Part shown: piece after piece, positions 1 to 64,000 of the stretch
Position numbering within the stretch: position 1 is the stretch's first letter
Layout of the letters: each line of letters opens with the position of its first letter
Origin: Candidatus Poribacteria bacterium
Lineage (GTDB): Bacteria > Poribacteria > WGA-4E > JAJDTR01
DNA length: 64,000 nucleotides
NCBI GenBank assembly: GCA_028820655.1
Contig: JAPPIK010000014.1
Coordinates: 186,001 to 250,000, forward strand
Direction of reading: 5' to 3'
Program-made: the position numbers and the translations under genes
Notes under the pieces: model-generated
Told to the model about the DNA's origin: nothing
What the model saw: the letters and a program-made list of their open reading frames with translations, nothing else
Database searches by the model: none

Positions 1-1
1 G

Positions 2-664
2 ATCACCCATGACGATTTTTTTGAAACCGACTCGAGTTGGTCGCCGGACGGAACTAAGATTGCCTTTGCATCTTTCCGCCACGTCGTTGGCAACACGGAA
101 ATCTACGTAATGGATTCCGATGGGAATAACCCGATAAATGTGACCAGACACAAGTGGCACGATGTTAGGCCGAGTTGGTCGCCAGACGGAAGCAAGATGG
201 CGTTTGTCTCCTTCCGTGACGGCGGCTTCAATACTCCACATCATATATTTGTGATGAATGCAGATGGAACGGAAAGGCGCAATCTCACTGCCGACACCAA
301 CCTAAGGTTCAATTCCGATCCTACTTGGTCGCCTGACGGACATAGGATTGCTTTCAATTCGCTGCGTCACTTAGTTCCCGCTCATTCGCGCAACGACATT
401 TTCGTAATAACCGCTGACGGGAAAGAGATGGTGCAACTTACGGACGGACCGAGCACCAACTGGTCGCCCGCGTATGTGCAAGATGGGACAAAAATCGCCT
501 TCGTGTCACACCGTGACGGAGATAATACTATTTATGTGATGGACACTAACGGGAAGAACATTGTCAAACTCACGAAGACCCCTACCGGAACTGAAAGCAT
601 ATCTCCTTCTTGGCAGCCTGGGAGAAAAGAATCAAAAACCATTGACAAACAATCCAAGGAGTGA
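2..664 (+). CDS. TolB-like WD40/PD40 beta-propeller protein, 5' truncated by window edge
   Basis: The reading frame is open to the left edge, so the start and signal peptide are missing. The visible 220 residues are repeated blades of the TolB/PD40 type: each has a W-S-P-D-G-x-K/R-I-A-F core followed by I-Y/F-V-M-x-x-D/A-D/N-G. In TolB and related periplasmic proteins such blades form a protein- or ligand-binding propeller with no catalytic role. It is a close paralogue of the complete gene at 11895-12878. It differs at the end: after the last blade it stops in a short basic, lysine-rich tail and lacks the W-G-x-I-K tag that ends the other two TolB-like proteins here. Family assignment is firm; the ligand is unknown. 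Confidence 0.85.
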   Translation: MTHDDFFETDSSWSPDGTKIAFASFRHVVGNTEIYVMDSDGNNPINVTRHKWHDVRPSWSPDGSKMAFVSFRDGGFNTPHHIFVMNADGTERRNLTADTNLRFNSDPTWSPDGHRIAFNSLRHLVPAHSRNDIFVITADGKEMVQLTDGPSTNWSPAYVQDGTKIAFVSHRDGDNTIYVMDTNGKNIVKLTKTPTGTESISPSWQPGRKESKTIDKQSKE

Positions 665-1337
665 ACGAGGACCAATACGGTCTCCGGTTGCGTAACAAGT
701 GGCATCTCTATCCAAGAGTGACGGAAGCGATGAGTTTGTCGCATTAAGCGCTGGCCGCTAGGGGCTTGATGCGGTGTCAGACGAAGGAAACCCTATCTCG
801 GTTGGTTTCACCTTATAGCTTGCTCCCATCCTTTCGACGGCAAATCACTAGATGGGATAAGGGTAAAAGAAAGCACCTGATTTAGAGCTTGGTTGAAGTA
901 TCCCGAGCAGAGCCATTTTTGGTGATCCGCAAAAAGCATCTTAAAGAATTCATTGTAGTATGCCATTGAAATGTGGGATCCCTTTCGTCTTGACTATCAA
1001 GATCTCCATCGTACGCGTTGTCCACTTGCTTGATCTCAGTTAATCCCGCTCTAGGCCTTAGGTACACTTGGTTTTCGCCTATATACATAGCTTCCTTCCT
1101 GCAGGCGTTGTTAAATGCGGGTGCGCCGGGATCACTAACGTACTCGTTATTCAGTCGGTTGATCGCACCCTACAAATGTACTTTTCAATCAGGCTCTCAT
1201 TTCTGTCAATTGTGATGCGGGATTCGGCCACCTGAGGGATTGAACGTATAGGTACGCGACAATGAGGAAGATAAGAAAAAGTGTTGTCGGGCGCTTGATT
1301 TTCGACGACGGTACCAGAAGTGTCGTCATATTTGGCT
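665..1337. other. Intergenic stretch with degenerate dispersed-repeat copies
   Basis: No convincing gene is seen. Around 1000-1050 and 1155-1180 the sequence carries degenerate copies of the ATCTCTATCGC / CACTCGCTTGATC / CACCCTACA repeat found complete at 15474-15610. Short open frames on both strands are not supported by start sites or similarity. Confidence 0.5.
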
Positions 1338-2267
1338 ATGAGCAATTTTGACGAATTCTTGGAAACCCACAACATTTCCATCATGGTTAGTATGGAAGCC
1401 GACCATGCCGTATTACTTTTAAGACCGTCGGCAGCCGCGTTCACCATTCCGATTCGGAAGCCGTTAGGATTGTGTTTTCACAACGATCGCTTACTGTTGT
1501 CGTCTGTTGGAAAAGAAAACAGGATTTGGGAATACTGTTTTAAGCACAACGCTTTCTTGCTGAATCGGGTGCATGTGTTGGAAGGCTGGCACTATATCCA
1601 TGAATTGACGTTTTCTGAGGACGTTCCGGTTTTTAATAGCACCGGGACAAATAGTTTACGAACCGTAAACAGCGCCGAGGCGTATCCCATTATATATTCA
1701 CCCCCCGGATTGCCGGAAGAATGGTTGCGGCGTGATGAACGGCATCCCAAGGTGTTGTGGATGAACTCGTTAGCAAAAGTTGGCGACGAATGGGCATATT
1801 CGTGTTTCAGCAAAAATCCTTATTGCAAGTGGGACGCCGAAGGGTATCCGGTATTTACTTGTATGGACAAAAAAGGGGCGGTCTATGTCGGCAATAATGT
1901 CGTGTGTGAAGGATTGACAGTCCCTCATTCGGTGCGTTTTTGGGACGATCGCCTGTGGGTATGCAATAGCGGGTACGGCGAGTTCGGTTACATTGACGAC
2001 GCGGGCGCCTTTCAAGCCACAATAGAAGTGCCCGGATGGACACGCGGGTGTTACTGGTGGAACAATTTTTGTTTTGTAGCATATTCAAAACTTTACGAAC
2101 CGCGAGTGCGGCAATATGCACCGTTCTTCGAGGGCAAAGAATCCAGTTGCGGGATTGTTGTACTGGACGGCGGTACCGACGAAGTAGCACATGTCAAGCT
2201 TCACGATTGGCTTCAGGTCTTTGATTTAATTGTCATGGAAGGCTCCGTCAATATCGAGGCGTATTAA
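1338..2267 (+). CDS. DUF4915/TIGR03032-like protein
   Basis: A soluble protein of 309 residues with no signal peptide. It resembles the TIGR03032/DUF4915 family, whose members look like six-bladed propellers and often lie near O-linked or polysaccharide biosynthesis genes; no enzymatic role is established. Supporting features are the central segment with P-H-S-V-R-F-W, then R-L-W-V-C-N-S-G-Y-G-E-F-G, then P-G-W-T-R-G, which matches the family's PHS/LNSG/PGFxRG signature, and the C-terminal D-L-I-V-M-E-G. The ATG at 1338 was chosen; a GTG at 1320 is possible, and neither has a clear ribosome binding site. The assignment rests on these motifs by eye. Confidence 0.6.
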   Translation: MSNFDEFLETHNISIMVSMEADHAVLLLRPSAAAFTIPIRKPLGLCFHNDRLLLSSVGKENRIWEYCFKHNAFLLNRVHVLEGWHYIHELTFSEDVPVFNSTGTNSLRTVNSAEAYPIIYSPPGLPEEWLRRDERHPKVLWMNSLAKVGDEWAYSCFSKNPYCKWDAEGYPVFTCMDKKGAVYVGNNVVCEGLTVPHSVRFWDDRLWVCNSGYGEFGYIDDAGAFQATIEVPGWTRGCYWWNNFCFVAYSKLYEPRVRQYAPFFEGKESSCGIVVLDGGTDEVAHVKLHDWLQVFDLIVMEGSVNIEAY

Positions 2268-2269
2268 AG

Positions 2270-2840
2270 ACAGTGGGGAGCGGAGAGTGGAGAGTGGAGA
2301 GTTAAAAGCAGAAACTAATCACTAACCTAGACTCCGCACCCCATGAGGGGCATTTAGGAATATTTATAATTCTCTTCTCTGGTAATCATGACACTAGCAC
2401 ATCTTGTATTTGAATCATAAATAACATTCTACAAGTTTTTAGCCCCAGCGGGGCGACAGGTGTATAGAAACGTAAGTTGGCCACACACTCAAGCCCCAGA
2501 GGGGCGACACTTGGACTACGCTTCAATCGAAAACGCTAACAAGCAACAACTCAGCATCCGTTTTAATGCGGTTGATATACCCCAAACATAATTCACCTGT
2601 CACCCCGCTGGGGCTTTAATGAAGGGATGTCTGATGCTGCTATACACCTATCGCCCCTCTGGGGCTTGGCGTGTAAATGATCTTCAATTGGATCTCCAAG
2701 AATTGAAAAATTCAGTAACCACACGGATTTATAGGATTTCAATAAATTCTGTAAACCCCTAAAATGGGTGCGGAGAGTAGGACTAATCACTCGCCACTGT
2801 CTTAATCACTCTCCACTAATCACTAACGCCTGCTTTTAGG
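2270..2840. repeat. Composite inverted-repeat element with heptamer arms and AGCCCC/GGGGCG hairpins
   Basis: This gene-free stretch is nested and symmetrical. The outermost layer is heptamer repeats (AGTGGAG units at 2270-2300; AATCACT/CCACT units at 2778-2832, ending in GCTTTT). Inside these lie ACTCCGCACCC (about 2330) and its inverse GGGTGCGGAGAGT (about 2766). Inside again are palindromic AGCCCCAGCGGGGCGACA-type units at about 2440 and 2493, answered by inverse copies at about 2600 and 2650; GGTGTATAG and CTATACACC are also paired. It looks like a MITE- or REP-like non-autonomous element, perhaps one inserted into another. No transposase frame is visible. Confidence 0.65.
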
Positions 2841-2856
2841 GTGATTGTTGCTCATT

Positions 2857-3600
2857 ATGCCGAAATCAGTTAGACAACAAGTGCTAGACCTGACAACTTC
2901 CGTGTCACCAAAGAGAATTGAAAACGCCCAAACTGCGCTCGATCGGCTCATGCATCCCGAACGAGGCATTGGAGGCCTTGCAACTGAACTTCATGTGCCG
3001 CACGAATTGTTGTTTCTCTATGAGCTGGCATACGGATGTTGGGATGATGATAGGCGCTCTTACGGGCATATTATTCAGGCGGGTGTCCATTACGGCGTGA
3101 CACTGTGCATGCTTGCTCAAGCCGCCGAAAAAGAGGTGTCACCGTATCTGGTTTACGGAATCGATCCATACCAACCGCAGGATGATGGGGATGGTTATAC
3201 GTATCCGCACACGGAAGCATACGCCGGTGTTCGACATACCATATCGCAACTGGGGTTGGCAAACAGGGTCTGCGTGTGTTGTTTTGATTCGGCAACATTC
3301 TGCGAACAACTGTCGGTTATGTTTCCGGTGCGCCTGGCGTTCATAGACTCCAACCACACGGCGGCGCATGTGACCCGCGAAATCCGCTCGATAGAGCCGC
3401 TCGTTAATCCCGGGGGTTGGCTCGTGTTTCATGACGTTTTTCACACGAAATTGCCGGAGTTCAGCCACGTCATCGAGAGATGGATTTGCGATAATGAACA
3501 TCGTTATGACAAGTGGTTGCGCCTGCGCAAGTATCCCGAAGAGGGGCACGAGTTTTCTCATATCCCCATGTCAACTGTCGCGTGCCGAAAGAAGTGGTGA
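2857..3600 (+). CDS. Class I SAM-dependent methyltransferase (Methyltransf_24-like)
   Basis: A cytoplasmic protein of 247 residues. The segment H-I-I-Q-A-G-V-H-Y-G-V-T corresponds to the SAM-binding glycine loop; downstream, L-A-F-I-D-S-N-H-T followed by N-P-G-G-W-L-V-F-H-D-V matches the family's 'FIDG.H' and 'L.pGG....HD' motifs. Methyltransf_24 members modify sugars and small molecules in polysaccharide and antibiotic pathways; the substrate here is unknown. The ATG at 2857 was chosen over a TTG at 2845. The gene begins immediately after the right arm of a heptamer-repeat element, so its native upstream region may be replaced; no good ribosome binding site is seen. Confidence 0.7.
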   Translation: MPKSVRQQVLDLTTSVSPKRIENAQTALDRLMHPERGIGGLATELHVPHELLFLYELAYGCWDDDRRSYGHIIQAGVHYGVTLCMLAQAAEKEVSPYLVYGIDPYQPQDDGDGYTYPHTEAYAGVRHTISQLGLANRVCVCCFDSATFCEQLSVMFPVRLAFIDSNHTAAHVTREIRSIEPLVNPGGWLVFHDVFHTKLPEFSHVIERWICDNEHRYDKWLRLRKYPEEGHEFSHIPMSTVACRKKW

Positions 3601-3610
3601 CAAATGGGCG

Positions 3611-3798
3611 TTGATCGACCGAACCGCGCCATTGCCTTATAACTGGCGCAACCGGATTCATTGGTTACAATAGCCGCTTGTGCCTTGAATCTGCCAGGGA
3701 TTCTGCGATAGAGATCCCGCTTCATTCCAAGTTTCGTGGTGTTAGGGTTTTGCTAGTCACTAATCACTAGCTAGCTCGCAACGGCGCGGATCGATCAA
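3611..3798. repeat. Short inverted-repeat element between genes
   Basis: TTGATCGACCGAACCGCGCC at 3611-3630 is answered by an imperfect inverse copy at 3779-3798. Between them are a GCGATAGAGATCC motif (about 3708) from the dispersed repeat family and a CACTAATCACTAG heptamer run (about 3755). The layout suggests a small non-autonomous element of about 190 bp. No gene is seen in this gap. Confidence 0.5.
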
Positions 3799-3881
3799 GG
3801 TGAAGCTATGAGCGGAGATAGGCTCCATTGAGCCGCATGGAATCTAAACCGACAGCGAACCAAAGAAAAGAGAATCAAACT

Positions 3882-4241
3882 ATGAGATCCAGATCGTTTT
3901 ATGTGATGACGTTACGCGCCAATGCGAAGAAGAAAGACTTGATGAAGTTTTTGGAAAAGGAGTGGGTGCCCGCTCTCAAGAGTTGCCAGGGTTGTCTTGA
4001 AGTGGAGATCCTGTCGGACTACGGGGACCGGGCGGGATTTTTCGTGACGGAACTATGGGAATCCCCCGAGTCCCACGTAGAGCAGTCCTCCGCCTTGTGG
4101 GGAACCGAAAGGGTTGATATCTGGGAGGCGTGCGTGGAACTTGCCCTAATCGAAGCTAATTGGATGGGAGCTATCGTTCTCAAAACCGGTGAGAACATAA
4201 AACATAGACGGTCCGGTCATAAGGAGAGGGCGCCTGAATGA
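3882..4241 (+). CDS. Small antibiotic-biosynthesis-monooxygenase-fold protein
   Basis: A protein of 119 residues resembling the dimeric ferredoxin-like ABM/NIPSNAP group: an N-terminal beta strand (S-F-Y-V-M-T-L-R-A), a helix (K-K-D-L-M-K-F-L-E-K-E-W-V-P-A-L-K), a second strand pair around a 'gc.g..v..d....f...e.W' pattern, and a second helix. Such proteins may be cofactor-poor oxygenases or binding proteins. The ATG at 3882 has AAAGAAAAGAG upstream and is preferred over the in-frame TTG at 3828. The stop overlaps the start of the next gene (ATGA at 4238-4241), so the two are probably translationally coupled. Function beyond the fold is unknown. Confidence 0.6.
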   Translation: MRSRSFYVMTLRANAKKKDLMKFLEKEWVPALKSCQGCLEVEILSDYGDRAGFFVTELWESPESHVEQSSALWGTERVDIWEACVELALIEANWMGAIVLKTGENIKHRRSGHKERAPE

Positions 4242-6247
4242 AGAAATATATCTTTCTGCTGATTCCGCTGACAGCCATCGTTATTATTCCTGTGGTCTAT
4301 CAACGATGGAGCGAAGCCAGCCGACTGGAACTGATTAAACAAACCAAACAGAAAGCAGCCGAAATTGACGCCATCCCGTTAGCGGATTTCCTTAAGGGTT
4401 TGGAGCAAGCCTCTCCGGAGGGGACCTTGATGGTGCTGTACACCGGTAACACCCAAGCGCACCTCGAGCCGTGCGGTTGCTTTGTCGGTCAATCCGGCGG
4501 GTTGCCGCGGCGCGCGACCGCTATCTCCCAAATTTCGGCGAAGGGTTTCTCGCCCTTGACGATTGACTTGGGGGACGTTCTGCCTTCCGAGGTGCCCAAG
4601 ATGGCGCAAAGCGCTTTTGAGGAGATTGCCGCCTCAACGAAACCGCTGTCCGCCTTGGATCGTTTGCGCGTGGGCACTACGTTAACGGCGATGGGAGTCA
4701 TGGGATATCAGGCGATGGTTCCCGGAAAAACGGAAGCAAACGCAGGTGTAGACTTCGTGAAGGAGGCTTTGGGCGACCAATCGTACCCGCTGCTTGCGGC
4801 TAACTTGGAAGCAGCGGAGCTACGGTTTCAGCCTTATCTCATGAGAACCGTGGGCGGCAAAAAGATTGCCTTGGTTGGTCTTTCCGCGCTGGAGAATCTG
4901 TCGCTGCCCGGCTGGAAATCTGACCCGCCCGTTAGCGCCTTGGATCGCGTGTTGCCGGAGATCCGAGACGAAGCGGATTTTATCATCGTCCTTAGCAATC
5001 TTGCGCCGGAGACGAATCGGGACATTGCCGCCAAATACCCGTATATTTCAGTGATTCTGAGCCATGAAAGCGGCGAGACGGAACAGATTGGCGATGTCCT
5101 CATGGCTTACAGCGAAGCCAAAGGCAAGACTTTGGGAGTATTTACGCTGCGGGTCGAAGGAGATGGGCAGAGGGCATCGGCAGAACAGATTGCCCTAACA
5201 GAGGCGGTTCCCGACGATCCCAAGGTGCGAGCGATGTTGGACGACTTCTACGAACGGGTCGCCACGGATCCGCGCCTGCAGAATCAGGGGGATCGGCTCT
5301 TTTCCGGCGAGCCGCTTGAGGGGGACGCGGGGAACGGCTACGTGGGCTCCGAGGCGTGTAAGACGTGTCACCCGGAGGTGTCCGACCAGTGGGCGCACTC
5401 CTCGCACGCCGCCGCGTTCAACACCCTCTTAACCGTAGGGCGGCAGTTTTACCCGGAATGCGTCTCCTGCCACGTCACCGGTTTCGGCTACGAGACCGGC
5501 TACCGGATTAACACCCCGGAACGAAATCACTTGGCGGAGGTCGGATGCGAGACCTGCCACGGGCCCGGGAAAAAGCATGTCAATACGCCGCTGGCAGAAA
5601 ACATCCGTGGAGAAGTGCCGGAGCGCATTTGCGCATCTTGCCATAATACCGAACATTCGCCGGGCTTTGAGCAGATTGCCGCGCAGTTGATGCCGGAGGT
5701 CGATCACAGCCGGAAGCAGCCGAACTTGAAAACACTGCTTGAGCAGCGGATGCGCGGCTCTATGAAACCGCAAGTGGAACTGTTCGTGATGTCGTATTGT
5801 CCATACGGGGTGACGGCAGAGGAGGAATTGCTGCCGTTCTTTAGGAAGTACGGGGATACCATCGATTTCAAACTACGGTTCATCGCGAACGAAGCGGAGG
5901 ACACCGATGGGGAACTCGCGTTCACCAGTTTGCACGGCGCGGCGGAAGTGTTCGAGGACCTGCGTCAGATGGTGATTTCCGAACTTTATCCCGATAAATT
6001 TTTTGATTATCTGCTCTGTCGAGCGTCACATCTTCAGGGGGCTTGGGTAAAATGCGCCAGAGAACTGGGTCTGGATGTCGACAGGATTACACAGGAGATT
6101 GAAACGGAAAGGGTGCGGCAACGATTTTTGGAAGATGTTCGCCGCACGGACGAACTGAACATCCAAGGGTCGCCAACGTTAGTCATTGATGGCAGAATAA
6201 TTTCCGGCAACATCTGGCGAGGTAAAGTAGAGGGGTTCTGTCAGTAA
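4238..6247 (+). CDS. Exported fusion: UshA/metallophosphatase-like domain, tetrahaem cytochrome c-554-like domain, thioredoxin-fold domain
   Basis: A protein of 669 residues with an N-terminal signal or anchor helix (residues 4-20). Residues about 60-330 resemble the UshA/5'-nucleotidase-like region that precedes haem domains in some cytochromes (L-Y-T-G-N-T-Q-A-H-L-E-P-C-G-C, then G-G-L-P-R-R-A-T and T-I-D-L-G-D). Four CxxCH haem c sites follow at residues 374-378, 408-412, 437-441 and 465-469, in a cytochrome c-554-like context (Y-V-G-S-E-A-C-K-T-C-H). Residues about 515-665 form a DsbA/GILT-like thioredoxin fold, M-S-Y-C-P-Y-G at C521, where the second active-site cysteine is absent. It probably acts outside the membrane in electron transfer or thiol chemistry. 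It overlaps the preceding gene by 4 bases. No haem-ligation or export genes are nearby. Confidence 0.8.
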   Translation: MKKYIFLLIPLTAIVIIPVVYQRWSEASRLELIKQTKQKAAEIDAIPLADFLKGLEQASPEGTLMVLYTGNTQAHLEPCGCFVGQSGGLPRRATAISQISAKGFSPLTIDLGDVLPSEVPKMAQSAFEEIAASTKPLSALDRLRVGTTLTAMGVMGYQAMVPGKTEANAGVDFVKEALGDQSYPLLAANLEAAELRFQPYLMRTVGGKKIALVGLSALENLSLPGWKSDPPVSALDRVLPEIRDEADFIIVLSNLAPETNRDIAAKYPYISVILSHESGETEQIGDVLMAYSEAKGKTLGVFTLRVEGDGQRASAEQIALTEAVPDDPKVRAMLDDFYERVATDPRLQNQGDRLFSGEPLEGDAGNGYVGSEACKTCHPEVSDQWAHSSHAAAFNTLLTVGRQFYPECVSCHVTGFGYETGYRINTPERNHLAEVGCETCHGPGKKHVNTPLAENIRGEVPERICASCHNTEHSPGFEQIAAQLMPEVDHSRKQPNLKTLLEQRMRGSMKPQVELFVMSYCPYGVTAEEELLPFFRKYGDTIDFKLRFIANEAEDTDGELAFTSLHGAAEVFEDLRQMVISELYPDKFFDYLLCRASHLQGAWVKCARELGLDVDRITQEIETERVRQRFLEDVRRTDELNIQGSPTLVIDGRIISGNIWRGKVEGFCQ

Positions 6248-6334
6248 AGGTTTTTCTGACGTTGCATAACGCACTTTAACCGTTTATCTCTTGTTTCGGT
6301 CGAGCAGACAGTGACGGGGGCGAGGAGTTAAAAC

Positions 6335-7600
6335 GTGTTTTCAACAGGAATAACATTAGACCTAAAGAACAGAATGCAGAAGGTGGTACCTTTATTGCCG
6401 TATATACTTCTGCTGCTCTTGCTGACCAAACATGCGGCGAATTCTCCCAATGACCAATCTCGGCTCGCCACCATGGAATCGCTGGTGGAGCAGGGGACTT
6501 TCGCCATTGACGATTCTACATTCAAAGGTACGGTGGACAAGATCTTCGTCAACGGACACTTCTACTCCGGCAAGCCGCCGGTGTTGTCATTTCTGGGAGC
6601 CGGATTCTACTTTATCCTTCATCATGTGTTTCGTTTATCCATTTCGGATTCATGGACATACTACAGTCTAACGCTGCTCTTGGTTGGCGTTCCTTCCATC
6701 CTCATGCTGGTATTCTTTTCCAAGTCGTTGGCTTTTACGCGGTTGGATCCCAAGAATCATTGGATCATCACCTACGCGCTCGGAGGCGGGACGTTGATTC
6801 TCTCTTACAGCGTCGTGCTCAACAACCACACCGTTGCCGCTTCGCTGCTGTTTCTGGCGTTTTACTGTTGGCTTCGAATGAAGCAACTCTCCTTCAACCA
6901 ATCCAAGTTTCTTTTTGGCGCGGGATTTCTAAGCGCGTTAGCCGGTGTCATAGATACGGCGGCGTTGCCTTTTGCGGCGTTATTCTACATCCTTTCGGTT
7001 TCGCGGACGAGATCTTTCTCCTTGGCGTACATTTTGGGCGCGCTTGCTCCCTTTGCCCTACACGCGGCACTGAATGTGGCGATTGTCGGAGATATCTTTC
7101 CTGCCGCTTTGTTTCACAGTAATCTCTATCACTATCCGGACTCCTACTGGAACAACCCGATCGGGATTGATGCGTTAAATGAACCCAAACTCGTTTATAC
7201 TTTTCATTCTCTGATTGGGCACCACGGGCTGTTCTTGTTGACGCCGACGCTGATTTTCCCGTTGGTTATGCTCATAAAAATCCTTACGAATCGATTCCAC
7301 CCGTTCCGGCGAGAGGCGATTGTCGTTGGTTTCGGGTGTTTGGTCATCATCACAACTTACCTCTTTTGGTCATCAAATTACGGCGGCGTTGCGTTTGGCT
7401 TTCGCTGGTTCATATTGTTCGTTCCGCTCCTCTTTTTCTTTACCGCCTTTTTCTTCATCGACGTGAAATCACCGCGAATTCGCGGGCTGTTTTACGGACT
7501 GCTTTACCTTTCGGTGGTTGTGGCGGGAATTGGGGTGCGAAATCCGTGGACTGTTTTTGAACCTTACAAGTTGGCAAAGAACCTACTGGGATTAGCGTAG
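6335..7600 (+). CDS. Polytopic membrane protein, GT39/ArnT-like glycosyltransferase (GT-C type)
   Basis: A protein of 421 residues with about ten hydrophobic segments. After the first transmembrane helix comes a loop of the form R-L-A-T-M-E-S-L-V-E-Q-G-T-F-A-I-D-D, followed by D-K-I-F-V-N-G-H-F-Y-S-G-K-P-P-V-L, which resembles the first extracytoplasmic loop of dolichyl-phosphate-mannose/GT39 family membrane transferases (acidic residues then a 'y..KPP' motif). Such enzymes move a lipid-linked sugar onto an acceptor. A GTG start at 6335 is preferred because a GAGGAG site lies 8 bases upstream; ATG at 6374 is the alternative. Donor and acceptor are not predictable. Confidence 0.65.
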   Translation: MFSTGITLDLKNRMQKVVPLLPYILLLLLLTKHAANSPNDQSRLATMESLVEQGTFAIDDSTFKGTVDKIFVNGHFYSGKPPVLSFLGAGFYFILHHVFRLSISDSWTYYSLTLLLVGVPSILMLVFFSKSLAFTRLDPKNHWIITYALGGGTLILSYSVVLNNHTVAASLLFLAFYCWLRMKQLSFNQSKFLFGAGFLSALAGVIDTAALPFAALFYILSVSRTRSFSLAYILGALAPFALHAALNVAIVGDIFPAALFHSNLYHYPDSYWNNPIGIDALNEPKLVYTFHSLIGHHGLFLLTPTLIFPLVMLIKILTNRFHPFRREAIVVGFGCLVIITTYLFWSSNYGGVAFGFRWFILFVPLLFFFTAFFFIDVKSPRIRGLFYGLLYLSVVVAGIGVRNPWTVFEPYKLAKNLLGLA

Positions 7601-7622
7601 GGAAGGCAAAGGAGGTAAGCGG

Positions 7623-8501
7623 ATGTCACCAATTCGGATAAGGCAACTCATCCTCCAAATGGCGAAACGAGCGGATGTCGGGCATATCGGCTCCGCGTTG
7701 TCGATAGCCGACATCATCGCCGCGCTATACGGCGATGTGCTGCGGATTGTTCATCTCGACGACCCCAATCGAGACCGTTTTGTTCTCTCCAAAGGGCGCG
7801 CGGCAATGGCGCTCTATGCTGCGCTTTATCTGAAGGAGTGGCTCACCAAAGAAACACTCGAAACTTATTGCATGGATCCGGTTGCGAGTGAAAAAGCAGT
7901 GGCTAGTGGTCAGTGTCCAGTGACCAGTGAGGCCGCGGTTTCTACTGACCACTGGCAACAGGCAACTGGCCACTATCTCGGTGTTCATCCCGAACACACC
8001 TTCCCCGGCGTTGATTTCTCTACCGGTTCTTTGGGACATGGCTTGGCGATCGGGACGGGCGCTGCGTTAGCCGCGCGCCTTGAAGGCTGCTCCCGCCGCG
8101 TGTTTGTCCTGATTAGCGATGCCGAATGCAACGAGGGATCAAATTGGGAATCGGTGATGTTGGCGGCGCATCATCGACTTGCGAACCTCATTGCAATTAT
8201 TGATTTGAATAGCCAACAAGCGTTCGGCTATACGGCTGACGTTTTGAATCTTTCCCCGATGCGGGAGAAATGGGAAGCCTTTGGCTGGGATGTGCATGAG
8301 GTGGATGGTCACAACGTCGCCGAAATAACCGAAACTATTCAAAAACTTCACACAATCTCGGACAGTCCTCATGTGTTGATCGCTCGCACCACGTTCGGCA
8401 AAGGCGTTTCCTACATGGAAAATCGGATCAAGTGGCACTATATGCCGATGTCCGACGCCGAATACCAACAAGCTGTAGAGGCAGTTGCCAGTGGTCAGTG
8501 A
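7623..8501 (+). CDS. Transketolase, N-terminal (thiamine diphosphate binding) subunit, with an in-frame repeat insertion
   Basis: A protein of 292 residues matching the N-terminal half of split transketolases: D-V-G-H-I-G-S-A-L-S near the start, H-P-E-H-T-F-P-G-V-D-F-S-T-G-S-L-G-H-G, and the ThDP/Mg motif S-D-A-E-C-N-E-G followed by D-L-N-S about 30 residues later. The partner subunit is at 8799. Residues about 84-118 have no counterpart between the conserved 'L..YC' and 'HPEH' segments; this stretch is encoded by an inverted heptamer repeat (7888-7976). The last residues (V-A-S-G-Q) and the stop codon also lie in heptamer repeat sequence. The start has a near-perfect AAAGGAGG site. The split pair could act on ketose phosphates for polysaccharide precursors. 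Whether the insertion is tolerated is unknown. Confidence 0.85.
   Translation: MSPIRIRQLILQMAKRADVGHIGSALSIADIIAALYGDVLRIVHLDDPNRDRFVLSKGRAAMALYAALYLKEWLTKETLETYCMDPVASEKAVASGQCPVTSEAAVSTDHWQQATGHYLGVHPEHTFPGVDFSTGSLGHGLAIGTGAALAARLEGCSRRVFVLISDAECNEGSNWESVMLAAHHRLANLIAIIDLNSQQAFGYTADVLNLSPMREKWEAFGWDVHEVDGHNVAEITETIQKLHTISDSPHVLIARTTFGKGVSYMENRIKWHYMPMSDAEYQQAVEAVASGQ
7888..7976. repeat. Inverted heptamer repeat inside the transketolase N-subunit gene
   Basis: The left arm is AAAAAGCAGTGG followed by 7-base units of the CTAGTGG/TCAGTG(T)/CCAGTGA type. The right arm is the inverse: TACTGACCACTGGCAAC and further units ending CCACTAT. A GC-rich centre (AGGCCGCGG, about 7929) separates the arms, so the RNA could form a long hairpin. 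The insertion keeps the reading frame open. Confidence 0.8.
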
Positions 8502-8798
8502 CCTGTGGCCAGTAAAACCTTGCGATTCTGTTTAGCGACTTTTGGTTGAAAGACTCCTGCAATATTCAGCATAGGTTCATTTTGCGCAATTTTCCACCGG
8601 AGGTTTGTAGGAGCGATCTCCGAATCGCGATAGTCGGGAATCGGTGGGAACTCCTCCTACCGCTTGCAAAACTCACACTCCATTTCTTGACTCTTGAAAG
8701 GCAACTTCCAACAGCGTAGGGTATAACAGATAACAGCCGCTAGTTAAAAGGACACTTCCTAACTGGTCACTAGCCACTGGCAACAGACCACTGCTTTT
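8478..8798. repeat. Element of about 320 bp with terminal inverted heptamer repeats between the transketolase genes
   Basis: The left end at 8478-8512 (GCAGTTGCCAGTGGTCAGTG and on) is the inverse of the right end at 8755-8798 (GGTCACTAGCCACTGG, then GACCACTGCTTTT). The right end abuts the ATG of the next gene. Inside, GTAGGAG (8607-8613) pairs with CTCCTAC (8654-8660) around a hairpin-rich core, a different repeat type. No gene is present. Confidence 0.65.
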
Positions 8799-9740
8799 AT
8801 GAGACATGCATTTGTCACAACCCTTCTTGAACTGGCTGAGCGGGACGATCGGATTTTGCTCTTGACCGGGGATTTGGGCTATACAGTTCTAGAGCCGTTT
8901 GCCGAGAAATTTCCGAATCGTTCGGATTTGCGCCGGAATCGATTTTTCAACGTCGGCGTCGCCGAGCAAAATATGGTCGGGGTGGGCACGGGGCTTGCCG
9001 AGGCGGGGTACATCCCCTTTCTCTATTCGATTGCGACATTCGCCGCAATTCGACCTTACGAGTTCATACGCAACGGTCCGGCTTTGCATCAGTTACCTGT
9101 ACGAATCGTGGGTGTCGGCGGTGGTTTTGAATACGGTTCAGCAGGACCGACGCATTGGGCATTGGAAGATATTGCTTTGATGCGGGCGCAGCCGGGGATG
9201 ACCGTTATCGCACCGGCTGACCACCTGCAGACCCGCGCCGCCCTACTGGAAACCTGGGACATCCCAGGCCCTGTTTACTACCGCCTTGGCAAGGACGACA
9301 AAACCACAATCCCCGGTTTGGAGGGACGTTTCGCGCTTGGACGCCCCCAAGTTATCCGTAAAGGTTCCGACCTCTTGATTATCGCGATGGGGAGTGTGAC
9401 GAGTGAGGTCGCGAAGGCTGCCGACGCATTGTCTGAAAGAGGCATTGAATGCACGGTCATAGTGGTCTCAAGTCTCAACCCCGATCCGGTCGACGATCTG
9501 GTTGAAGCATTATCCCGCTTTTCAGTTGCGATGACGGTTGAAAACCATTATCTGGCGGGCGGTCTTGGCTCGGTTGTGTCAGAGTTCGTTGCCGAACACA
9601 GGATAGGGTGCCGCGTTGTCAGGTGCGGGATCGAAAGAGTGTTGGATGGCGTATCCGGTGGGACCGGCTATTTACGTCACATCTATGGACTGTCAAGCGA
9701 GGCGCTGGTGAAAAAAGCAGTGGAGAGTGTAGAGGGGTGA
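8799..9740 (+). CDS. Transketolase, C-terminal subunit
   Basis: A protein of 313 residues corresponding to the pyrimidine-binding and C-terminal domains of a split transketolase. Visible signatures are G-D-L-G near residue 25, F-F-N-V-G-V-A-E-Q-N-M (the catalytic glutamate of the pyrimidine domain), the A-G-Y-I-P-F-L-Y-S-I-A-T-F strand, G-G-G-F-E-Y-G-S-A-G-P-T-H-W-A-L-E-D, and a C-terminal N-H-Y-L-A-G-G-L-G-S. It should pair with the subunit at 7623 to form the ThDP active site. The ATG follows directly on the CTGCTTTT end of a heptamer repeat and has no recognisable Shine-Dalgarno site. The last codons and stop are again in heptamer sequence (9713-9756). Confidence 0.87.
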   Translation: MRHAFVTTLLELAERDDRILLLTGDLGYTVLEPFAEKFPNRSDLRRNRFFNVGVAEQNMVGVGTGLAEAGYIPFLYSIATFAAIRPYEFIRNGPALHQLPVRIVGVGGGFEYGSAGPTHWALEDIALMRAQPGMTVIAPADHLQTRAALLETWDIPGPVYYRLGKDDKTTIPGLEGRFALGRPQVIRKGSDLLIIAMGSVTSEVAKAADALSERGIECTVIVVSSLNPDPVDDLVEALSRFSVAMTVENHYLAGGLGSVVSEFVAEHRIGCRVVRCGIERVLDGVSGGTGYLRHIYGLSSEALVKKAVESVEG

Positions 9741-9756
9741 GTGGCGAGTTAAAGGC
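9713..9756. repeat. Heptamer repeat array spanning the end of the transketolase C-subunit gene
   Basis: AAAAAAGCAGTGG is followed by 7-base units (AGAGTGT, AGAGGGG, TGAGTGG, CGAGTTA). It has the same polarity as the left arms at 7888 and 8478. The TGA stop of the upstream gene is part of the array. The facing right arm would be the array at 14128-14172. Confidence 0.6.
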
Positions 9757-9861
9757 TTGTCACCTCGTGACAATCGCCAATTCAGTGGGGCAAACGAACA
9801 AGAAACTGCCGCGAAGGTGCCGGAATCTCCGATAAACAGCAAACAAAAGCTAAATTGCCAA

Positions 9862-10548
9862 ATGAGTCATAAGTTCATCTCACTCGTGCTTCCAGTTTAC
9901 AAGCAAGCGGATCATATCGGCGATGTCGTCAAGGAATACGAAGCAATGCTCTCGCACATTTCCCACGAGACAATCTTGGTTGTGAACGGGGACGGAGATG
10001 CATCGCTTGATGTTTGCCGTGCGCTTGGGGTGCAATACGGAACGGTACGGACAACCTACAGCGAACACACGGGGTGGGGACGCGCCGTGAAATTGGGGTT
10101 GAGAGTGGCAAAAGGGGATGTGCTGTGCTATACCAATGCGGCACGGACTCGGCCTTCCGACCTAAAAAACTTCATTTACGCCGCTCTGGACAATCCCACG
10201 ATGGTTGTCAAAGCCAAACGTTGTCGCCGCAGACCGCTAAAACGCAAATTGGGGACTTTACTTTACAACCTCGAATGCCGCGCGCTTTTTGCCCTTCCGA
10301 CACGGGATGTCAACGGCACCCCTAAGGTCTTTCGACGCGATGTCTATACTGCCATCAATCTGCAGTCGGATGATGGTCTCATCGACCTCGAATTTAACAT
10401 TAAGTGCAAACGCTTGGGAGTTCCAATGTTAGAAATCCCAATTCATTCACGCGACCGGCATGGCGGGAGGTCCACCACGGACTACCGTTCAGCGATTCGC
10501 ATGTACCGTGGAGCTTTTAAGATGTGGAGAATCATGCGAAGAAACTGA
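9862..10548 (+). CDS. Family 2 glycosyltransferase (GT-A fold)
   Basis: A protein of 228 residues. The N-terminal S-L-V-L-P-V-Y-K-Q-A-D-H-I is the GT2 nucleotide-binding start; V-V-N-G-D-G-D-A-S and V-A-K-G-D-V-L-C-Y-T-N-A follow at the positions of the usual acidic nucleotide and metal contacts, although a standard DxD is not evident. The C-terminal part has an E-I-P-I-H-S-R-D-R-H-G-G-R-S segment as in polyprenyl-phosphate sugar transferases and related GT2 enzymes. No membrane helix is seen. The ATG at 9862 was chosen because family homology begins there; the open frame extends further upstream. A truncated second copy of the 5' half lies at 13816-14050. Confidence 0.8.
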   Translation: MSHKFISLVLPVYKQADHIGDVVKEYEAMLSHISHETILVVNGDGDASLDVCRALGVQYGTVRTTYSEHTGWGRAVKLGLRVAKGDVLCYTNAARTRPSDLKNFIYAALDNPTMVVKAKRCRRRPLKRKLGTLLYNLECRALFALPTRDVNGTPKVFRRDVYTAINLQSDDGLIDLEFNIKCKRLGVPMLEIPIHSRDRHGGRSTTDYRSAIRMYRGAFKMWRIMRRN

Positions 10549-10683
10549 ATACGCAGACGATGGAAAAGTGGAAAGGCATGGCTTTTTCTATCTTCTAACG
10601 TGAAAGGAGTAAATGAATTTTGTGATGATTGGATTTCGGTCTGTTGATGTCTCAGTTATTGAGAGGGCGGACCGGATGTAGCA

Positions 10684-10709
10684 CTCCTCAGACGGAATCC
10701 GTTGAGGAG
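10684..10709 (+). promoter_or_regulatory. Leader hairpin upstream of the small peptide gene
   Basis: CTCCTCA (10684-10690) pairs with TGAGGAG (10703-10709), and ACGG pairs with CCGT inside, giving an 11-bp stem with one bulged G. The 5' arm CTCCTC is also complementary to the Shine-Dalgarno site GAGGAGG at 10723-10729, so the leader could switch between a hairpin and a site-blocking pairing. The alternative pairing is inferred only. Confidence 0.45.
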
Positions 10710-10738
10710 AATCACTAAAAAAGAGGAGGGGAATTCTT

Positions 10739-11038
10739 ATGAAAACGCATTTGCGTTCTATCGCGAAGCGGAAAGTTTCCGACTTCCTTCTCCGTGAAGA
10801 CGGAATGGTTGGCAGTCGCACTGCCTTTGCAACGGCGGCACTGGTTAGTACCACCGCCCTGGCAATGACGGTCCTTGTCGCCCCGGACGCCGATGCTCAC
10901 GGTGTGCATTGCCCTGATGCTAACAAGCACTGTGCGCTCGGCGAGAGATGTTGCCACGAGTTCGTGAATCAACGCCATTATTACGATTGCGTTGACATCC
11001 GTAAAAAGTGTCCAGACCGCGATGGTAATGGTTTTTGA
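10739..11038 (+). CDS. Small exported six-cysteine protein of unknown function
   Basis: A protein of 99 residues behind a strong GAGGAGG site 9 bases from the ATG. Residues 1-25 are basic and charged (R-K-V-S-D-F-L-L-R-E-D-G-M-V-G-S-R). A hydrophobic run follows (residues about 28-46, ending near D-A-D-A-H), consistent with a long signal or leader. The mature part, about 50 residues, has six cysteines including a C-C pair and ends in D-R-D-G-N-G-F. Six cysteines suggest three disulfides or metal binding; bacteriocin, toxin or structural peptide are all possible. No modification enzyme, immunity gene or dedicated exporter is adjacent. I do not recognise the family. Confidence 0.65.
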   Translation: MKTHLRSIAKRKVSDFLLREDGMVGSRTAFATAALVSTTALAMTVLVAPDADAHGVHCPDANKHCALGERCCHEFVNQRHYYDCVDIRKKCPDRDGNGF

Positions 11039-11334
11039 AAAGGCGGGCTAGACTGTTCAGACCATCAACACATATGTCAGCCTGAATCATTCGAATTCCT
11101 ATTGCAAACTCATGTCACGTTTTTTGCCCCTGTCATCCATCAACTGGCAAGCTGGCAATTTAGCGTTCAAACCATAGGCGTGTGAATATGCCCCACTGCC
11201 CGGTTTTTTCTTATTTGCCGATTCGCTGGCGTGATGAGAAAGGGTTGGCATTTGTCAATGTGCACGGAGTTTGAAGATTTGGGTTGACTTATGCTTCCGA
11301 TTCTCATGATTAAGAGTCAATTGAAGAATACGTG

Positions 11335-11365
11335 AACCGGATTCCAGCCGGTTGCTTGTTTTTTA
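11335..11365 (+). terminator. Possible Rho-independent terminator
   Basis: A 6-bp stem AACCGG/CCGGTT with a 7-base loop is followed by GCTTGTTTTTTA. The stem is short and it lies about 300 bases after the nearest upstream gene, so support is modest. Confidence 0.35.
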
Positions 11366-11736
11366 TGGGAATCAAACCGGGGAATCGTCTCCTCCGGTTT
11401 GTACCATAGTCTATTGGCTTTTTCGTCAATCTAAAATTAAGTCGTGTAATCATCAGTGCTGACGGTTTTCTCAACCCATTCACGAGCCTTTTCATAGTAT
11501 CGCGCCATGACCGAAATCAAACTTTCGCTCGACTTTGTAAATCTTGGCAGCATAACTGTTAGTGCCGATCAGCCGATTAAAATAGGGCTCCTCAGAGTTA
11601 AGTGTGGAAATGAAGTTAAAATAGGACTTGCGCAGCGAAGCATCCAAACGATTGTGTGAGAGGCCAAATGAGTGGAGCAATCAAGTGAATGAATAGGGGA
11701 CAAGATGTACTACGGCGCTGTATCGCCTTCACTATC

Positions 11737-11812
11737 AAAGTCTCTATCGCACTCGTTGACCACTCACCTGATCCCAGTCGATCCATCCTTAATCCAGTCG
11801 GTTGAGCGATAG
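11737..11812. repeat. Dispersed ATCTCTATCGC repeat copy with inverted ends
   Basis: TCTCTATCGC and GCGATAGAGA form perfect inverted ends. The interior carries degenerate CACTCG and TTGA/CCTGATC units of the family whose best copies are at 15474-15610 and 21511-21575. Confidence 0.55.
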
Positions 11813-11894
11813 AGATTCCTCGTGCTACAAAGGTGGCAATTCAGGTTAGTTAATACTCTGGAAGTGAAGAAACCGAAAAGGGAGAATATGACCG

Positions 11895-12878
11895 GTGGAT
11901 AAAATCAGCCAATTCTTGAGAAGATGCCAATTTCTACTGCCACTGTCGTTAATGGTTGGTTCGGTCAGTATAGCGCAGGGATTCGAACCCAAAATCGTCT
12001 TTGCATCGAACCGCGACGGCGATTGGGACATCTATTCCATGGACGCGAATGGAGATCATCTTGCCCAACTCACCAACCACCCGGCATCTGATTGGTTACC
12101 CGCTTGTTCGCCGGATGGAAGGAGGATTACGTTCATATCAGATCGTGACATTGATGACCTGTATGTGATGGACAGCGATGGCACTAACGTGATCAGGCTC
12201 ACCCATGACAATTTTCCTGAAGGCCGCCCTAGTTGGTCGGCGCATGGAACGACGTTTGCCTTTGCATCGCTCCGTTTTGCCGTTGGCAACTGGGAAATCT
12301 ACGCGATGGACGCCGATGGACAGAACCTGAAGAATTTGACAAGAGACAAGATGTGGGATATCCGGCCGAGTTGGTCGCCGGACGGAAGCAAGATTGCGTT
12401 TGTCTCCATACGTGATGGCGGCTTCAATACGCCCTGGCACATTTTCGTGATGAATGCCGATGGAACGGAAAGGCGCAATCTCACTGTCGACACGGTTCTA
12501 AGGCACAGTTCCAATCCTAGTTGGTCGCCGGATGGACGCAAGATTGCTTTCAACTCGCGGCTTAACTTCAGGGGTAATGACATTTTCGTGATCACCGCTG
12601 AAGGAGAAGAGTTAGAACGGCTTACGAACCGGGAGGGTGCCAATATTCAACCAATCTATTCGCCGGACGGGACAAAAATCGCTTTTGTGTCAACGCGTAA
12701 TGGAGGCTATAACATATATTTGATGGACACCAACGGGATGAACGTTGTCAGACTCACGAAAACTCCTCCCGGTATCGAAAACCTAAATCCTTCCTGGCCG
12801 CACGGCGCATTGGCAGTCAATCCAAACGGAAAGTTACCGATTTCTTGGGGCGTTCTCAAACGCACCGGGAAGCCGTGA
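11895..12878 (+). CDS. Secreted TolB-like beta-propeller with C-terminal WGxLK tag
   Basis: A protein of 327 residues. The N-terminus has a signal peptide (basic R-R, hydrophobic L-L-P-L-S-L-M-V-G-S-V, cleavage near A-Q-G). About six TolB/PD40 blades follow, each with a P-x-W-S-P-D-G-x-K-I-A-F core and a D-I/Y-V-M-x-x-D-G turn. The last 11-15 residues leave the propeller pattern and form G-K-L-P-I-S-W-G-V-L-K plus a short basic end, the tag shared with 12 other proteins in the window. The start is a GTG with GGGAGA about 9 bases upstream; an overlapping ATG at 11888 opens only four codons. A periplasmic or surface binding role is likely; the ligand is unknown. Confidence 0.85.
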   Translation: MDKISQFLRRCQFLLPLSLMVGSVSIAQGFEPKIVFASNRDGDWDIYSMDANGDHLAQLTNHPASDWLPACSPDGRRITFISDRDIDDLYVMDSDGTNVIRLTHDNFPEGRPSWSAHGTTFAFASLRFAVGNWEIYAMDADGQNLKNLTRDKMWDIRPSWSPDGSKIAFVSIRDGGFNTPWHIFVMNADGTERRNLTVDTVLRHSSNPSWSPDGRKIAFNSRLNFRGNDIFVITAEGEELERLTNREGANIQPIYSPDGTKIAFVSTRNGGYNIYLMDTNGMNVVRLTKTPPGIENLNPSWPHGALAVNPNGKLPISWGVLKRTGKP

Positions 12879-13037
12879 TGATGTCAATGGGGCTAGAAGA
12901 CAGGGACGGGGCATTGAAAATATCGCCAATACCGAGAGCATTGCCCAAGGGTTTGGAGCGCGTACAAGTGGTACCTGAGCACGCACTCAAAACCGGTTTC
13001 CTTACTGTTCAAATTAGGCACAACCAAGGAGAAAAAA

Positions 13038-13778
13038 ATGCGATTCAGGCGCACAGTTGTGTCGTTTTTCGGGTTAACCGCGATGCTGGTAAGTGCGGAA
13101 CTGTGGTTAATAGGAGGACTCGCCGCGGAAAGGTCACGGATTGTTTTTTCAAACCTGGTATTTGACAACTTTGAAATCTATGTAATGGATGCCGATGGAG
13201 GAAACCGGGGAAACCTGTCGAACCATCCAGTGGACGAGATGGATCCGGATTGGTCGCCTGACGGGACGAAGATTGCCTTCGGGTCAAGGCAGGTTAGAGA
13301 AGACATATCGAATCACTCTGACATATTCGTAATGAAGGCCGATGGCACCGATCGAATCAACCTCACTCGAAATTCTCACGCGTTCAATAACGATCCCAGT
13401 TGGTCGCCGGACGGAAACAAAATTGCTTACGCAGCATTTTCCAACGTCGATCGTGTGGGCCGAGGGACTACCCACATTGACATATTCGTGATGAATGCAG
13501 ACGGGACGCAACCCAGAAGATTAACCGAGGATGCACCGCTCAACATTCAACCCAGTTGGTCGTCAGATGGCAAAAAAATTGCGTTCTCGCGAGCACACGA
13601 GGACGATCCCATTTACTGCGACATCTATACTATGAATGTGGATGGAACCAACCTTGTAAACCTCACCCAAACCCCTCTTGTGGGCGAATGGACCCCTTCT
13701 TGGAAACCCTCGCCATTTTCGGTGTCATCACGAGGCAAGTTGTCTGTCGTATGGGGAGCGGTAAAACAGAAACGTTAG
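13038..13778 (+). CDS. Secreted TolB-like beta-propeller with C-terminal WGxVK tag
   Basis: A protein of 246 residues behind an AAGGAG site. Residues 1-31 form a signal peptide ending near G-L-A-A-E. Four to five PD40 blades follow, with the same W-S-P-D-G and V-M-N-A-D-G signatures as its upstream neighbour but fewer blades. After the final S-W-K-P the sequence passes through a serine-rich linker to G-K-L-S-V-V-W-G-A-V-K, the tag. It probably arose by duplication with blade loss from the 11895 gene, from which it is separated by 159 bases. Confidence 0.85.
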   Translation: MRFRRTVVSFFGLTAMLVSAELWLIGGLAAERSRIVFSNLVFDNFEIYVMDADGGNRGNLSNHPVDEMDPDWSPDGTKIAFGSRQVREDISNHSDIFVMKADGTDRINLTRNSHAFNNDPSWSPDGNKIAYAAFSNVDRVGRGTTHIDIFVMNADGTQPRRLTEDAPLNIQPSWSSDGKKIAFSRAHEDDPIYCDIYTMNVDGTNLVNLTQTPLVGEWTPSWKPSPFSVSSRGKLSVVWGAVKQKR

Positions 13779-13815
13779 CTAATGTTACAACGGCAATCAA
13801 GGACGATTGCACACG

Positions 13816-14050
13816 ATTGGTGAGTTGCTTTCAATTGTGCTTCCGATTGACAATCAAGCAGATCATATCGGAGACCTCGTGAAGGAATACGAGGCCGCGC
13901 CCTCGCACATCCCCCACGAAACTATCCTGATTGTGAACGGGGCGGAGAGGCATCGCTCCAAGTCTGCCGTGCGCTTGAGGTGTAGTATGAAACCGTACGG
14001 CCAACCAATAGCGAGCAAAAGGGTTGGGGGCGCCGGCTCGAAGGGGCCTC
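13816..14050 (+). pseudogene. Decayed 5' fragment of the GT2 glycosyltransferase gene
   Basis: The DNA aligns by eye with the first 230 bases of the gene at 9862: the reading S-I-V-L-P-I-D-N-Q-A-D-H-I-G-D-L-V-K-E-Y-E-A matches S-L-V-L-P-V-Y-K-Q-A-D-H-I-G-D-V-V-K-E-Y-E-A. Identity continues through I-L-I-V-N-G, after which frameshifts break the frame while nucleotide similarity persists to about 14050. The 3' two-thirds of the gene is missing. It lies just inside a heptamer repeat array. Confidence 0.8.
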
Positions 14051-14127
14051 CCATCAACAAAGAATGCTCTTTTCATCCTCAAAAAAGCCAAGTGAACGAC
14101 GAGCAGCCTCCAGTAAACAACAGTCTT

Positions 14128-14172
14128 TACTGACCACTAGCCACTAGGCACTAACCACTGACCACTGCTTTT
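14128..14172. repeat. Heptamer repeat array abutting the epimerase start codon
   Basis: Six consecutive 7-base units of the TRRCCAC type (TGACCAC, TAGCCAC, TAGGCAC, TAACCAC, TGACCAC) end in TGCTTTT, directly followed by ATG. The same end precedes the ATG at 8799. Confidence 0.75.
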
Positions 14173-15165
14173 ATGGCTCGCGTTATTATCACCGGCGGAA
14201 CAGGTTTCGTCGGCGCAAACTTAGCTCGGCGACTACTGCACGAGGGGCATGAGGTTAACCTGTTGGTTCGTCAGGGGTACACCTCGTGGCGCATCAACGA
14301 CATCGGTTCCGATCTGCGTCTACACACGGTAGATCTGGGCGACAGAGATTCCCTTATCCGCATTGTGGACAAAATCCGTCCAGATTGGATATTTCACCTC
14401 GCCGCGTATGGCGGAACTGTGTCTCAAAACGATTGTCGTCAGATGGTCGAGACGAATGTCGTCGGGACAATCAATTTGGTTGAGGCATGTCTCAATGTCG
14501 GGTTTCAGGCGTTCGTGAATACGGGATCGTCGTCGGAATACGGATTTAAACATAATGCCCCTTCCGAAACGGAGTGGCTGGAGCCGAATAGCCATTATGC
14601 GGTGACCAAGGCGTCCGCCAGTCTATTCTGCCGCTATACGGCGCAGAGCCAAGGCGTTCACATGCCCACGTTGCGGCTCTATTCGGTTTATGGGCCCATG
14701 GAATCCTCGAACCGTTTGTTGCCCAAACTCATCACCCTGGGTTTGGAGGGAAAGTTGCCGCCGCTGGTTAGTCCCGAGACCGCCCACGATTTTGTCTATG
14801 TTGATGATGTAATTGACGCCTATATGCTCGCCGCGAAAAACCCAAGCCAAGAAGCGGGGGCGATATACAATGTCGGCACCGGGGTTCAGATGCCATTGCG
14901 CGAAGTTGTAGAGGTAGCACGGCGAGTCATGGGAATCACCGTTGAACCGGTTTGGGGATCGATGCCCTCTCGGCGGTGGGACACGGACAGGTGGGTTGCG
15001 GATATTCGAAAGATAGAAAAGAAACTGGGTTGGCAGCCGTGGCACACATTCGAGGAGGGGTTTCGCCAAATGGTGAATTGGTATAAATGTAGGGGACGCA
15101 GAGCTGCGTCCCGTCGCGCTCCTCAATCTTCCCCGTCAGATACCGCTGGCCCGCTCTTGCGCTAG
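14173..15165 (+). CDS. NAD-dependent sugar-nucleotide epimerase/dehydratase (extended SDR)
   Basis: A protein of 330 residues. The Rossmann motif T-G-G-T-G-F-V-G is at residues 7-14, D54 and L-A-A-Y-G-G follow, and the catalytic set is S119-S121 with Y142-x3-K146 (Y-A-V-T-K). R-L-Y-S-V-Y-G-P and H-D-F-V-Y-V-D-D-V are standard for the family. It probably converts a nucleotide sugar for cell-envelope polysaccharide. The start has no Shine-Dalgarno site because a heptamer array lies directly upstream. The family normally ends near F-R-x-M-V-x-W-Y; here the frame continues about 25 residues through a GGGACGCA hairpin (15093-15112), giving an arginine-rich tail of repeat origin. Confidence 0.87.
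   Translation: MARVIITGGTGFVGANLARRLLHEGHEVNLLVRQGYTSWRINDIGSDLRLHTVDLGDRDSLIRIVDKIRPDWIFHLAAYGGTVSQNDCRQMVETNVVGTINLVEACLNVGFQAFVNTGSSSEYGFKHNAPSETEWLEPNSHYAVTKASASLFCRYTAQSQGVHMPTLRLYSVYGPMESSNRLLPKLITLGLEGKLPPLVSPETAHDFVYVDDVIDAYMLAAKNPSQEAGAIYNVGTGVQMPLREVVEVARRVMGITVEPVWGSMPSRRWDTDRWVADIRKIEKKLGWQPWHTFEEGFRQMVNWYKCRGRRAASRRAPQSSPSDTAGPLLR
15093..15112. repeat. Hairpin repeat inside the epimerase 3' end
   Basis: GGGACGCA and TGCGTCCC form a perfect 8-bp stem around GAGC. It is translated as part of the extra C-terminal tail of the epimerase and probably displaced the original stop codon. Confidence 0.6.
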
Positions 15166-15473
15166 ACACTTCGCCATGTGAGACTACAAATTCCCTTCAT
15201 TTAATGGTGCGCAACTCAATGAGAGTAACCGCGGGGCAAAATTCGCCTACTGAGCCTTGTTAATATCCCCCACCTTCGCTGACCATTGTTTTTGTTTCAG
15301 CCCGATTCCGGACACGCTCGACCACGCCAACCAGATTCAGCAGTTCCGCTCCATTTTTGCTCCGTTCCTTGTTTGACCGCGCGGCAAGAATAATTGACAA
15401 CGAACGGTGTGTCCATTCGATTATTGCTTTAGACTAAGGCGTAAGGCGGTTTACGGCAGGCGGGGGTTTCTAT

Positions 15474-15610
15474 GGGATCTCTATCGCGGTCACTATCCGT
15501 TCCCTTGATCACTCGCTATTCACTCGCTTGATTGCCACTGGCGCTTTCAAAGGCTGGTGCGCGGAGGATCTCTATCGCACTCGCTATCCACTCGCTTGAT
15601 TGCACCCTAC
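15474..15610. repeat. Dispersed 63-bp repeat, full copy plus a shortened second copy
   Basis: A full copy at 15474-15537 runs from GGGATCTCTATCGCGG through two TATCC/TATTC...CTTGATC units to ATTGCCA. A shortened copy at 15566-15610 has one unit and ends in GCACCCTAC. The full copy is nearly identical to the reverse complement of 21511-21575. The rest of the 15166-15781 gap has no supported gene. Confidence 0.75.
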
Positions 15611-15781
15611 AGACTTCAGTTTTGGACAACGTCGAGCTGAGGAGCTTTCACGTTTTCTCTAGACACCGGAGACTGAAATCTAGTACCATAGCGGTCACGC
15701 CAGCGTCGGACCGGTGGGTAGGATGAACATTCCCGCATCAGTCTGACTGTCAATTGACGTTTTTATGGTAAGGAGAACCTC

Positions 15782-16729
15782 ATGAAGCTAACTCAAGATC
15801 AACTCGATGCCTTTGATCGCGACGGCTACATCATGGTCGAGGATCTGTTCGATCCGGATTCGATGGCAGCCGCTTTACGCGATATGGAGCACATCTTCTA
15901 CGGCAAATCATTCGCCGATTATCTTGCGGATGTGGACAGAACCGGAGAAGCGGATTCGGTGGAACCGACAGTTTCCAATGTTGTCGCTCATTACGGCGAC
16001 ACCGAGTATGGCCGCGCGCAGTTTCCAACGGGATTCGATGCGCTAGACCGGCTCATCGAGAATGACGACTATCTCGACGTGTTTGCCCAGTGCCTCGGCA
16101 CGGATGACGTGAGTTACTGCAACGCCCACCTCTTCATGCGATCGGGCCCCACTGACACGCGCCACCCCGAACACTCTTGGCAGGGTTATCACGCCGATCA
16201 CGGCACCAATACGTTCTTGCCGCTAAGCAAGGCGATCGGTTCGTTTGATTATGTCAATAGCGGGGTGTATCTCCACGATGTGGATGATGATGGCGCTCCG
16301 ATGCAGGTAATACCGGGATCGCATCGACAAGCGGCGGATGTCTACCTGCGAGCGGATGGCGGAATGGAGGACATTCGAAACGTACCTGAATTTGCCGAGC
16401 CGGTGCCTACCACTGCCAAGGCGGGCAGCGCACTGTTCTATTCTTCATATCTTATACACGCCGCCATACCGTTTGAGAACAAACGAAAACAGCGTGCGTT
16501 TTGGACGCTGTCCATGGCGCGCGGAGACACGAGCCGGTGGACGAAGCTGGCGAATCCGTGGAGCGGGCCGGAACAACAGTTCTTTAAACCGTTTTGGGAA
16601 AAGACCACCGCGCGGGTTCGCACCTTGTTCGGTTGGCCCCCGGTTGGCCACGCGTTTTATTCGGAGACGACATTGAAAGGGATCGCGATGCGGTTTCCCG
16701 AAATGGACCTGTCGCCTTATCAGAGCTAG
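15782..16729 (+). CDS. Phytanoyl-CoA dioxygenase (PhyH) family Fe(II)/2-oxoglutarate oxygenase
   Basis: A protein of 315 residues beginning M-K-L-T-Q-D-Q-L-D-A-F-D-R-D-G-Y, the usual PhyH opening. The iron-binding triad is visible as H137-A-D139 and distal H226, with R238 placed to bind 2-oxoglutarate; G-A-P-M-Q-V-I-P-G-S-H-R is the conserved core. PhyH enzymes hydroxylate or halogenate diverse small molecules; the substrate here is not predictable. The start has TAAGGAG upstream. It converges on a second PhyH gene 66 bases downstream on the other strand; the two start with the same M-K-L-T-Q-[DE]-Q-L-D but diverge afterwards. Confidence 0.85.
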   Translation: MKLTQDQLDAFDRDGYIMVEDLFDPDSMAAALRDMEHIFYGKSFADYLADVDRTGEADSVEPTVSNVVAHYGDTEYGRAQFPTGFDALDRLIENDDYLDVFAQCLGTDDVSYCNAHLFMRSGPTDTRHPEHSWQGYHADHGTNTFLPLSKAIGSFDYVNSGVYLHDVDDDGAPMQVIPGSHRQAADVYLRADGGMEDIRNVPEFAEPVPTTAKAGSALFYSSYLIHAAIPFENKRKQRAFWTLSMARGDTSRWTKLANPWSGPEQQFFKPFWEKTTARVRTLFGWPPVGHAFYSETTLKGIAMRFPEMDLSPYQS

Positions 16730-16795
16730 AAGCATTGGTTAAGACGACAGATTACAATCGATTCTAACTTTCCATGTCGGTCAAACCCTCGATTC

Positions 16796-17617
16796 TTAGC
16801 TTACAACGTCTCGAGCAAGATCGGGGTAGATTTGGTCGTGAAGCTCCATTGGTTGGAAGAGATGAGCCCTCCGGTTCTCGTCAGCCGTATCTATCATGGG
16901 GGCATGGTACATTCCTGCGCCGGTCTTGTATTTATAGCCGCCGGGGGCGTGGATGCGCACGTATTCATGCACACGTTTCAAGTCCTCCGAGTTCTTGGCG
17001 TGGCGTGTACAGTTCATGGTGAACATGCGGCGGCGATTTCCGCCGCCAAATGAGGCGTGGTACAAGTCGTGATTAAAAATCACGACATCTCCGGGGTTCG
17101 TCTCGACGGCAATGCTGCCGGGAAACTCCGATGGCGGAACGCCAAACAGCTCCATGGAATTGTTCACATCGATTTTTTCCACACGCACGAAATGGTCGGG
17201 TCGATGAGACCCCGGAATGAACCGCAGCGCACCGGTGTCACGAGTAAGCGGGTCTAGATAAAATGCCGTCTTGGTAGCGAATAGCTGACCCCAACCGCCA
17301 TCCGGGTGCCAACCCGTATCGCCGCTATAGTAATTTCCATCGCCGCTGCAGTAGTTGAAATCCTCTCCGAGAATGCCTCCGATGAGACCAAGTATTTTCG
17401 GATGATCCAGAAGGCGGCACATCTCCGGGTGGCGCTCTATCGGTCCCAGAAACATTGTACGAGTCGAACCGTCATGGTTCTCCCCGCCGCCGCAATTTTG
17501 AATTGACCATTCAAATACGTCGATGATTTTATCCGTTTCATACGCTGAAAACAGTTGTGGAATCATCAGATAACCGAAGGTATCGAAAAAGTCTAACTGT
17601 TCTTGAGTCAGTTTCAT
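16796..17617 (-). CDS. Phytanoyl-CoA dioxygenase (PhyH) family oxygenase
   Basis: A protein of 273 residues on the minus strand. The ATG at 17617 has AAGGAGAC upstream and gives M-K-L-T-Q-E-Q-L-D-F-F-D-T-F-G-Y; an open frame continues upstream but is not family-like. H104-P-D106 and distal H187 form the iron site and R195 is the likely 2-oxoglutarate contact. G-A-L-R-F-I-P-G-S-H-R is the conserved core strand. The gene diverges from a GH36 glycosidase at 17868 with about 250 bases between the starts, so the two may share a control region. The substrate is unknown. Confidence 0.87.
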   Translation of the reverse strand: MKLTQEQLDFFDTFGYLMIPQLFSAYETDKIIDVFEWSIQNCGGGENHDGSTRTMFLGPIERHPEMCRLLDHPKILGLIGGILGEDFNYCSGDGNYYSGDTGWHPDGGWGQLFATKTAFYLDPLTRDTGALRFIPGSHRPDHFVRVEKIDVNNSMELFGVPPSEFPGSIAVETNPGDVVIFNHDLYHASFGGGNRRRMFTMNCTRHAKNSEDLKRVHEYVRIHAPGGYKYKTGAGMYHAPMIDTADENRRAHLFQPMELHDQIYPDLARDVVS

Positions 17618-17867
17618 TTGTGTTGTCTCCTTAAAAAATCGGCAGTGACGATGCCTCCTAGATTCGCTGCTTGCGAACTGCCAATTGTATTCGGGCTGGT
17701 TATTCGGCGTTAAACTAAGGAGAAGTGACACATCGTGCCACTCGCTTAATATTAGGGATAATTCCATCTAAACATGTGCAGCTTTCATTATAATGCAGGC
17801 GGATTTGAATTTCAACGATTTATAGTTGGGAAGTCCGCCCTTTCTTAGACGTTGGGAGATTGATGTT

Positions 17868-20090
17868 ATGGAAGGACAGAAGCCGTTGCAATCGTCCGAC
17901 GGCGGCAATCGTGAGCACTGTGCCTTGGATCCGCTATCGGCGCCAGATGCGACGGGCATCAACATGTCTCAGTCCGCATGGTGGGACGGTTTGAGAGAGT
18001 GGATGTCGGGGAAGCTATCAGACTCTGGTGCCCCTCCGTTTTCATTTGACTACGATGGCGTGAATTCAAGCGAACTCCTCCCGACGTGGGATTTCAGCGT
18101 AAACGAAACGTCTTTGGATGAGACGAGAACTCTGCGGACGGTTACCTACACCGAGGTGCAAACGGGGATCGAAGTTCGCTGCGAGGTAACACTGTTCGAG
18201 GACCATCCCGCGGTAGAATGGGTATTGAAATTCAGAAATGCGGGAGAACGTGACACGCCAATTATTGCGAATATACAGGCACTGGACACCCTGCTGCATG
18301 ACGAGGCGGATAACTTTAAGCTGCATTATACGTCGGGACCGAAGGAAGGAATCGCCGCCGGTTCGGCGGATTTTGGTCCGAACGAAAGAGAATTAGCCGC
18401 TGATTCTACTCTCAAATTGTCATCGATGCACGGAAGATCGTCATGGGGAGAGAGCCTGCCTTTCTTCAACCTTGAAATGTCCGACCGAGGCGTTATGATT
18501 GGCATCGGTTGGACGGGGCAATGGCTGGCGAGTTTTTCGCGAGACTCACAGTCCGTGCGCGTGTGCGCCGGTATGGAACGAACGCACCTTAAACTTTTTC
18601 CCGGGGAAGAGATTCGCTCCCCGCGGATGTTACTTCTATTCTGGCGGGGCCACAGGATCTACGGACAGAACCTGCTCCGTCGAATACTTCTAGCCCATTA
18701 CTATCCGCAGAAGGATGGCAAGCCGATGACGGTGCCGTTGTTGGCAAGTTCGGCTGGTCTGTATCATGAGGCATTTGACGCGACCGAACAGAATCAAATC
18801 GAATATGCGTCCGCATTAGCGCCGCTCGGTTTTGAATATATCTGGATGGACGTGGGCTGGCAGATCAAAAACCCGCGACACTCCCACATCGGACCTGCCG
18901 ACCCTGACCGATTTCCCAACGGACTCCGAGGGGTAACCGACGCGCTGAAGAAAATGAATATGGGTCTTCTTGTCTGGTTCGCTCCCGAATATCAGGGCGG
19001 AAGCACATGGATGGAGCGTGAACACCCTGAACTTTTTCTTACCGTCAAAGACAAAGAGGTCACCGGTCTCCCACCATTCAGGATGCTGGACTACGGAAAT
19101 CCCAAGGCGCTTACGCTGATAACCGATTACATTTCGAATCTGATTAAGGAGGAAGGTATCGGTATTTACCGGCAAGACGGACCGATCGGCGCGAACTTGA
19201 GATACCCCGATGGCCGCCTATATCCGCACGGGCAGCCGCTCCAGTGGTGGAGAGATGCGGATGCGCCGGATCGACAAGGCATCGCCGAAATTCGCTATAT
19301 TGAGGGCATGTATTGGTTTTGGGACGAACTTCGCAGGCGAAATCCGGGACTCGTCATTGATATGTGCGGCGGCGGCGCTACGCGCATAGACCTGGAGGCG
19401 ATGTCGCGCTGTTTTTATCTTTGGCGTTCGGACCACAACCATCCCGGTTTTGAACCCAACGACTACCAATCGCAAACTTACGGGATCAGTCAATGGGTAC
19501 CATCAACCGCGACCGCCAGCGGTTATCCCGACACCTATTCATTTCGCAGCTCGATGAACGCCGGCATTGCAGTTGCGTGGAACCCGTTTCAGCCGGAGGT
19601 GGAGCAGCGCTGGCCCCTGGCGTTTCCCGTGGTTCAGAAGGAACCTTACGAACTAAAAGAGGTGCCGCGCAAAACGGTCGACGATGAAGAGCAGGTGGGT
19701 TACATGGTAACCGAGCCATTTCCGTGGGATTCCGCCCGCAAGCTAATCGAGGAATATAAGTGTCTGCGCCTTCTGTTCTACGGGGATTTTTATCCTCTCA
19801 CGCCGTATAGTATATCGCTCGACACATGGCTGGCGTACCAGTTCCACAAGGAGGACTCGGGTCAAGGGATGGTGTATGCGTTTAGGCGACCCGAATGTTC
19901 GCGGCAATCCGCAACACTGAAGTTGTGGGGGCTTGAGATGGCCGCGAGCTACGAGGTACATTTCGAAGACCAGAATACAAAGGTTGTGCTGAATGGTAGG
20001 CAAATGGCTGAGGGGGTTGATGTTACAATAGATTCGCAGCCGGGTTCGCTGCTTGTCACCTACGTAAGATTAGATTTGGTTTGTTTTTGA
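17868..20090 (+). CDS. Glycoside hydrolase family 36 (alpha-galactosidase-like)
   Basis: A protein of 740 residues, the usual length for GH36. An N-terminal beta-sandwich (to about residue 290) precedes a TIM barrel. The likely nucleophile is D437 in G-I-Y-R-Q-D-G and the likely acid/base is D522 in L-W-R-S-D-H-N; C-G-G-G-A-T-R-I-D-L lies between them as in the family. The common 'K.D.N' nucleophile motif is altered to R-Q-D-G-P, so substrate preference may differ from raffinose-type alpha-galactosidases. No signal peptide is seen, so a cytoplasmic location is likely. The ATG at 17868 has GGGAG 10 bases upstream. Confidence 0.85.
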   Translation: MEGQKPLQSSDGGNREHCALDPLSAPDATGINMSQSAWWDGLREWMSGKLSDSGAPPFSFDYDGVNSSELLPTWDFSVNETSLDETRTLRTVTYTEVQTGIEVRCEVTLFEDHPAVEWVLKFRNAGERDTPIIANIQALDTLLHDEADNFKLHYTSGPKEGIAAGSADFGPNERELAADSTLKLSSMHGRSSWGESLPFFNLEMSDRGVMIGIGWTGQWLASFSRDSQSVRVCAGMERTHLKLFPGEEIRSPRMLLLFWRGHRIYGQNLLRRILLAHYYPQKDGKPMTVPLLASSAGLYHEAFDATEQNQIEYASALAPLGFEYIWMDVGWQIKNPRHSHIGPADPDRFPNGLRGVTDALKKMNMGLLVWFAPEYQGGSTWMEREHPELFLTVKDKEVTGLPPFRMLDYGNPKALTLITDYISNLIKEEGIGIYRQDGPIGANLRYPDGRLYPHGQPLQWWRDADAPDRQGIAEIRYIEGMYWFWDELRRRNPGLVIDMCGGGATRIDLEAMSRCFYLWRSDHNHPGFEPNDYQSQTYGISQWVPSTATASGYPDTYSFRSSMNAGIAVAWNPFQPEVEQRWPLAFPVVQKEPYELKEVPRKTVDDEEQVGYMVTEPFPWDSARKLIEEYKCLRLLFYGDFYPLTPYSISLDTWLAYQFHKEDSGQGMVYAFRRPECSRQSATLKLWGLEMAASYEVHFEDQNTKVVLNGRQMAEGVDVTIDSQPGSLLVTYVRLDLVCF

Positions 20091-20211
20091 ATTTAGTCAT
20101 TAAAACCCGTATTAATATGAATTGCGATCGTTTGATAATGAACGCTTACGAGTCGTGAATAGAGCACAAAATCGGATGCACCATCGTAGTGCAGACTATG
20201 GAGCTGCGCAA

Positions 20212-20234
20212 ACCACAATCTAACAGATTGTGGT
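20212..20234. repeat. Perfect 10-bp hairpin, dispersed-repeat type
   Basis: ACCACAATCT and AGATTGTGGT flank AAC. No T-run follows, so it is not a standard terminator. A similar small hairpin lies at 21482-21500 (CGCAAACT/AGTTTGCG). The surrounding 289-base gap holds no gene. Confidence 0.55.
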
Positions 20235-20379
20235 ACAGAAGACTGTCGTTACACACAGGAATGTGTATATGGTTAGTTACAATGACTACAGAGGCGTGAT
20301 CCGGTGATCGCCTTTGATGAGACAGACGCATATGTAAAATAGCTAATTCAATCCACAATCATTTGAAATGGAGGGTAAA

Positions 20380-21183
20380 ATGAAGACGACTGTTCAGAAC
20401 GGAAAAGCTGTGATCTTCGCGAGCGCCATTTTCGTGGGAATGATGCTGGCGAGCGCAGGAGTCGCCGAGTTTGCTGCGGAGGATGTTATCGCCATGTGGC
20501 TGTTGGATGATGGCAACGGGGAATCCGCGATGGACGCCTCCGGAAATGGCAACATCGGGCAACTCGTAGGGAATCCGCAATGGGTTGACGGAAAGTTCGG
20601 AGGCGCCTTGGAATTCGACGGCGATGACCGCGTAGACTGCGGCGACATCGACGGGGTAGACGGATTCACGGGCCTAACGGCTTTGGCTTGGTGCAGATGG
20701 GACGGCGGCGATGGAGGGCTTACGGCACCTGCACGGGTGGTAAGCAAACAGGACCCAAACAAAGGGGATAGGGGACCATTCTCCCTGGGATCGGGTTGGA
20801 ATGCCCACAAGCTAACGTTGTGGATTCACTTCGGTAATTGGGCGGGTGTTCACAGCGCCACGGACATCGATGATGGCGAGTGGCACCATGTGGCAGGCAC
20901 TTACGACGGCAATAGTCTGAGAGTATACGTCGACGGGGTGGAAGAAGCTGAGAGCAACATCGGTAAGGTCACCGGCGGATCTACTCCCGAACATGTCGCC
21001 ATCGGATCAGACGGATTCGGCAGGGAGTTCTGGAAGGGGATCATCGACGAGGTGGCTCTCTTCAATATTGCCCTTGACGAGGACGACATCTCAGGAATCA
21101 TGGACAATGGACTTTCGCCGTTGTCGGCAGTATCGGAAATAGGAAAATTGGCGACAACCTGGGGTAGATTGAAGGGGCGGTAA
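20380..21183 (+). CDS. Secreted LamG/concanavalin-like protein with C-terminal WGxLK tag
   Basis: A protein of 267 residues. The signal peptide spans residues 1 to about 30 (M-K-T-T-V-Q start, hydrophobic A-S-A-I-F-V-G-M-M-L-A). A single LamG jelly-roll domain follows: A-M-W-L-L-D-D, D-A-S-G-N-G-N, W-V-D-G-K-F-G-G-A-L-E-F-D-G-D-D, then W-H-H-V-A-G-T-Y-D-G and a C-terminal I-D-E-V-A-L-F-N strand. Such domains bind sugars or proteins. A linker S-A-V-S-E-I leads to G-K-L-A-T-T-W-G-R-L-K at the extreme end. The ATG at 20380 was chosen for its GGAGGG site. It is a solitary copy, diverged from the nine tandem LamG proteins at 35-44 kb. Confidence 0.85.
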   Translation: MKTTVQNGKAVIFASAIFVGMMLASAGVAEFAAEDVIAMWLLDDGNGESAMDASGNGNIGQLVGNPQWVDGKFGGALEFDGDDRVDCGDIDGVDGFTGLTALAWCRWDGGDGGLTAPARVVSKQDPNKGDRGPFSLGSGWNAHKLTLWIHFGNWAGVHSATDIDDGEWHHVAGTYDGNSLRVYVDGVEEAESNIGKVTGGSTPEHVAIGSDGFGREFWKGIIDEVALFNIALDEDDISGIMDNGLSPLSAVSEIGKLATTWGRLKGR

Positions 21184-21316
21184 TTTACGTCAGATGGTGG
21201 GCGGCGGATCCCTATCGCCCCAGAACCTCTATTGCATTCGCTATTCGCTCGTTTGATCTATTCGTTCGATTGATTCCACTCCAAATGGCCTATTCGATAC
21301 GAATCTAATGCATGTT

Positions 21317-21348
21317 GAAACCAAGTTTTTTCTTGAAAACTTGGTTTC
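21317..21348. repeat. GAAACC hairpin repeat, copy 1
   Basis: GAAACCAAGTTTT (21317-21329) and AAAACTTGGTTTC (21336-21348) form a perfect 13-bp stem with a 6-base loop. A sister copy with base changes in both arms is at 43246-43277. Each follows a tagged LamG gene, so a role as transcript end or stabiliser is possible. Confidence 0.7.
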
Positions 21349-21481
21349 TTCCCCAAATCCTAGCGGCCTCAAGATAACGATCTGGCCGCCTCATGACCGG
21401 CAACCTGCCACATGCAATCAAGGAAATCACATAAATCACAGTTCAGACAATGTGAACTACCGGCTTCCAACACCCTCGGAC

Positions 21482-21500
21482 CGCAAACTGTTAGTTTGCG
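21482..21500. repeat. Short perfect hairpin
   Basis: CGCAAACT and AGTTTGCG pair around GTT. It sits next to a copy of the 63-bp dispersed repeat, in a gap (21184-21916) without any supported gene. Confidence 0.5.
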
Positions 21501-21510
21501 ATCACGCCGG

Positions 21511-21575
21511 TAGGTAATCAAGCGAGCGGATAGCGAGTGATCAAGGGAATGGATAATGACCGCGATAGAGATGCC
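21511..21575 (-). repeat. Dispersed 63-bp repeat, reverse copy
   Basis: Read on the minus strand this matches 15474-15537 with only a few differences, including both TATCC...CTTGATC internal units and the ATCTCTATCGCGG end. Confidence 0.8.
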
Positions 21576-21916
21576 ATAGAAATCTTCTTGCCCCGTCTTG
21601 AGGGAACTGAAACCGCCAGCGACTTTTTTAAAGGTCAACCAAAAATGCCTGATGGTTAAAATCTCGCCCGCCTTTCTGGAACGCTCAATTGGCAACCTTT
21701 GTTACGCCACTTACATGTACAAAGTCGAGATTAGGGAATAAGCATTGTTGTTTCGTGCGTTATGCTTGGGTTCTGAAATGGGGCCGTGACTGGCGGTCAT
21801 AGTTAGCTCCTAGCTGATGCTTTTTGCCATTCGAGTCAACCAGAACATCGTGCCCAAGTCACGCACACATGGGGCAAGTTACGATTCTCCCAGTCAATAA
21901 CCAAAAGGAGACAGCC

Positions 21917-22936
21917 ATGAAACCACGCATGCGTCTGCTAAAGTGTCTCGCTATCTTAGGGAGTATGAGTATTTCTTCAACGGTTTGGGCGGCGCCCAAA
22001 GGAGATCTGTGGGTGAGCAAACATACCCCAATGCCAAGCAAAAGAGTAGGATTTTCCACGAGCGCGGCGAACGGAAAGATTTACGCTATCGGCGGTACGG
22101 ATTGGGACGATGAGCCGCGGCGTGGAGTAGTCCTTCGTACTGTTGAAGAATATGATCCCTTAACTAATCAATGGAAGCGGCGTGAGGGCATGCGATCCGG
22201 GAGAAGCTTTCTCGCCGCAACCGCCGCGAACGGGAGGATTTACGCTACCGGCGGCAGTGTTCAACTGTTTTGGGACAGGAAGCACGTGGAAGAATATAAT
22301 CCTGCAACCGACACCTGGGAGAGGAAAGCGGATATGCTTGCGGCGCGGTCTGAACACTTTGCAAACACCGTACATGGGAGGATTTACGTGATAGGGGAGG
22401 CAGCCGATGGGGCGGTCGAAGAATACGATCCGGCCGCGGATCGATGGGAAGTAAAATCAGCCCTCCCAGAGCGCAGAGGCTCATTTGCCACAAGTGTTGT
22501 AGATGGCAAAATCTATGTAATCGGAGGCGCGAGGTGGAATCCCATGAGAATCCTTGCGACAGTTGAAGTATATGATCCCGCGGCAGACACGTGGGAAACG
22601 AGAGCAGATATGCCAACGCCGAGATTTAATCTGTTTGCAAATGCCGTCAATGGGATTATTTACGCGATCGGCGGGTTTTCCGATGCAGGTCGAGCATTAC
22701 CAACCGTGGAAGCGTACAACCCTGAAACGGACACATGGGAAACGATGGCGGAAATGCCAGAAGGGCGGTCTGGATTCTCCTCCAGTGTAGTCAACGAGAG
22801 AATATATGTTTTTGCAGGTTTCAATGAGTTCAGGCGAACCGTGCTAATCTACACGCCACCGTCTAGACCTCCTCGAAGCGTCGATGCGCTGGGAAAGGCG
22901 GCAACGACTTGGGGACGCGTAAAGACCGGACGATAG
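21917..22936 (+). CDS. Secreted Kelch beta-propeller with C-terminal WGxVK tag
   Basis: A protein of 339 residues. The signal peptide ends near T-V-W-A-A. Six Kelch repeats follow, each with an I-Y-A-I-G-G (or variant) strand and a V-E-E-Y-D/N-P-x-T-D-x-W-E strand about 20-25 residues later. Bacterial Kelch propellers are ligand- or protein-binding, occasionally sialate mutarotase-like. A short proline- and arginine-rich linker (P-P-S-R-P-P-R-S) then leads to G-K-A-A-T-T-W-G-R-V-K. The ATG has AAAGGAG upstream. It is unrelated in fold to the TolB-like and LamG proteins that carry the same tag. Confidence 0.88.
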   Translation: MKPRMRLLKCLAILGSMSISSTVWAAPKGDLWVSKHTPMPSKRVGFSTSAANGKIYAIGGTDWDDEPRRGVVLRTVEEYDPLTNQWKRREGMRSGRSFLAATAANGRIYATGGSVQLFWDRKHVEEYNPATDTWERKADMLAARSEHFANTVHGRIYVIGEAADGAVEEYDPAADRWEVKSALPERRGSFATSVVDGKIYVIGGARWNPMRILATVEVYDPAADTWETRADMPTPRFNLFANAVNGIIYAIGGFSDAGRALPTVEAYNPETDTWETMAEMPEGRSGFSSSVVNERIYVFAGFNEFRRTVLIYTPPSRPPRSVDALGKAATTWGRVKTGR

Positions 22937-23501
22937 GAGTTCCGTCTTGTCCGGACAAACTCGCAGTCGGAGGCTATCACCGATAACACCGCGCCGCTCA
23001 TCGTCATCAAGAAATACCCCTATGTTCACAGGAGCTGGGTCGTTCAGGTTTGTGGGCTGCATCTCAGCCGAAAACGAAGAGAACGCAGATGCGTTCTCTA
23101 GCGATTTAGGAGGAATGCAGCAGGCCGACTGCGAGAGCGAAACTCCCTAGTGGGGGTGCTGTCTTCAGAAAACCGCTCCGATAGGGAACAAACAGAACAT
23201 GCTATTTCTATGGATTGAACAATCTAGATATCGCGTAATCGCTGACAACCGTGCCGCAATACTGGAATCGACCGCCAGCGACATAAACCGCGCGCCGTTC
23301 AATCCTGTTAGTTGCGTAGGTGGACGTAAGGTGTAAGAAACCGTAAAACCTCACCTATAACAACCGCCTACATTCCTTCCGAAATTAACCTCTTGACGAG
23401 GTGAAGAAAGTAAGATAACCTAAGTGTCTTTTGCTGCCCCGCTTAACTTCTGCCGGCTTCCAGGGCGCAAACGTCAAATCTGAGTATATGATAATCCCTC
23501 G
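22937..23501. other. Intergenic region with one hairpin
   Basis: No supported gene. AGAGAACGC (23078-23086) and GCGTTCTCT (23091-23099) form a perfect 9-bp stem around AGAT, about 140 bases after the Kelch gene. The rest shows no structure I can support. Confidence 0.5.
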
Positions 23502-25445
23502 ATGGCTTTGAGTTCAACCAACCAGCCTCAATTTCAGTCAACAGATGAATCTATGAGGCAAACGCGGGTCACGTGGCGGGCGGTGCTCATCGCTCTCGCG
23601 TTGATACCGTTCAATTCATTTTGGATCGTTTACATGGAGACGGTCCATTATATCGCGCACTCCACCAATTTTAGTCTACTCTTCCATGCAATATTCAATC
23701 TCACCCTTTTGCTGTTGCTGAACTCCGTCCTGCGGCGAATTTCGCCGCGGTTGGTGCTCGGGCAAGGCGAGTTGGTCACGATTTACGTAATGCTCTGCAT
23801 TGCAGGCACTCTCGCCGGGCACAGCATGATGCAGATTCTCCCTCCGACGCTTGCTGCTCCCGTGGGGTTTGCCACCCCTGAAAACGACTGGAAAAACCTC
23901 TTCGGCCACCACTATCCCGACTGGCTTATCGTCACAGACACCAAGGCGTTGACCGGCTATATGGCGACCGCTACGAAACAGCCGGCGACGCTGTATATCG
24001 AATCTCACATTCGACCGTGGATTGTGCCGGTGATCGCATGGACGGCCCTGATCTGTGCCTTCATGTTCGTCATGCTTTGCATAAACGCCATTATCAGGAA
24101 ACAGTGGACAGAACGCGAGCGGCTGACCTATCCACTCACGCTGTTGCCGTATGAAATGGCAAATCCGCGGTCGAGGCTTTTTAAGAGTAGACTTCTTTGG
24201 ATCAGCTTTGCGGTGGTTTGCATCATCAACATTTTGAACGGTTTGCACACGTTCTACCCGGTTGTGCCGTCGTTGCAGCTTCGCGCCTATAATCTGGGGG
24301 CGTTCTTCACGACAAAACCGTGGGACGCCATCGGTTACATGGCACTGCTGGTGCGCCCCTTCCTCCTCGGTCTCATCTTTCTCGTTCCTCTCGACATCGC
24401 GTTCTCATGCTGGGTGTTCTTCTTTTTCTGGAAAGCGCAATTGGTATTGGGCGAAGCGTGGGGTTTTCAAAAGCGTCCCGAGTTTCCAGAGCAGTCCGCC
24501 GGCGCTTATATTGCGCTGTGTGTCATCGCTGTCTGGACAGGGAGGCACCACTTTTCAAGAGTGATACGCTCGGTCTGGGACCGTCGACTTGCCGGAGATA
24601 GCGAGACGGAAGCGCTGCCGTACAATGTCGCCGTGTACGGAGTGATTGGGGGTTTCCTGTTTATCGTCATCTTTTGTTGGCAGGCGGGCATGACATGGTG
24701 GGGCGCCGCCATATTTTTTGCGCTTCTCCTTATGACGAATATCGGCGTGACACGCATCCGAGCCGAGGTCGGATCGCCGGTGCACGACCTACACTTCGCG
24801 GGACCGGAAATACTCATGCTGGATGCATTCGGTACGCGGCGGGTGGGGCCGAGGACATTATCGATTATCTCGCTATTCTGGTTTCTTACCCGGGCACACT
24901 ACAGCGATCCGATGCCACACCAACTCGAAGGGTTTCGGATTGCTGATCGCTCGCGGATGAATCAGCGCCGAGTTTTCGCCGCGATGCTAATTGCAATCGT
25001 TGTGGGGACTGTAATCGCGTTCTGGGCGATGCTTGATGCAGGCTATAAGCATGGCGCGAGTTGGGGCGGCGAACCGCTCGGCAGACTAAACCGTTGGTTA
25101 ATCTATCCCATGCACCCCGACATGTACGGAATCGGCTTTTTTTCCTTTGGATTGCTCTTCGGTCTCTTTGTAATGTTTATGCGAGTGAAGTTCCTTTGGT
25201 GGCCCCTCCATCCAGCCGGTTACGCCGTATCCAGCACCTACGGCATGCGAGACACATGGTTCATGTTTTTTACGGCCTGGCTTATCAAATGGATCCTCTT
25301 GAAGGCGGGCGGCATGAAGGCGCATCGAGCCGCCATCCCGTTTTTCCTCGGCATGGTTTTCGCGGACTTCACAATCGGCGCCTGTTGGGCGTTGTTGGGT
25401 GTGCTTCTCAACGTTCGCACGTATGGTTTCACGGCATGGTGGTAA
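23502..25445 (+). CDS. Large polytopic membrane protein, DUF6785/DUF6784-like
   Basis: A protein of 647 residues with about 13-14 hydrophobic segments and no signal peptide. The pattern (R-V-T-W-R-A-V-L-I start, a long loop after helix 3 with G-H-S-M-M-Q-I-L-P, R-L-T-Y-P-L-T-L-L-P-Y-E-M in the middle, and G-F-R-I-A-D-R-S later) resembles the DUF6785/DUF6784 membrane proteins common in Planctomycetes- and Poribacteria-like genomes, thought to be OPT-like transporters but uncharacterised. It lies 81 bases upstream of an enolase-superfamily enzyme, so it could import a sugar acid substrate. The start is uncertain: ATG at 23502 and ATG at 23553 both lack a clear ribosome site. Confidence 0.65.
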   Translation: MALSSTNQPQFQSTDESMRQTRVTWRAVLIALALIPFNSFWIVYMETVHYIAHSTNFSLLFHAIFNLTLLLLLNSVLRRISPRLVLGQGELVTIYVMLCIAGTLAGHSMMQILPPTLAAPVGFATPENDWKNLFGHHYPDWLIVTDTKALTGYMATATKQPATLYIESHIRPWIVPVIAWTALICAFMFVMLCINAIIRKQWTERERLTYPLTLLPYEMANPRSRLFKSRLLWISFAVVCIINILNGLHTFYPVVPSLQLRAYNLGAFFTTKPWDAIGYMALLVRPFLLGLIFLVPLDIAFSCWVFFFFWKAQLVLGEAWGFQKRPEFPEQSAGAYIALCVIAVWTGRHHFSRVIRSVWDRRLAGDSETEALPYNVAVYGVIGGFLFIVIFCWQAGMTWWGAAIFFALLLMTNIGVTRIRAEVGSPVHDLHFAGPEILMLDAFGTRRVGPRTLSIISLFWFLTRAHYSDPMPHQLEGFRIADRSRMNQRRVFAAMLIAIVVGTVIAFWAMLDAGYKHGASWGGEPLGRLNRWLIYPMHPDMYGIGFFSFGLLFGLFVMFMRVKFLWWPLHPAGYAVSSTYGMRDTWFMFFTAWLIKWILLKAGGMKAHRAAIPFFLGMVFADFTIGACWALLGVLLNVRTYGFTAWW

Positions 25446-25526
25446 ACCGCGCCTCGTTAATCCTATCAGATTTCCAACCTGTAATGATGATCAAATGACG
25501 CAATCGCATCCGAAGAAGGTAAAGCA

Positions 25527-26681
25527 ATGAAAATTACGCGCGTAGAACCGTTCTTGACGAATGCCGGTTTGCGCAACTATTTGTTCATCCGGCTTACCAC
25601 CGACTGCGGGTTGAGCGGGATTGGGGAAGCTTCCCTGGAGTGGCAGGAGAAGACGGTTCACACCCTGATTGACGAATGGGTGGCGGACCGCGTTTTAGGG
25701 ACAGATCCATTTGACATCGAATCTGTAATCGGCGGGATGATTCGCGACCAGTACCAAGGCGGATCGACCGTGATGACCGCCATCAGCGGCGTTGAGATTG
25801 CGTTCTGGGACATCATCGGCAAAGCGTGCGGTCAACCGGTCTACAAGCTGCTCGGCGGCCGCTGCCACGAACGCCTGGAGGCGTATGCCAACGGATGGTA
25901 CGGCGGATTCGCCACTCCTCGGGAATTTGCGGAAGCGGCAATAAACACGGTTAACCGAGGGTACAAAGCGCTGAAGTTCGATCCGTTTGGGACCGCGTGG
26001 AAGGAGATGAGCCGCGATGAAATGGATGAAACCGAATCCCTTGTTGCTGCCGTGCGAGACGCGGTGGGAGACGATATCGAATTGATGATAGAGGCACATG
26101 GGCGTTTGTCCGTCGGAAGTGCTATTGAGATAGGGAGACGCTTGGAAAAGTACCGTCCGGCGTGGTACGAAGAACCGGTGTCGCCGAATAGCCTGGATCT
26201 GCTGACCGAGGTCAAGCGTGCACTGCCGTTCCCGATTGCGGCGGGAGAGCGGCTGTACACGATGGAAGATTTCTATCGTTTCACGGTGATGCGTGCCGCA
26301 GACATTGTGCAGATGGACCCCGCACACTGCGGTGGATTGCTCGTCACAAAGAAGATTGCCGCGATGGCGCAAGCGCAAGACATCAAGGTTTCACCGCACT
26401 GCTCGATTGGTCCAGTGGCGCTGTGCGCCGCGCTGCATGTGGATTGGTCAACCCCAAATGTGATGATTCAGGAAAACTTCGGCGATTACGATGTCCCTTG
26501 GCGTCATGATTTGGTTTTCGGTTGGAATCCCGTCATGAACGGCGATTTTGCGTTGCCCGAGAAACCCGGTCTTGGCATCGAACTCAATACGGCGCTTTGT
26601 GCGGAACACCCGTATAAAAAGAACAGCTTTCCATCTTTATGGGACAAGCGGTGGCTCAAGGACTTTACGCAGAGTAGGTAG
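25527..26681 (+). CDS. Mandelate racemase/muconate lactonizing enzyme family (enolase superfamily) dehydratase
   Basis: A protein of 384 residues. The enolase-superfamily layout is clear: an N-terminal capping domain (M-K-I-T-R-V-E-P-F), then a barrel with K147/K150 (K-A-L-K-F-D), metal ligands E189 (I-E-A-H-G-R), E215/E216 (Y-E-E-P) and E241 (G-E-R), and a catalytic-position H291 (S-P-H-C-S). The E-A-H-G-R motif in place of the usual D-x-N is as in some sugar-acid dehydratases (galactonate dehydratase-like). The probable reaction is dehydration of an aldonic or uronic acid; the substrate is not assignable. It may be co-transcribed with the upstream DUF6785-like membrane protein. Confidence 0.85.
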   Translation: MKITRVEPFLTNAGLRNYLFIRLTTDCGLSGIGEASLEWQEKTVHTLIDEWVADRVLGTDPFDIESVIGGMIRDQYQGGSTVMTAISGVEIAFWDIIGKACGQPVYKLLGGRCHERLEAYANGWYGGFATPREFAEAAINTVNRGYKALKFDPFGTAWKEMSRDEMDETESLVAAVRDAVGDDIELMIEAHGRLSVGSAIEIGRRLEKYRPAWYEEPVSPNSLDLLTEVKRALPFPIAAGERLYTMEDFYRFTVMRAADIVQMDPAHCGGLLVTKKIAAMAQAQDIKVSPHCSIGPVALCAALHVDWSTPNVMIQENFGDYDVPWRHDLVFGWNPVMNGDFALPEKPGLGIELNTALCAEHPYKKNSFPSLWDKRWLKDFTQSR

Positions 26682-26724
26682 GTGAGCATCTACAGTAAAA
26701 CCAATTATTGTGTTTGCGCCGTAG

Positions 26725-26790
26725 TAGGTCGGTTCCCTAACCGGACCTATATTTATTCAGTCTCATAGGTGCGGTTGGAAACCGCACCTA
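26725..26790. repeat. Pair of TAGGT hairpins between convergent genes
   Basis: TAGGTCGGTT...AACCGGACCTA (26725-26749, one bulge) is followed by TAGGTGCGGTT/AACCGCACCTA (26766-26790, perfect 11-bp stem). They lie between converging genes and could end transcription in both directions, but no T-run is present. Confidence 0.6.
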
Positions 26791-26865
26791 CCGGGCATGT
26801 GTACGAACATGTGTAAAGATGCATGAACATTACTTTAACAAATGCGATTTCGCGCCTCGTCAGTT

Positions 26866-27597
26866 TCAGCCGAGTGCGGTCTTGATCGCCTCAACGCACT
26901 TTTTGCAGTTGGGAACAGGATTCTCGACATCGCCTTCGTACTCAATGGTCAGGAATTGATCATAACCGGTATCCCTCAATAACTGAATGAGCGCGCCCAG
27001 ACGCAGATTCCCCTCTCCAATGACGGTATCTTCAGGGCGGCCATCGCGTGCAAAGATAAAGTCTTTCAGGTGAACACCGTGAAGTCTATCCCTATATTTC
27101 TCCGCCATTTCTACCGGATCATACCCGCTGTCAAGCATCCAGGCTGTGTCAAGGCACAATCCGATGCTCTCCGATGTGTGTGAGAAAACTCGATCTAGCG
27201 CATCCGGCGACCCGAGGTTGTGTTTTCGTCCATGATTGTGAATGGCAACCTTAATTCCGAATTCTTCGCACAGCGGCTCTACGCCACGAGCTGTTTCTAC
27301 CTCTTCGCCTTTTGGAAAACTAACAACCAAGCTATCAAGTCCTATCGCTTTGGCGAATTCAAACCAAGCGCGATTGTTTGCTTGGTTGGCGTCAAGTCCG
27401 TTCACCCCGTGGCCGCTAACTTCAATCCCGTTGGTACGATACATATTTATTGTCGACATATATTCGGAGTCCCGCAACGGATCTGCATATATGCTTCCCA
27501 ACTCAATATAGTCGAGTCCACATGCTTTTGTGGCTTGGATTATCTCTTGGGGCTCGCTCCATGTGCGAAAACACCAACTCTGTATACTTATTCTCAT
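26866..27597 (-). CDS. Sugar phosphate isomerase/epimerase (xylose-isomerase-like TIM barrel)
   Basis: A protein of 243 residues of the AP-endonuclease-2/xylose-isomerase-like fold. Visible are M-R-I-S-I-Q-S-W-C-F at the start, I-H-N-H-G at 119-123, L-C-L-D150-T, H176-L-K-D179 and I-E219-Y-E, the usual set of metal and catalytic positions around the barrel. Family members isomerise or epimerise sugars and inositols, or act as keto-sugar lyases. Upstream on the minus strand is AAGGAA. It converges on the enolase-superfamily gene and probably belongs to the same sugar catabolism theme. Confidence 0.82.
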   Translation of the reverse strand: MRISIQSWCFRTWSEPQEIIQATKACGLDYIELGSIYADPLRDSEYMSTINMYRTNGIEVSGHGVNGLDANQANNRAWFEFAKAIGLDSLVVSFPKGEEVETARGVEPLCEEFGIKVAIHNHGRKHNLGSPDALDRVFSHTSESIGLCLDTAWMLDSGYDPVEMAEKYRDRLHGVHLKDFIFARDGRPEDTVIGEGNLRLGALIQLLRDTGYDQFLTIEYEGDVENPVPNCKKCVEAIKTALG

Positions 27598-27895
27598 TTT
27601 GAATTCCTTCGCTTCCTGCAGCAGTTTATCGCCACGATTCCATGGCTATCACGGTACATAATTCCCCTACAAGGAGAGTTCCTAAATTCTACACCCTTCC
27701 GCCAAGTCGGTCAATGGGATTAAAGCATAGAATCGGAGGCAGTCACATCTTCATCTCGGGTTGATGTGCACACTCTGCCTCGTTTTAGAGGGTCCATGTA
27801 GGAATAAAATTTTAGCGGACATGAAACCGACAAACGGTTCACTCTCCAGTCTCCCGAGTCTATTGCCAACATCAGTTTCGTATCACTGATTTCTA
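27598..27895. other. Intergenic region between divergent genes
   Basis: No gene is supported. The region separates the minus-strand isomerase from the plus-strand epoxide hydrolase and must hold both promoters; only the plus-strand one (27896-27924) can be pointed to. Confidence 0.4.
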
Positions 27896-27924
27896 TTGCA
27901 GTAATCGTAAGGCATTGCTATAAT
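27896..27924 (+). promoter_or_regulatory. Sigma70-type promoter candidate for the epoxide hydrolase
   Basis: A perfect -10 TATAAT (27919-27924) lies 17 bases after a weak -35 TTGCAG (27896-27901). The start codon is only 12 bases after the -10, so the transcript would be nearly leaderless, consistent with the lack of a ribosome binding site. Confidence 0.5.
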
Positions 27925-27935
27925 TGCGCTCTCTC

Positions 27936-29153
27936 ATGTCAACGGATATTCACCCCTACTCATTAGACGTTCCGCAAGACGTTCTGGACGATCTATGGAC
28001 ACGACTGGAACGCACGCGTTTGCCGGGTACGGTGCCCGGAACCGGATGGAGTAGAGGTGTGGACTTCGACTACATGAAAGATCTGATTGACTACTGGATT
28101 CACGAATACGACTGGCGCGAACAAGAGGCAAGACTCAATCGACATCGGCACTTTAAAGCAGAGGTTGACGGGCTCGGAATCCATTTTATTCATGAAAAAG
28201 GCAAGGGGTCAAATCCCATGCCATTGTTTCTGATGCACGGCTACCCTTGGTCGTTCATATTGTTGTTGCGAATCCTCCCGATGCTTACCGATCCCGCCTT
28301 ATACGGGGGCGATCCGGAAGACTCTTTCTCCGTAGTTATCCCGTCCATTCTCGGTTTTGGATTTTCGGATTATCCCAATGAGGGTGGATTTGGGTTCCAG
28401 CACCACCCGAAGATATACGATAAACTGATGACGCAAGGGTTGGGGTATGAGCGCTACGGGATCGAGGGCGGCGATTGGGGTGGTTTCATTACGGCACCAT
28501 TTGGCTATCTCCACCCGGAGAACTTGATCGGAATTCACTTGAATTGTCTTTTTCCAAGGCTGGGGGATGAGCGGGAACCGGAAGACAAAGATCCGGATAT
28601 CTTGCGCGGCCTTGGCTTGAGGTGGGCTCCCGTCAAACCGAAAGATCCGGATATGCTGCGTTATTGGAAGAACGTCGAGCGGTACTGGATCGATGAGGGA
28701 GCCTACTGTCACCAACAGATGACGCGCCCTCAGACGCTTGCAATCGGTATGACTGATTCACCGGTGGGGCTTGCCGCGTGGATTATCGAGAAATGGCGTG
28801 CGTGGTGCGGTTGGGGGGACGATTTCGAGAAACTCTTCCCCCGCGACATGCTCATCACCAATGTAATGCTCTACTGGGTGACCAACTCGTTCTGGTCGGC
28901 GATACGGCTGTATAGCGAGTCATACTATCACCCGTGGGAGCTTCCTCCGGGGGAGCGGATAGAGGTGCCGACCGCGGTTGCCGCTTATCCGCACGAATTG
29001 GCGCCGATTGTTCGAAAGCGCGCGGAACGATACTATAACGTGGTGCATTATAACGATTATCCGGAAGGCGGACACTTTGCGATTCACGAGCGTCCGGAAG
29101 AGATGGCGGCGGATTTGCGGGAGTTTTTCAGGCCACTGCGCACGAACAACTGA
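27936..29153 (+). CDS. Epoxide hydrolase (EHN domain plus alpha/beta hydrolase)
   Basis: A protein of 405 residues. Residues about 5-110 form the epoxide-hydrolase N-terminal domain (Y-S-L-D-V-P-Q-D-V-L-D-D-L-W-x-R-L-x-x-T-R-L-P). The hydrolase core has the oxyanion-hole motif H-G-Y-P-W-S-F at 101-107, nucleophile D180 in G-G-D-W-G-G, and base H380 in G-G-H-F-A. This matches the microsomal/juvenile-hormone-type group, which opens epoxides to diols; some relatives act on other esters or halides. The ATG at 27936 was preferred to a TTG at 27924 that overlaps the -10 box. Confidence 0.87.
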   Translation: MSTDIHPYSLDVPQDVLDDLWTRLERTRLPGTVPGTGWSRGVDFDYMKDLIDYWIHEYDWREQEARLNRHRHFKAEVDGLGIHFIHEKGKGSNPMPLFLMHGYPWSFILLLRILPMLTDPALYGGDPEDSFSVVIPSILGFGFSDYPNEGGFGFQHHPKIYDKLMTQGLGYERYGIEGGDWGGFITAPFGYLHPENLIGIHLNCLFPRLGDEREPEDKDPDILRGLGLRWAPVKPKDPDMLRYWKNVERYWIDEGAYCHQQMTRPQTLAIGMTDSPVGLAAWIIEKWRAWCGWGDDFEKLFPRDMLITNVMLYWVTNSFWSAIRLYSESYYHPWELPPGERIEVPTAVAAYPHELAPIVRKRAERYYNVVHYNDYPEGGHFAIHERPEEMAADLREFFRPLRTNN

Positions 29154-29218
29154 ACGGCGTGGCTATTGCAAATTGTTCTAAACGGTTTCCTCCTCGTTGC
29201 CTTGGTAAAGGCGGGTTC

Positions 29219-30607
29219 ATGAAGTGTCTTGGTATTGATATTGGTACTTCAAGCATCAAAGGGGCGGCGTTGAATCTTGAAGACTGCACCGTGAGCGAAG
29301 TTATAAAGGAGGATTTTCCGGCGCCAATAACGGGGCTACCTACAGGGCACATCGAAGTGGACCCATCGCAGATCCAAACGGCGGTCGAATGCCTCCTAAC
29401 CAAATTGCTGGCGATCGCTCCGGATGTCTCAAGCGTCCACTGGACGGGGCAGATGGGCGGCGTCATCTTGGCGGACGAGGCGGGCAATGCACTGACAAAT
29501 TATGTTTCGTGGCGAGACCAACGAACGCTTGAACGATATCCCGCCAGAGATGCCAGCTTCTTTCAAATACTTGAGCGGCGATTGACTAAATCGCGAATGG
29601 AAGAACTCGGCAACGACTGCAAACCCGGATCGGCGCTTAGCTTACTGTTTTGGTTGGCGGTACAGGCTGAACTACACGAGTCCGCAATTCCGTTGGCTCT
29701 CCCCGATTATGTTTGCATGAGGCTCTGTGATGCGGAACCCGTAACCGAATACACCAGTGCCCTCGGCACACTGAACGTGGAAAAAAACCTTTGGCATCGG
29801 GAAGCGTTCGAGGAGTTGGGCGTCGACAAATTGCGCTGGCCACAGTTGATAGATCCGTATCAGGCGGTAGGTGCGTTAATGGCGCATGGCAACGTGATAC
29901 CTTCTTATCCGTCTGTCGGAGACCATCAATGTGCCTTGGCCGGAATGCGATTGCAGAAAAACGAGTTATCCATCAACGTGTCGACCGGTTCGCAGATCGG
30001 CGTATTAGCTAAGGATTATCAACCGGGTGATTACCAAGTTCGCCCCTATTTTGATAGACAGTACCTCAAAGCGCTGACCCATCTACCCGCCGGCCGGTCG
30101 CTAAATGTGCTGGTCGACCTATTGTGCGAGATTCCGCATGGACAAGGAATCGAGGTCGACGATCCCTGGCTTTACATTACAAAGGCCGCGTCAGACGCAA
30201 AAACGGACCTTGATGTTGATCTTGCTTTCTTTGAAGGACCTATGGGCAGTCGAGGGGAAATCCGCAATATCAAGGTTGAGAACCTGAATGTCGGCACTCT
30301 GTTTCGCGCCGCTTTCGACAACATGGCGGACAACTACGAGGGATGCGCCTCCCGACTCGTGCCGAAAGGGGATTGGAATGGCATAGTGCTCTCTGGCGGA
30401 TTAATTAGTAATTGCGACATATTGCGCAGACTGATAGAAGAGCGGTTTGACTGTCCCGTTCGCCTGTCCGGGGCACCCGAAGAGACGATGGAGGGTTTGC
30501 TAGTATTGGCGCAAGTTGCTCACGGACGGTTCAGCAGCGTGGCAGAAGCGAGTGCGGAAGTGGAATGCCGGCAACAAGCGCACTGCGCTGAAAATAAAAC
30601 GGCTTAG
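29219..30607 (+). CDS. FGGY-family carbohydrate kinase (sedoheptulokinase-like)
   Basis: A protein of 462 residues with the actin-like ATPase fold: phosphate-1 motif L-G-I-D-I-G-T-S-S-I-K at the start, W-T-G-Q-M-G-G-V and V-S-W-R-D-Q-R for sugar binding, G-D-H-Q-C-A-L-A-G (the G-D-x-Q-x-A segment typical of FGGY kinases), then S-G-G-L-I-S-N in the adenine-binding part. Within the family the short form with G-D-H-Q-C resembles sedoheptulokinase-type members, but ketose substrate is uncertain. The ATG at 29219 was chosen over an upstream open extension. It is followed by a GH36 gene and a CRTAC1-like gene in the same direction. Confidence 0.8.
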   Translation: MKCLGIDIGTSSIKGAALNLEDCTVSEVIKEDFPAPITGLPTGHIEVDPSQIQTAVECLLTKLLAIAPDVSSVHWTGQMGGVILADEAGNALTNYVSWRDQRTLERYPARDASFFQILERRLTKSRMEELGNDCKPGSALSLLFWLAVQAELHESAIPLALPDYVCMRLCDAEPVTEYTSALGTLNVEKNLWHREAFEELGVDKLRWPQLIDPYQAVGALMAHGNVIPSYPSVGDHQCALAGMRLQKNELSINVSTGSQIGVLAKDYQPGDYQVRPYFDRQYLKALTHLPAGRSLNVLVDLLCEIPHGQGIEVDDPWLYITKAASDAKTDLDVDLAFFEGPMGSRGEIRNIKVENLNVGTLFRAAFDNMADNYEGCASRLVPKGDWNGIVLSGGLISNCDILRRLIEERFDCPVRLSGAPEETMEGLLVLAQVAHGRFSSVAEASAEVECRQQAHCAENKTA

Positions 30608-30704
30608 ATGGACTGTATGATAAACAGTACCTGCTATATCGTAAGGAAGTGTAAATCCTAGTGAAGTGAATGTAGAGAAGATTTATCTCTAAAGGAGACA
30701 ATAG

Positions 30705-32882
30705 ATGGGACAGGATATGTCTAACGACCACAACTGGTCGGATGTGTTTTTTGCCGAGGAACCTCACCCGACACTCAGTTACCGCTCAGAGATGGCAGTT
30801 TATGAGGAATCCCTTATCAAAGGAAACTTCGTGTCCAGAGCATGGAACGGATCGGGTTATGTCAATGCTTGGGAGGATGTGCGGCTAGACCCGGCTCAGC
30901 ATTCCGCACCCCAGTCGTTCTGGCTTGAAGTTGACGGCCAACTCCTTGCATCTCATTGGGAATGGGTTGATTTTCAGAAGAGCGAGGAAACCCGGCACGG
31001 ATCTCACGGCGAATGCACGTGTCTGCACGCTGTCGTGACGCTGAGACACACGATTCGCCCGGTGACGGTGAAAGTCCACATGCTGCTGGATTCGACGCCG
31101 GTTATGACTCGATGGCTTGAGATAACCAACACGGGAGATCAACACGCTGCACTCTCGGCAGTGTATCCGTGGAGCGGCGTCTTAAAATTCTCGGGTCAAT
31201 GGGGCAGTCACGGCGTACCGGTCGCGACAAAGATGTCAGAACTTTATTCTATCGGATACATGGCCAATTCCGCTTGGGGCGATGAGGGGAATTTCAAATG
31301 GCACTCGATTCCGACAGCCGGATACCGTGTGGATGGTCGGTATCGCCGAGACCGGTATCGCCATCCGATGTTTGTGCTGCGAAACAACGCCACCGGCGAA
31401 CATTTCATCTGTCAACTGGCGTGGTCGGGCGGTTATTCGTTCGAGTTCGATCTCGATGCACCTGTTGGCGATGCGGGAGCCTACAGCCTCTTTTTCCGCG
31501 CGGGACCGGACGCACCGCCGCCGCATCGTGTCATTGAACCGGGAGAGACGGTCACGTCGCCCGAAGTGCACCTCGGTATGGTGATCGGCGACTTGGACGC
31601 GAGTATTCAAGCGATGCACGATCACCTTCGCCGCAGCGTCTTCATGCCGCAACCCAGAGGACGCGGCGGTTGGATCGAGTCCGGAATCGGTCCCGAGCTT
31701 GAAATCACTACCGATTATGTTTTTCATCAGATTGAGAACGCGGCGGCTTGGGGAAGCGAGGTTTTCTTTATCGACGCGAGTTGGTATGCCCCGCCGCATG
31801 GAAATTGGGCAACCACTGTCGGCGATTGGCAGGTGGACCGGCAGCGTTTCCCCGACGGAATCGGACCGTTTCGTGACCGGTGCCATGAGCACGGGATGCT
31901 CTTTGGTCTTTGGATGGATGCCGAGCGCATCGGAGACGAGAGTCAAGTAGCGCAGGAACACCCGGAGTGGTTGGCAACCGCCTACGATGGCGAACGGAGA
32001 CTTGGCCGCATGTTGGATTTGTCCAATCCGGACGCTGCGAAATGGATGGAGGAGCAGATTACGCGTGTTGTTTCTGAAAACGAGTTAGAGTTCTTCCGGT
32101 TGGATTACAACGTTGGCGGGATTCGACAGGGCGGACAAACCGTACATAACGGTTATGTGGAGAGCCTCTACTGGCGCTACTACGAGGCGCTCTATGCGAT
32201 GTATGATCGTCTGCGCACGCGATTCCCGGACCTAATATTGGAAAGTTGCGCCGGCGGAGGCGGCCGTACGGATATCGGCATGGTGCGGCGCTTTAGCCAC
32301 TCTTGGGTTACGGATTGGCAGATTGCTCCGCGGTCGTTTTCCATCACCAACGGGATGACGATGGCATTGCCGCCGGAACACGTAGACCGTCTCGTAGCCG
32401 GCCAGAACGGGCACATTGTCGCTGAACTCGATTTCCAGTGGCGGTTGCTGCTCTTTGTCAGACCTACGCTGGCGTTCTTTCATCCGCTCGGCGCGAGTTG
32501 GAATCCCAGTCAACTTGAACGCATTCGGCATTTCATAAACCTGTACAAACACTTCGTTCGACCATTCATGAACACCGGACGTATTTATCATCACACACCT
32601 GCCTTTGAAGGTACCGAACCCACCGGATGGGGTGTGCTGGAGCTTGCATCGAGGGATCGCCGGCGTGCCGTCGCCGGAATCTTTCAACTATCGGCGCCGC
32701 AAGAAAGTGAATACTGTCTCCGTTTCCGCGGCTTGGATGTGTCCAAACGCTATCTTGTGACGTGGGACAATAGCGGTCAGACCTGCGAGGTGGACGGTTT
32801 TACACTCATGAAACACGGGTTAACAATTCGGCTCGAAGGAGCGTTAACCTCAGAGCTATTGCGATGCAATGCAACCGAATGA
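30705..32882 (+). CDS. Glycoside hydrolase family 36 (alpha-galactosidase-like), second copy
   Basis: A protein of 725 residues with AAAGGAG before the ATG. A supersandwich N-terminal domain precedes a TIM barrel with I-D-A-S-W-Y, then the nucleophile D467 in F-F-R-L-D-Y-N, C-A-G-G-G-G-R-T-D and the likely acid/base D537 in W-V-T-D-W. This is closer to the standard GH36 motif than the copy at 17868, so the two probably have different substrates. No signal peptide is seen. It may be co-transcribed with the kinase upstream (about 97 bases) and the CRTAC1-like gene downstream (19 bases). Confidence 0.88.
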   Translation: MGQDMSNDHNWSDVFFAEEPHPTLSYRSEMAVYEESLIKGNFVSRAWNGSGYVNAWEDVRLDPAQHSAPQSFWLEVDGQLLASHWEWVDFQKSEETRHGSHGECTCLHAVVTLRHTIRPVTVKVHMLLDSTPVMTRWLEITNTGDQHAALSAVYPWSGVLKFSGQWGSHGVPVATKMSELYSIGYMANSAWGDEGNFKWHSIPTAGYRVDGRYRRDRYRHPMFVLRNNATGEHFICQLAWSGGYSFEFDLDAPVGDAGAYSLFFRAGPDAPPPHRVIEPGETVTSPEVHLGMVIGDLDASIQAMHDHLRRSVFMPQPRGRGGWIESGIGPELEITTDYVFHQIENAAAWGSEVFFIDASWYAPPHGNWATTVGDWQVDRQRFPDGIGPFRDRCHEHGMLFGLWMDAERIGDESQVAQEHPEWLATAYDGERRLGRMLDLSNPDAAKWMEEQITRVVSENELEFFRLDYNVGGIRQGGQTVHNGYVESLYWRYYEALYAMYDRLRTRFPDLILESCAGGGGRTDIGMVRRFSHSWVTDWQIAPRSFSITNGMTMALPPEHVDRLVAGQNGHIVAELDFQWRLLLFVRPTLAFFHPLGASWNPSQLERIRHFINLYKHFVRPFMNTGRIYHHTPAFEGTEPTGWGVLELASRDRRRAVAGIFQLSAPQESEYCLRFRGLDVSKRYLVTWDNSGQTCEVDGFTLMKHGLTIRLEGALTSELLRCNATE

Positions 32883-32901
32883 ACGACAAGGAGACTTTCC
32901 A

Positions 32902-34815
32902 ATGATTGCAAGGAAGCTTCACTTTGGCTTAACGCGTATCGTTTACCTGTGTTCCGCTATTGCACTAACTCTGCTGGTGTTCTCCGTCGCCGGGGCGGAG
33001 CCAAAGCAGGTTCCCGTCCCGGAGGAGGCGCACAACCCGCCGTGGTTGGAGAGCCGTAAGCAAGCGCAGTTGGAGACGGTGGATCAGTTCAAGGTATTCC
33101 ATGATTTCCAGTTTACAGACCGCGTCATGGATAGCGGCATTCAGTTCGTTCACCAAATAGTAGATGATGCCGGGAAGGATTACAAACTGGTACATTATGA
33201 TCACGGCAATGGGATAGTGATCGCTGACGTTGACATGGACGATCGGTATGACATCTACTTTATCAGTCAACTGAGCGGGAACGAACTGTGGAGGAACCTT
33301 GGAGACGGAAGGTTTGAAAACATAACCAAATCCGCAGGTGTGGCGGTAGAGGACAGAATCAGCGTTACCGCCTCCTTTGCGGATACCGACAATGACGGCG
33401 ACGCGGATCTGTTTGTCACCACCGTCGGCATGGGAAACCTCCTATTTGAAAACGATGGAACCGGCGTGTTTAAGGATGTCACGGAGACAGCGGGCTTGGG
33501 TTATGTCGGGCATTCATCCAGCGGAATTTTCTTCGATTACAACCTTGACGGACTGCTGGACCTTTTTCTGACCAATGTGGGCGTCTACACCATACCGCTC
33601 AAGGGGCGGGGCGGTTATTGGGTCGGGCTTAGGGATGCCTTCACCGGTCACCTGTGGCCCGATCGCACCGAAAACAGCATTCTTTACAAAAACATGGGGA
33701 ACAACCGCTTTGCCGATGTCACGGAAGAGACGGGATTGATTGACGGAAGTTGGAGCGGAGACGCCTCCCCGATCGATGTCAACGGCGACAATTACCCGGA
33801 CCTGTATGTGTTGAATATGCAAGGACATGATGAATATTACGAGAACGTAAAGGGCGAGTCCTTTGTAAAGAAAAGCCGCGAAGTTTTCCCGAAAACGCCG
33901 TGGGGCGCTATGGGCATCAAGGTGTTCGACTATAACAATGACGGCATGATGGATATCATAATTTCGGACATGCACTCCGACATGTCCGAAGACATCGGTC
34001 CAGAGCGCGAGAAGTTGAAATCCCGAATGCAGTGGCCAGAGTCTTCATTGCGTTCCGGGGGCAACAGTATCTTCGGAAATGCGTTCTTCAAGAACGAGGG
34101 CGGCGGGAATTATGTCGAGGTCTCTGACGAAATAGGCACCGAGAATTATTGGCCCTGGGGGTTAAGTGTCGGCGATTTCAATGCGGACGGATACGACGAT
34201 GTGTTCCTTACCTCGAGTATGAACTATCCGTTTCGATACGGCGTAAACTCGCTGCTACTGAATAATCGCGGCGAAGTGTTTCTAGACAGTGAATTTATCG
34301 TGGGAGTTGAACCTCGTCGAGATGGACGAACCGCAAAGCCGTGGTTTGAACTTGATTGTTCGGGCGAAGATAGTGGACACAAGGATTGCAAGGGGCAAAC
34401 CGGGCGGATTACCGTCCTCGGAGCGTTGGGCACGCGATCGTCTATCATCTTCGATCTGGACGACGACGGCGATCTCGACATCGTCACGAACGAGTTTAAC
34501 TCGGAACCGTTGGTTCTCATCAGCAACCTTTCCGATAAGAGAGCGATCAACTTTCTGAAGGTGAAACTGATTGGCACCAAATCAAACAGAGACGGTCTGG
34601 GCGCCACGGTTACCGTAACGGCAGGTTCGAATACCTACGTCAAAGTCCACGACGGGCAGTCGGGTTACCTTTCACAAAGTTTATATCCGCTATACTTTGG
34701 TTTGGACGATGCCGACATAGTGAATCGAATTGACGTTCTGTGGCCGTCGGGGAAAAAGCAGGTGGTAGCGGGGCCTCTTGATACCAATAAGTTGATTGAC
34801 ATCGAAGAGGAATAA
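32902..34815 (+). CDS. Secreted CRTAC1/ASPIC-UnbV protein with FG-GAP (VCBS) repeats
   Basis: A protein of 637 residues. The signal peptide spans about residues 1-32 (ending A-G-A-E). Several FG-GAP/VCBS repeats follow, with calcium-binding D-x-D-x-D-G-D loops (D-T-D-N-D-G-D-A-D, D-Y-N-N-D-G-M, D-F-N-A-D-G-Y, D-L-D-D-D-G-D-L-D). The C-terminus is an ASPIC/UnbV domain (G-L-G-A-T-V-T-V, G-Y-L-S-Q-S, V-L-W-P-S-G-K). Such proteins are extracellular integrin-like propellers of unknown role. It is secreted but lacks the W-G-x-I-K tag, a useful contrast to the tagged propellers. The ATG at 32902 has AAGGAG upstream. Confidence 0.88.
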   Translation: MIARKLHFGLTRIVYLCSAIALTLLVFSVAGAEPKQVPVPEEAHNPPWLESRKQAQLETVDQFKVFHDFQFTDRVMDSGIQFVHQIVDDAGKDYKLVHYDHGNGIVIADVDMDDRYDIYFISQLSGNELWRNLGDGRFENITKSAGVAVEDRISVTASFADTDNDGDADLFVTTVGMGNLLFENDGTGVFKDVTETAGLGYVGHSSSGIFFDYNLDGLLDLFLTNVGVYTIPLKGRGGYWVGLRDAFTGHLWPDRTENSILYKNMGNNRFADVTEETGLIDGSWSGDASPIDVNGDNYPDLYVLNMQGHDEYYENVKGESFVKKSREVFPKTPWGAMGIKVFDYNNDGMMDIIISDMHSDMSEDIGPEREKLKSRMQWPESSLRSGGNSIFGNAFFKNEGGGNYVEVSDEIGTENYWPWGLSVGDFNADGYDDVFLTSSMNYPFRYGVNSLLLNNRGEVFLDSEFIVGVEPRRDGRTAKPWFELDCSGEDSGHKDCKGQTGRITVLGALGTRSSIIFDLDDDGDLDIVTNEFNSEPLVLISNLSDKRAINFLKVKLIGTKSNRDGLGATVTVTAGSNTYVKVHDGQSGYLSQSLYPLYFGLDDADIVNRIDVLWPSGKKQVVAGPLDTNKLIDIEEE

Positions 34816-35370
34816 CAACGTCGGTTTCATTCTTGGTTTTCTCAACTCCGATTTCAAATTTCGCGCGTTTCCACGAACAGTTTGATTTGTTTCCTATCGC
34901 AGCCTAGGTGAGATAATAATACGACCCAACAGATTGCGTGATAGAGATCCGAATGCCAATAGAGACGCGCGATATGAGGCATTACGCCTTTGCAGATTGC
35001 TATTTCGTTATGCGGCCGCAAGCCATCTACCGACAGGCAAAGTGAATGAAAATCAATCGGTATAGAGATGCCTGGCGAATGCGATTGAAATCGCAAGGCG
35101 GTAGCGTTCCCATAGCCAATCCTGATAATTAATCCCGTGCCGTAGAGTTCCAAATAGCACACGCGGTTGCGATCCTGGATAGATTGAAGTTCTGAAGAGA
35201 TCACTGCTTGTTTCCTACCGGCGAATATGTGAGTTCGACTGCCCACATCCTAGATCACATTCATAGTCAACGCTTTGCGCTGAAGAGCCAGATTACACTC
35301 GAACAGAATTGTCATCGCCGACTACTGTTCCGGAAAGGAAGTTTTTTTTCATAAGTCGGCAAAAAAATTG
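34816..35370. other. Intergenic region ahead of the LamG array
   Basis: No gene is supported. Fragments of the dispersed repeat (GATAGAGATCC at about 34941; ATAGAGATGCC at about 35061) are present. A 130-codon minus-strand frame (34854-35246) reads through these fragments and is not convincing. Confidence 0.45.
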
Positions 35371-35399
35371 TTGACACATGGTGCAAATTTCCTTATAAT
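35371..35399 (+). promoter_or_regulatory. Consensus sigma70 promoter upstream of the LamG array
   Basis: TTGACA (35371-35376), a 17-base spacer and TATAAT (35394-35399) match the consensus in all 12 positions. The A-rich stretch just upstream (35361-35367) could act as an UP element. The first LamG start is at 35654, so the leader would be about 250 bases long. It contains CCCGG-rich imperfect repeats (35518-35556) and no frame of note. Confidence 0.75.
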
Positions 35400-35653
35400 A
35401 GCCCAATCTGGCAACTTCTGTGTTGTCGGAGAAGGCAGAATTTAAGTTTCTTGATGCCACAATTGAGTGATAATCGTTAGAATTTGAAAGACGGTTTTCT
35501 CTTCATGGTGGAAATGCCCGGAGGAGAAACTAAGAACCGGGAGTTTATTACCCGGAGTGATGTTTGCGGGTAAACGTGTTCCCGTGAATATATAGGGCTG
35601 GGATGCGCATCGCCGCTATCTCACGCCCAATTATAAATATAAAGGAGATTAAC

Positions 35654-36490
35654 ATGAAAATGGGTTTTGTAAGATCAAGCCTATTATGCCTAGGCGTGCT
35701 CGTCGCGTGTCTAGCATTCACTAACGTTAGCGACGCCGTTAAAATGGACGAGGTCGTAGCCATCTGGACTCTCGACGAAAATGGCGGTGACAAAGTCATG
35801 GATAGTTCCGGCAACGACAACAACGGTGCGTTCGCAGCCGGCGAACCCCAGTGGGTCGAGGGCAAGTTTGGCAGCGCATTGCGGTTTGACGGCGCGCACA
35901 ACGGCGGCGCTTTTGTCGAGATGGGTGCTCCCGTTGTGGTAGACACCGTGGATTTCACGATGGGATGCTACGTGAATCCGGGTGACACCCAGAATACTTG
36001 GACGAATATCCTCTCTAGTCACCAAGAACCGCCGCGCCGGGGAATTTCCTTTGAGATGATTGACACGAATCTCAACTTGTTCGGCATCGCCATTGGCGAC
36101 GGCCCGAACTGGGCAGGGAATGGAAACGTACAACTGGATACCGACGTCTGGAACCACATGGCTTTCGTTCGTACCGGCAACATTGGCACATGGTACTGGA
36201 ATGGCGTGCCCGATGAATTCGAGATGCCGGGCGGCAGATTTGAATTGGCCTCCGCCGATCCCGTTGTCGCTGCCACCTCCAACTTCCGCATCGGAAACTG
36301 GGTGCTCGGCGGCCGTGAGTTCAACGGAGTCGTTGACGACGCGTTCCTTTTTGAGAGAGCGCTAAGCGCCGATGAAATCAAGGACATCTATGACAACGGT
36401 ATACAGGCCGCAACTTCAGGCACTGGGACCGCTGTGGATCCGAGAGACAAAGCTTCAGTTACTTGGGGTCAGATTAAAGCCCGGAAGTAA
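35654..36490 (+). CDS. Secreted LamG protein A of the tandem array, WGxIK-tagged
   Basis: A protein of 278 residues behind AAAGGAG. The signal peptide ends near D-A-V-K. The LamG domain has A-I-W-T-L-D-E, D-S-S-G-N-D-N-N-G-A-F, W-V-E-G-K-F-G-S-A-L-R-F-D, the subfamily mark T-N-I-L-S-S-H-Q-E-P-P-R-R-G, then W-N-H-M-A-F-V-R and F-N-G-V-V-D-D-A-F-L-F-E-R-A-L-S. The end is a G-T-G-T-A-V-D-P-R linker and D-K-A-S-V-T-W-G-Q-I-K-A-R-K. The last about 60 residues match protein C, making A and C one type. A sugar- or surface-binding role is likely. Confidence 0.85.
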   Translation: MKMGFVRSSLLCLGVLVACLAFTNVSDAVKMDEVVAIWTLDENGGDKVMDSSGNDNNGAFAAGEPQWVEGKFGSALRFDGAHNGGAFVEMGAPVVVDTVDFTMGCYVNPGDTQNTWTNILSSHQEPPRRGISFEMIDTNLNLFGIAIGDGPNWAGNGNVQLDTDVWNHMAFVRTGNIGTWYWNGVPDEFEMPGGRFELASADPVVAATSNFRIGNWVLGGREFNGVVDDAFLFERALSADEIKDIYDNGIQAATSGTGTAVDPRDKASVTWGQIKARK

Positions 36491-36530
36491 CGGAGGCAGA
36501 CTACTGTCTTGGTCGATCAACACCATTCGT

Positions 36531-36555
36531 GAGGGCACGTGATTTCTGTGCCCTC
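36531..36555 (+). promoter_or_regulatory. Conserved intercistronic hairpin, LamG A-B
   Basis: GAGGGCAC and GTGCCCTC form a perfect 8-bp stem around a 9-base loop, followed by ACATCTCTTTCAGG that includes the ribosome site of the next gene. The same position between genes C and D holds a hairpin with changed but still pairing bases. Confidence 0.55.
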
Positions 36556-36578
36556 ACATCTCTTTCAGGAATTTGTAC

Positions 36579-37373
36579 ATGAAATTGAGGATCACACATC
36601 TTTACCTTTTCCTGGTCGTCTTCGGTTGCTTCGCTTGGACAAACGTGACTGAGGCGCAATTGAATCTGGATGGCGCTTTGGGCATTTGGCTGCTTGACGA
36701 TGATGCCAGGAAAATCAAAGACATTTCGGATAGCGGCAATCACGGGGCTATCACGAATGGAAATCCCAAATGGGTGGACGGCAAGTTCGGCTTGGGGCTG
36801 GAGTTTGATGCGAGAAGTTGGGTAACGATGGACACCCCTGTCGTGACCTTAAAAGACATGGTGGATTTCAGTATGGGTTGTTGGGCGAATCCCGGGGATC
36901 AGCAGAAGACGTGGACAAATATCCTGTCCAGCCATCAGGAACCTCCGCGCCGAGGCATCTCGTTTGAAATGCTGAACAACGACCTCAATGTGTTTGGAAT
37001 TGCGATTGGCGACGGACCAAACTGGGCTGGGGCGGGAAATGTGCAATTAAAAACCGGCGTGTGGAATCATCTGGCTTTCGTGCGCGACGGCGGTAGCGGC
37101 AAGTGGTTTTTAAACGGAAAGCTTCAATCGAAGAATAATCTGGCATCTCGCGATCCCGTTGTTCCTGCTACCTCCAGATTCCGAATCGGCAACTGGGTTT
37201 TGGGCGGTCGAGAGTTTAATGGCAAAGTTGACGAATCGTTCGTATTCAGCAGGGCGCTTGAAGACGACGAAGTTGAATCCATCTTCAAGAGAGGTTTCGA
37301 AAGCGCTCATGCCGTCACTCCGAACGACAAAGCCGCAATGACCTGGGGAAAGATTAAATCCTTGCACCAGTGA
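36579..37373 (+). CDS. Secreted LamG protein B, WGxIK-tagged
   Basis: A protein of 264 residues. The signal peptide ends near T-E-A-Q-L. It shares the T-N-I-L-S-S-H-Q-E-P-P-R-R-G-I-S-F-E-M signature with A, C, D and E, and N-W-V-L-G-G-R-E-F-N-G-K-V-D-E-S-F with D. The tail is D-K-A-A-M-T-W-G-K-I-K-S-L-H-Q, the same ending type as D. The ATG at 36579 was chosen with CAGGA upstream; a TTG lies two codons earlier. The gap from A (88 bases) is homologous to the C-D gap, so A-B and C-D look like a duplicated gene pair. Confidence 0.84.
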   Translation: MKLRITHLYLFLVVFGCFAWTNVTEAQLNLDGALGIWLLDDDARKIKDISDSGNHGAITNGNPKWVDGKFGLGLEFDARSWVTMDTPVVTLKDMVDFSMGCWANPGDQQKTWTNILSSHQEPPRRGISFEMLNNDLNVFGIAIGDGPNWAGAGNVQLKTGVWNHLAFVRDGGSGKWFLNGKLQSKNNLASRDPVVPATSRFRIGNWVLGGREFNGKVDESFVFSRALEDDEVESIFKRGFESAHAVTPNDKAAMTWGKIKSLHQ

Positions 37374-37613
37374 GTCGACACACTATTTTGCTTCTGTTTT
37401 GAGAATTTCTCGGCGTAACGAGAACTAACTAGCCTAAGCATTAAATCAACAGTATTAGAGTTGTCTAGGGAAAATTTACGTGTTGCTGTTGTGTCAAGGT
37501 TTAGATGGAGTTTAGTGAATTCAGGAAAATTGCATACTCCTGACGCTAAGGATTATTTCCATCTGTGACGACACGAGCTATTGGCGCTGTTATATCTCGG
37601 AAAGGAGCATCAA

Positions 37614-38432
37614 ATGATAAATCTTAAGGATTTCAGACTTTTTCACGCCTTTCTCTTGTTAAGTTGCGGCGCTCTTCTCTGCACTAACCTTGCCGAGGCT
37701 CAGTTGGATTCTGATGGCGCCCTCGCAATTTGGCTGCTTGACGAAGGTAAAGGGGTTGATGTCGAGGATTCCTCGGGCAACGACAACGGCGGGGCATTTG
37801 AGCAGGGCCAACCCGAATGGGTGGATGGTAAGTTTGGAAAAGCGCTGGAGTTTGACCAGCAGAGCTGGGTGGCGATGAACAACCCTGTTGTGACCGTGGA
37901 AGGCATGGTTGATTTCAGCATCGGATGCTGGGCGAATCCGGGGGACAGCCAAAAGACGTGGACGAATATTCTATCCAGCCACCAAGAACCGCCGCGCCGA
38001 GGTGTATCGTTTGAAATGTTTGAAGACCAAACCAACTTTTTTGGGATTGCATTCGGCGACGGGGAAAACTGGATAGGCGGAGGATGGGCGCAATTAAAAG
38101 CCGGTGTATGGAACCATATGGCGTTCGTTCGCACCGGAAATATGGGAACTTGGTACCTCGACGGAGAACAGTCGATGGAAGTCAGATTGCTGTCGGATAA
38201 TCCGGTTTTTCCCGCGACATCAAACTTCCGAATCGGAAACTTCGTGCTCGGCGGCCGTGAATACAACGGAGCCGTTGACGACGCTTTCCTTTTTGAGAGA
38301 GCCTTGAGCGCCGATGAAATCAAGGACATCGTTGACAACGGTATTGCCGCCGCACTTGCCGACACTGGAACTGCCGTGGACCCAAGAGACAAAGCATCGG
38401 TAACTTGGGGTCAGATTAAAACCCGGAAGTAA
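37614..38432 (+). CDS. Secreted LamG protein C, WGxIK-tagged
   Basis: A protein of 272 residues with AAAGGAG 6 bases before the ATG. The signal peptide ends L-A-E-A-Q. Domain hallmarks are A-I-W-L-L-D-E-G-K-G, S-S-G-N-D-N-G-G-A-F, W-V-D-G-K-F-G-K-A-L-E-F-D and the S-S-H-Q-E-P-P-R-R-G signature. The middle (F-E-D-Q-T-N-F-F-G-I-A-F-G-D-G) matches protein E, while the C-terminal third and tail (D-K-A-S-V-T-W-G-Q-I-K-T-R-K) match protein A. That mosaic suggests recombination or gene conversion within the array. Confidence 0.85.
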   Translation: MINLKDFRLFHAFLLLSCGALLCTNLAEAQLDSDGALAIWLLDEGKGVDVEDSSGNDNGGAFEQGQPEWVDGKFGKALEFDQQSWVAMNNPVVTVEGMVDFSIGCWANPGDSQKTWTNILSSHQEPPRRGVSFEMFEDQTNFFGIAFGDGENWIGGGWAQLKAGVWNHMAFVRTGNMGTWYLDGEQSMEVRLLSDNPVFPATSNFRIGNFVLGGREYNGAVDDAFLFERALSADEIKDIVDNGIAAALADTGTAVDPRDKASVTWGQIKTRK

Positions 38433-38471
38433 CAGAGGCAGATTGCTTCTTGGCTGATCAACACCATTCGC

Positions 38472-38496
38472 GAGGGCGCGTGATGCCAGTGTCCTC
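38472..38496 (+). promoter_or_regulatory. Conserved intercistronic hairpin, LamG C-D
   Basis: GAGGGCGC pairs with GTGTCCTC over 8 positions, two of them G-U. Compared with 36531-36555 the sequence has changed in both arms but pairing is kept, which favours a functional RNA structure. Confidence 0.5.
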
Positions 38497-38569
38497 ACAT
38501 CTCTTTCAGGTATTTGTATATGATTCTGTGACCTATTCGCGTTGTTACATCTTTGGAAAGGAGCCTCAC

Positions 38570-39376
38570 ATGATTTGGCAAAAAAATCTCAGACTTTTTC
38601 AATTCTTTCTCATTTTGAGTTGCGGTGCTTTTCTCTGTACGAATGTTGCTGAGGCCCAGTTGGATTTTGACGGCGCTCTGGGGATTTGGCTGCTAGACGA
38701 AGGAAAAGGCGGTGATATTGAGGACATCTCCGGCAACGATAATGGCGGTGCATTTGCACACGGCAAACCGAAGTGGGTTGCTGGCAAGTTCGGAAAAGCC
38801 TTGGAATTCGAACAGGATAGTTGGGTAGCGATGAACAATCCAGTCGTTACAGTAGATAAGATGGTTGATTTTAGCATGGGGTGCTGGGCGAATCCCGAGA
38901 ATAGCCAAAAGACGTGGACGAACATTCTTTCAAGCCATCAGGAGCCGCCGCGCCGGGGTATTTCCTTCGAAATGCTCAATAACGAAACAAACCTGTTTGG
39001 AATTGCTATTGGTGACGGGCCGAATTGGTTCGGTGCGGGAAACGTCCTCTTGAAAACCGGCGTGTGGAATCACATGGCGTTTGTTCGCACGGGAAAAACA
39101 GGACAATGGTTTTTGAACGGGAAAAATCAAGGTAAATACACTTTGGGTTCGGACAAACCTGTGGTCGCTGCCACATCAAACTTCCGAATCGGCAACTGGG
39201 TCTTGGGCGGTCGGGAGTTCAACGGCAAGGTTGACGAATCATTCTTGTTCAGTAGAGCGTTGGATGCCGAGGAAATTGAAGCAATTTTTGAGAAGGGACT
39301 CGAAAATGCGCAAGCTGTCACTTCGAAAGGCAAATTCACTACAACTTGGGGAAAGATTAAGTCTTGGAATCAATAG
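38570..39376 (+). CDS. Secreted LamG protein D, WGxIK-tagged
   Basis: A protein of 268 residues with AAAGGAG upstream of the ATG. The signal peptide ends V-A-E-A-Q. It carries the S-S-H-Q-E-P-P-R-R-G-I-S-F-E-M signature and a C-terminal third very like B (N-W-V-L-G-G-R-E-F-N-G-K-V-D-E-S-F-L-F-S-R-A-L). The tail is G-K-F-T-T-T-W-G-K-I-K-S-W-N-Q. Its stop is not followed by a normal gap: gene E begins inside its 3' end in another frame. Confidence 0.84.
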   Translation: MIWQKNLRLFQFFLILSCGAFLCTNVAEAQLDFDGALGIWLLDEGKGGDIEDISGNDNGGAFAHGKPKWVAGKFGKALEFEQDSWVAMNNPVVTVDKMVDFSMGCWANPENSQKTWTNILSSHQEPPRRGISFEMLNNETNLFGIAIGDGPNWFGAGNVLLKTGVWNHMAFVRTGKTGQWFLNGKNQGKYTLGSDKPVVAATSNFRIGNWVLGGREFNGKVDESFLFSRALDAEEIEAIFEKGLENAQAVTSKGKFTTTWGKIKSWNQ

Positions 39377-40172
39377 CGTAAATCTCAGTCTTTTCCGTAT
39401 CATTCTGCTCCTTGATTGCTGCGTTCTGATTTGGGCAGGTTCCGCATCGGCACAGTTAAACTATGATGGCGCCGTGGCGATTTGGCTGCTTGACGAAGGT
39501 AGAGGAGTTGATGTCGAGGATTTCTCGGGTAACGACAACGGCGGGGCATTTGGGCAGGGACATCCCAAATGGGTGGATGGTAAGTTTGGAAAAGCGCTGG
39601 AGTTTGACCAGCAGAGTTGGGTGACGATGAACAACCCTGTCGTAACCGCGAAAGACATGGTTGATTTCAGCATGGGATGCTGGGCGAATCCTGAGGACAG
39701 TCAAAAGACTTGGACCAATATTCTATCCAGCCACCAAGAACCGCCGCGCCGAGGTATGTCGTTTGAAATGTTTGAAGACCAAACCAACTTTTATGGGATT
39801 GCATTCGGCGACGGGGACAATTGGGTGGGCGGAGGATGGGCGCAATTAAAAGCCGGTGTATGGAATCATATGGCATTCGTTCGCAAAGGAAAAATCGGAA
39901 CTTGGTACCTCAACGGAGAACAGTCGATGGAAGTCAAATTGTCATCGGATAAGCCGGTCGCTGCCGCCACTTCAAACTTCCGAATCGGAAACTTCGTGCT
40001 CGGTACGAGGGAGTTTAACGGTAAGGTTGACGAGTCGTTTATTTTTAGCAGGGCGCTGGAGGCCGAGGAAATCGGATCCATTTTCAAGAGAGGCTTCGAA
40101 AATGCCCAAGCTGTGGGTTCCCAGGGCAAGGCGGCTACCACTTGGGGAAAGGTCAAATCTTGGCATCGGTAA
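39306..40172 (+). CDS. Secreted LamG protein E, WGxVK-tagged, start lost or displaced
   Basis: The mature part is a normal array member (A-I-W-L-L-D-E-G-R-G, S-S-H-Q-E-P-P-R-R-G-M-S-F-E-M, tail G-K-A-A-T-T-W-G-K-V-K-S-W-H-R). The signal peptide region (S-L-F-R-I-I-L-L-L-D-C-C-V-L-I-W-A-G-S-A-S-A) aligns with those of C and D, but the start codon that should precede it is missing: the homology begins right at the stop of gene D. The nearest in-frame ATG is 39306, inside gene D in another frame, which would add about 25 residues before the signal. A deletion probably fused D to E. E may depend on coupling to D, or be poorly translated. Confidence 0.75.
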   Translation: MRKLSLRKANSLQLGERLSLGINSVNLSLFRIILLLDCCVLIWAGSASAQLNYDGAVAIWLLDEGRGVDVEDFSGNDNGGAFGQGHPKWVDGKFGKALEFDQQSWVTMNNPVVTAKDMVDFSMGCWANPEDSQKTWTNILSSHQEPPRRGMSFEMFEDQTNFYGIAFGDGDNWVGGGWAQLKAGVWNHMAFVRKGKIGTWYLNGEQSMEVKLSSDKPVAAATSNFRIGNFVLGTREFNGKVDESFIFSRALEAEEIGSIFKRGFENAQAVGSQGKAATTWGKVKSWHR

Positions 40173-40271
40173 TCTGCTGCCACGAAGAGTTCCATTCTGA
40201 AGATTTTCATTCCTGTCCTATATTCCTAGTGGGACGATGTTAGGTCCCCCTATTACATTGCATCAATTGAA

Positions 40272-40304
40272 AAGGAGGTGTCTATCGGGATGATTCAGGT
40301 ATAA
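40272..40304 (+). other. Strong ribosome site followed by a four-codon frame
   Basis: AAGGAGGTG (40272-40280) lies 9 bases before ATG ATT CAG GTA TAA (40290-40304). It is about 115 bases upstream of LamG F, which itself has no clear ribosome site. It may be a remnant of a lost gene start or a tiny leader. A TATAAT at 40300-40305 has no good -35. Confidence 0.3.
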
Positions 40305-40420
40305 TGTCTGTTTCGTTCAACACCAAATCGGTGTGTGCCTACCTTACGGAGGAAGCCTGCATTCCATCGCATGCTTCCATTGAACTACCCGCCTATTTCT
40401 GAATCTTCCCGGGAAAACTC

Positions 40421-41257
40421 ATGAAGATAATTATACCTAAAGTAGCGGCCTTCGTTATCAGTTTAGCATTCGTAGGTCTGTTATTCACCGGTGCGGCGCA
40501 TTCGCAGGGCTTGATGAGCAAAGCCGTGGCAATCTGGCTCTTTGATGAAGACGGGGGCAAGAAAGTTAAAGATTTTGCCCGCAATAATCACGATGGCGAG
40601 TTCGAGGGCAAACCCGAATGGGTGCCGGGTAAATTTGGGACGGCATTGAAATTTATCGGTGCGGACGAACTTGCTTGGGTAGATATTGAACGTCCGGTGG
40701 TCGTAGACACCGTTGATTTTAGCATTGGGTGCTGGTTGCTTCCGGGCTCTCCGCAGCACTGGCACCAAAATGTGCTCTCCGGCCGCGATGCCGCCGAATC
40801 GGACAAAGGCATAGCTCTTGCGCAGTTCGAAAACGCCGTTAACAGCTATCGAATCGTAATCGGCGGAGTGTTCAATTGGCAGGGATTGGGCAATCCGAGA
40901 AATACTGCCAGGTTGGCACAGGATGAATGGAGTCATCTGGTTTTCGTGCGCGAAGGAAGAGGAGGCACATGGTATAAAAACGGCGAACCTGATCGACCGA
41001 AGCGCGGCAATTTTTTCATAGATGTAGGATCCGTGAAACCAGTGAATCCGCCTATAGAAAATTTTCGCATCGGCGCCGCTTCGTTTAATGATGAACTGCG
41101 CTATCGGGGCGTTATCGACGAGGTGTTTATATTTGAAAGAGCGTTGAGCCAAGACGAGGTGCAGCGGATCATGAACGACGGATTTGAGGAAGCGCAGAAG
41201 GTCGACGCCAAGGGCAAAGCCGCGACTATGTGGGGAACCATCAAGTCGTCAGAGTAG
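40421..41257 (+). CDS. Secreted LamG protein F, second subfamily, WGxIK-tagged
   Basis: A protein of 278 residues. The signal peptide ends A-A-H-S-Q. It belongs to a different subfamily from A-E: A-I-W-L-F-D-E-D-G-G-K-K-V, N-H-D-G-E-F, G-K-P-E-W-V-P-G-K-F-G-T-A-L, then Y-R-I-V-I-G-G-V-F-N-W-Q-G-L-G-N-P-R and W-Y-K-N-G-E-P-D-R-P-K-R-G, shared with G, H and I. The tail is G-K-A-A-T-M-W-G-T-I-K-S-S-E. Its P-Q-H-W-H-Q segment matches I, while G and H share P-Q-E-R-F-Q. No convincing ribosome site is present. Confidence 0.84.
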   Translation: MKIIIPKVAAFVISLAFVGLLFTGAAHSQGLMSKAVAIWLFDEDGGKKVKDFARNNHDGEFEGKPEWVPGKFGTALKFIGADELAWVDIERPVVVDTVDFSIGCWLLPGSPQHWHQNVLSGRDAAESDKGIALAQFENAVNSYRIVIGGVFNWQGLGNPRNTARLAQDEWSHLVFVREGRGGTWYKNGEPDRPKRGNFFIDVGSVKPVNPPIENFRIGAASFNDELRYRGVIDEVFIFERALSQDEVQRIMNDGFEEAQKVDAKGKAATMWGTIKSSE

Positions 41258-41363
41258 CCAACTGTGCTCCTGCTCTAACCTAACTGTCAAAGGCTCGGGT
41301 GTACCGATATCTAAGGTAGCTAATACCGGTGAATGCGGATGAGCGTCATGCACGCGGGCTATC

Positions 41364-42242
41364 ATGAGAATCCCGAATCCAACATGCATTTTCCCGCCAA
41401 AAACTTCGGGAGTAATTGTTCCTAGAGTAGCGCTACTCACCATATTCTCGTTATTCTTGTGCCTTACTGTTTCACATGCCGCTCATGCGCAGAACATCTT
41501 GCGGGATGCGGTGGCAATCTGGCTTTTTGATGAAGGCGGAGGCGAGAAAGTTTCCGATTTTACGCGAAACGACCACCATGGCGACTTTAATGGAAGCCCC
41601 GAATGGGTGCCCGGTAAATTTGGGACGGCATTGCGGTTCCTTGGTGCGGACGAAACCACGTGGGTAGACGTCAATCGTCCCGTCAAGGTGAATTCGGTTG
41701 ATTTGAGTATCGGTTGTTGGATGCTTCCCAACAACCCGCAGGAACGATTCCAAAATGCGCTTTCCGGTCGGGACGGTTGGTTATCGGAAGCGGGTATCGC
41801 CCTTGAGCAGTACGAAAACCTGTCGAACAATTACCGCATTGTTATTGGCGGAGTGTTCGGCGGAGTAAACTTGGGTAATCCCAGACACGCCGTGAAACTC
41901 ATTAACGATGAATGGACGCATCTAGCTTTCGTTCGTGAAGGTAGGAACGGGATATGGTATAAAAACGGTGTGCCGGATCGCCCGAAACGCGGCAACTATC
42001 ACGTGGACACCGGTTCCATTAGACCCGCGAGATCCTCCGATACGAATTTCCGCATCGGTGCCGCGTCATGGAGGGACTGGTTTCGCTACCGAGGCGTTCT
42101 TGATGAGGTGTTCATATATGAACGAGCGCTGAGTCGGGAGGAAGTTCAACGAGTCATGAATGTGGGATTTCAGGGTGCTCTAAACGCCGACGCCAAAGGC
42201 AGAGTCGCGACTGTGTGGGGTGGGATAAAGTCGCCGCGCTAA
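41364..42242 (+). CDS. Secreted LamG protein G, second subfamily, WGxIK-tagged
   Basis: A protein of 292 residues; the n-region before the signal core is longer than in its neighbours (about 20 residues, M-R-I-P-N-P-T-C). The signal ends A-A-H-A-Q. The domain follows the F-I pattern with N-L-G-N-P-R-H-A-V-K and W-Y-K-N-G-V-P-D-R-P-K-R-G. The tail is G-R-V-A-T-V-W-G-G-I-K-S-P-R; it is the only tag with arginine instead of lysine at the second position. No clear ribosome site is present. Confidence 0.83.
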   Translation: MRIPNPTCIFPPKTSGVIVPRVALLTIFSLFLCLTVSHAAHAQNILRDAVAIWLFDEGGGEKVSDFTRNDHHGDFNGSPEWVPGKFGTALRFLGADETTWVDVNRPVKVNSVDLSIGCWMLPNNPQERFQNALSGRDGWLSEAGIALEQYENLSNNYRIVIGGVFGGVNLGNPRHAVKLINDEWTHLAFVREGRNGIWYKNGVPDRPKRGNYHVDTGSIRPARSSDTNFRIGAASWRDWFRYRGVLDEVFIYERALSREEVQRVMNVGFQGALNADAKGRVATVWGGIKSPR

Positions 42243-42389
42243 CCAAAGGTTCTCCCACCCGAGTTTCCGCATAAAGACGATAAACTCATGCCTGCACCCA
42301 TTGCCGCCCGGGGTTATGGGGTCGGCTTAATTCATGTGGGCTTTCACAATAGTTCCCGCTAAATGGTGGATAAAATCGACAAAAAACCT

Positions 42390-43229
42390 ATGAAGACAGT
42401 AATCGCTAAAGTAACGCTTTTTGTTATCAGTTGTCTTGTTCTAAGTTTTACCTTAACGCATGTTGCACATTCACAGAATCTCTTGAAAGATGCCGTGGCA
42501 ATCTGGTTGTTTGATGAAGACGGCGGTAAGAAAGTTAACGATTTTGCCCGCAACAAGCACGATGGCGAGTTTTCTGGTAAACCCGAGTGGGTTCCTGGAA
42601 AATTTGGGACAGCTTTGCAATTCCTCGGTGCAGACGAGCACTCGTGGATAGACATTGAACGTCCGGTCAAGGTGGACTCGGTTGATTTGAGCATCGGATG
42701 TTGGTTGCTACCAAGCAACCCGCAGGAGCGATTCCAAAACGTGCTTTCCGGTCGAGACGGCGAGAAATCGGATGCCGGGATTGCCCTGCTACAGTACGAA
42801 AACACCACCAATAACTATCGAATTGCGCTTGGAGGTGTGTTCAACTGGCAGGGATTGGGAAATCCCAGGCACACCGCCAAGTTAACTAAAGATGTGTGGA
42901 CGCATCTTGTTTTCGTGCGCGAAGGTAAAAACGGGATATGGTATAAGGACGGGGTGCCTGATCGCCCGAAACGCGGCGGATTTCACATTAACGTAGGGTC
43001 CATTCAACCCGTAAAACCAGCCACCAAAAATTTCCGCATTGGAGCCGCGGCATGGGAAGAAGGTGTGAGACGCTATCGAGGCGTTCTTGACGAGGCGTTT
43101 GTATATGAGCGGGCGCTGAGTCAAGACGAAGTTCAACGAATCATGAACGAGGGATTTCAGGAAGCGCAAAACGTGCAATCCAATGGCAAAACCGCTGTTG
43201 TTTGGGGACGGATCAAATCGCTGCGTTAG
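42390..43229 (+). CDS. Secreted LamG protein H, second subfamily, WGxIK-tagged
   Basis: A protein of 279 residues; the ATG at 42390 aligns with the start of F (M-K-x-x-I-x-K-V), and an upstream in-frame ATG at 42363 is less likely. The signal ends V-A-H-S-Q. It is closest to G through P-Q-E-R-F-Q-N and to F through F-N-W-Q-G-L-G-N-P-R. The tail is G-K-T-A-V-V-W-G-R-I-K-S-L-R. A GAAACC hairpin repeat follows 16 bases after the stop. Confidence 0.84.
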   Translation: MKTVIAKVTLFVISCLVLSFTLTHVAHSQNLLKDAVAIWLFDEDGGKKVNDFARNKHDGEFSGKPEWVPGKFGTALQFLGADEHSWIDIERPVKVDSVDLSIGCWLLPSNPQERFQNVLSGRDGEKSDAGIALLQYENTTNNYRIALGGVFNWQGLGNPRHTAKLTKDVWTHLVFVREGKNGIWYKDGVPDRPKRGGFHINVGSIQPVKPATKNFRIGAAAWEEGVRRYRGVLDEAFVYERALSQDEVQRIMNEGFQEAQNVQSNGKTAVVWGRIKSLR

Positions 43230-43245
43230 ATGGTAGTTTCCGTTC

Positions 43246-43277
43246 GAAACCGAGTTTTTTCTCTAAAACTCGGTTTC
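43246..43277. repeat. GAAACC hairpin repeat, copy 2
   Basis: GAAACCGAGTTTT (43246-43258) and AAAACTCGGTTTC (43265-43277) form a perfect 13-bp stem with a 6-base loop. Relative to 21317-21348 the arms differ at matching positions (A/T against G/C), so pairing is kept. A dispersed-repeat fragment follows at about 43300-43330. Confidence 0.7.
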
Positions 43278-43473
43278 TTCTCGCACAATTCTGTAGGATC
43301 AAGCGAGTGGATAGCGAGCGCGATAGACCCCACCTGCGTACCGTTCGAATCGTACTTCTCAAACAGCCTCGTGGATGCGACCACCCGTCACCATCCTTTT
43401 CGGTCGGTCGATCCATCATATCGCTTAATTCCTGAGACCTCCCTTCAATTTGCCCGAACGGAGATACGCAAAC

Positions 43474-44313
43474 ATGGCCCTTCAATCAGGAACGAAAGTA
43501 ACGCTTTTCTGTATCTGTTGCGTGTTCGTTTGCTTAATATTCACAAGCACCGCTCAATCACAACCATTTCTGAGGAAGGTTGTGGCAATCTGGCTTTTTG
43601 ATGAAGGCACGGGCAAGAAAGTAAACGATTTTGCCCGCAATGGCCACGACGGCGAGTTCAGCGGAAAACCCGAATGGGTACCCGGCAAATTTGGAACCGG
43701 TTTGGAATTCGCCGGTGCGGACGACAACCAGTGGGTAGACATTGAGCGTCCGGTCGTCGTAGATACCGTCGATTTTAGCATAGGATGCTGGTTGCTCCCG
43801 GGTGCCCCGCAGCACTGGCACCAACATCCACTTTCCGGCCGGCCTGCCGACAATTCGGACGAGGGAATCGCCATCGCACAGTTCGAAAACGCCGTCAACA
43901 GCTATCGAATTTCTATAGGGGGAGTATTCAATTGGGAGGGGTTGGGCAATCCGAGAAACACTGCCAAGCTAAAGCAGGATGAATGGACTCATCTGGTTTT
44001 TGTGCGTAAGGGAAAAGGAGGAACATGGTACAAGAACGGCGAGCCCGATCGTCCTAAGCGCGGCAATCATTACATTAATATTGGAAATGAAAATCCCGTA
44101 AATGCTACCGAACAGAATTTCCGCATCGGTGCCGCGTCATTTGATGATTTGCGGCGATACCGAGGCGTTATTGACGAGGCATTCGTATTTGAAAGAGCGC
44201 TGAGTCAAGCGGAAGTTCAACGGATTATGAACGAGGGACTCCAGGAAGCGCAAAGCGTCGGCTCCAGAGGCAAAGCCTCAACCGTATGGGGCAGGATCAA
44301 ATCTCCGGACTAA
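43474..44313 (+). CDS. Secreted LamG protein I, last of the array, WGxIK-tagged
   Basis: A protein of 279 residues with GGAG 10 bases before the ATG at 43474. The signal ends T-A-Q-S-Q. The domain matches F most closely (P-V-V-V-D-T-V-D-F-S-I-G-C-W-L-L-P-G, P-Q-H-W-H-Q, Y-R-I-S-I-G-G-V-F-N-W-E-G-L-G-N-P-R). The tail is G-K-A-S-T-V-W-G-R-I-K-S-P-D. A strong terminator lies 74 bases downstream, closing the array. Confidence 0.85.
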   Translation: MALQSGTKVTLFCICCVFVCLIFTSTAQSQPFLRKVVAIWLFDEGTGKKVNDFARNGHDGEFSGKPEWVPGKFGTGLEFAGADDNQWVDIERPVVVDTVDFSIGCWLLPGAPQHWHQHPLSGRPADNSDEGIAIAQFENAVNSYRISIGGVFNWEGLGNPRNTAKLKQDEWTHLVFVRKGKGGTWYKNGEPDRPKRGNHYINIGNENPVNATEQNFRIGAASFDDLRRYRGVIDEAFVFERALSQAEVQRIMNEGLQEAQSVGSRGKASTVWGRIKSPD

Positions 44314-44386
44314 TATGAGTTTATTGCTTCAAGATCTGTTGCAAGGGCCCAGAGTCTAAAGCCCAACCGAGCCTAATGGTTCAACT

Positions 44387-44426
44387 AACCCCGTCTCAAC
44401 ATTTTTGAGGTGGGGTTATTTTGTTT
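44387..44426 (+). terminator. Rho-independent terminator after the LamG array
   Basis: AACCCCGTCTCAA (44387-44399) pairs over all 13 positions (two G-U) with TTGAGGTGGGGTT (44405-44417), with a 5-base loop, followed by ATTTTGTTT. This is the clearest terminator in the window. Confidence 0.85.
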
Positions 44427-44443
44427 CTCCGTATATTACGAGA

Positions 44444-46333
44444 ATGGTAACTGGTATGCCTCTCATTGCTCACGGCAATGTCCGCAAAATTAGGTGTGGT
44501 ATCATATGTCCCGTACCTGTTTCCCGCCGCGCGCAGAATTTCCACTTCGTGGTTATTCTGCCGTCGTTGTTCTTATTGCTTCATTCTGTCTTGATCGCCC
44601 AGGCGAATGAGTTTGTTGATTTCAATGAACTCGTTCCAAGATATGAAAATGCTGTCAGGAGAAATGAGTCCTCGATTTCCGCGCACATGGATCTCGGCTT
44701 TGTCTATCTCGCGTTAGCGGCGGTGGATCAGGCGCAGCTCGAGTTCGAGGAGGCGCTTCGCTTGGACGCCATGCCAACAGAACAGTATTTTTGGCTTGGG
44801 CGAGTCAATTATCTCCGTACGAAATTTGACGACGCAATTCCTTCCTTTCAGGCAGCCATACAGATGCTCCCAACATGGGGCGAGGCGCATGCAGAGTTGG
44901 GATTGTGCTACTACCAGCTTCACCGCTACGATGAGGCGGAGGGCGCATTCACGCGAGCGCTCTCGCTAATTGCGTCGTCACCGCAGCGCGGTTACAAGTT
45001 TGCCCCACCTACCGTGCTCTCTAAAGACCCCGACTGGAAGAATAAGTCCTCACCGCTGTCCGAGGCAAATATCGCTTACTACCTAAGTTTAATTTCCTTT
45101 TCGCGGAGTGATTTTGACGTAGCTGGCGATTACTGTCGTCAAGCGATCGGATTGGATCCTGATATTGCCGAAGCACACATGCAACTCGGGTTGGTCTACC
45201 TGCAAAAGAGGGATTGGGATCAAGCCGAAAGCGCCTTTTTAGAGGCAATTCGAATTGCACCCAAACTGGCGAGCGCGCATTACCAATTGGGCTTACTCTA
45301 TTTCAAGCGCGGTAAGGTGCAGAAAGCGTCAGCGTCGATGGAGCGGTCTCAACAGATTAACAAGGCTGAAGAGGAGCTTCTCGAACAACGCGTCGGCGCA
45401 ATGCGAAACAAGAAGAAAGGACCTGTGCTCTCCAACCTTGGTCGAATATATTTGAATGAAAAAAAGATTGATGCCGCCATCCGAGAATATAGAAAGGCGC
45501 TATGGCATGAGCCGAATCTTGCCGAGGCGCACAACGGACTCGGATTTGCCTATACGATGCGTGGACAGTTTGAGAAGGCGATAGCCGCTCAACGGCGAGC
45601 GCTCGAGTTGAAACCGGAGATGGCGGAAGCATACATCGGCCTCGGAATGGTTCGACTGAAGCAGGCGGAAATCTCTCAACGGGAGGCGGACTATGAGGCA
45701 GCGCTTTCCGCCTATCGTAAGGCGGCGGGGTTGAGACCCGATCTTCCGGAGATATTTCGGAATATCGGCAACATCGCTTCAAAGTTGTCTTCGGATGAAG
45801 AAGCAGAGTCTGCATATCTTAAGTTGTCTGAACTCCAGCCAAATCTTCCGAGCGTCCATGTGGCTCTGGGAGAAATCTATAAGCGTCAAAAGGAATTCGA
45901 AAAGGCGAGTCGCCACTTTCGGGAGGCGCTCAAGCGAGATTCCAATCTCATTGAAGCGCATCACAATTTAGGATTTATCGCTGCCCACCACAGTGAATAT
46001 GATGAAGCCATCAACAATTTCGAGGCGGCGCTCAAGGTTGGTCCGGACAGACCGGATACCCATTACTTTCTGGCGGAAGTCTATTTTGAACAGGGAGAAT
46101 ATGAAAGGGCTGAGCAGGCCTACCAGGGTGCGCTTGAACTAAATCCCGACTTCACCAAAGCATCGGAGCGGCTCGCGCATCTTTACAGTACTCGCTCGCG
46201 CGATGCGTATCTCAAGGAAGATTACGTCAGCTCGGAGCGTGCCATGAAACAGGCCTTGGAGTTGCAACCTGAGAATCCACTGTATCAGAAAATACTGAAG
46301 GCTATTCAGAAAGCCATTAGTGAAGTGGAATAG
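44444..46333 (+). CDS. Exported or membrane-anchored TPR-repeat protein
   Basis: A protein of about 629 residues. A hydrophobic signal or anchor (V-V-I-L-P-S-L-F-L-L-L-H-S-V-L-I-A-Q-A) lies about 30-50 residues from the start. The rest is roughly 14 tetratricopeptide repeats with the A-x-x-x-L-G-x-x-Y and A-I-x-x-Y/F-x-x-A-L-x-L-x-P pattern. TPR arrays are protein-interaction scaffolds. The start is uncertain: ATG 44444 and ATG 44456 are both possible; the longest open frame begins at a TTG within the terminator stem and is excluded. Its position directly after the tagged LamG array makes an assembly or secretion partner role conceivable, but nothing in the sequence shows it. Confidence 0.8.
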   Translation: MVTGMPLIAHGNVRKIRCGIICPVPVSRRAQNFHFVVILPSLFLLLHSVLIAQANEFVDFNELVPRYENAVRRNESSISAHMDLGFVYLALAAVDQAQLEFEEALRLDAMPTEQYFWLGRVNYLRTKFDDAIPSFQAAIQMLPTWGEAHAELGLCYYQLHRYDEAEGAFTRALSLIASSPQRGYKFAPPTVLSKDPDWKNKSSPLSEANIAYYLSLISFSRSDFDVAGDYCRQAIGLDPDIAEAHMQLGLVYLQKRDWDQAESAFLEAIRIAPKLASAHYQLGLLYFKRGKVQKASASMERSQQINKAEEELLEQRVGAMRNKKKGPVLSNLGRIYLNEKKIDAAIREYRKALWHEPNLAEAHNGLGFAYTMRGQFEKAIAAQRRALELKPEMAEAYIGLGMVRLKQAEISQREADYEAALSAYRKAAGLRPDLPEIFRNIGNIASKLSSDEEAESAYLKLSELQPNLPSVHVALGEIYKRQKEFEKASRHFREALKRDSNLIEAHHNLGFIAAHHSEYDEAINNFEAALKVGPDRPDTHYFLAEVYFEQGEYERAEQAYQGALELNPDFTKASERLAHLYSTRSRDAYLKEDYVSSERAMKQALELQPENPLYQKILKAIQKAISEVE

Positions 46334-46771
46334 GTAAAATAGACGGTTTGGAGAGGTTGAATTTTGACCGCTTGCTGTAGGTCTACCCAAGAACCGAGTT
46401 ATGGCGGCAATAAGAAGACGGAAACCGGAGAAGATTCCTATGGCCCATAACCTGTGGGTTGAGGGATTGACAATCGCGCTTCCTATTTTGCGGCTTGATC
46501 GTTATTCATTCAGTTGATGTTTGGTTTGAAAAAACTCGGCCGCGTTCGGCAATCGCAGATTTCTTAGATCGGATTGTGGTGGGCGTGGAGTTCCATCGCG
46601 TTCACTGTCCGTTTCATTGATCCCACCCTACAAGAACTGTTGTCTAGAATGAGAATTCAGTCCTAAATGAATCGATTTTTTCCCTTCCATTGGCGCTTGT
46701 AATGCGATAGAATTGCTTTCGAGATTACCTCCGAATATCAGAGTCTTTCGAAGAGTCCAAGAGAAGCTAGA
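46334..46771. other. Intergenic region with a dispersed-repeat fragment
   Basis: No gene is supported. CCATCGCGTTCACTGTCCG...TTGATCCCACCCTAC at about 46593-46632 is a shortened copy of the ATCTCTATCGC repeat. Confidence 0.45.
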
Positions 46772-47044
46772 TTGAGACAGAAAATCCTCGTACTTTACCT
46801 GCGTACCCCAAATTTGGACAGTGCCGTGGTTGCATGGTCAATCTACGATGGAACGGGAAAACAGCCACATACGACGGGCGACAGCGATAATCCACCTTAC
46901 GGTTCTGTTCTTGACGCCATGAAGGACGGTTGGCGAGTGATTCAGTTTCCCCAGCAATTTCCGGCGTATCCGGGTATGGAATACCAAACCTCTTACCTTA
47001 GATTTGAGTACATTCTTGAGAAATTGGAGCAGATAAATGCCTGA
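46772..47044 (+). CDS. Small protein coupled to a PhyH oxygenase
   Basis: A protein of 90 residues with no signal or membrane segment. It starts at a TTG (R-Q-K-I-L-V-L-Y-L-R) and overlaps the ATG of the next gene by 8 bases, a sign of translational coupling. A strand-rich first half with S-A-V-V-A-W-S-I-Y-D-G and a second half with W-R-V-I-Q-F-P-Q-Q-F-P-A-Y-P-G-M-E-Y precede a C-terminal helix. I do not recognise the family. Coupling suggests it is a subunit or small partner of the dioxygenase. Confidence 0.6.
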   Translation: MRQKILVLYLRTPNLDSAVVAWSIYDGTGKQPHTTGDSDNPPYGSVLDAMKDGWRVIQFPQQFPAYPGMEYQTSYLRFEYILEKLEQINA

Positions 47045-47855
47045 CGAAAAGGACTTTCTCAATTCCAAGCAGATGGCGAATTTCGTGGCGGACGGGTACC
47101 TGCGTTTCGATGATCTCGTGCCGAGAGAGTTGAACGAAGCCGCCCATGCCGAAATGGAGGCTGGCAGCATCGCTACGAAAGGGGCTGGGAGCGTTCTGGA
47201 TGAAACGTGGTCCGAAGATTCGGCTCTCGGGAAAGTCTTCCAACTACCCAAAATCCGCGGGATGGTACATAGTCTGGTTGGACCGAAACCGTTGTATGAT
47301 CATCATGCGGTTCACATCGTACAACCTAATCGCAAGACAGGTCAGATATGGCACGCCGATGCCATTATCGACCTTCGCGTACACTTTGACGTACAGTTCT
47401 TCTACTTTTGTCACGATACGCCGCGCGAGATGGGAGGTACGATGATACTTCCCGGCAGTCATTATCGTCGTGTGTGCGAAACCGATGTGGCGCGATATCA
47501 AAACTTCCTGGGACAGTTGCCCATTGTATGTAAAGCTGGGACGGTTGTCGTTGTTCACCACGGCATTTGGCACTGTGGACAGCCGAATCTAACGGATCAG
47601 ACGCGGTATATGTTTAAGCTCAGGCTTAATCCATCCGTTCGGCAACTCGGTTTGTGGAATACGGACGATATAGATGACCCGTCAATTCCCGGGATTCTCA
47701 GTCGCAACCACGAATGGTACGGTAATGAAGTGCGGTTAGAAATTGTCAATCGAATCAAGTTCTGGCGATTCTTGACTGGAGATGAAAAATTCGATGTCAG
47801 TTATTGGCTTTCCCGCCTTGAGAACCTGCCGGAGCATGTGCTCGAAGCGGCTTGA
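47037..47855 (+). CDS. Phytanoyl-CoA dioxygenase (PhyH) family oxygenase, third copy
   Basis: A protein of 272 residues. H106-A-D108 (I-W-H-A-D-A) and distal H179 (I-W-H-C-G-Q-P-N) give the iron triad, with R190 for 2-oxoglutarate. G-G-T-M-I-L-P-G-S-H is the conserved core. It differs clearly from the copies at 15782 and 16796, notably in starting without the M-K-L-T-Q motif, so it is a separate specificity. It overlaps the small protein upstream by 8 bases. Confidence 0.84.
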   Translation: MPDEKDFLNSKQMANFVADGYLRFDDLVPRELNEAAHAEMEAGSIATKGAGSVLDETWSEDSALGKVFQLPKIRGMVHSLVGPKPLYDHHAVHIVQPNRKTGQIWHADAIIDLRVHFDVQFFYFCHDTPREMGGTMILPGSHYRRVCETDVARYQNFLGQLPIVCKAGTVVVVHHGIWHCGQPNLTDQTRYMFKLRLNPSVRQLGLWNTDDIDDPSIPGILSRNHEWYGNEVRLEIVNRIKFWRFLTGDEKFDVSYWLSRLENLPEHVLEAA

Positions 47856-48020
47856 TCTAATACTTGAGGGTTGATAGGGGAACCACGCTGCCACCTATCG
47901 TTCTGAGATGTGTGTATCTATCGGGTGTTCGAGTATATCTTTGGGTACCATTCTGCTCGCGGGTTGGTCTGGACGGAATCTCCATCGCAAGAATGTCTAT
48001 CGTGCGCACCATTCGTTCTT

Positions 48021-49055
48021 TTAATCGATTTCGATTCGATCGCCGTCCGACAGGAGGCCAGCCTCATACACTTTCATGACCTCAAGTGCGAATTCCAGTG
48101 AGCCTTGTTCAGCGGGTGTCGACTTAAGAACACAGTCGCAAAAAAACCGCATTTCGTTGTAGAAGCCCTGCTTGAACAGCGCCTTGTTCTCCATGGTGGC
48201 GACGCAATTTTGTGCCTCCCAGACGATTGCGCCGCTATCGAAACCTTCCGGTGCGTAGGTTGTCGTCCGTCCAAAGTCGGGGATGATGCCGCGTTGAAGG
48301 GTAACCGTCAGATTGCTGTCGATAACCGCATGGCAATTATTTCCAAAAAAACTGTAGCTTTCCAAGGGTTGTGAATCAGCCAGATGGAAATTTCCGATCG
48401 CACCGGAGGCAAACTCCAGTATGCACACTCCACCGCCGGGGTTCCCATGGTGAACCGTCACGGCGGATACTTTGCCACCAACAGCAAGAAGCAGGGAAAG
48501 CGGATGGCAACCATTTTGCAGCCAGTTGGTGTGTTGAAACTCTTTAAGGATTTTCTTACCATTCGGCGGCAGCGTCATGGGATAAACTGCCAATAGACTT
48601 ATCAGTGGTGCGTAGGTTTGGGTCGAGAAGATTTCTATAACCTTTTCGGTAGATGGCATGAAGGCTTTTTTGAATCCGACGACAGCCACGTTGTTCTTCC
48701 GTCTGCGAATCATCTCTTCAACCTCTGACACGCTCAAGCCGGGAGGTTTCTCAAGCCAGACGTTCAGACCTGCGTCAAACGCATCACATGTCAAGTCGAA
48801 GAATGTCCGAGGCGGCGTGCACAGAAAGACGGCATCCAAATTCTCATTTTCGTACATTTTCTTAGCGTCGCCATAAAATGCCTGCGCGCCGTATTGTGAA
48901 GCGGTGAGTTTTGCACGTTCCGAGTCAAAATCGCAAACGGCAACAAGTGACACCGGGAGGAAGGTCATTGTCGGCAGGATGTTACGATAGGCGTGCGAAC
49001 CTACGCCGACAAGACCGACATTTAGCTTTTTTTCAAATTCTCTCTGCTCATTCAT
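48021..49055 (-). CDS. Gfo/Idh/MocA family oxidoreductase
   Basis: A protein of 344 residues on the minus strand. The N-terminal Rossmann motif [19 protein letters not shown] and the catalytic-position E-K-P-P-G are typical; the C-terminal alpha/beta domain contains W-L-Q-N-G-C-H-P-L where the family usually has the H-x-x-D or related motif. Members oxidise sugars, inositols or other polyols with NAD(P). The ATG at 49055 has GGAG upstream and gives the usual length; a longer frame exists. The 3' end of the gene overlaps nothing and is 165 bases from the converging PhyH gene. Confidence 0.83.
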
Positions 49056-49340
49056 GCTTAAACTCCGTGTTCCGAGTGAAATTAATTTGGCGTGCTGCTT
49101 TCGTCGGGTTGCGCAGTGTCCTGCCGGAGCCCCGAAGGTCAATTTGACTGGATTAATGGAAAATCAGATATGGCATTCTATCACGACATCGAGCGGACTG
49201 ATCAATGTATATGTCAATAGTTGAGATAAAGTTAAACACCAGAATTGACAGTTGGACAGGTGAGGTAACGGGTGTAGGATTGAGTGAATGCCATTCAACT
49301 TTTTCAACTGTAAAGAAAGAATAGAAAGAGACAGAATCTC

Positions 49341-49733
49341 ATGAAAACAGCGACGCTGACAGACGTTAACCAAGGCGAGTCGCTTCAATTTCCTTGGGGT
49401 GCGATCAAATGGCTCTGCAACGATGAAATTGATTCGGAAGCTGAAATGACTTTCGGATTGGTTTTTCTAAACGTGGGTGAAGAGAACCCTTTGCACATTC
49501 ATCCGAACTGTGAAGAACTCCTTTATATTCTTTCGGGAGAGTGTAATCACCGACTTGGGGATGACACTCTACCGATGACGGCAGGAACCATGATTCGCAT
49601 CCCGCGCGGTGTCAAACACAATGCGGTCAATACGGGTTGGCAACCGGTAACCATGATCGTGTGCTATTCTGCCGCAGATCGGCAAACTGTTTTTTGCGAT
49701 GAAGACGCAGGTACACAGGCAGAAAACAGATGA
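49341..49733 (+). CDS. Single-domain cupin protein
   Basis: A protein of 130 residues. Cupin motif 1 appears as H-I-H-P-N-C-E-E-L-L-Y-I-L-S-G and motif 2 as I-P-R-G-V-K-H-N-A-V-N, giving metal ligands H, H, E and H. Small cupins may be sugar isomerases, oxygenases or ligand sensors. It diverges from the Gfo/Idh/MocA gene with 285 bases between starts, so the two may be co-regulated. Confidence 0.8.
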   Translation: MKTATLTDVNQGESLQFPWGAIKWLCNDEIDSEAEMTFGLVFLNVGEENPLHIHPNCEELLYILSGECNHRLGDDTLPMTAGTMIRIPRGVKHNAVNTGWQPVTMIVCYSAADRQTVFCDEDAGTQAENR

Positions 49734-50213
49734 CAGAGAGACAACCGGATTCATTCGTGTTTTCAAATGTATTGCCAAACGGGGCTAGGTTTGACTCTGC
49801 ACAAGTAAGCTACTTGACGGCCACGTATAATTATGTGCGTTTCTTGGATTCCGGAATACGATATGAGGAAGTCAGAAGCGGCATCCGGAACCGTACAATC
49901 TGTTGGAATCTCTACAATAGCAGTGCGCTTTGAGCATTCTATACTGATCGTTGTCCGTTCCCGTATTGTATTCTTTGTGAACCGGTATTTCGCATCTTAC
50001 GTGAAAGGGTTTGCGCGCTGTTTCCAGCCCACTCACTTTGGAATCTTCATTGGAGGGATTGCCGCGGCCGAAGTCTGCTCCCTTAATCCCTTGGTGTTCC
50101 TCGGTTTATCTGTAGCTATGATCTTGCCATACGAATGTACGTCATTTCCAACAACGCAAGTCGATGTGAAATTCATCGGTTGAATAAGGTTGAGAACATA
50201 AAAAGGTAATTGA
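49734..50213. other. Intergenic region with unsupported short frames
   Basis: Frames of 67 codons (49730-49933, overlapping the cupin stop) and 116 codons (49833-50183) exist on the plus strand. The latter has a hydrophobic stretch near its end but no ribosome site or recognisable similarity. Neither is accepted as a gene. Confidence 0.35.
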
Positions 50214-52631
50214 ATGCGTATATTTCGAGTTATTCTAGCTATTTTATTGATTATGTCAACTGTCGTCATGGGATCGATATTTGTCGGGATTGGCTTCGTT
50301 GGCGGCGTAGTGCTTAAATCTTGGGAGGTCGTAAAGAAGGTCGATCTTGAGCAACTCGAATACCGCAAAGATGTTGACACTTGGCAGCAGCATCTTGAAA
50401 TATACTCGTCAATCTGCACCGTACAACGGGATGATTCAATTGATTTCTTGTTAAGGAAACTAGAGCGCTTGGGCTATGAAGAAACGCAGCAAGGATACAT
50501 TAAGCCCAGCCTTCCCGGGCAATATACCAAGACATTCGGTTCATCTAGAAATTCCGGAATTATGTGGATATATCTCCTTGGTTTTCACTACCCATATACG
50601 GATCGGAAACCGTATAGAGTAGAAATGGAAGTGCGAGATCGGAGAGTTGAGTCCATCCGCAACGATGTGGGGGAATATCTGACTAGCTTCGACTTGCAGC
50701 CGGAGTTAATTAGCGAGCTTTACGGCAAAGGTGGAGGAGCGCGTGAACTGATATCGCTAACCGACATGCCGGAGACACTGTTGAAGGCATTCCTTGCCGT
50801 CGAGGACAAGCGGTTTTATCGGCACTGGGGTGTAGACACAATTGCAATTGGTCGCGCGGTTCTCCGAAACATAACGGATGGGACGCTACAGGGTGCAAGC
50901 ACCATTACACAGCAACTTACTCGAAATATCTATCTCACGCGAGAGAAAAGAATCCTGCGAAAAATCAAAGAGGCGTTGCTTGCCGTGCGAATCGAGAGAG
51001 CTTTTTCCAAGGACGAGATATTCGAACGCTACCTAAATCTAATAAACTTGGGACGCTACGGTCCTCGTGAAGTGTTCGGAGTGCAAGAAGCCGCGAACAG
51101 TTACTTTGGAAAACCTGTTTGGGAACTTGAAGTGCAAGAGTGCGCTACACTTGCGGGCATTCCCAAATCTCCGACACTCTACTCACCGATCCGCAATCCA
51201 AAGGAGTCGATTAACCGTCGTAATCTTGTTCTCGGACTGATGCGAAACGCGAATTACATTTCGCAAGAGACTTACGAAGTGAGCCTGGCTACACCCCTCG
51301 CGGTTGATGCGCCCGAGGACAATCAGCGACGAGAAGCCGGGCATTTTATCGAACACGTTCATCAACAACTAGCGGACATGGAGCATCTAAATGATCGGCT
51401 GTACAATCAAGGGTTGAAGGTGTATACCACGCTTGATATGTCCATGCAGGAGATTGCGGAACAAGCGGTGGCCAATCATTTGAGGCAATTGGACAAGGGC
51501 TTTTCAAATCTGCCCGATTACGATGGCAACAAACTTGATCCCAACGGAATCAATCCAAAGAAAAATTATTTGCAGGCGGCACTAGTTGCCATGGAACCCC
51601 AGACCGGGTATATTAGATCTATGGTTGGGGGACGCGACTACTATATCGCCCGCGGGAAGTTCAATTTCTTTAATCGGGCGCATGCGCTCCGTCAGCCGGG
51701 GTCCGCGTTTAAACCGATTGTGCTTGCGGCTTTCTTCAACTTGCCGGTTCCCTTGGCGACTCCCGCAACCGTGGTCCGAGACGAGGCGTGGTCATCCATT
51801 AGCGATTTATGGAAGAAATGGACGCCACGAAATTACACGGATAGGTACTACGGAAATGTGACATTACGCACGGTACTCGAAAAGTCGATTAACGTTGCCA
51901 CTGCAAAGTTGATGAACGATCCTCATACCGTCAAACTCGGCAACGAAACGGATGGCATTAAACGGACAATCGCTTTCGCCAAACGCTTGGGCATTGAAAG
52001 CAAACTTCCTGAATATCCATCGCTCTCCCTAGGGGCCGGCGATTTAACGTTGCTGGAACTAACTTCGGCTTACTCGGTATTTGCCAACGGCGGTATACGC
52101 GCAGAGCCATGCAGCATACAATATATCGAAGATCGTAACGGAGAACTTCTATTTGAAAATGATATAAAACCCAAGAGAGTTGTTGCAGAGAGCGTAGCTT
52201 TTGTAATTACGAATGTGATGAAGGGAGTCATTGAGAATGGTACCGGTAGAAGGGCAATTCGAAGTGGTTTGATTCGTCCGGCGGCAGGAAAAACCGGTAC
52301 GACCGATGATTACAAAGATGCGTGGTTTGTCGGTTACACACCGCGCCTAGCTTCCGGCGTTTGGGTAGGGTTTGACGATCCCGAGAAAAAGAACAAACGA
52401 AGCCAAGGGGAGGGCGCCAAAGCCGCATTGCCGATTTGGGCAACGTTCATGATCGAAGGGGCGAGGGGCCCCATTGAGGACTTCCGGGAACCTCCCGGTG
52501 TCGTGTTCCACGAAATCGACAAAGAAACAGGTTTACTCAAGTACCCCGGCAAGTGTGATCCCAAGAATATTATACGAGAGGCATTCCTTGAGGGCTATGC
52601 ACCGACGATGCTTTGTACAGCGCACAACTAG
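50214..52631 (+). CDS. Class A penicillin-binding protein (PBP1b-like, UB2H plus GT51 plus transpeptidase)
   Basis: A protein of 805 residues. Residues 1-36 form an N-terminal membrane anchor. A UB2H-like region (about 65-150) precedes GT51, with catalytic E197 in A-V-E-D-K-R-F-Y-R-H-W-G and Q-G-A-S-T-I-T-Q-Q-L-T-R-N at 226-238. The transpeptidase has S497-x-x-K500 (Q-P-G-S-A-F-K-P), S558-I-N560 and K693-T-G. It polymerises glycan strands and crosslinks peptides in the periplasm. A UB2H domain in E. coli PBP1b binds the lipoprotein LpoB, and its presence argues for a didermal envelope here, though this is inference. The start has AAGG upstream. Confidence 0.92.
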   Translation: MRIFRVILAILLIMSTVVMGSIFVGIGFVGGVVLKSWEVVKKVDLEQLEYRKDVDTWQQHLEIYSSICTVQRDDSIDFLLRKLERLGYEETQQGYIKPSLPGQYTKTFGSSRNSGIMWIYLLGFHYPYTDRKPYRVEMEVRDRRVESIRNDVGEYLTSFDLQPELISELYGKGGGARELISLTDMPETLLKAFLAVEDKRFYRHWGVDTIAIGRAVLRNITDGTLQGASTITQQLTRNIYLTREKRILRKIKEALLAVRIERAFSKDEIFERYLNLINLGRYGPREVFGVQEAANSYFGKPVWELEVQECATLAGIPKSPTLYSPIRNPKESINRRNLVLGLMRNANYISQETYEVSLATPLAVDAPEDNQRREAGHFIEHVHQQLADMEHLNDRLYNQGLKVYTTLDMSMQEIAEQAVANHLRQLDKGFSNLPDYDGNKLDPNGINPKKNYLQAALVAMEPQTGYIRSMVGGRDYYIARGKFNFFNRAHALRQPGSAFKPIVLAAFFNLPVPLATPATVVRDEAWSSISDLWKKWTPRNYTDRYYGNVTLRTVLEKSINVATAKLMNDPHTVKLGNETDGIKRTIAFAKRLGIESKLPEYPSLSLGAGDLTLLELTSAYSVFANGGIRAEPCSIQYIEDRNGELLFENDIKPKRVVAESVAFVITNVMKGVIENGTGRRAIRSGLIRPAAGKTGTTDDYKDAWFVGYTPRLASGVWVGFDDPEKKNKRSQGEGAKAALPIWATFMIEGARGPIEDFREPPGVVFHEIDKETGLLKYPGKCDPKNIIREAFLEGYAPTMLCTAHN

Positions 52632-53092
52632 TGTGATCGGGTACTCTCTCGGTTCAGGTATCTCCCAGATTGACGGGACATGTCGTCGTTCAACTTGGTC
52701 ATTCGGTTTGGAGTAGGGTTTCGTGCCAGTGTCCGACATAAGAGCATGCTTGAATTGGCGAATGGAATTATAGATTGCTACGAAGTGTGTTTCCCGTTCA
52801 ATCCAACCTACATGGCTGCTTTTAGATTCTAGTCTTTCTTTACGCCGCGATCCAGAGGAAGAATGCTGCGGCGTTAACCTATCGCTTCCCTTGTCCGGTC
52901 AGATGATCGCTCCCACTTCAACTGCATGATCCGTTCGCACGGTTGATCGATCGCTAATCGCTTCCCTCATCATTCCCTGCGGAATCTTTTATCACCTTCG
53001 TTATCCACTTCGCTGAACGCTCGATTGATGTTTCCTACAATTCGAAACGTGTAAGTCCCACAGTTGAATTTCCCCCTGCATCGACTACAAAT
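52632..53092. other. Intergenic region between convergent genes
   Basis: No gene is supported. Degenerate units of the dispersed repeat (about 52920-53040: CGCTAATCGCTTCCCTCAT, TTATCCACTTCGCTGAAC, TCGATTGATG, CCTACAA) fill the second half. Confidence 0.45.
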
Positions 53093-53458
53093 CTAATTCT
53101 GCTTGTTCTCGTTACCTCGGGGATTGTTTGAAGTATTCTTTTGGTGAAGAAATTGAAAAAACTCAAACATCGTTTCTTTGTCTTTTTCGGGCAGTTCGGT
53201 TATTCCTCGAAGCATCGCGCTGACTTTTGGATCCGCCAATAGATCATCATAGCGACTGCGCGGCTTGCCAAATAGATAGTCTGTTGTCACTTTCAGGGCT
53301 TCCGCCAGACTCGGAACTGTGTCAAAAGAGGGTTTTCTTGCGCCCGATTCAAATTGTGAAATCGCCGCCGGTGTAATATTGGCTGCTTTTGCAAGCCCTG
53401 TCTGAGTCAAATTGAGTTCGTGGCGGCGCTTTCGGATCCGTGAAACTACGTTTTCCAT
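53093..53458 (-). CDS. XRE-family helix-turn-helix transcriptional regulator
   Basis: A protein of 121 residues. Residues 1-60 form a Cro/CI-type helix-turn-helix (I-R-K-R-R-H-E-L-N-L-T-Q-T-G-L-A-K-A-A-N-I-T-P-A-A-I-S-Q-F-E-S-G-A-R-K-P). The C-terminal part is charged and helical, consistent with a dimerisation region, ending in an asparagine-rich tail. The start has AAAGGAA upstream. It stands alone, about 770 bases from the divergent giant gene; targets are unknown. Confidence 0.88.
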   Translation of the reverse strand: MENVVSRIRKRRHELNLTQTGLAKAANITPAAISQFESGARKPSFDTVPSLAEALKVTTDYLFGKPRSRYDDLLADPKVSAMLRGITELPEKDKETMFEFFQFLHQKNTSNNPRGNENKQN

Positions 53459-53525
53459 CGGAAGTTCCTTTCGCGGTAAACATCAAACCATGCGTCGGCA
53501 TTGTGGCTTAGCGCTGACGGTGGAG

Positions 53526-53541
53526 ATGTATGTTAATACAT
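53526..53541. promoter_or_regulatory. Possible operator palindrome upstream of the XRE gene
   Basis: ATGTAT and ATACAT flank GTTA about 70 bases upstream of the XRE start, a size and symmetry typical of XRE-family sites. It could serve autoregulation. No second copy was noticed nearby. Confidence 0.35.
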
Positions 53542-54131
53542 GCGAATTCTCCCATTAAAACGTTAAGATTTGGCAAACGATACGAGAAATTGGAATGTGT
53601 CCCGCCCATCACCGCGTACACTTATCGGCAAAAACGGGTGAAACCGGTTTAGTTCAATAATAATCGTCCATGTGCGGGAGTGAACATACCCCCATCCCTT
53701 TGACCGAAAATTGGGGGATTTAAGTGAAATAGTCCGACTAATTCTGGTCAGTTTTCAACGCCTTAAGTTATGGGAAACGCACCTCACGGGGATCACTACC
53801 GCACTCCCAATCTCATCGTTAAATCTCCACCTCGGCCTCCGTGCAAAGTGACAAAGCGTTACTGCACACCGTTCGCGCGGCCAGCGCTTTCAAAGGATGC
53901 CGGATTTCAGAGGCGCGCACACCGCGCTATTTCTGCAGAGAGGCGTTCACCCTCCATATGCGCCGACCCGAGTTTAGAATCCCCTTCGATGACAAATCTC
54001 TCGTGGCAGCGCTCTCTGATGGATTGCCCATAAACCGTTTAAATCTGTTTAACCAATTACAATACAATCTTCATAGCCCGTTCTGAAGCGGGGTTATCGT
54101 GAAATCTTTGCGCGTCCAACACTTTTGTGTC
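53542..54131. other. Intergenic region
   Basis: No gene is supported. A plus-strand frame of 87 codons (53770-54033) has proline- and arginine-rich, low-quality sequence and overlaps another frame, so it is not accepted. Confidence 0.4.
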
Positions 54132-54160
54132 TTGACAAGGCAAAACGACTATGTTAGAAT
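54132..54160 (+). promoter_or_regulatory. Sigma70-type promoter of the giant FtsX fusion operon
   Basis: TTGACA (54132-54137), a 17-base spacer and TAGAAT (54155-54160) match 11 of 12 consensus bases. The start codon is about 60 bases downstream of the predicted initiation point, with GGAGG in front. Confidence 0.7.
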
Positions 54161-54226
54161 CTGATTGACTTCGGGGAACTGAATCGAAATCCGTGCCGTG
54201 TCCAGAGTGTATTTGGAGGAAGCGAG

Positions 54227-57200
54227 ATGTTCAGAAAATCAACAATCTCTGTAGTAATGATTTATTGCTTATTCGCGCAGTTCACCTTTGTGTCTACCGG
54301 CATTACCGCCGACGGACAGCAAACACTAGGACTCTCCGAGACGGCGGTAAAGATCCGCGACGAGGTTTCTGCGGGCAGGATGCGGAAAGACATCGCTAGG
54401 CTTTCCAGTCTCACCACTCGTGTTACCGGCTATGACGAGGCAGCGAACGGGTCCAAATATGTTTTTGACCGGTTTGTTGAAATTGGCTTGCAAAATGTTG
54501 AGGCACGCGGATTTGAGATTACCGTGCCGATTGACGCAGAGGATGGGAAACTTGAGGTCATCTCGCCGGATGGAACCGTTTCCAAGAGCGTCAAAATATC
54601 ACCCTGTTGGCCCAATCTCGTGCGCACCTCCCTCCTGCCGAACGGCATCAAGCATCTTGTCGATTCCGATGAATCTCTTGAAGAGATTGCCCAATCCTAC
54701 GAGGTTGACGTTCAATCTATACTCACCAATTCCAACAATCAATATCTAGTGGATCAGTCGGCTGACGGCCGAGACAATGACGGCGATGGCGAAATTGACG
54801 AAGCAGGCGAGTTTGCGTTAATTGAGGGGAATACGGTTTTTGTGCCTACCGGCGGGTTAACGGCGCCACTGGTTTATGCAGGCGATGCCGAACTCGTCGA
54901 TTTCAACGGGTTGGATGTTGGCGGATTTTGGTACGAGGTGCAACCCAGCGACACAATCGAACACGTTTCCCGCCGATTCCGCGTCAGCAAAGGCAGCATC
55001 ACCGATGATGTTCTGAACGGACATCTCCAGAAGACGGAGGACGGAATCGACAATGATGAAGACGCCGAAGTCGACGAATATGGAGAGATTCCGCCTCTCG
55101 AGGAGATTGCGCATTGGCGTGACGACGGAATTGACAATGACGGCGACGGCTACGCGGATGAGATTCCCGGAGATGATAGAGACGGCATAGACAATAATAG
55201 AGACGGGCAAGTCGATGAGCCGGGCGAGTTTGTGGGCGCAGGCGAATCCAGCATATTTATTCCCCAAGGCAGCATTGTCCTCGTCGACTTCAATTCTGGC
55301 ACTCGATGGATAAACGCCGCCATGCTAGGTGCCAAGGCGGCAATCTTCATCGAACCGGAGACTACCATCCGTGGTGAAGCGGAGAACAAATTCTTGACGG
55401 TTCCCGCTAACATTCCCCGATTTTGGATCTCCAAGAAGGATGCAGAGGATCTCCGGTCGATGATGTCTCAAGGAGAGATTTCCGCGCGTTTAACGTGTAC
55501 CATGACGTGGGAACGACGTACCGGGCAGAATATTCGCGGCTTTCTTGAAGGTAACGATCCCGTTTTAAAGGACGAACTTGTCGTTCTCACCGCCTACTAT
55601 GATTCGATGTCTATCGTGCCGGCAATGGCTCCCGGTGCCGATCCTACGGGCGGCGTAGCCGCACTGCTTGAATTGGCACGTATATTCAAGCAAGAAGAAT
55701 TCCGCCCGGGACGCTCCATATTGTTTGTCGCAACCGATGCACACTTTCAAGGATTGGCGGGGATGCGGGCATTTATGGAGGGAATTGGCCAAGATACCGT
55801 TGGTGGAACTACGGATTCACCGGGAACGCCTACGATGCACGGATTACGGCGCGGGCTGTCGGCAGACATCTTTGAATTCCAGGAGCTGGGGAGGAAGTTG
55901 TTGTTGTCGATTGACCGGAGCGTGTTAGTCGACTTACCGCCAGATTTCTATTACGAAGTTCACAAAATTGAATCGGATCTTGATTCGCTCGCTACGACGT
56001 TGTCGGCACTGTCGGGCACACAGGGCAAGGTTGGCTCGCTTCGCAATGCGCAACGAGACTTCAAGGAGAAACAGAAAAAGAAAATTGAAAGCACGAAGAA
56101 ACGGGAGAAACAGGGATTTACCTCGGAAGAAAAATCTCGGCTTGAGACAAATCTTGCTTCGTTCAAGAAGGATTCCCTGCAAACGGCTCACTTTCTGCGC
56201 GACATTGTAGTTCGCATAGATCGACTTCGTTCGCAAGCGCTTGAGGAATCTCGGAAAGCGCAACGGGAATTGCTCGAGAATATCGCGTTACCTATTGCAC
56301 ATCTCGACATCTGGGCGCTTCAGCAGTTGAGAATCGACCTTGAGGAAAAGCGGATTGCAGACAGTTTTTCGCGTGAGCCTTCCGAATCGTATGCATTGCC
56401 CAAAAGAGTTGGCGACGGGTACGAAATTCCTATCGATGCTGAAGCGAGAGAATCGCACCTCGGGGAGCAAGTCAACATTCTGTCAACGTATCTTGAGGAT
56501 TGGGAATTGCGCGACTCGAGAAAATTTGCGCTCCAATTTACTCAGGAAAAGCTGCTAGACCGCCACTTGGATTTTTACGGTCTGCAGCAAATGAAGGCAT
56601 CGCGGAAGATAGTCAATCAAGCTACCCAACCGTTGGCCGACTACATCGACGTTGAGCGACAGTTGCTTGAACGAGCATTAGCGAAGATTCCGGATAGCGC
56701 CGACGCTGAAAATAAAATTAAAACCGCAATCAAGCAACTTGCTTCCGACCCGTCATTCTACCCACCGTCAATCGTCGCGGAACTCAAACAATATTTGAGC
56801 CAACCAACCGTTGAACGTTTGGATCGCACACAGACCGGCCTACAACAGAAACTGAGGGAAGCCAAAACCACCGACGCACAAGATTCGTCGCATGCGATTT
56901 TTGTCGCGGACTTCGCCAAGGATAAGCAATCTATCTTTGAGACGGCGCTTCGAAATGCACGGTTGGAAAAGAGCCGAATCCAGAATTTGCTTCGGAATCA
57001 CGGTGATCTGGTTCGCGCCTATCTGGCAGAAGAGGAGTTGGTGCTTCGCCACTATTTGTCGAGAGATGAAGTGGAACAAGCGGTCGAAGCACGATCTCAA
57101 ATTTTTGCCCACTTGTCCGAAGAAATGCTCCTTGATTTCGTGCAAAGGAAGGCTGCGAATGACGTCGTTGAGTTGAACAATCTACTGAACCAACTGGATA

Positions 57201-60200
57201 CGCTTAATCGCGACCTCAGTGAAGAGACAAAGGTTCTTCTTCGCGATAACATGCTTACGCTTAGGAATTCGCGGTTTCGCAATCTTCAAAGCCGCGTTGA
57301 AAAAATTGCTCGAATCAGTAAGTCAGAGTACAATCGCAAGATCTCCCAGATAGAACAGGCCATAACCCTTCAAGACCTCTTCAATCGGTATTACACCTCC
57401 TTATTCATCTCGATAGACCTATCTACCCAGAGCGACAAATTCGGTGTTTTCAACAAAGGTTGGTTCTACAATCAACAGCCTGAATTTGTTCTACGGCGAG
57501 AATTTGCAACCATCGGCAACAAACTGGCCGAGTATGCGGAAGACGCCGATTTTGGCGCGCGTGTCCGAAACCTTTGGACTTTTACTGATGATCAGATTCG
57601 TCACGGCGTCATGAACAATCAGTGGACGGTTTCGGGAACCATTGATTCCAAAGCGGCAGTTGAGGGCAAGACGCTGGAAACACTAATCAGTGAACACTTT
57701 GATACCCTCACGCAACTCTCCGGGGTCTCACGCTTGATGAAGTTGCAGTTTGAGCAGATGCGAGATCGCGGTGAACCGTCCGAGGATATGGTCAAGGATA
57801 TGGACTACATCCGACAGGAGGTCGAGCGATTTATCCGCAACGATGTGCGGACGGCGAAAAAGAATCGAAAGAATAGCATTCGATTGTTGAATCGACTCAA
57901 CGCGATGCTGCAACTTCGGCACGAGGACTCCTCAACCTTATCGCAGGATGAGATTGAGGACATCAAGACCCTGATCGGACTCGTAGGTCTCGGCGGAGAG
58001 ACAAACTTCGTGAATGCTATCTCTGCTAGCGGCGGAAAAACGTGGCAGACTTATATTCCCGGCAAGATAGCGTTCGACAGCGAAGTTGCCACATTAACGG
58101 GTAAAACGGGAATTGCATTCGCCACCATCGAAGATGCACGGATCCTTACCGATACCCCGTTAGACACGATTGACCGGATGCATGTAGAGGAAGATGGGAA
58201 TCTGCATCAACAGGTTAAGACACTTGCAGCCGTATTGGTGCAAGCGATGCGGGACCCGAAGATGCCGACAGCCGCGAAGGTAGGGAACTTTTACTGCAAT
58301 CTATTTGGCGATGTAGTAGAGTTTGATGCTCGCGAGAGCGCCCTTCCCAACAAGCCTGTTCCTTATCCAATCTTGACATTGCGGCGTAAGCACAAAACAA
58401 TGATGGGGGTGCGGGGCGACCTATTTACGATGGGGGACAACAAGGGGAACTTTGAGGTGGCGGGGTTGGCTATGGAGGGGCGCGCGACGCATCGAATCGC
58501 CGGCACGCAGGAGGTAGAGGCGTATATTCTTGACTCCAAATCCGGAGATATTGTGTACGCACCGGACCTTGGCAACTATGGCGCGAAGTTATTCCCCAAC
58601 AAAGTGCCAATCGACACGCGCCGCCGAGGCTGCCGCGTCGTGGTGTTTCCATGTGTGTCAACCACAATTTATGACTTGGTCGATCAGCGTTACTTGCGCA
58701 CATTGCGCGAACTCGAAGTGTATGAAGCCGCGTCGGATAGCGCCCCGGAGAAATATGGGATTTCCAAACCTTGGCAACAAGAGGGTGTTTCCGCCGCCGA
58801 ACCGATTGCGCTTGTGTATTCCGAGCCGGATCAACGCATCAAAATCGGAATGGCTTATGGTCAGATTGGGAAACGCTTGCTGTTGATTAAAGCGACGAAA
58901 AGCGGGATGAAAAATCCTACGCTGTACACGGGCGAAGGATTCGTTGTGCGAGAGAACGGCAGCATTCGAGTGACGCCTTACGTCGTTGTTCGGGATATGT
59001 GGTGGCTTGATGAGAATCGGTCGCGCCTCTACAAGCGATTCGGTATTTCAAGCGACCGGCTTGACAAGCTTCACGAATTCGCGAATGAATATCTTGAACA
59101 GGCTGAATTGGCGCTTCAACAGAATGACTATCAACAGGCGCTAAAGCTGGCCCGTGCGGCATGGGGCTATGAATCCCGCGCATATCCCGATGTCAAAAAG
59201 ACGGGGAACGATGTGGTCAGTGGAGTGATGTTTTACTTGGCGCTGCTGATTCCATTCGCCTACTTTATGGAACGCCTGCTTTTCGCCTCACCAAGCGTCA
59301 ATAAACAGATTCTTTGGACAGGAGTCATCTTCTTAACCGTATTTTTCTTCCTTTCTCAGGTGCATCCCGCTTTCCAAATTACCACCACGCCCGTGATCAT
59401 CTTGATTGCCTTTATCGTTCTTGCTCTGACGGTCATCGTGATCTCAATTATCATCCGCAAGTTCGAGGAGCAGCTTGAGAAGATTAAACAGGAGGGCAGC
59501 AAGGTTTATAAGGCTGATGTAGGAAGGTTGTCGGCGTCGGCGGCTGCGTTTAGCTTGGGGATCTCCAACATGAGGAAGAGGGGCGGACGGACAATACTGA
59601 CGTGTGCGACGCTGGTCATTCTTACGTTTACCGTTATTTCATTCACGTCGGTGCGAACCTTCATGCACCCAAACAAAACCAGCTTGCCTGCCGTAACACC
59701 GCGCTACACCGGAATGTTGATTCGGGACCAGTATTGGCGTCCATTGGAGGAACCCGTGTTGACCTCTGTCATGAACGACATGCGCAAGACCAAGATTCCC
59801 GAGGACGATGCGCGCCTTCTGTTCAAGCGGAGAGGAAAGACCGAGGCCGAGATCAATTCGCTGTTGGCGCCATATATCGAGGCAGGCGAGGATTCGCCGG
59901 AACTGCAGGAGGGTTCTAGCGGCGCGCCCACTGTCCGAGCATCGGTTGCGGGCTCTACGAGCGTGGATGATTCTTCAGGATTCATCACTGTTCACAACGT
60001 AGTGGCGCCTCGCGCGTGGTATCAATCGTCCGGCACGGGCGATCAATCGTTCGTGCAGTTGACGCGCACGCCCAATTCGGCGGATCCCGTCCCGCCGCGA
60101 GACGAGAAGACGGGCCAGTTGTTGCCCTATGCCGCAAACATGCTCATTGGGATGACGCCTAACGAGCCTGCTGCCACGGGAATTGATTTGCACCTCCAAT

Positions 60201-61639
60201 ACGGTAAATGGTTTGATCCGATGGATGAAGATTCTTGGCCCACGTCGTGGCCCTACGCCTGCATCCTCCCCAAAGGAATCGCGGATGTGTTAAAAATAAC
60301 CGAAGCGGATGTAGGCAAAGCGACAGTGTCCGTCTACGGCGCCGATTTTACGGTGGTCGGCGTGCTTGGAATCGGATTCAAAGACTTGACCGACAACGAT
60401 GGCGAAGAGATGACTCCCGTCGATTATCAATTGATGCAACAGCAGCAGTCTCGGGGAGCGCAGGGTGACGAGACACTAGAGGGCGAGTTGCAGAAGTATC
60501 TCCATTTGGTTCCGGACAGCGTCGCGATTCTGCCGTATGAAGTGGTCATGAATCAGGGCGGCACGCTAAGAAGCGTTGCCGTCAACATGGATCCCTTGGA
60601 AGGCGATCCGGCCATTTTCAGCGGTATCGACAAGCTTGATTTAATTATGTCTCCCCTGATGAGCCGCGTTGCACTCGACTTTTTCGTTGGCCGCGACAAG
60701 GATACGTACCTGTACAGTTCAATCGGCATGACGTCCTTTAGCGGAATGGGGAACCTGTTCATACCCATTCTCATCGCGGCTTTGATTGTGCTGAATACCA
60801 TGCTCGGCGCTGTCTACGAACGCGTGAGAGAGATCGGGATCTATAGTTCGGTCGGGCTTGCACCGGTACACATCGCGTTCCTTTTCCTCGCCGAAGCGTG
60901 CGTTTATGCGATTGTGGGAGCGGTTCTAGGTTATCTCTTGGGACAGGCTACCGCCACGGTAATGGTTAATTTCGGATGGCTTGCGGGATTGACATTGAAC
61001 TATTCGTCCATGTCAACAGTGGTCGCAACCATCATTGTCATGGCGGTGGTCATCGGAAGCACATTATATCCGGCAATCAAAGCGTCGCGCATGGCGGTAC
61101 CGGACATTGAGCGCAAGTGGAAATTGCCGGAGCCGGAGGGTGACGAATGGCATTTCAATCTACCGTTTACGGTGTTGTCCGAGGAATCGCTTGGTTTGAA
61201 TGTGTTCATGCGGGACTATTTCGATGCACATGCTGATGAATCCGCAAGCGACTTCTACACGGATCAGGTTACGTTCAGCGAGATGCCGGCGTCGGAAGAT
61301 GGTGAAGAGGAGGGGTCCTATTCTATCAGCATGATGGTTTGGCTCGCCCCGTACGATCTGGGCGTCAGCCAATCGATACGATTTGTCACTTCTCCGGTGG
61401 GAGGAGAAGAGGAAGATCTGTACAACATTACACTTGATGTACATCGGGAAAGCGGCGAGATTGCTTCATGGAAACGCGTTAACCGCCGTTTCTTGAATCT
61501 CGTGCGTAAACAACTCTTAATCTGGCGGACGTTCAGCGCCGATATCCGCGGAGAGTTTCACGAACGCGGTCGTCAAGAACGTGACGTGGATGAAGGCGCT
61601 ACCGGCGCTCCGGAATTGGCACCGCAACCGGCCGATTGA
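54227..61639 (+). CDS. Giant M28-peptidase-like / coiled-coil / FtsX-like permease fusion
   Basis: A protein of 2470 residues with a signal peptide and GGAGG before the ATG. Residues about 40-450 resemble the PA-like lead-in of M28 peptidases, interrupted by two LysM-like segments (near 150 and 245) and four calcium-type D-G-x-D-N-x-x-D-x-x-x-D-E loops (near 181, 272, 300 and 319). Residues about 450-580 match the M28 core, but its metal ligands are altered: A-Y-Y-D-S instead of A-H-x-D-S, and T-D-A-H in place of the E-E pair. A long charged coiled coil (about 590-1230) and a second extracytoplasmic region follow. Membrane helices near 1665-1745 and 1790, and an FtsX-type permease block near 2170-2290 (V-L-N-T-M-L-G-A-V-Y-E-R-V-R-E-I-G-I-Y) end it. 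FtsX permeases work with an ABC ATPase; none is visible here. Confidence 0.8.
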   Translation: MFRKSTISVVMIYCLFAQFTFVSTGITADGQQTLGLSETAVKIRDEVSAGRMRKDIARLSSLTTRVTGYDEAANGSKYVFDRFVEIGLQNVEARGFEITVPIDAEDGKLEVISPDGTVSKSVKISPCWPNLVRTSLLPNGIKHLVDSDESLEEIAQSYEVDVQSILTNSNNQYLVDQSADGRDNDGDGEIDEAGEFALIEGNTVFVPTGGLTAPLVYAGDAELVDFNGLDVGGFWYEVQPSDTIEHVSRRFRVSKGSITDDVLNGHLQKTEDGIDNDEDAEVDEYGEIPPLEEIAHWRDDGIDNDGDGYADEIPGDDRDGIDNNRDGQVDEPGEFVGAGESSIFIPQGSIVLVDFNSGTRWINAAMLGAKAAIFIEPETTIRGEAENKFLTVPANIPRFWISKKDAEDLRSMMSQGEISARLTCTMTWERRTGQNIRGFLEGNDPVLKDELVVLTAYYDSMSIVPAMAPGADPTGGVAALLELARIFKQEEFRPGRSILFVATDAHFQGLAGMRAFMEGIGQDTVGGTTDSPGTPTMHGLRRGLSADIFEFQELGRKLLLSIDRSVLVDLPPDFYYEVHKIESDLDSLATTLSALSGTQGKVGSLRNAQRDFKEKQKKKIESTKKREKQGFTSEEKSRLETNLASFKKDSLQTAHFLRDIVVRIDRLRSQALEESRKAQRELLENIALPIAHLDIWALQQLRIDLEEKRIADSFSREPSESYALPKRVGDGYEIPIDAEARESHLGEQVNILSTYLEDWELRDSRKFALQFTQEKLLDRHLDFYGLQQMKASRKIVNQATQPLADYIDVERQLLERALAKIPDSADAENKIKTAIKQLASDPSFYPPSIVAELKQYLSQPTVERLDRTQTGLQQKLREAKTTDAQDSSHAIFVADFAKDKQSIFETALRNARLEKSRIQNLLRNHGDLVRAYLAEEELVLRHYLSRDEVEQAVEARSQIFAHLSEEMLLDFVQRKAANDVVELNNLLNQLDTLNRDLSEETKVLLRDNMLTLRNSRFRNLQSRVEKIARISKSEYNRKISQIEQAITLQDLFNRYYTSLFISIDLSTQSDKFGVFNKGWFYNQQPEFVLRREFATIGNKLAEYAEDADFGARVRNLWTFTDDQIRHGVMNNQWTVSGTIDSKAAVEGKTLETLISEHFDTLTQLSGVSRLMKLQFEQMRDRGEPSEDMVKDMDYIRQEVERFIRNDVRTAKKNRKNSIRLLNRLNAMLQLRHEDSSTLSQDEIEDIKTLIGLVGLGGETNFVNAISASGGKTWQTYIPGKIAFDSEVATLTGKTGIAFATIEDARILTDTPLDTIDRMHVEEDGNLHQQVKTLAAVLVQAMRDPKMPTAAKVGNFYCNLFGDVVEFDARESALPNKPVPYPILTLRRKHKTMMGVRGDLFTMGDNKGNFEVAGLAMEGRATHRIAGTQEVEAYILDSKSGDIVYAPDLGNYGAKLFPNKVPIDTRRRGCRVVVFPCVSTTIYDLVDQRYLRTLRELEVYEAASDSAPEKYGISKPWQQEGVSAAEPIALVYSEPDQRIKIGMAYGQIGKRLLLIKATKSGMKNPTLYTGEGFVVRENGSIRVTPYVVVRDMWWLDENRSRLYKRFGISSDRLDKLHEFANEYLEQAELALQQNDYQQALKLARAAWGYESRAYPDVKKTGNDVVSGVMFYLALLIPFAYFMERLLFASPSVNKQILWTGVIFLTVFFFLSQVHPAFQITTTPVIILIAFIVLALTVIVISIIIRKFEEQLEKIKQEGSKVYKADVGRLSASAAAFSLGISNMRKRGGRTILTCATLVILTFTVISFTSVRTFMHPNKTSLPAVTPRYTGMLIRDQYWRPLEEPVLTSVMNDMRKTKIPEDDARLLFKRRGKTEAEINSLLAPYIEAGEDSPELQEGSSGAPTVRASVAGSTSVDDSSGFITVHNVVAPRAWYQSSGTGDQSFVQLTRTPNSADPVPPRDEKTGQLLPYAANMLIGMTPNEPAATGIDLHLQYGKWFDPMDEDSWPTSWPYACILPKGIADVLKITEADVGKATVSVYGADFTVVGVLGIGFKDLTDNDGEEMTPVDYQLMQQQQSRGAQGDETLEGELQKYLHLVPDSVAILPYEVVMNQGGTLRSVAVNMDPLEGDPAIFSGIDKLDLIMSPLMSRVALDFFVGRDKDTYLYSSIGMTSFSGMGNLFIPILIAALIVLNTMLGAVYERVREIGIYSSVGLAPVHIAFLFLAEACVYAIVGAVLGYLLGQATATVMVNFGWLAGLTLNYSSMSTVVATIIVMAVVIGSTLYPAIKASRMAVPDIERKWKLPEPEGDEWHFNLPFTVLSEESLGLNVFMRDYFDAHADESASDFYTDQVTFSEMPASEDGEEEGSYSISMMVWLAPYDLGVSQSIRFVTSPVGGEEEDLYNITLDVHRESGEIASWKRVNRRFLNLVRKQLLIWRTFSADIRGEFHERGRQERDVDEGATGAPELAPQPAD

Positions 61640-61678
61640 GAGCCTTTATTCTTGAGAGGATAGGGTATTTAGAACGTC

Positions 61679-61855
61679 ATGGAAAGATTTATAAGTATTA
61701 TTCTCATTGTCGGGGCTCTTATGTGGCTTGCCTCGATTCTCTTGTTTGGGGGACGATGGCAGTGGCAGATTTTTTCAGCGGCGATTGTGATTGTCGGTAT
61801 TATCGCTGCCCACATATGGGAGGAAGTTTTCCAGAACAAAGACGAGGAAGAATAA
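61679..61855 (+). CDS. Small two-helix membrane protein, 58 residues
   Basis: The frame starts at ATG 61679 and ends TAA at 61855. It has two hydrophobic segments (I-S-I-I-L-I-V-G-A-L-M-W-L-A-S-I-L-L-F and I-F-S-A-A-I-V-I-V-G-I-I-A-A) joined by a G-G-R-W-Q-W-Q turn, and an acidic C-terminus (E-E-V-F-Q-N-K-D-E-E-E). It lies 39 bases after the giant fusion, with GAGAGGATAGGG upstream as a weak ribosome site. Its placement suggests a small subunit of the membrane system. I do not recognise a family. Confidence 0.65.
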   Translation: MERFISIILIVGALMWLASILLFGGRWQWQIFSAAIVIVGIIAAHIWEEVFQNKDEEE

Positions 61856-62081
61856 CTTGGAACACATTGATTGCAGCTTACGGGGTTGTGGTCTTGAGCA
61901 GCCAAGTCGGTTATAGAGAGTTGGATTTGCTCCATATCGAGAAGGGCATTTCTCCTACCTGGCGGCGCGGCAATTCAGGAATAAAGAAGTCCCGGCAGGT
62001 GAAAGAAACCCAGTTATGTCTCGGAAGAGAAGACCAGCTTGTATAACGTACTTGAGCTAAACTGAAAGGAGAATACTACAT

Positions 62082-64000
62082 TTGGCGAGAGAGAGAGTAT
62101 CTCAAGCAGACGAGTGGCAGGCTTGGGCGCAACGATACGATATCGATGGTGGGATCAGGACCTTTGAATCGGGGTTGACGTTAAAGGTCTTCCTAGGCGC
62201 GCTTTTTGTCGGGCTGCTGATGATGCCGGGATCAATTTATCTTAGCTACGTGTCCGGACAATCCGGTGCGGGAGCGGCGCCGTGGGTGGCCGTCATTTTG
62301 TTTACGGAATTGGCACGCCGTTCGTTTACCACCGCTCGGCGGCAAGAATTGTATATGCTGCTCGGATTGACCGGCGCTGCCGTCGGTGCCGGCACTCAGT
62401 ATCGCGGTTTTATTTGGTATGCGTATTTTATCAATACCCCGCAAGCGGAATCTTATGAGATTGCGGACAAGATTCCTTACTGGATCGCGCCCGCGAGAGA
62501 TTCAATTGCCATTGCCGAGAGATCGCTCTTGCACTGGGATTGGACGTGGCCCATCGCCTTCTTCCTGATATTCAAACTGCTGGGAACCATCCGCGGTATC
62601 AGCGCGGGTTATATTCTATTTCGCCTTACCGCCGACCTGGAACGGCTGCCCTATCCGTTGGCGCCGATTGATGCACAGGGGGCGACAGCACTGGCTGAAA
62701 CTACCGGCAGAACCGAAACATGGCGCTGGCGCGTGTTTTCAATCGGGTCGATGGCGGGTTTGATATGGGGTTTCATTTATGTGGGAGTGCCGTCGCTAAC
62801 TGGCGTCATGATGACGAAACCCATCGAGATTCTGAAGATCCCATTCATTGACTTCACGCCAAGCATTGAAGGTTTTGCGCCAACCGGGGTGTTCGCGCTT
62901 TCAACGGATTTCGGGCAGATGCTGGTGGGATTCGTGATGCCGTTCCCAATAATCATATCGGAATTCATTACGGCGTTGTTATCGCAGTTTATCTTGAACC
63001 CGCAAATCCTGTACCGTAATGAAATACTCCACCAGTGGAAACCGGGGTTGGATGTACGGGGTGTCGGGTTGTTTAACGGGCTCGATTTCTGGATCAGTTA
63101 CGGTATGGGCAAGTCCTTCAGTTTCGCGGTTGTCGGCATGGCGGCGTCCATACCAATGCTGATTAAATTCAGGAAGTCGCAATCTCAGAAAACGGGGCAG
63201 CGCGGTTCGCTGCGTCCGCCGCCCGGACGCGGAGACTTTCCAATCTGGTTGATGGGAATCTTGTGGCTCTTTGGCATGGGGACGTTTGTGTGGTTGGTGC
63301 ACAAGAAGATGGTTCCAAACTTCCCTCTCCCATTCCTTCTCGGTTTCGCTTTTCTCTATACTCCGCTGAATTCCTACATTACCGCCCGCACGTTTGGCAT
63401 TTTGGGACGCGATCTGTTCGAGATCCCTTACATCCATGAGACCACCTTTATTCTCAGCCGCTACGAGGAAATCGATATTTGGTTCGTACCACTGCCCGAC
63501 GAAGATTACGGGCGCGGGACACAGGGTTGGCGTGTGCTTGAACTGACCGGAACGACCTTTACCAGTAACATCGCGGCGCAGTTGTTGATCATGCCGATTT
63601 TGCTCGTTTCGGGAATTGTGGTTTATCACTTCATTTGGAAAATAGCGCCGATCCCTTCGTCGCAGTATCCCTTCGTGCAAACGTGGTGGCCGATTCATGC
63701 TACCAATGAGGCGCTTTGGAAGACGTCGCTCCGGGATGGGAACAGCCAGATGCTGCAGGCGATTCGCGGTGAATATGTTGCCGCCGGGTTCTCATCCACG
63801 CTTGCGTTGTACGGGTTGTTATGGGTGTGGAAGATGCCGAGTATGTGGTTCTACGGGATCGCGGGCGGCATCGGAGGCGACCCAGGTATGATGATACCCC
63901 GACTTCTCGGCGCGGTGATCGGTCGATTCTATATGATTAAACGGTTCGGGCTGAAGCGGTGGTTCATGTTTAATCCAGTTTTGGCTGCCGGCTTCGCTTG
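62082..64000 (+). CDS. Polytopic membrane protein, OPT/peptide-transporter-like, 3' truncated by window edge
   Basis: The frame starts at TTG 62082 with AAAGGAG about 10 bases upstream and is open to the right edge (639 codons visible). It has many hydrophobic segments, a G-Q-S-G-A-G-A-A-P-W-V-A-V loop after helix 1, R-L-P-Y-P-L-A-P-I-D and repeated large loops. The pattern resembles OPT-like transporters and the DUF6785 membrane proteins; the gene at 23502 is a distant relative at most. It is preceded by the small membrane protein and giant FtsX fusion, all same-strand, probably one operon. The transported substrate is unknown. Confidence 0.65.
   Translation, partial: MARERVSQADEWQAWAQRYDIDGGIRTFESGLTLKVFLGALFVGLLMMPGSIYLSYVSGQSGAGAAPWVAVILFTELARRSFTTARRQELYMLLGLTGAAVGAGTQYRGFIWYAYFINTPQAESYEIADKIPYWIAPARDSIAIAERSLLHWDWTWPIAFFLIFKLLGTIRGISAGYILFRLTADLERLPYPLAPIDAQGATALAETTGRTETWRWRVFSIGSMAGLIWGFIYVGVPSLTGVMMTKPIEILKIPFIDFTPSIEGFAPTGVFALSTDFGQMLVGFVMPFPIIISEFITALLSQFILNPQILYRNEILHQWKPGLDVRGVGLFNGLDFWISYGMGKSFSFAVVGMAASIPMLIKFRKSQSQKTGQRGSLRPPPGRGDFPIWLMGILWLFGMGTFVWLVHKKMVPNFPLPFLLGFAFLYTPLNSYITARTFGILGRDLFEIPYIHETTFILSRYEEIDIWFVPLPDEDYGRGTQGWRVLELTGTTFTSNIAAQLLIMPILLVSGIVVYHFIWKIAPIPSSQYPFVQTWWPIHATNEALWKTSLRDGNSQMLQAIRGEYVAAGFSSTLALYGLLWVWKMPSMWFYGIAGGIGGDPGMMIPRLLGAVIGRFYMIKRFGLKRWFMFNPVLAAGFA

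Follow-up and report, generated by a model that had tools for sequence, protein, structure and literature searches.

A tandem array of nine LamG genes in a Poribacteria genome and a short C-terminal tag shared with unrelated exported proteins

Introduction

PEP-CTERM is a domain-independent C-terminal sorting tag that functions within a system needing both an exosortase and a transmembrane helix. The type A tail of the type IX secretion system (T9SS; TIGR04183) is likewise a C-terminal signal on exported proteins, in this case a domain of about 70-90 residues. MYXO-CTERM (PMC11980579) is a short tag distributed phylum-wide on dozens of proteins per genome; it combines a transmembrane helix with an invariant Cys and an Arg-rich tail. 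For Poribacteria, which are uncultured, much of the export is known only from sequence; Kamke et al. 2014 (PMC3909097) report TIGR04183 domains in these bacteria and state that they did not find the genes for the structural part of the system. Here we describe an array of nine LamG genes in a Poribacteria genome. The nearest solved sequences and folds to these LamG domains are carbohydrate-binding domain 4 of the arabinanase AbnA (5hon/5ho0), an appendage of a glycoside hydrolase. We consider it probable that the array is a secreted LamG operon in which five of the genes exchange segments under purifying selection and that the C-terminal tag of its products is a candidate sorting signal for surface display.

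Results and discussion

Organization of the array

Within the window (the whole 64-kb stretch of DNA analysed here, C15:186001-250000 of the source genome), ORF reading delineates nine consecutive open reading frames on the plus strand, at positions 35654-44313: A (35654..36490), B (36579..37373), C (37614..38432), D (38570..39376), E (39306..40172), F (40421..41257), G (41364..42242), H (42390..43229) and I (43474..44313). Profile search matched all nine to Laminin_G_3 (PF13385) with E-values of 1.9e-14 to 4.9e-20 and scores of 54.5-72.6 bits against a cut-off of 27.6. None of the nine frames is interrupted, and every one starts with a hydrophobic leader that qualifies as an N-terminal Sec signal peptide by a simple hydropathy rule. 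The two subfamilies recognized in the initial annotation are also borne out: the sequence SSHQEPPRRG is exact in all five members of A-E, and WYKNGxPDRPKRG in three of the four members of F-I, with H differing by a single N-to-D change (WYKDGVPDRPKRG). At the amino acid level, gene A is 56-64% identical to B-E and 37-40% identical to F-I.

Gene E has no start codon at the expected place; it most likely starts at the ATG at 39306, which lies inside D in the +1 frame and overlaps the tag codons of D. Both in the source genome and in the same-genus relative discussed below, this ATG has AAGGGA in front of it and opens an uninterrupted frame, so that in two genomes the tag codons of D would double as the leader of E (window 39306-39376 and L031:13702-13772). 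On these grounds, we rejected the possibility that E is a silent or broken gene.

A single promoter for the array, as initially proposed, is supported by a sigma-70 site, TTGACA-17-TATAAT (35371..35399, plus strand), that precedes A, matches at 12 of 12 positions and is the only perfect match in the window; the relative has a perfect promoter at the corresponding position, although its spacer has diverged. At the other end, I is followed by a putative intrinsic terminator of 14 pairs (44386..44418, plus strand), with the same hairpin after I in the relative. Taken overall, the scans for promoters and terminators do not exceed the shuffled expectation (6 found vs 8.6, and 10 vs 12.3), so that the claim draws on these two sites being perfect and conserved. 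A further hairpin of 11 pairs, terminator- or attenuator-like, follows A (36529..36557, plus strand) and could attenuate downstream expression; by eye, a resembling stem is present after C and in the relative. Elsewhere in the window, a 2470-aa ORF (54227-61639) combines matches to peptidase M28 and FtsX permease, and two genes on opposite strands (15782-17767) look by eye like members of the phytanoyl-CoA dioxygenase (phyH) family, which PMC3909097 describes as abundant in Poribacteria.

Exchange and selection in the array

A scan of public genomes found one counterpart locus, in a Candidatus Poribacteria MAG of the same genus (L031; contig C20, genome G001), where the flanking UnbV/FG-GAP and TPR genes are syntenic. 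The array of the relative was read from two contigs, which together have at least 11 genes, one of them broken: A', C', B', X', D' and E' (cut by the contig end) on the first contig, and the tail of a gene followed by Z', F', an F-like pseudogene, H' and I' on the second. The pseudogene (L032, between 9007 and 10151, minus strand) occupies the place of G but is a broken F-like copy rather than its orthologue, and an intact orthologue of G was not seen in the relative. The comparison of copy number suggested in the initial annotation thus reveals differences in both number and order, contrary to an unvarying order of nine genes, with the A-E block rearranged and richer in copies and F-I nearly stable.

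Gene-conversion tests on the nine-gene alignment gave significant results for A-E. In a PHI-type test implemented for this analysis with 1000 permutations, p was 0.001 (the attainable minimum) for A-E, 0.005 for F-I and 0.025 for F-I together with the genes of the relative. A GENECONV-like test detected exchange between C and E in the middle (global P 0.009) and between A and C in the tail (global P 0.010); inside F-I of the window it yielded nothing significant (best global P 0.11), and when the genes of the relative were added it paired H with I' of the relative. Segment trees conflict for A-E and retain one topology across three segments for F-I, so that a clean tree, which would have spoken against exchange, is roughly what F-I displays but not what A-E does. 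Gene C is the clearest mosaic: with the C gene of the relative set aside, 90-base windows identify a D-like 5' end, an E-like part (83-93%) at alignment positions 180-720 and an A-like part (79-96%) from 720 onwards, confirming, together with the GENECONV-like test, the originally noticed E-like middle and A-like end. At alignment positions 720-810, C resembles A at 89% but the C of the relative at only 64%, and the latter is 90% like E; this segment is a tract whose breakpoint differs between the two lineages. Taken together, the alignments indicate that the mosaicism in A-E is real.

The signal extends to the non-coding gaps. Those after A and after C are 83.7% alike in the source genome (86% over 85 bases) and 88.2% alike within the relative, vs 65.5-73.6% across genomes, which suggests concerted evolution within each genome. 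The similarity of the A and C tails and of these gaps agrees with the initial annotation of A-B and C-D as a duplicated pair, but B and D do not behave as one: they are 69% identical to each other, whereas B is 82% identical to the B and D 86% identical to the D of the relative. Because B and D are unlike a pair, the shared tail and gap of A and C are better read as conversion, and a clean pair duplication is further weakened by the order A', C', B' in the relative. Of the recombining reservoir that had been envisaged, the recombining array holds up, but nothing points to silent donors. Antigenic variation from silent cassettes would imply truncated donors that lack a start or a promoter, along with one expression site; the array differs from this in consisting of nine open frames with leaders, E having an overlapping start.

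The array proteins are under purifying selection. For A, B, C, D, E, F, H and I compared with their counterparts in the relative, Nei-Gojobori dN/dS ranges from 0.088 to 0.208, the method being rough for the pairs in which dS is near 1; E, for one, has a ratio of 0.165 over 170 codons. The highest pooled pN/pS in any 20-codon window is 0.42 and is located in the signal peptide, although such pairwise ratios leave room for a few selected sites.

It is possible that the exchange is neutral churn of a gene family, in which similar tandem copies recombine and dosage rather than variety is selected. The purifying selection and the concerted evolution of the gaps fit this account, as does the abundance of LamG domains across the phylum (PF13385 is present in 58 of 58 Poribacteria genomes, the source genome included), whereas the persistence of two subfamilies side by side and the conserved order of F-I argue for distinct functions. 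The churn account is compatible with, rather than opposed to, a secreted LamG operon exchanging segments under purifying selection. As a whole, the array belongs to a family present across the phylum that evolves by ordinary tandem duplication and conversion.

A C-terminal tag on unrelated exported folds

The shared tag is more interesting than the array itself and is the part worth following up. It consists of the last ~19 residues, with the pattern AVxPxGKLxTTWGxIK, and, as initially noticed, all nine array genes carry it: each ends in its own copy of a version of AVxPxGKxxTTWGxIK (for gene A, AVDPRDKASVTWGQIKARK, encoded at 36431..36487 on the plus strand). PF13385 has 85 matches at E<=0.001 in the 5.88-Mb source genome, and the tag ends 74 of these ORFs by a relaxed pattern and 57 by a strict one; the remaining 11 LamG matches lack it, some of them being cut, broken or large multidomain proteins. 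Among 600 random LamG pairs, the tag is more alike than the domain in 588, a figure inflated by the pattern used to pick the tags.

The tag ends not only LamG but also TolB-like, Kelch, BNR and cohesin proteins. We collected 157 distinct carriers in the source genome, 66 from the PF13385 list and 91 others, a few of which are weak LamG relatives. V is present in 153 of the 157, P at -8 in 103 and K at -5 in 108; these three are not fully forced by the search pattern, which fixes the W and K of the tag. A sample of 29 non-array carriers includes 12 PD40 propellers, three LamG, three BNR, one Kelch and one cohesin protein as well as several without a match, and in their alignment no column is invariant apart from the V, W and K in the tag, although the folds differ. 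Outside the array, the window itself encodes two tagged TolB-like propellers (11895..12878 and 13038..13778, the latter read from its sequence), a tagged LamG protein (20368..21183) and a tagged Kelch propeller (21917..22936), all on the plus strand. Two other contigs of the source genome, C7 and C8 (L078-L081; about 45 kb each), are rich in tandem tagged TolB-like propeller genes, with 29 tagged ORFs or pieces in the first 40 kb of C8 and, over the same length of C7, 18 tagged ORFs that are not all TolB-like.

A tag profile finds at least 149 places in the source genome at E<=10, compared with one for the reversed profile (one, three and none in the three genomes searched with it); the profile was built from 48 LamG tails of the source genome, so that independent evidence comes only from non-LamG carriers and other genomes. 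The DNA pattern of the tag occurs in 373 places vs 157 when read backwards. Across the phylum, the profile matched in 84 of 84 Poribacteria genomes searched, including the source, with 25 to at least 108 matches each. A leader-like segment is present in 138 of 155 tagged ORFs vs 56 of 136 untagged ones.

If the motif were just the way in which LamG proteins normally end, a structural feature passed on by descent, and the array only a family of duplicated lectins devoid of a sorting signal, its presence on all nine array genes and on most LamG genes of the genome would be accounted for. This interpretation is nevertheless unlikely given that TolB-like, Kelch, BNR and cohesin proteins also end in the motif, with 91 carriers off the LamG list. 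Furthermore, an AlphaFold2 model, which folds as a jelly roll to about residue 242, leaves the tag (residues 252-272) unpacked at pLDDT under 50, a low confidence that may partly reflect lack of data in a shallow alignment of 15 sequences. One short C-terminal motif on unrelated exported folds is what is broadly expected of a sorting tag, and we regard the motif as a candidate sorting signal that would operate without a membrane helix.

T9SS-like proteins in Poribacteria

NCBIfam scans of the nine array proteins (E<=0.1), of 10 other carriers (E<=1) and of 29 carriers (E<=0.01) detected no tail model at the tag; on the array proteins, TIGR04183 was not found and the only match was TafC, far below its cut-off. 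The tag of the array is thus rejected as a classical T9SS tail. TIGR04183 tails number 26-79 per genome in eight Poribacteria genomes (78 in the source genome). The same eight genomes each have one match to SprA_N, in an ORF of 1144-2300 aa and above the cut-off in five of them, along with PorV matches above the cut-off and C25 peptidases in every case. Three SprA-like proteins match TIGR04189 with E-values of 6.3e-42 to 9.1e-54, under the equivalog cut-off of 200 bits, and the SprA-like alignment, searched as a profile against the PDB, had no matches at E<=0.01, so that the SprA-like assignment comes solely from NCBIfam and Pfam profiles. In the source genome, a 2091-aa protein matches PorU (NF033707) with 423 bits against a cut-off of 420 and is directly followed by a PorV-family protein (123 bits vs 90); the SprA-, PorU- and PorV-family proteins of this genome are at C1:23701-30165 (L110:5702-12166), C4:317803-325230 (L154:5804-13231), C4:164791 and C19:23148. 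Poribacteria genomes therefore appear to carry SprA-, PorV- and PorU-like proteins of the kind that the 2014 paper (PMC3909097) reported missing. In the openly accessible literature, no title or abstract among the papers listed by the searches describes a T9SS apparatus in Poribacteria or the tag.

The tag and T9SS-like genes are present together in every Poribacteria genome tried, so co-occurrence cannot link the two. None of 20 TIGR04183 loci read has the tag at the protein end. Six related WD40-type proteins (C22:336000-351500, L155) have a TTWGxIK-like stretch upstream, shortly before the T9SS tail, a hint, and a lead only, that the ends of the tag and of the T9SS tail may be related.

Interpretation and comparison with known systems

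In the explanation that we favor, the array would be an operon encoding nine small LamG (lectin-like jelly-roll) proteins for secretion, in each of which a single LamG domain lies between an N-terminal signal peptide and the ~19-residue tag. The A-E block changes copy number and order, and its genes swap segments through tandem duplication and gene conversion, with each protein remaining under purifying selection. The tag may act at the C-terminus as a sorting signal, taking the protein across the outer membrane or fixing it there; the T9SS-like machinery of the same genomes could serve as export apparatus, and the array would present the cell surface with a family of modules that bind sugars or matrix. 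More tentatively, but as a serious candidate, AVxPxGKLxTTWGxIK might be an undescribed phylum-wide secretion or anchoring signal, a second, short class beside the T9SS tail that is perhaps read by one of several PorV-family shuttles in the genome, with the array being one of many interchangeable cassettes of surface binding modules. Least probable, and quite doubtful, is the surface-antigen-like reservoir under diversifying selection put forward in the initial annotation, in which exchange would be selected for new binding surfaces: the exchange, the rearranged order and the pseudogene of the relative are in its favor, but dN/dS of 0.09-0.21 in eight orthologue pairs, with no window above 0.42, led us to reject such selection.

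A secreted LamG operon with a candidate sorting tag would have several implications. The array clearly exemplifies how a lectin-like family can undergo gene conversion in the absence of diversifying selection. A tag marking well over a hundred exported proteins per genome would make the surface proteome readable directly from genomes and give a handle on testing how Poribacteria bind sponge or particle surfaces, and, along with the SprA-, PorV- and PorU-like genes, it reopens the 2014 question of protein secretion in these bacteria.

Compared with domain 4 of AbnA, the array proteins are single-domain, secreted and tagged. The Poribacteria tag resembles MYXO-CTERM (PMC11980579) in being short, C-terminal, phylum-wide and carried by dozens of proteins per genome but differs in composition: none of the 157 tagged C-termini has a hydrophobic helix, and Cys occurs in the last 25 residues of only three. 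The requirements of the PEP-CTERM/exosortase system are likewise absent, with exosortase (PF09721) in none of eight Poribacteria genomes, and we rejected an exosortase- or MYXO-type tag for these reasons and because no C-terminal helix with a basic tail was found among the 157. With the T9SS type A tail, the tag shares its position at the C-terminus of exported proteins, in a version of ~19 residues rather than a full domain.

Follow-up and report, generated by a model that had tools for sequence, protein, structure and literature searches.

The end of the window (the whole stretch of DNA analysed, 64,000 nucleotides) raises the question of what a giant fusion protein containing an FtsX-type permease may do, and what drives it. 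The initial annotation suggested that the locus could be a new envelope machine with its extracytoplasmic partner seemingly fused to the permease, and stated that no ATPase was present. Here, a PA+pseudo-M28 ectodomain was found in the permease chain, an envelope machine is considered probable, and the conserved operon does include an ATPase. The main reading, drawn from sequence comparisons and given a probability of about 0.85, is that of a type VII ABC machine (MacB/LolCDE/FtsEX superfamily) whose periplasmic partner would be a dead aminopeptidase-fold domain (PA+M28) fused into the permease. A near-universal gene of an uncultivated phylum thus receives a plausible class.

The giant gene and its operon

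The giant protein (2470 residues, as annotated) is encoded by an intact open reading frame on the plus strand (54227..61639). Orthologues, near full-length across the whole phylum, were found in 82 of 85 Poribacteria genomes, and the comparison with the closest relative gave dN ~0.05 and dS ~1.0, so it can be said that the fusion is more than a product of chance. Outside Poribacteria, the gene occurred in 5 of ~204 genomes sampled. The few other bacterial groups concerned, taken as outgroups, have shorter versions of the machine, with giant proteins ~1000 residues shorter (~1460 residues in the L155 type, for example) and an uninterrupted pseudo-M28 domain. No relative of the system was found in the viral contigs searched, while the plasmids searched yielded generic FtsX matches only, with no OPT-like relative. 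A literature search of open-licence papers returned no published description of the system.

A consensus scan upstream of the giant gene marked a promoter-like site, TTGACA-17-TAGAAT (54132..54160, plus strand, 11/12 matches), and no plus-strand terminator-like site was seen in the intergenic gaps; both observations, which are pattern matches only, agree with the single promoter proposed initially. An XRE-type HTH protein of 121 residues (53093..53458, minus strand; HTH_3, E 7e-15) is a candidate regulator of the operon, and 41 of the 58 loci with enough upstream sequence have such a divergent gene in the 2.5 kb that precede the giant gene.

Two genes follow in the same direction, as had been noted. 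The first (61679..61855, plus strand) encodes a small membrane protein of 58 residues with homologues in 52 of 57 loci; it was not detected in several deep families nor in the outgroups, and its sub-threshold matches to Aph-1 and SLATT were treated as chance. The second (62082..64000 and on to L010:4076, plus strand; an L010 position is the window position minus 60000) encodes an OPT-like membrane protein of 664 residues. A remote likeness to OPT transporters appears through the outgroup orthologue L150, which matched most of the PF03169 profile (E 3.8e-4) with 19.7 bits, under the cut-off of 25.8, but the Poribacteria proteins themselves gave no significant Pfam match to OPT (1 of 18, E 5.2). 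Membership of the OPT family is thus weakly supported. DUF6785/DUF6784 proteins are, with the OPT transporters, among the closest known systems, and in the outgroups a DUF6785 protein is encoded beside the giant gene.

The end of the window cuts the operon, and genes of the same strand continue past 64000. The next one (L010:4226-5155, plus strand) encodes a 309-residue protein in which a single domain occurs twice (hhalign 93%, E 2.5e-7), with no relation by hhalign to the C-terminal domain of the giant protein. It is followed by a PqqD-like protein (L010:5341-5754, plus strand), which matched PF05402 with 46.9 bits (cut-off 23.4, E 3.4e-12); neither a radical SAM enzyme nor a precursor peptide was found among the operon proteins scanned. 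The PqqD-like and 309-residue proteins had escaped the initial annotation. The last gene of the operon (L010:5758-6573, plus strand) encodes a LolD/MacB-type ABC ATPase with intact, invariant motifs, which matched TIGR02211 (E 6e-69) with 231.9 of 307.75 bits, i.e. under the LolD equivalog cut-off. The apparent lack of an ATPase was therefore due to the window edge, and the hypothesis of a machine devoid of it is ruled out. The initial annotation had itself recommended looking for an ABC ATPase in the next genes, where it was found, and checking the gene order in relatives; the order giant, OPT-like, 309-residue, PqqD-like and ATPase proved conserved in 54 of the 57 loci where it could be tested.

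Domain organization of the giant protein

The hydropathy profile displayed an N-terminal hydrophobic segment (residues 5–27), where a signal peptide had been annotated, and ~7 further transmembrane helices. The segments described below are all on the plus strand. The C-terminal part of a PA domain (residues 346–409; 55262..55453) was recognised with PF02225 at E 8.8e-5 and 23.0 bits, the cut-off being 23.9; PA was detected in 16 of 20 sampled relatives (best E 7.4e-5). In the Poribacteria giants the PA region is interrupted by modules of the kinds annotated initially, LysM-like segments and calcium-type loops. Insert 1 (residues 138–206; 54638..54844) contains a LysM and a calcium-type loop, and insert 2 (residues 232–346; 54920..55264) a second LysM-like segment and further calcium-type loops; three DGIDNxxD loops are located at residues 272, 300 and 319. 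LysM was detected by Pfam at E ≤ 0.01 in all 20 sampled relatives (best 9.2e-12), and reached 18.9 of 20.9 bits, under the cut-off, in the window protein itself. Both inserts are absent from the outgroups, which makes contact with peptidoglycan improbable as the role shared by all members of the family.

The M28-like domain follows in three segments. Segment 1 (residues 435–518; 55529..55780) matched PF04389 at E 4.7e-10; segment 2 (residues 1058–1107; 57398..57547) was delimited by alignment with the contiguous outgroup domains, and segment 3 comprises residues 1250–1380 (57974..58366). The M28 Pfam match of the window protein had 39.9 bits (cut-off 21.3), and M28 was found in all 20 sampled relatives. 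The segments are separated by a helical arm of ~540 residues (residues 519–1057; 55781..57397), predicted helical with AlphaFold pLDDT mostly 85–94, in agreement with the long coiled coil of the initial annotation, and by a second helical insert of ~140 residues (residues 1108–1249; 57548..57973), both absent from the outgroups. The split of M28 by the arm had been overlooked. It is settled by the contiguous outgroup domain, which was recognised whole (hhalign 98.8%, E 4e-17); the alignment shows two inserts instead of a single one of ~700 residues. Pfam searches with joined halves were weak on their own: the score of the window protein did not improve (45.9 to 44.8 bits), that of L098 rose (37.7 to 45.5), and that of L101 rose slightly (39.3 to 42.0). 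Concerning the AlphaFold models, that of residues 30–620, a range that cuts a domain in two, had pLDDT 50, while that of residues 396–1500 supported the helical arm only, with the M28 segments mostly below pLDDT 50 and no assembly of the three of them; with this model, Foldseek gave no match at E ≤ 0.001.

The altered metal ligands reported initially were confirmed. Of the His-Asp-Glu-Asp-His dimetal set and the catalytic Glu, all but one are replaced (Y, P, H-F, D): Y457, P473, H506 and F507 of segment 1, invariant in 61/61 relatives, stand in place of metal ligands and the catalytic Glu, D1064 of segment 2 is the retained Asp, and D1309, in the TDTPLDT stretch of segment 3, replaces the last His. 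It could be argued that the domain still works as a metallopeptidase, its metal site having been rebuilt, for instance with H506, which is invariant, and the conserved Asp at D1064 and D1309. This seems very improbable, because other residues occupy the positions of the first His, bridging Asp, catalytic Glu, Glu ligand and last His, with the ligands lost in each of the 61 near relatives as well as in the outgroups, a Phe sits at one ligand position, and the bridging position differs between groups. An active M28 with canonical ligands is ruled out at the sequence level, and the relatives give no sign of the ordinary active enzyme with ligands elsewhere that would have contradicted the initial annotation. 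The invariant loss of ligands in a fold that is fully recognisable in the outgroups indicates, as far as alignments tell, a pseudo-peptidase that is conserved as such and accompanied by a PA domain.

Next come a conserved extracytoplasmic domain that was delimited by alignments and belongs to no known family (residues 1381–1660; 58367..59206), and three extra transmembrane helices, present also in the outgroups (residues 1662–1748; 59210..59470; hydropathy and alignments). The FtsX-type permease, annotated as such initially, begins with TM1 and a MacB-like periplasmic core (residues 1786–2168; 59582..60730; MacB_PCD, E 1.2e-3), with 19.6 of 27 bits in the window protein, and 28.2 and 32.7 bits, over the cut-off, in outgroups L150 and L156. 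It continues with the FtsX C-terminal part (residues 2169–2290; 60731..61096), comprising TM2–4 and the coupling segment ERVREIGIYSSVG, whose conservation was seen in the alignment (ERVREIGIYSSVGL); this part matched PF02687 at E 3.5e-12, over the cut-off, with LolC, MacB, YtrF and LolF among the PDB matches. The protein ends with a conserved domain, cytoplasmic by topology, for which no known family was found (residues 2291–2470; 61097..61636; alignment).

Possible mechanism and alternative explanations

The assignment to type VII ABC systems is favoured because the FtsX C-terminal domain (TM2–4) and coupling segment match LolC/MacB, with a MacB-like core, and because the operon, conserved in its order, ends in a LolD/MacB-type ATPase with invariant motifs. 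LolCDE proper is a different matter: the giant protein reached 14.6 of 362.45 bits with TIGR02212 and the ATPase is under the LolD cut-off.

In the outgroups, the same gene set is accompanied by a small, domain-poor FtsX permease adjoining the ATPase. Poribacteria have it too (28 of 30 genomes, 43–49% identity to the outgroup ones), unlinked from the operon and adjoining a second LolD-like ATPase; the initial annotation had missed this candidate partner encoded elsewhere. This distribution suggests, with about even chances, an asymmetric heterodimeric permease in which the giant chain pairs with a small FtsX that hardly extends into the periplasm. The giant protein could be powered by the ATPase of its own operon, by the unlinked one adjoining the small FtsX, or by the two together. 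The 309-PqqD-FtsX-ATPase module is not linked to the giant genes in one other phylum, so it may be either shared or separate.

The mechanism that we infer from the permease, ATPase, pseudo-enzyme and conserved operon read in the sequence would start with the dimerisation of the LolD-type ATPase upon ATP binding, which would push the FtsX coupling segment and thereby set the MacB-like core in motion together with the fused ectodomain, with no transport across the inner membrane. Such mechanotransmission is documented in the type VII ABC superfamily (PMC5985334, PMC7668044, PMC12646458). In the manner of nicastrin, the pseudo-M28 fold would be the receptor or the gate of a polypeptide or peptide substrate, in cooperation with the OPT-like and PqqD-like proteins, and the LysM, calcium-loop and helical-arm modules of Poribacteria probably tether or extend the ectodomain towards peptidoglycan. 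Taken as a whole, the explanation by ABC machine, heterodimer and receptor or gate is somewhat favoured. A peptide-handling role, suggested by the link of PqqD and of the remote OPT similarity to peptides, is possible though doubtful, as not all proteins of the PqqD or OPT fold have peptides as substrates. We regard as rather unlikely the more specific proposal of a bacterial machine on the nicastrin principle, in which the dead PA/M28 receptor, on a type VII permease paired with the domain-poor FtsX, would pick envelope polypeptides by their ends and move them with ATP, and in which the site between two M28 strands would be a module socket (540-residue arm in Poribacteria, F5/8-type-C domain in another group).

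Two other functions deserve consideration. The long helical arm, the LysM and the dead enzyme domain are parallel to EnvC, which relays the motion of FtsX to amidases through its coiled coil and LytM domain (PMC7668044), so ATP-driven motion might pass through the arm to a LysM-anchored pseudo-enzyme head, which would switch on a separate wall hydrolase. This is unlikely, above all as a function shared by the family, since the outgroups have neither LysM nor arm; in addition, the operon has no hydrolase, and the dead domain has the fold of a peptidase instead of that of LytM. The best NCBIfam match of the ATPase being LolD, and the permease matching LolC, a machine lifting lipoproteins or lipids from the inner membrane and passing them to the fused head might also be proposed, on the model of YbbAP, from which a periplasmic hydrolase receives membrane compounds (PMC12646458). 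Nevertheless, the score of the ATPase under the LolD equivalog cut-off, and a fused head that is a dead peptidase fold, neither lipid carrier nor esterase, make it quite improbable. Another LolC/E-like permease (245 bits), encoded elsewhere in the genome, also speaks against it, and against a replacement of LolCDE.

Comparison with known systems

The type VII machine proposed here has in common with MacB, LolCDE and YbbAP (ABC3 superfamily) the FtsX C-terminal domain, MacB-like core, coupling segment and LolD-type ATPase. It differs from them in the three extra transmembrane helices preceded by an ectodomain of >1600 residues, in the conserved C-terminal domain, and in the OPT-like, PqqD-like and 309-residue associates. 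Like FtsEX-EnvC (PMC7668044), it has an FtsX-type permease that would drive a helical arm and a dead periplasmic enzyme domain, but here both form one chain with the permease, an M28 stands in place of LytM (absent from the giant protein in the domain search), and the outgroups have no arm. In YbbAP-TesA (PMC12646458), too, a type VII ABC permease has a partner of hydrolase fold at its periplasmic face, whereas the partner here is fused, dead and of peptidase fold. A partner located in the permease chain makes the transmission of force to it directly testable.

Concerning the ectodomain, a PA domain ahead of an M28 without ligands or catalysis is the architecture of the nicastrin, nicalin and transferrin receptor-type pseudo-peptidases; nicalin was among the PDB matches and one relative had a weak Pfam match to Nicastrin. 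Compared to these, the giant protein is bacterial, is fused to an ABC permease and, in Poribacteria, has an M28 domain broken up by long inserts. Bacteria have here, in parallel to nicastrin, an M28/PA ectodomain devoid of catalysis, and this dead domain serves as an insertion platform. By analogy, the giant protein would work like the eukaryotic nicastrin-type families, without being a member of them.

The giant gene and its neighbours

The 2470-residue protein of the initial annotation was confirmed as a real, intact open reading frame of the source genome (5.88 Mb in 61 contigs; the window is C15:186001-250000), whose nearest named relatives are without exception Candidatus Poribacteria. 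Hydropathy indicated an N-terminal hydrophobic segment, a group of three transmembrane helices (residues 1662-1748), a single helix (1786-1809) and a second group of three (2169-2287). The Pfam matches were FtsX (E 3.5e-12), M28 (E 4.7e-10) and, weakly, the MacB core; LysM and M28 were detected in every one of the 20 relatives that were scanned, and PA was detected in 16. Since the locus lies at the right edge of the window, the adjoining downstream bases were examined too (L010, where positions are those of the window minus 60000). Past the edge, all on the strand of the giant gene, there are the remainder of the OPT-like gene (ending at L010:4076) and the coding sequences of three further proteins: one of 309 aa (L010:4226-5155), a PqqD-like one (L010:5341-5754) and an ATPase of LolD type (L010:5758-6573). 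The motifs of the ATPase did not vary among 17 aligned sequences. The earlier statement that no ATPase is present was thus an artefact of the window. The 664-aa OPT-like protein of Poribacteria is assigned to the OPT family only tentatively.

Concerning the flanks, the operon is separated from a GroEL gene by two overlapping minus-strand reading frames (L010:7875-8748) that resemble one frameshift-split transposase. The class A penicillin-binding protein gene upstream of the giant (window 50214-52631) occurs at that place otherwise only in the closest relative, and it is therefore considered to be outside the system.

The giant gene was found in 82 of the 85 phylum genomes sampled (10 families, 22 genera), a few genes being split across contigs. 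It is single-copy, except for a lone second copy in the window's own genus. This second giant, of 2559 aa in the source genome (L011:5933-13612, contig C41) and also present at L042, occurs without the operon; at L011 it is flanked by genes with WD40- and TolB-like repeats. The three-gene order pointed out initially is conserved in relatives as part of a larger set: the order giant, OPT-like, 309-aa, PqqD-like and ATPase, on one strand, is kept in 54 of the 57 loci that had sufficient sequence, and the 58-aa gene was detected in 52 of the 57. The remaining three comprise the lone paralogue L042 and a pair of loci where some of the genes were not found within 10 kb. The intergenic gaps have medians of about 100-400 bases and some reach several kb, so the set, as judged from gene spacing, is conserved as a neighbourhood but may not be transcribed as a single unit in every case. 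Compared with the 90%-identical relative, the giant has a dN/dS of about 0.05 and its arm one of 0.07; the values of the OPT-like, 309-aa, PqqD-like and ATPase genes are 0.02-0.06, and that of the 58-aa gene is about 0.28. In L012, L013, L033, L039, L047 and L062 the OPT-like protein gave two or three distinct matches by tblastn, which suggests extra copies between the giant and 309-aa genes.

The M28-like domain and its interruptions

The altered metal ligands remarked on initially are invariant: in 61 of 61 full-length giant sequences AHYDS is replaced by [AG]YYD[SA], the bridging Asp by Pro and the Glu-Glu pair by His-Phe, these positions showing no exception. At the ligand positions, deep families display H to Y/F, D to P/T, and HF; relatives from other phyla also have HF, with VDTP or IDTP where the final His motif is expected. 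Genomes carrying the giant also encode genuine M28 proteins whose motifs are intact. From these substitutions, the M28 domain of the giant is read as an old, phylum-wide pseudo-enzyme.

Relatives outside the phylum were found in 5 of about 204 genomes sampled, the complete proteins having 1460-1640 aa. In one outgroup phylum they occurred in 16 of 16 sampled genomes, with 2-8 copies or fragments each. Genome G301 gave as many as eight matches to the shorter giant permease, whether copies or fragments, which suggests that the ectodomain has diversified.

The outgroup proteins are devoid of the LysM/calcium-loop inserts (138-206 and 232-346) and of both helical inserts (519-1057 and 1108-1249). 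Their M28 region runs without a break and aligns as a whole domain with genuine M28 (hhalign 98.8%, E 4e-17), covering in L155 Pfam positions 1-186 of 193. In unbiased hhalign of 120-residue windows of the window's protein, 1231-1410 ranked next after the N-terminal half, with a weak match in the right register. Given the uninterrupted outgroup domain and this register, the M28 domain of the Poribacteria giant is, on alignment grounds, split at two places, by a helical arm of 539 residues and by an insert of 142 residues. Structure prediction gave a helical arm, with pLDDT mostly 85-94; the models covered parts of the ectodomain and did not resolve the M28 core. The arm site accepts modules, since the outgroup protein at L156:6844-11748 holds an F5/8-type-C domain within its pseudo-M28 at the equivalent region.

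Outgroup operons and a small FtsX

The outgroup operons run giant, OPT-like, 309-aa, PqqD-like, small FtsX (about 220 aa) and ATPase in L150, and, apart from the 309-aa gene, likewise in L151. In L156 the 309-aa, PqqD-like, small FtsX and ATPase genes precede those of the giant and the OPT-like protein, and in G195, from another phylum and the same one as G301, that four-gene block is separate from three giant loci. Genes of DUF6785/DUF6784 proteins adjoin outgroup giants (L154:12606-14600, L156:4571-6592); no mention of DUF6785 was found in the open-licence literature searched.

No small FtsX gene is inside the Poribacteria operon. A candidate orthologue of 226 aa, with 43-49% identity, is encoded at C4:365603-366280 of the source genome and adjoins a second LolD-like ATPase gene (pair at L169:5788-7278), unlinked from the operon. 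It was found in 28 of 30 phylum genomes, and on sequence inspection only a few tens of residues separate its first two transmembrane segments. It is possibly a partner of the giant permease, and we infer that both would form a lopsided heterodimeric permease.

Possible function and comparison with known systems

What is read here from sequence is a permease, a motor, a fused dead partner and conserved neighbours. Because the arm, LysM and calcium loops are missing from the outgroups, any common job would have to fall to the core set, namely the pseudo-aminopeptidase, the OPT-like, PqqD-like and 309-aa proteins, and the ABC permease. Inactive PA/M28 heads act as receptors in eukaryotes (nicastrin), and the PqqD and OPT folds are peptide-linked. 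For these reasons the handling of a peptide or polypeptide is our best bet, though a tentative one, with a probability of about 35%.

In the superfamily of the giant, ATP binding shifts periplasmic domains and there is no transport through the inner membrane (PMC5985334); the object moved in the giant's machine would be the pseudo-M28/PA head. Of the known systems, FtsEX acts on EnvC via a coiled coil (PMC7668044), and YbbAP hands substrates to TesA (PMC12646458).
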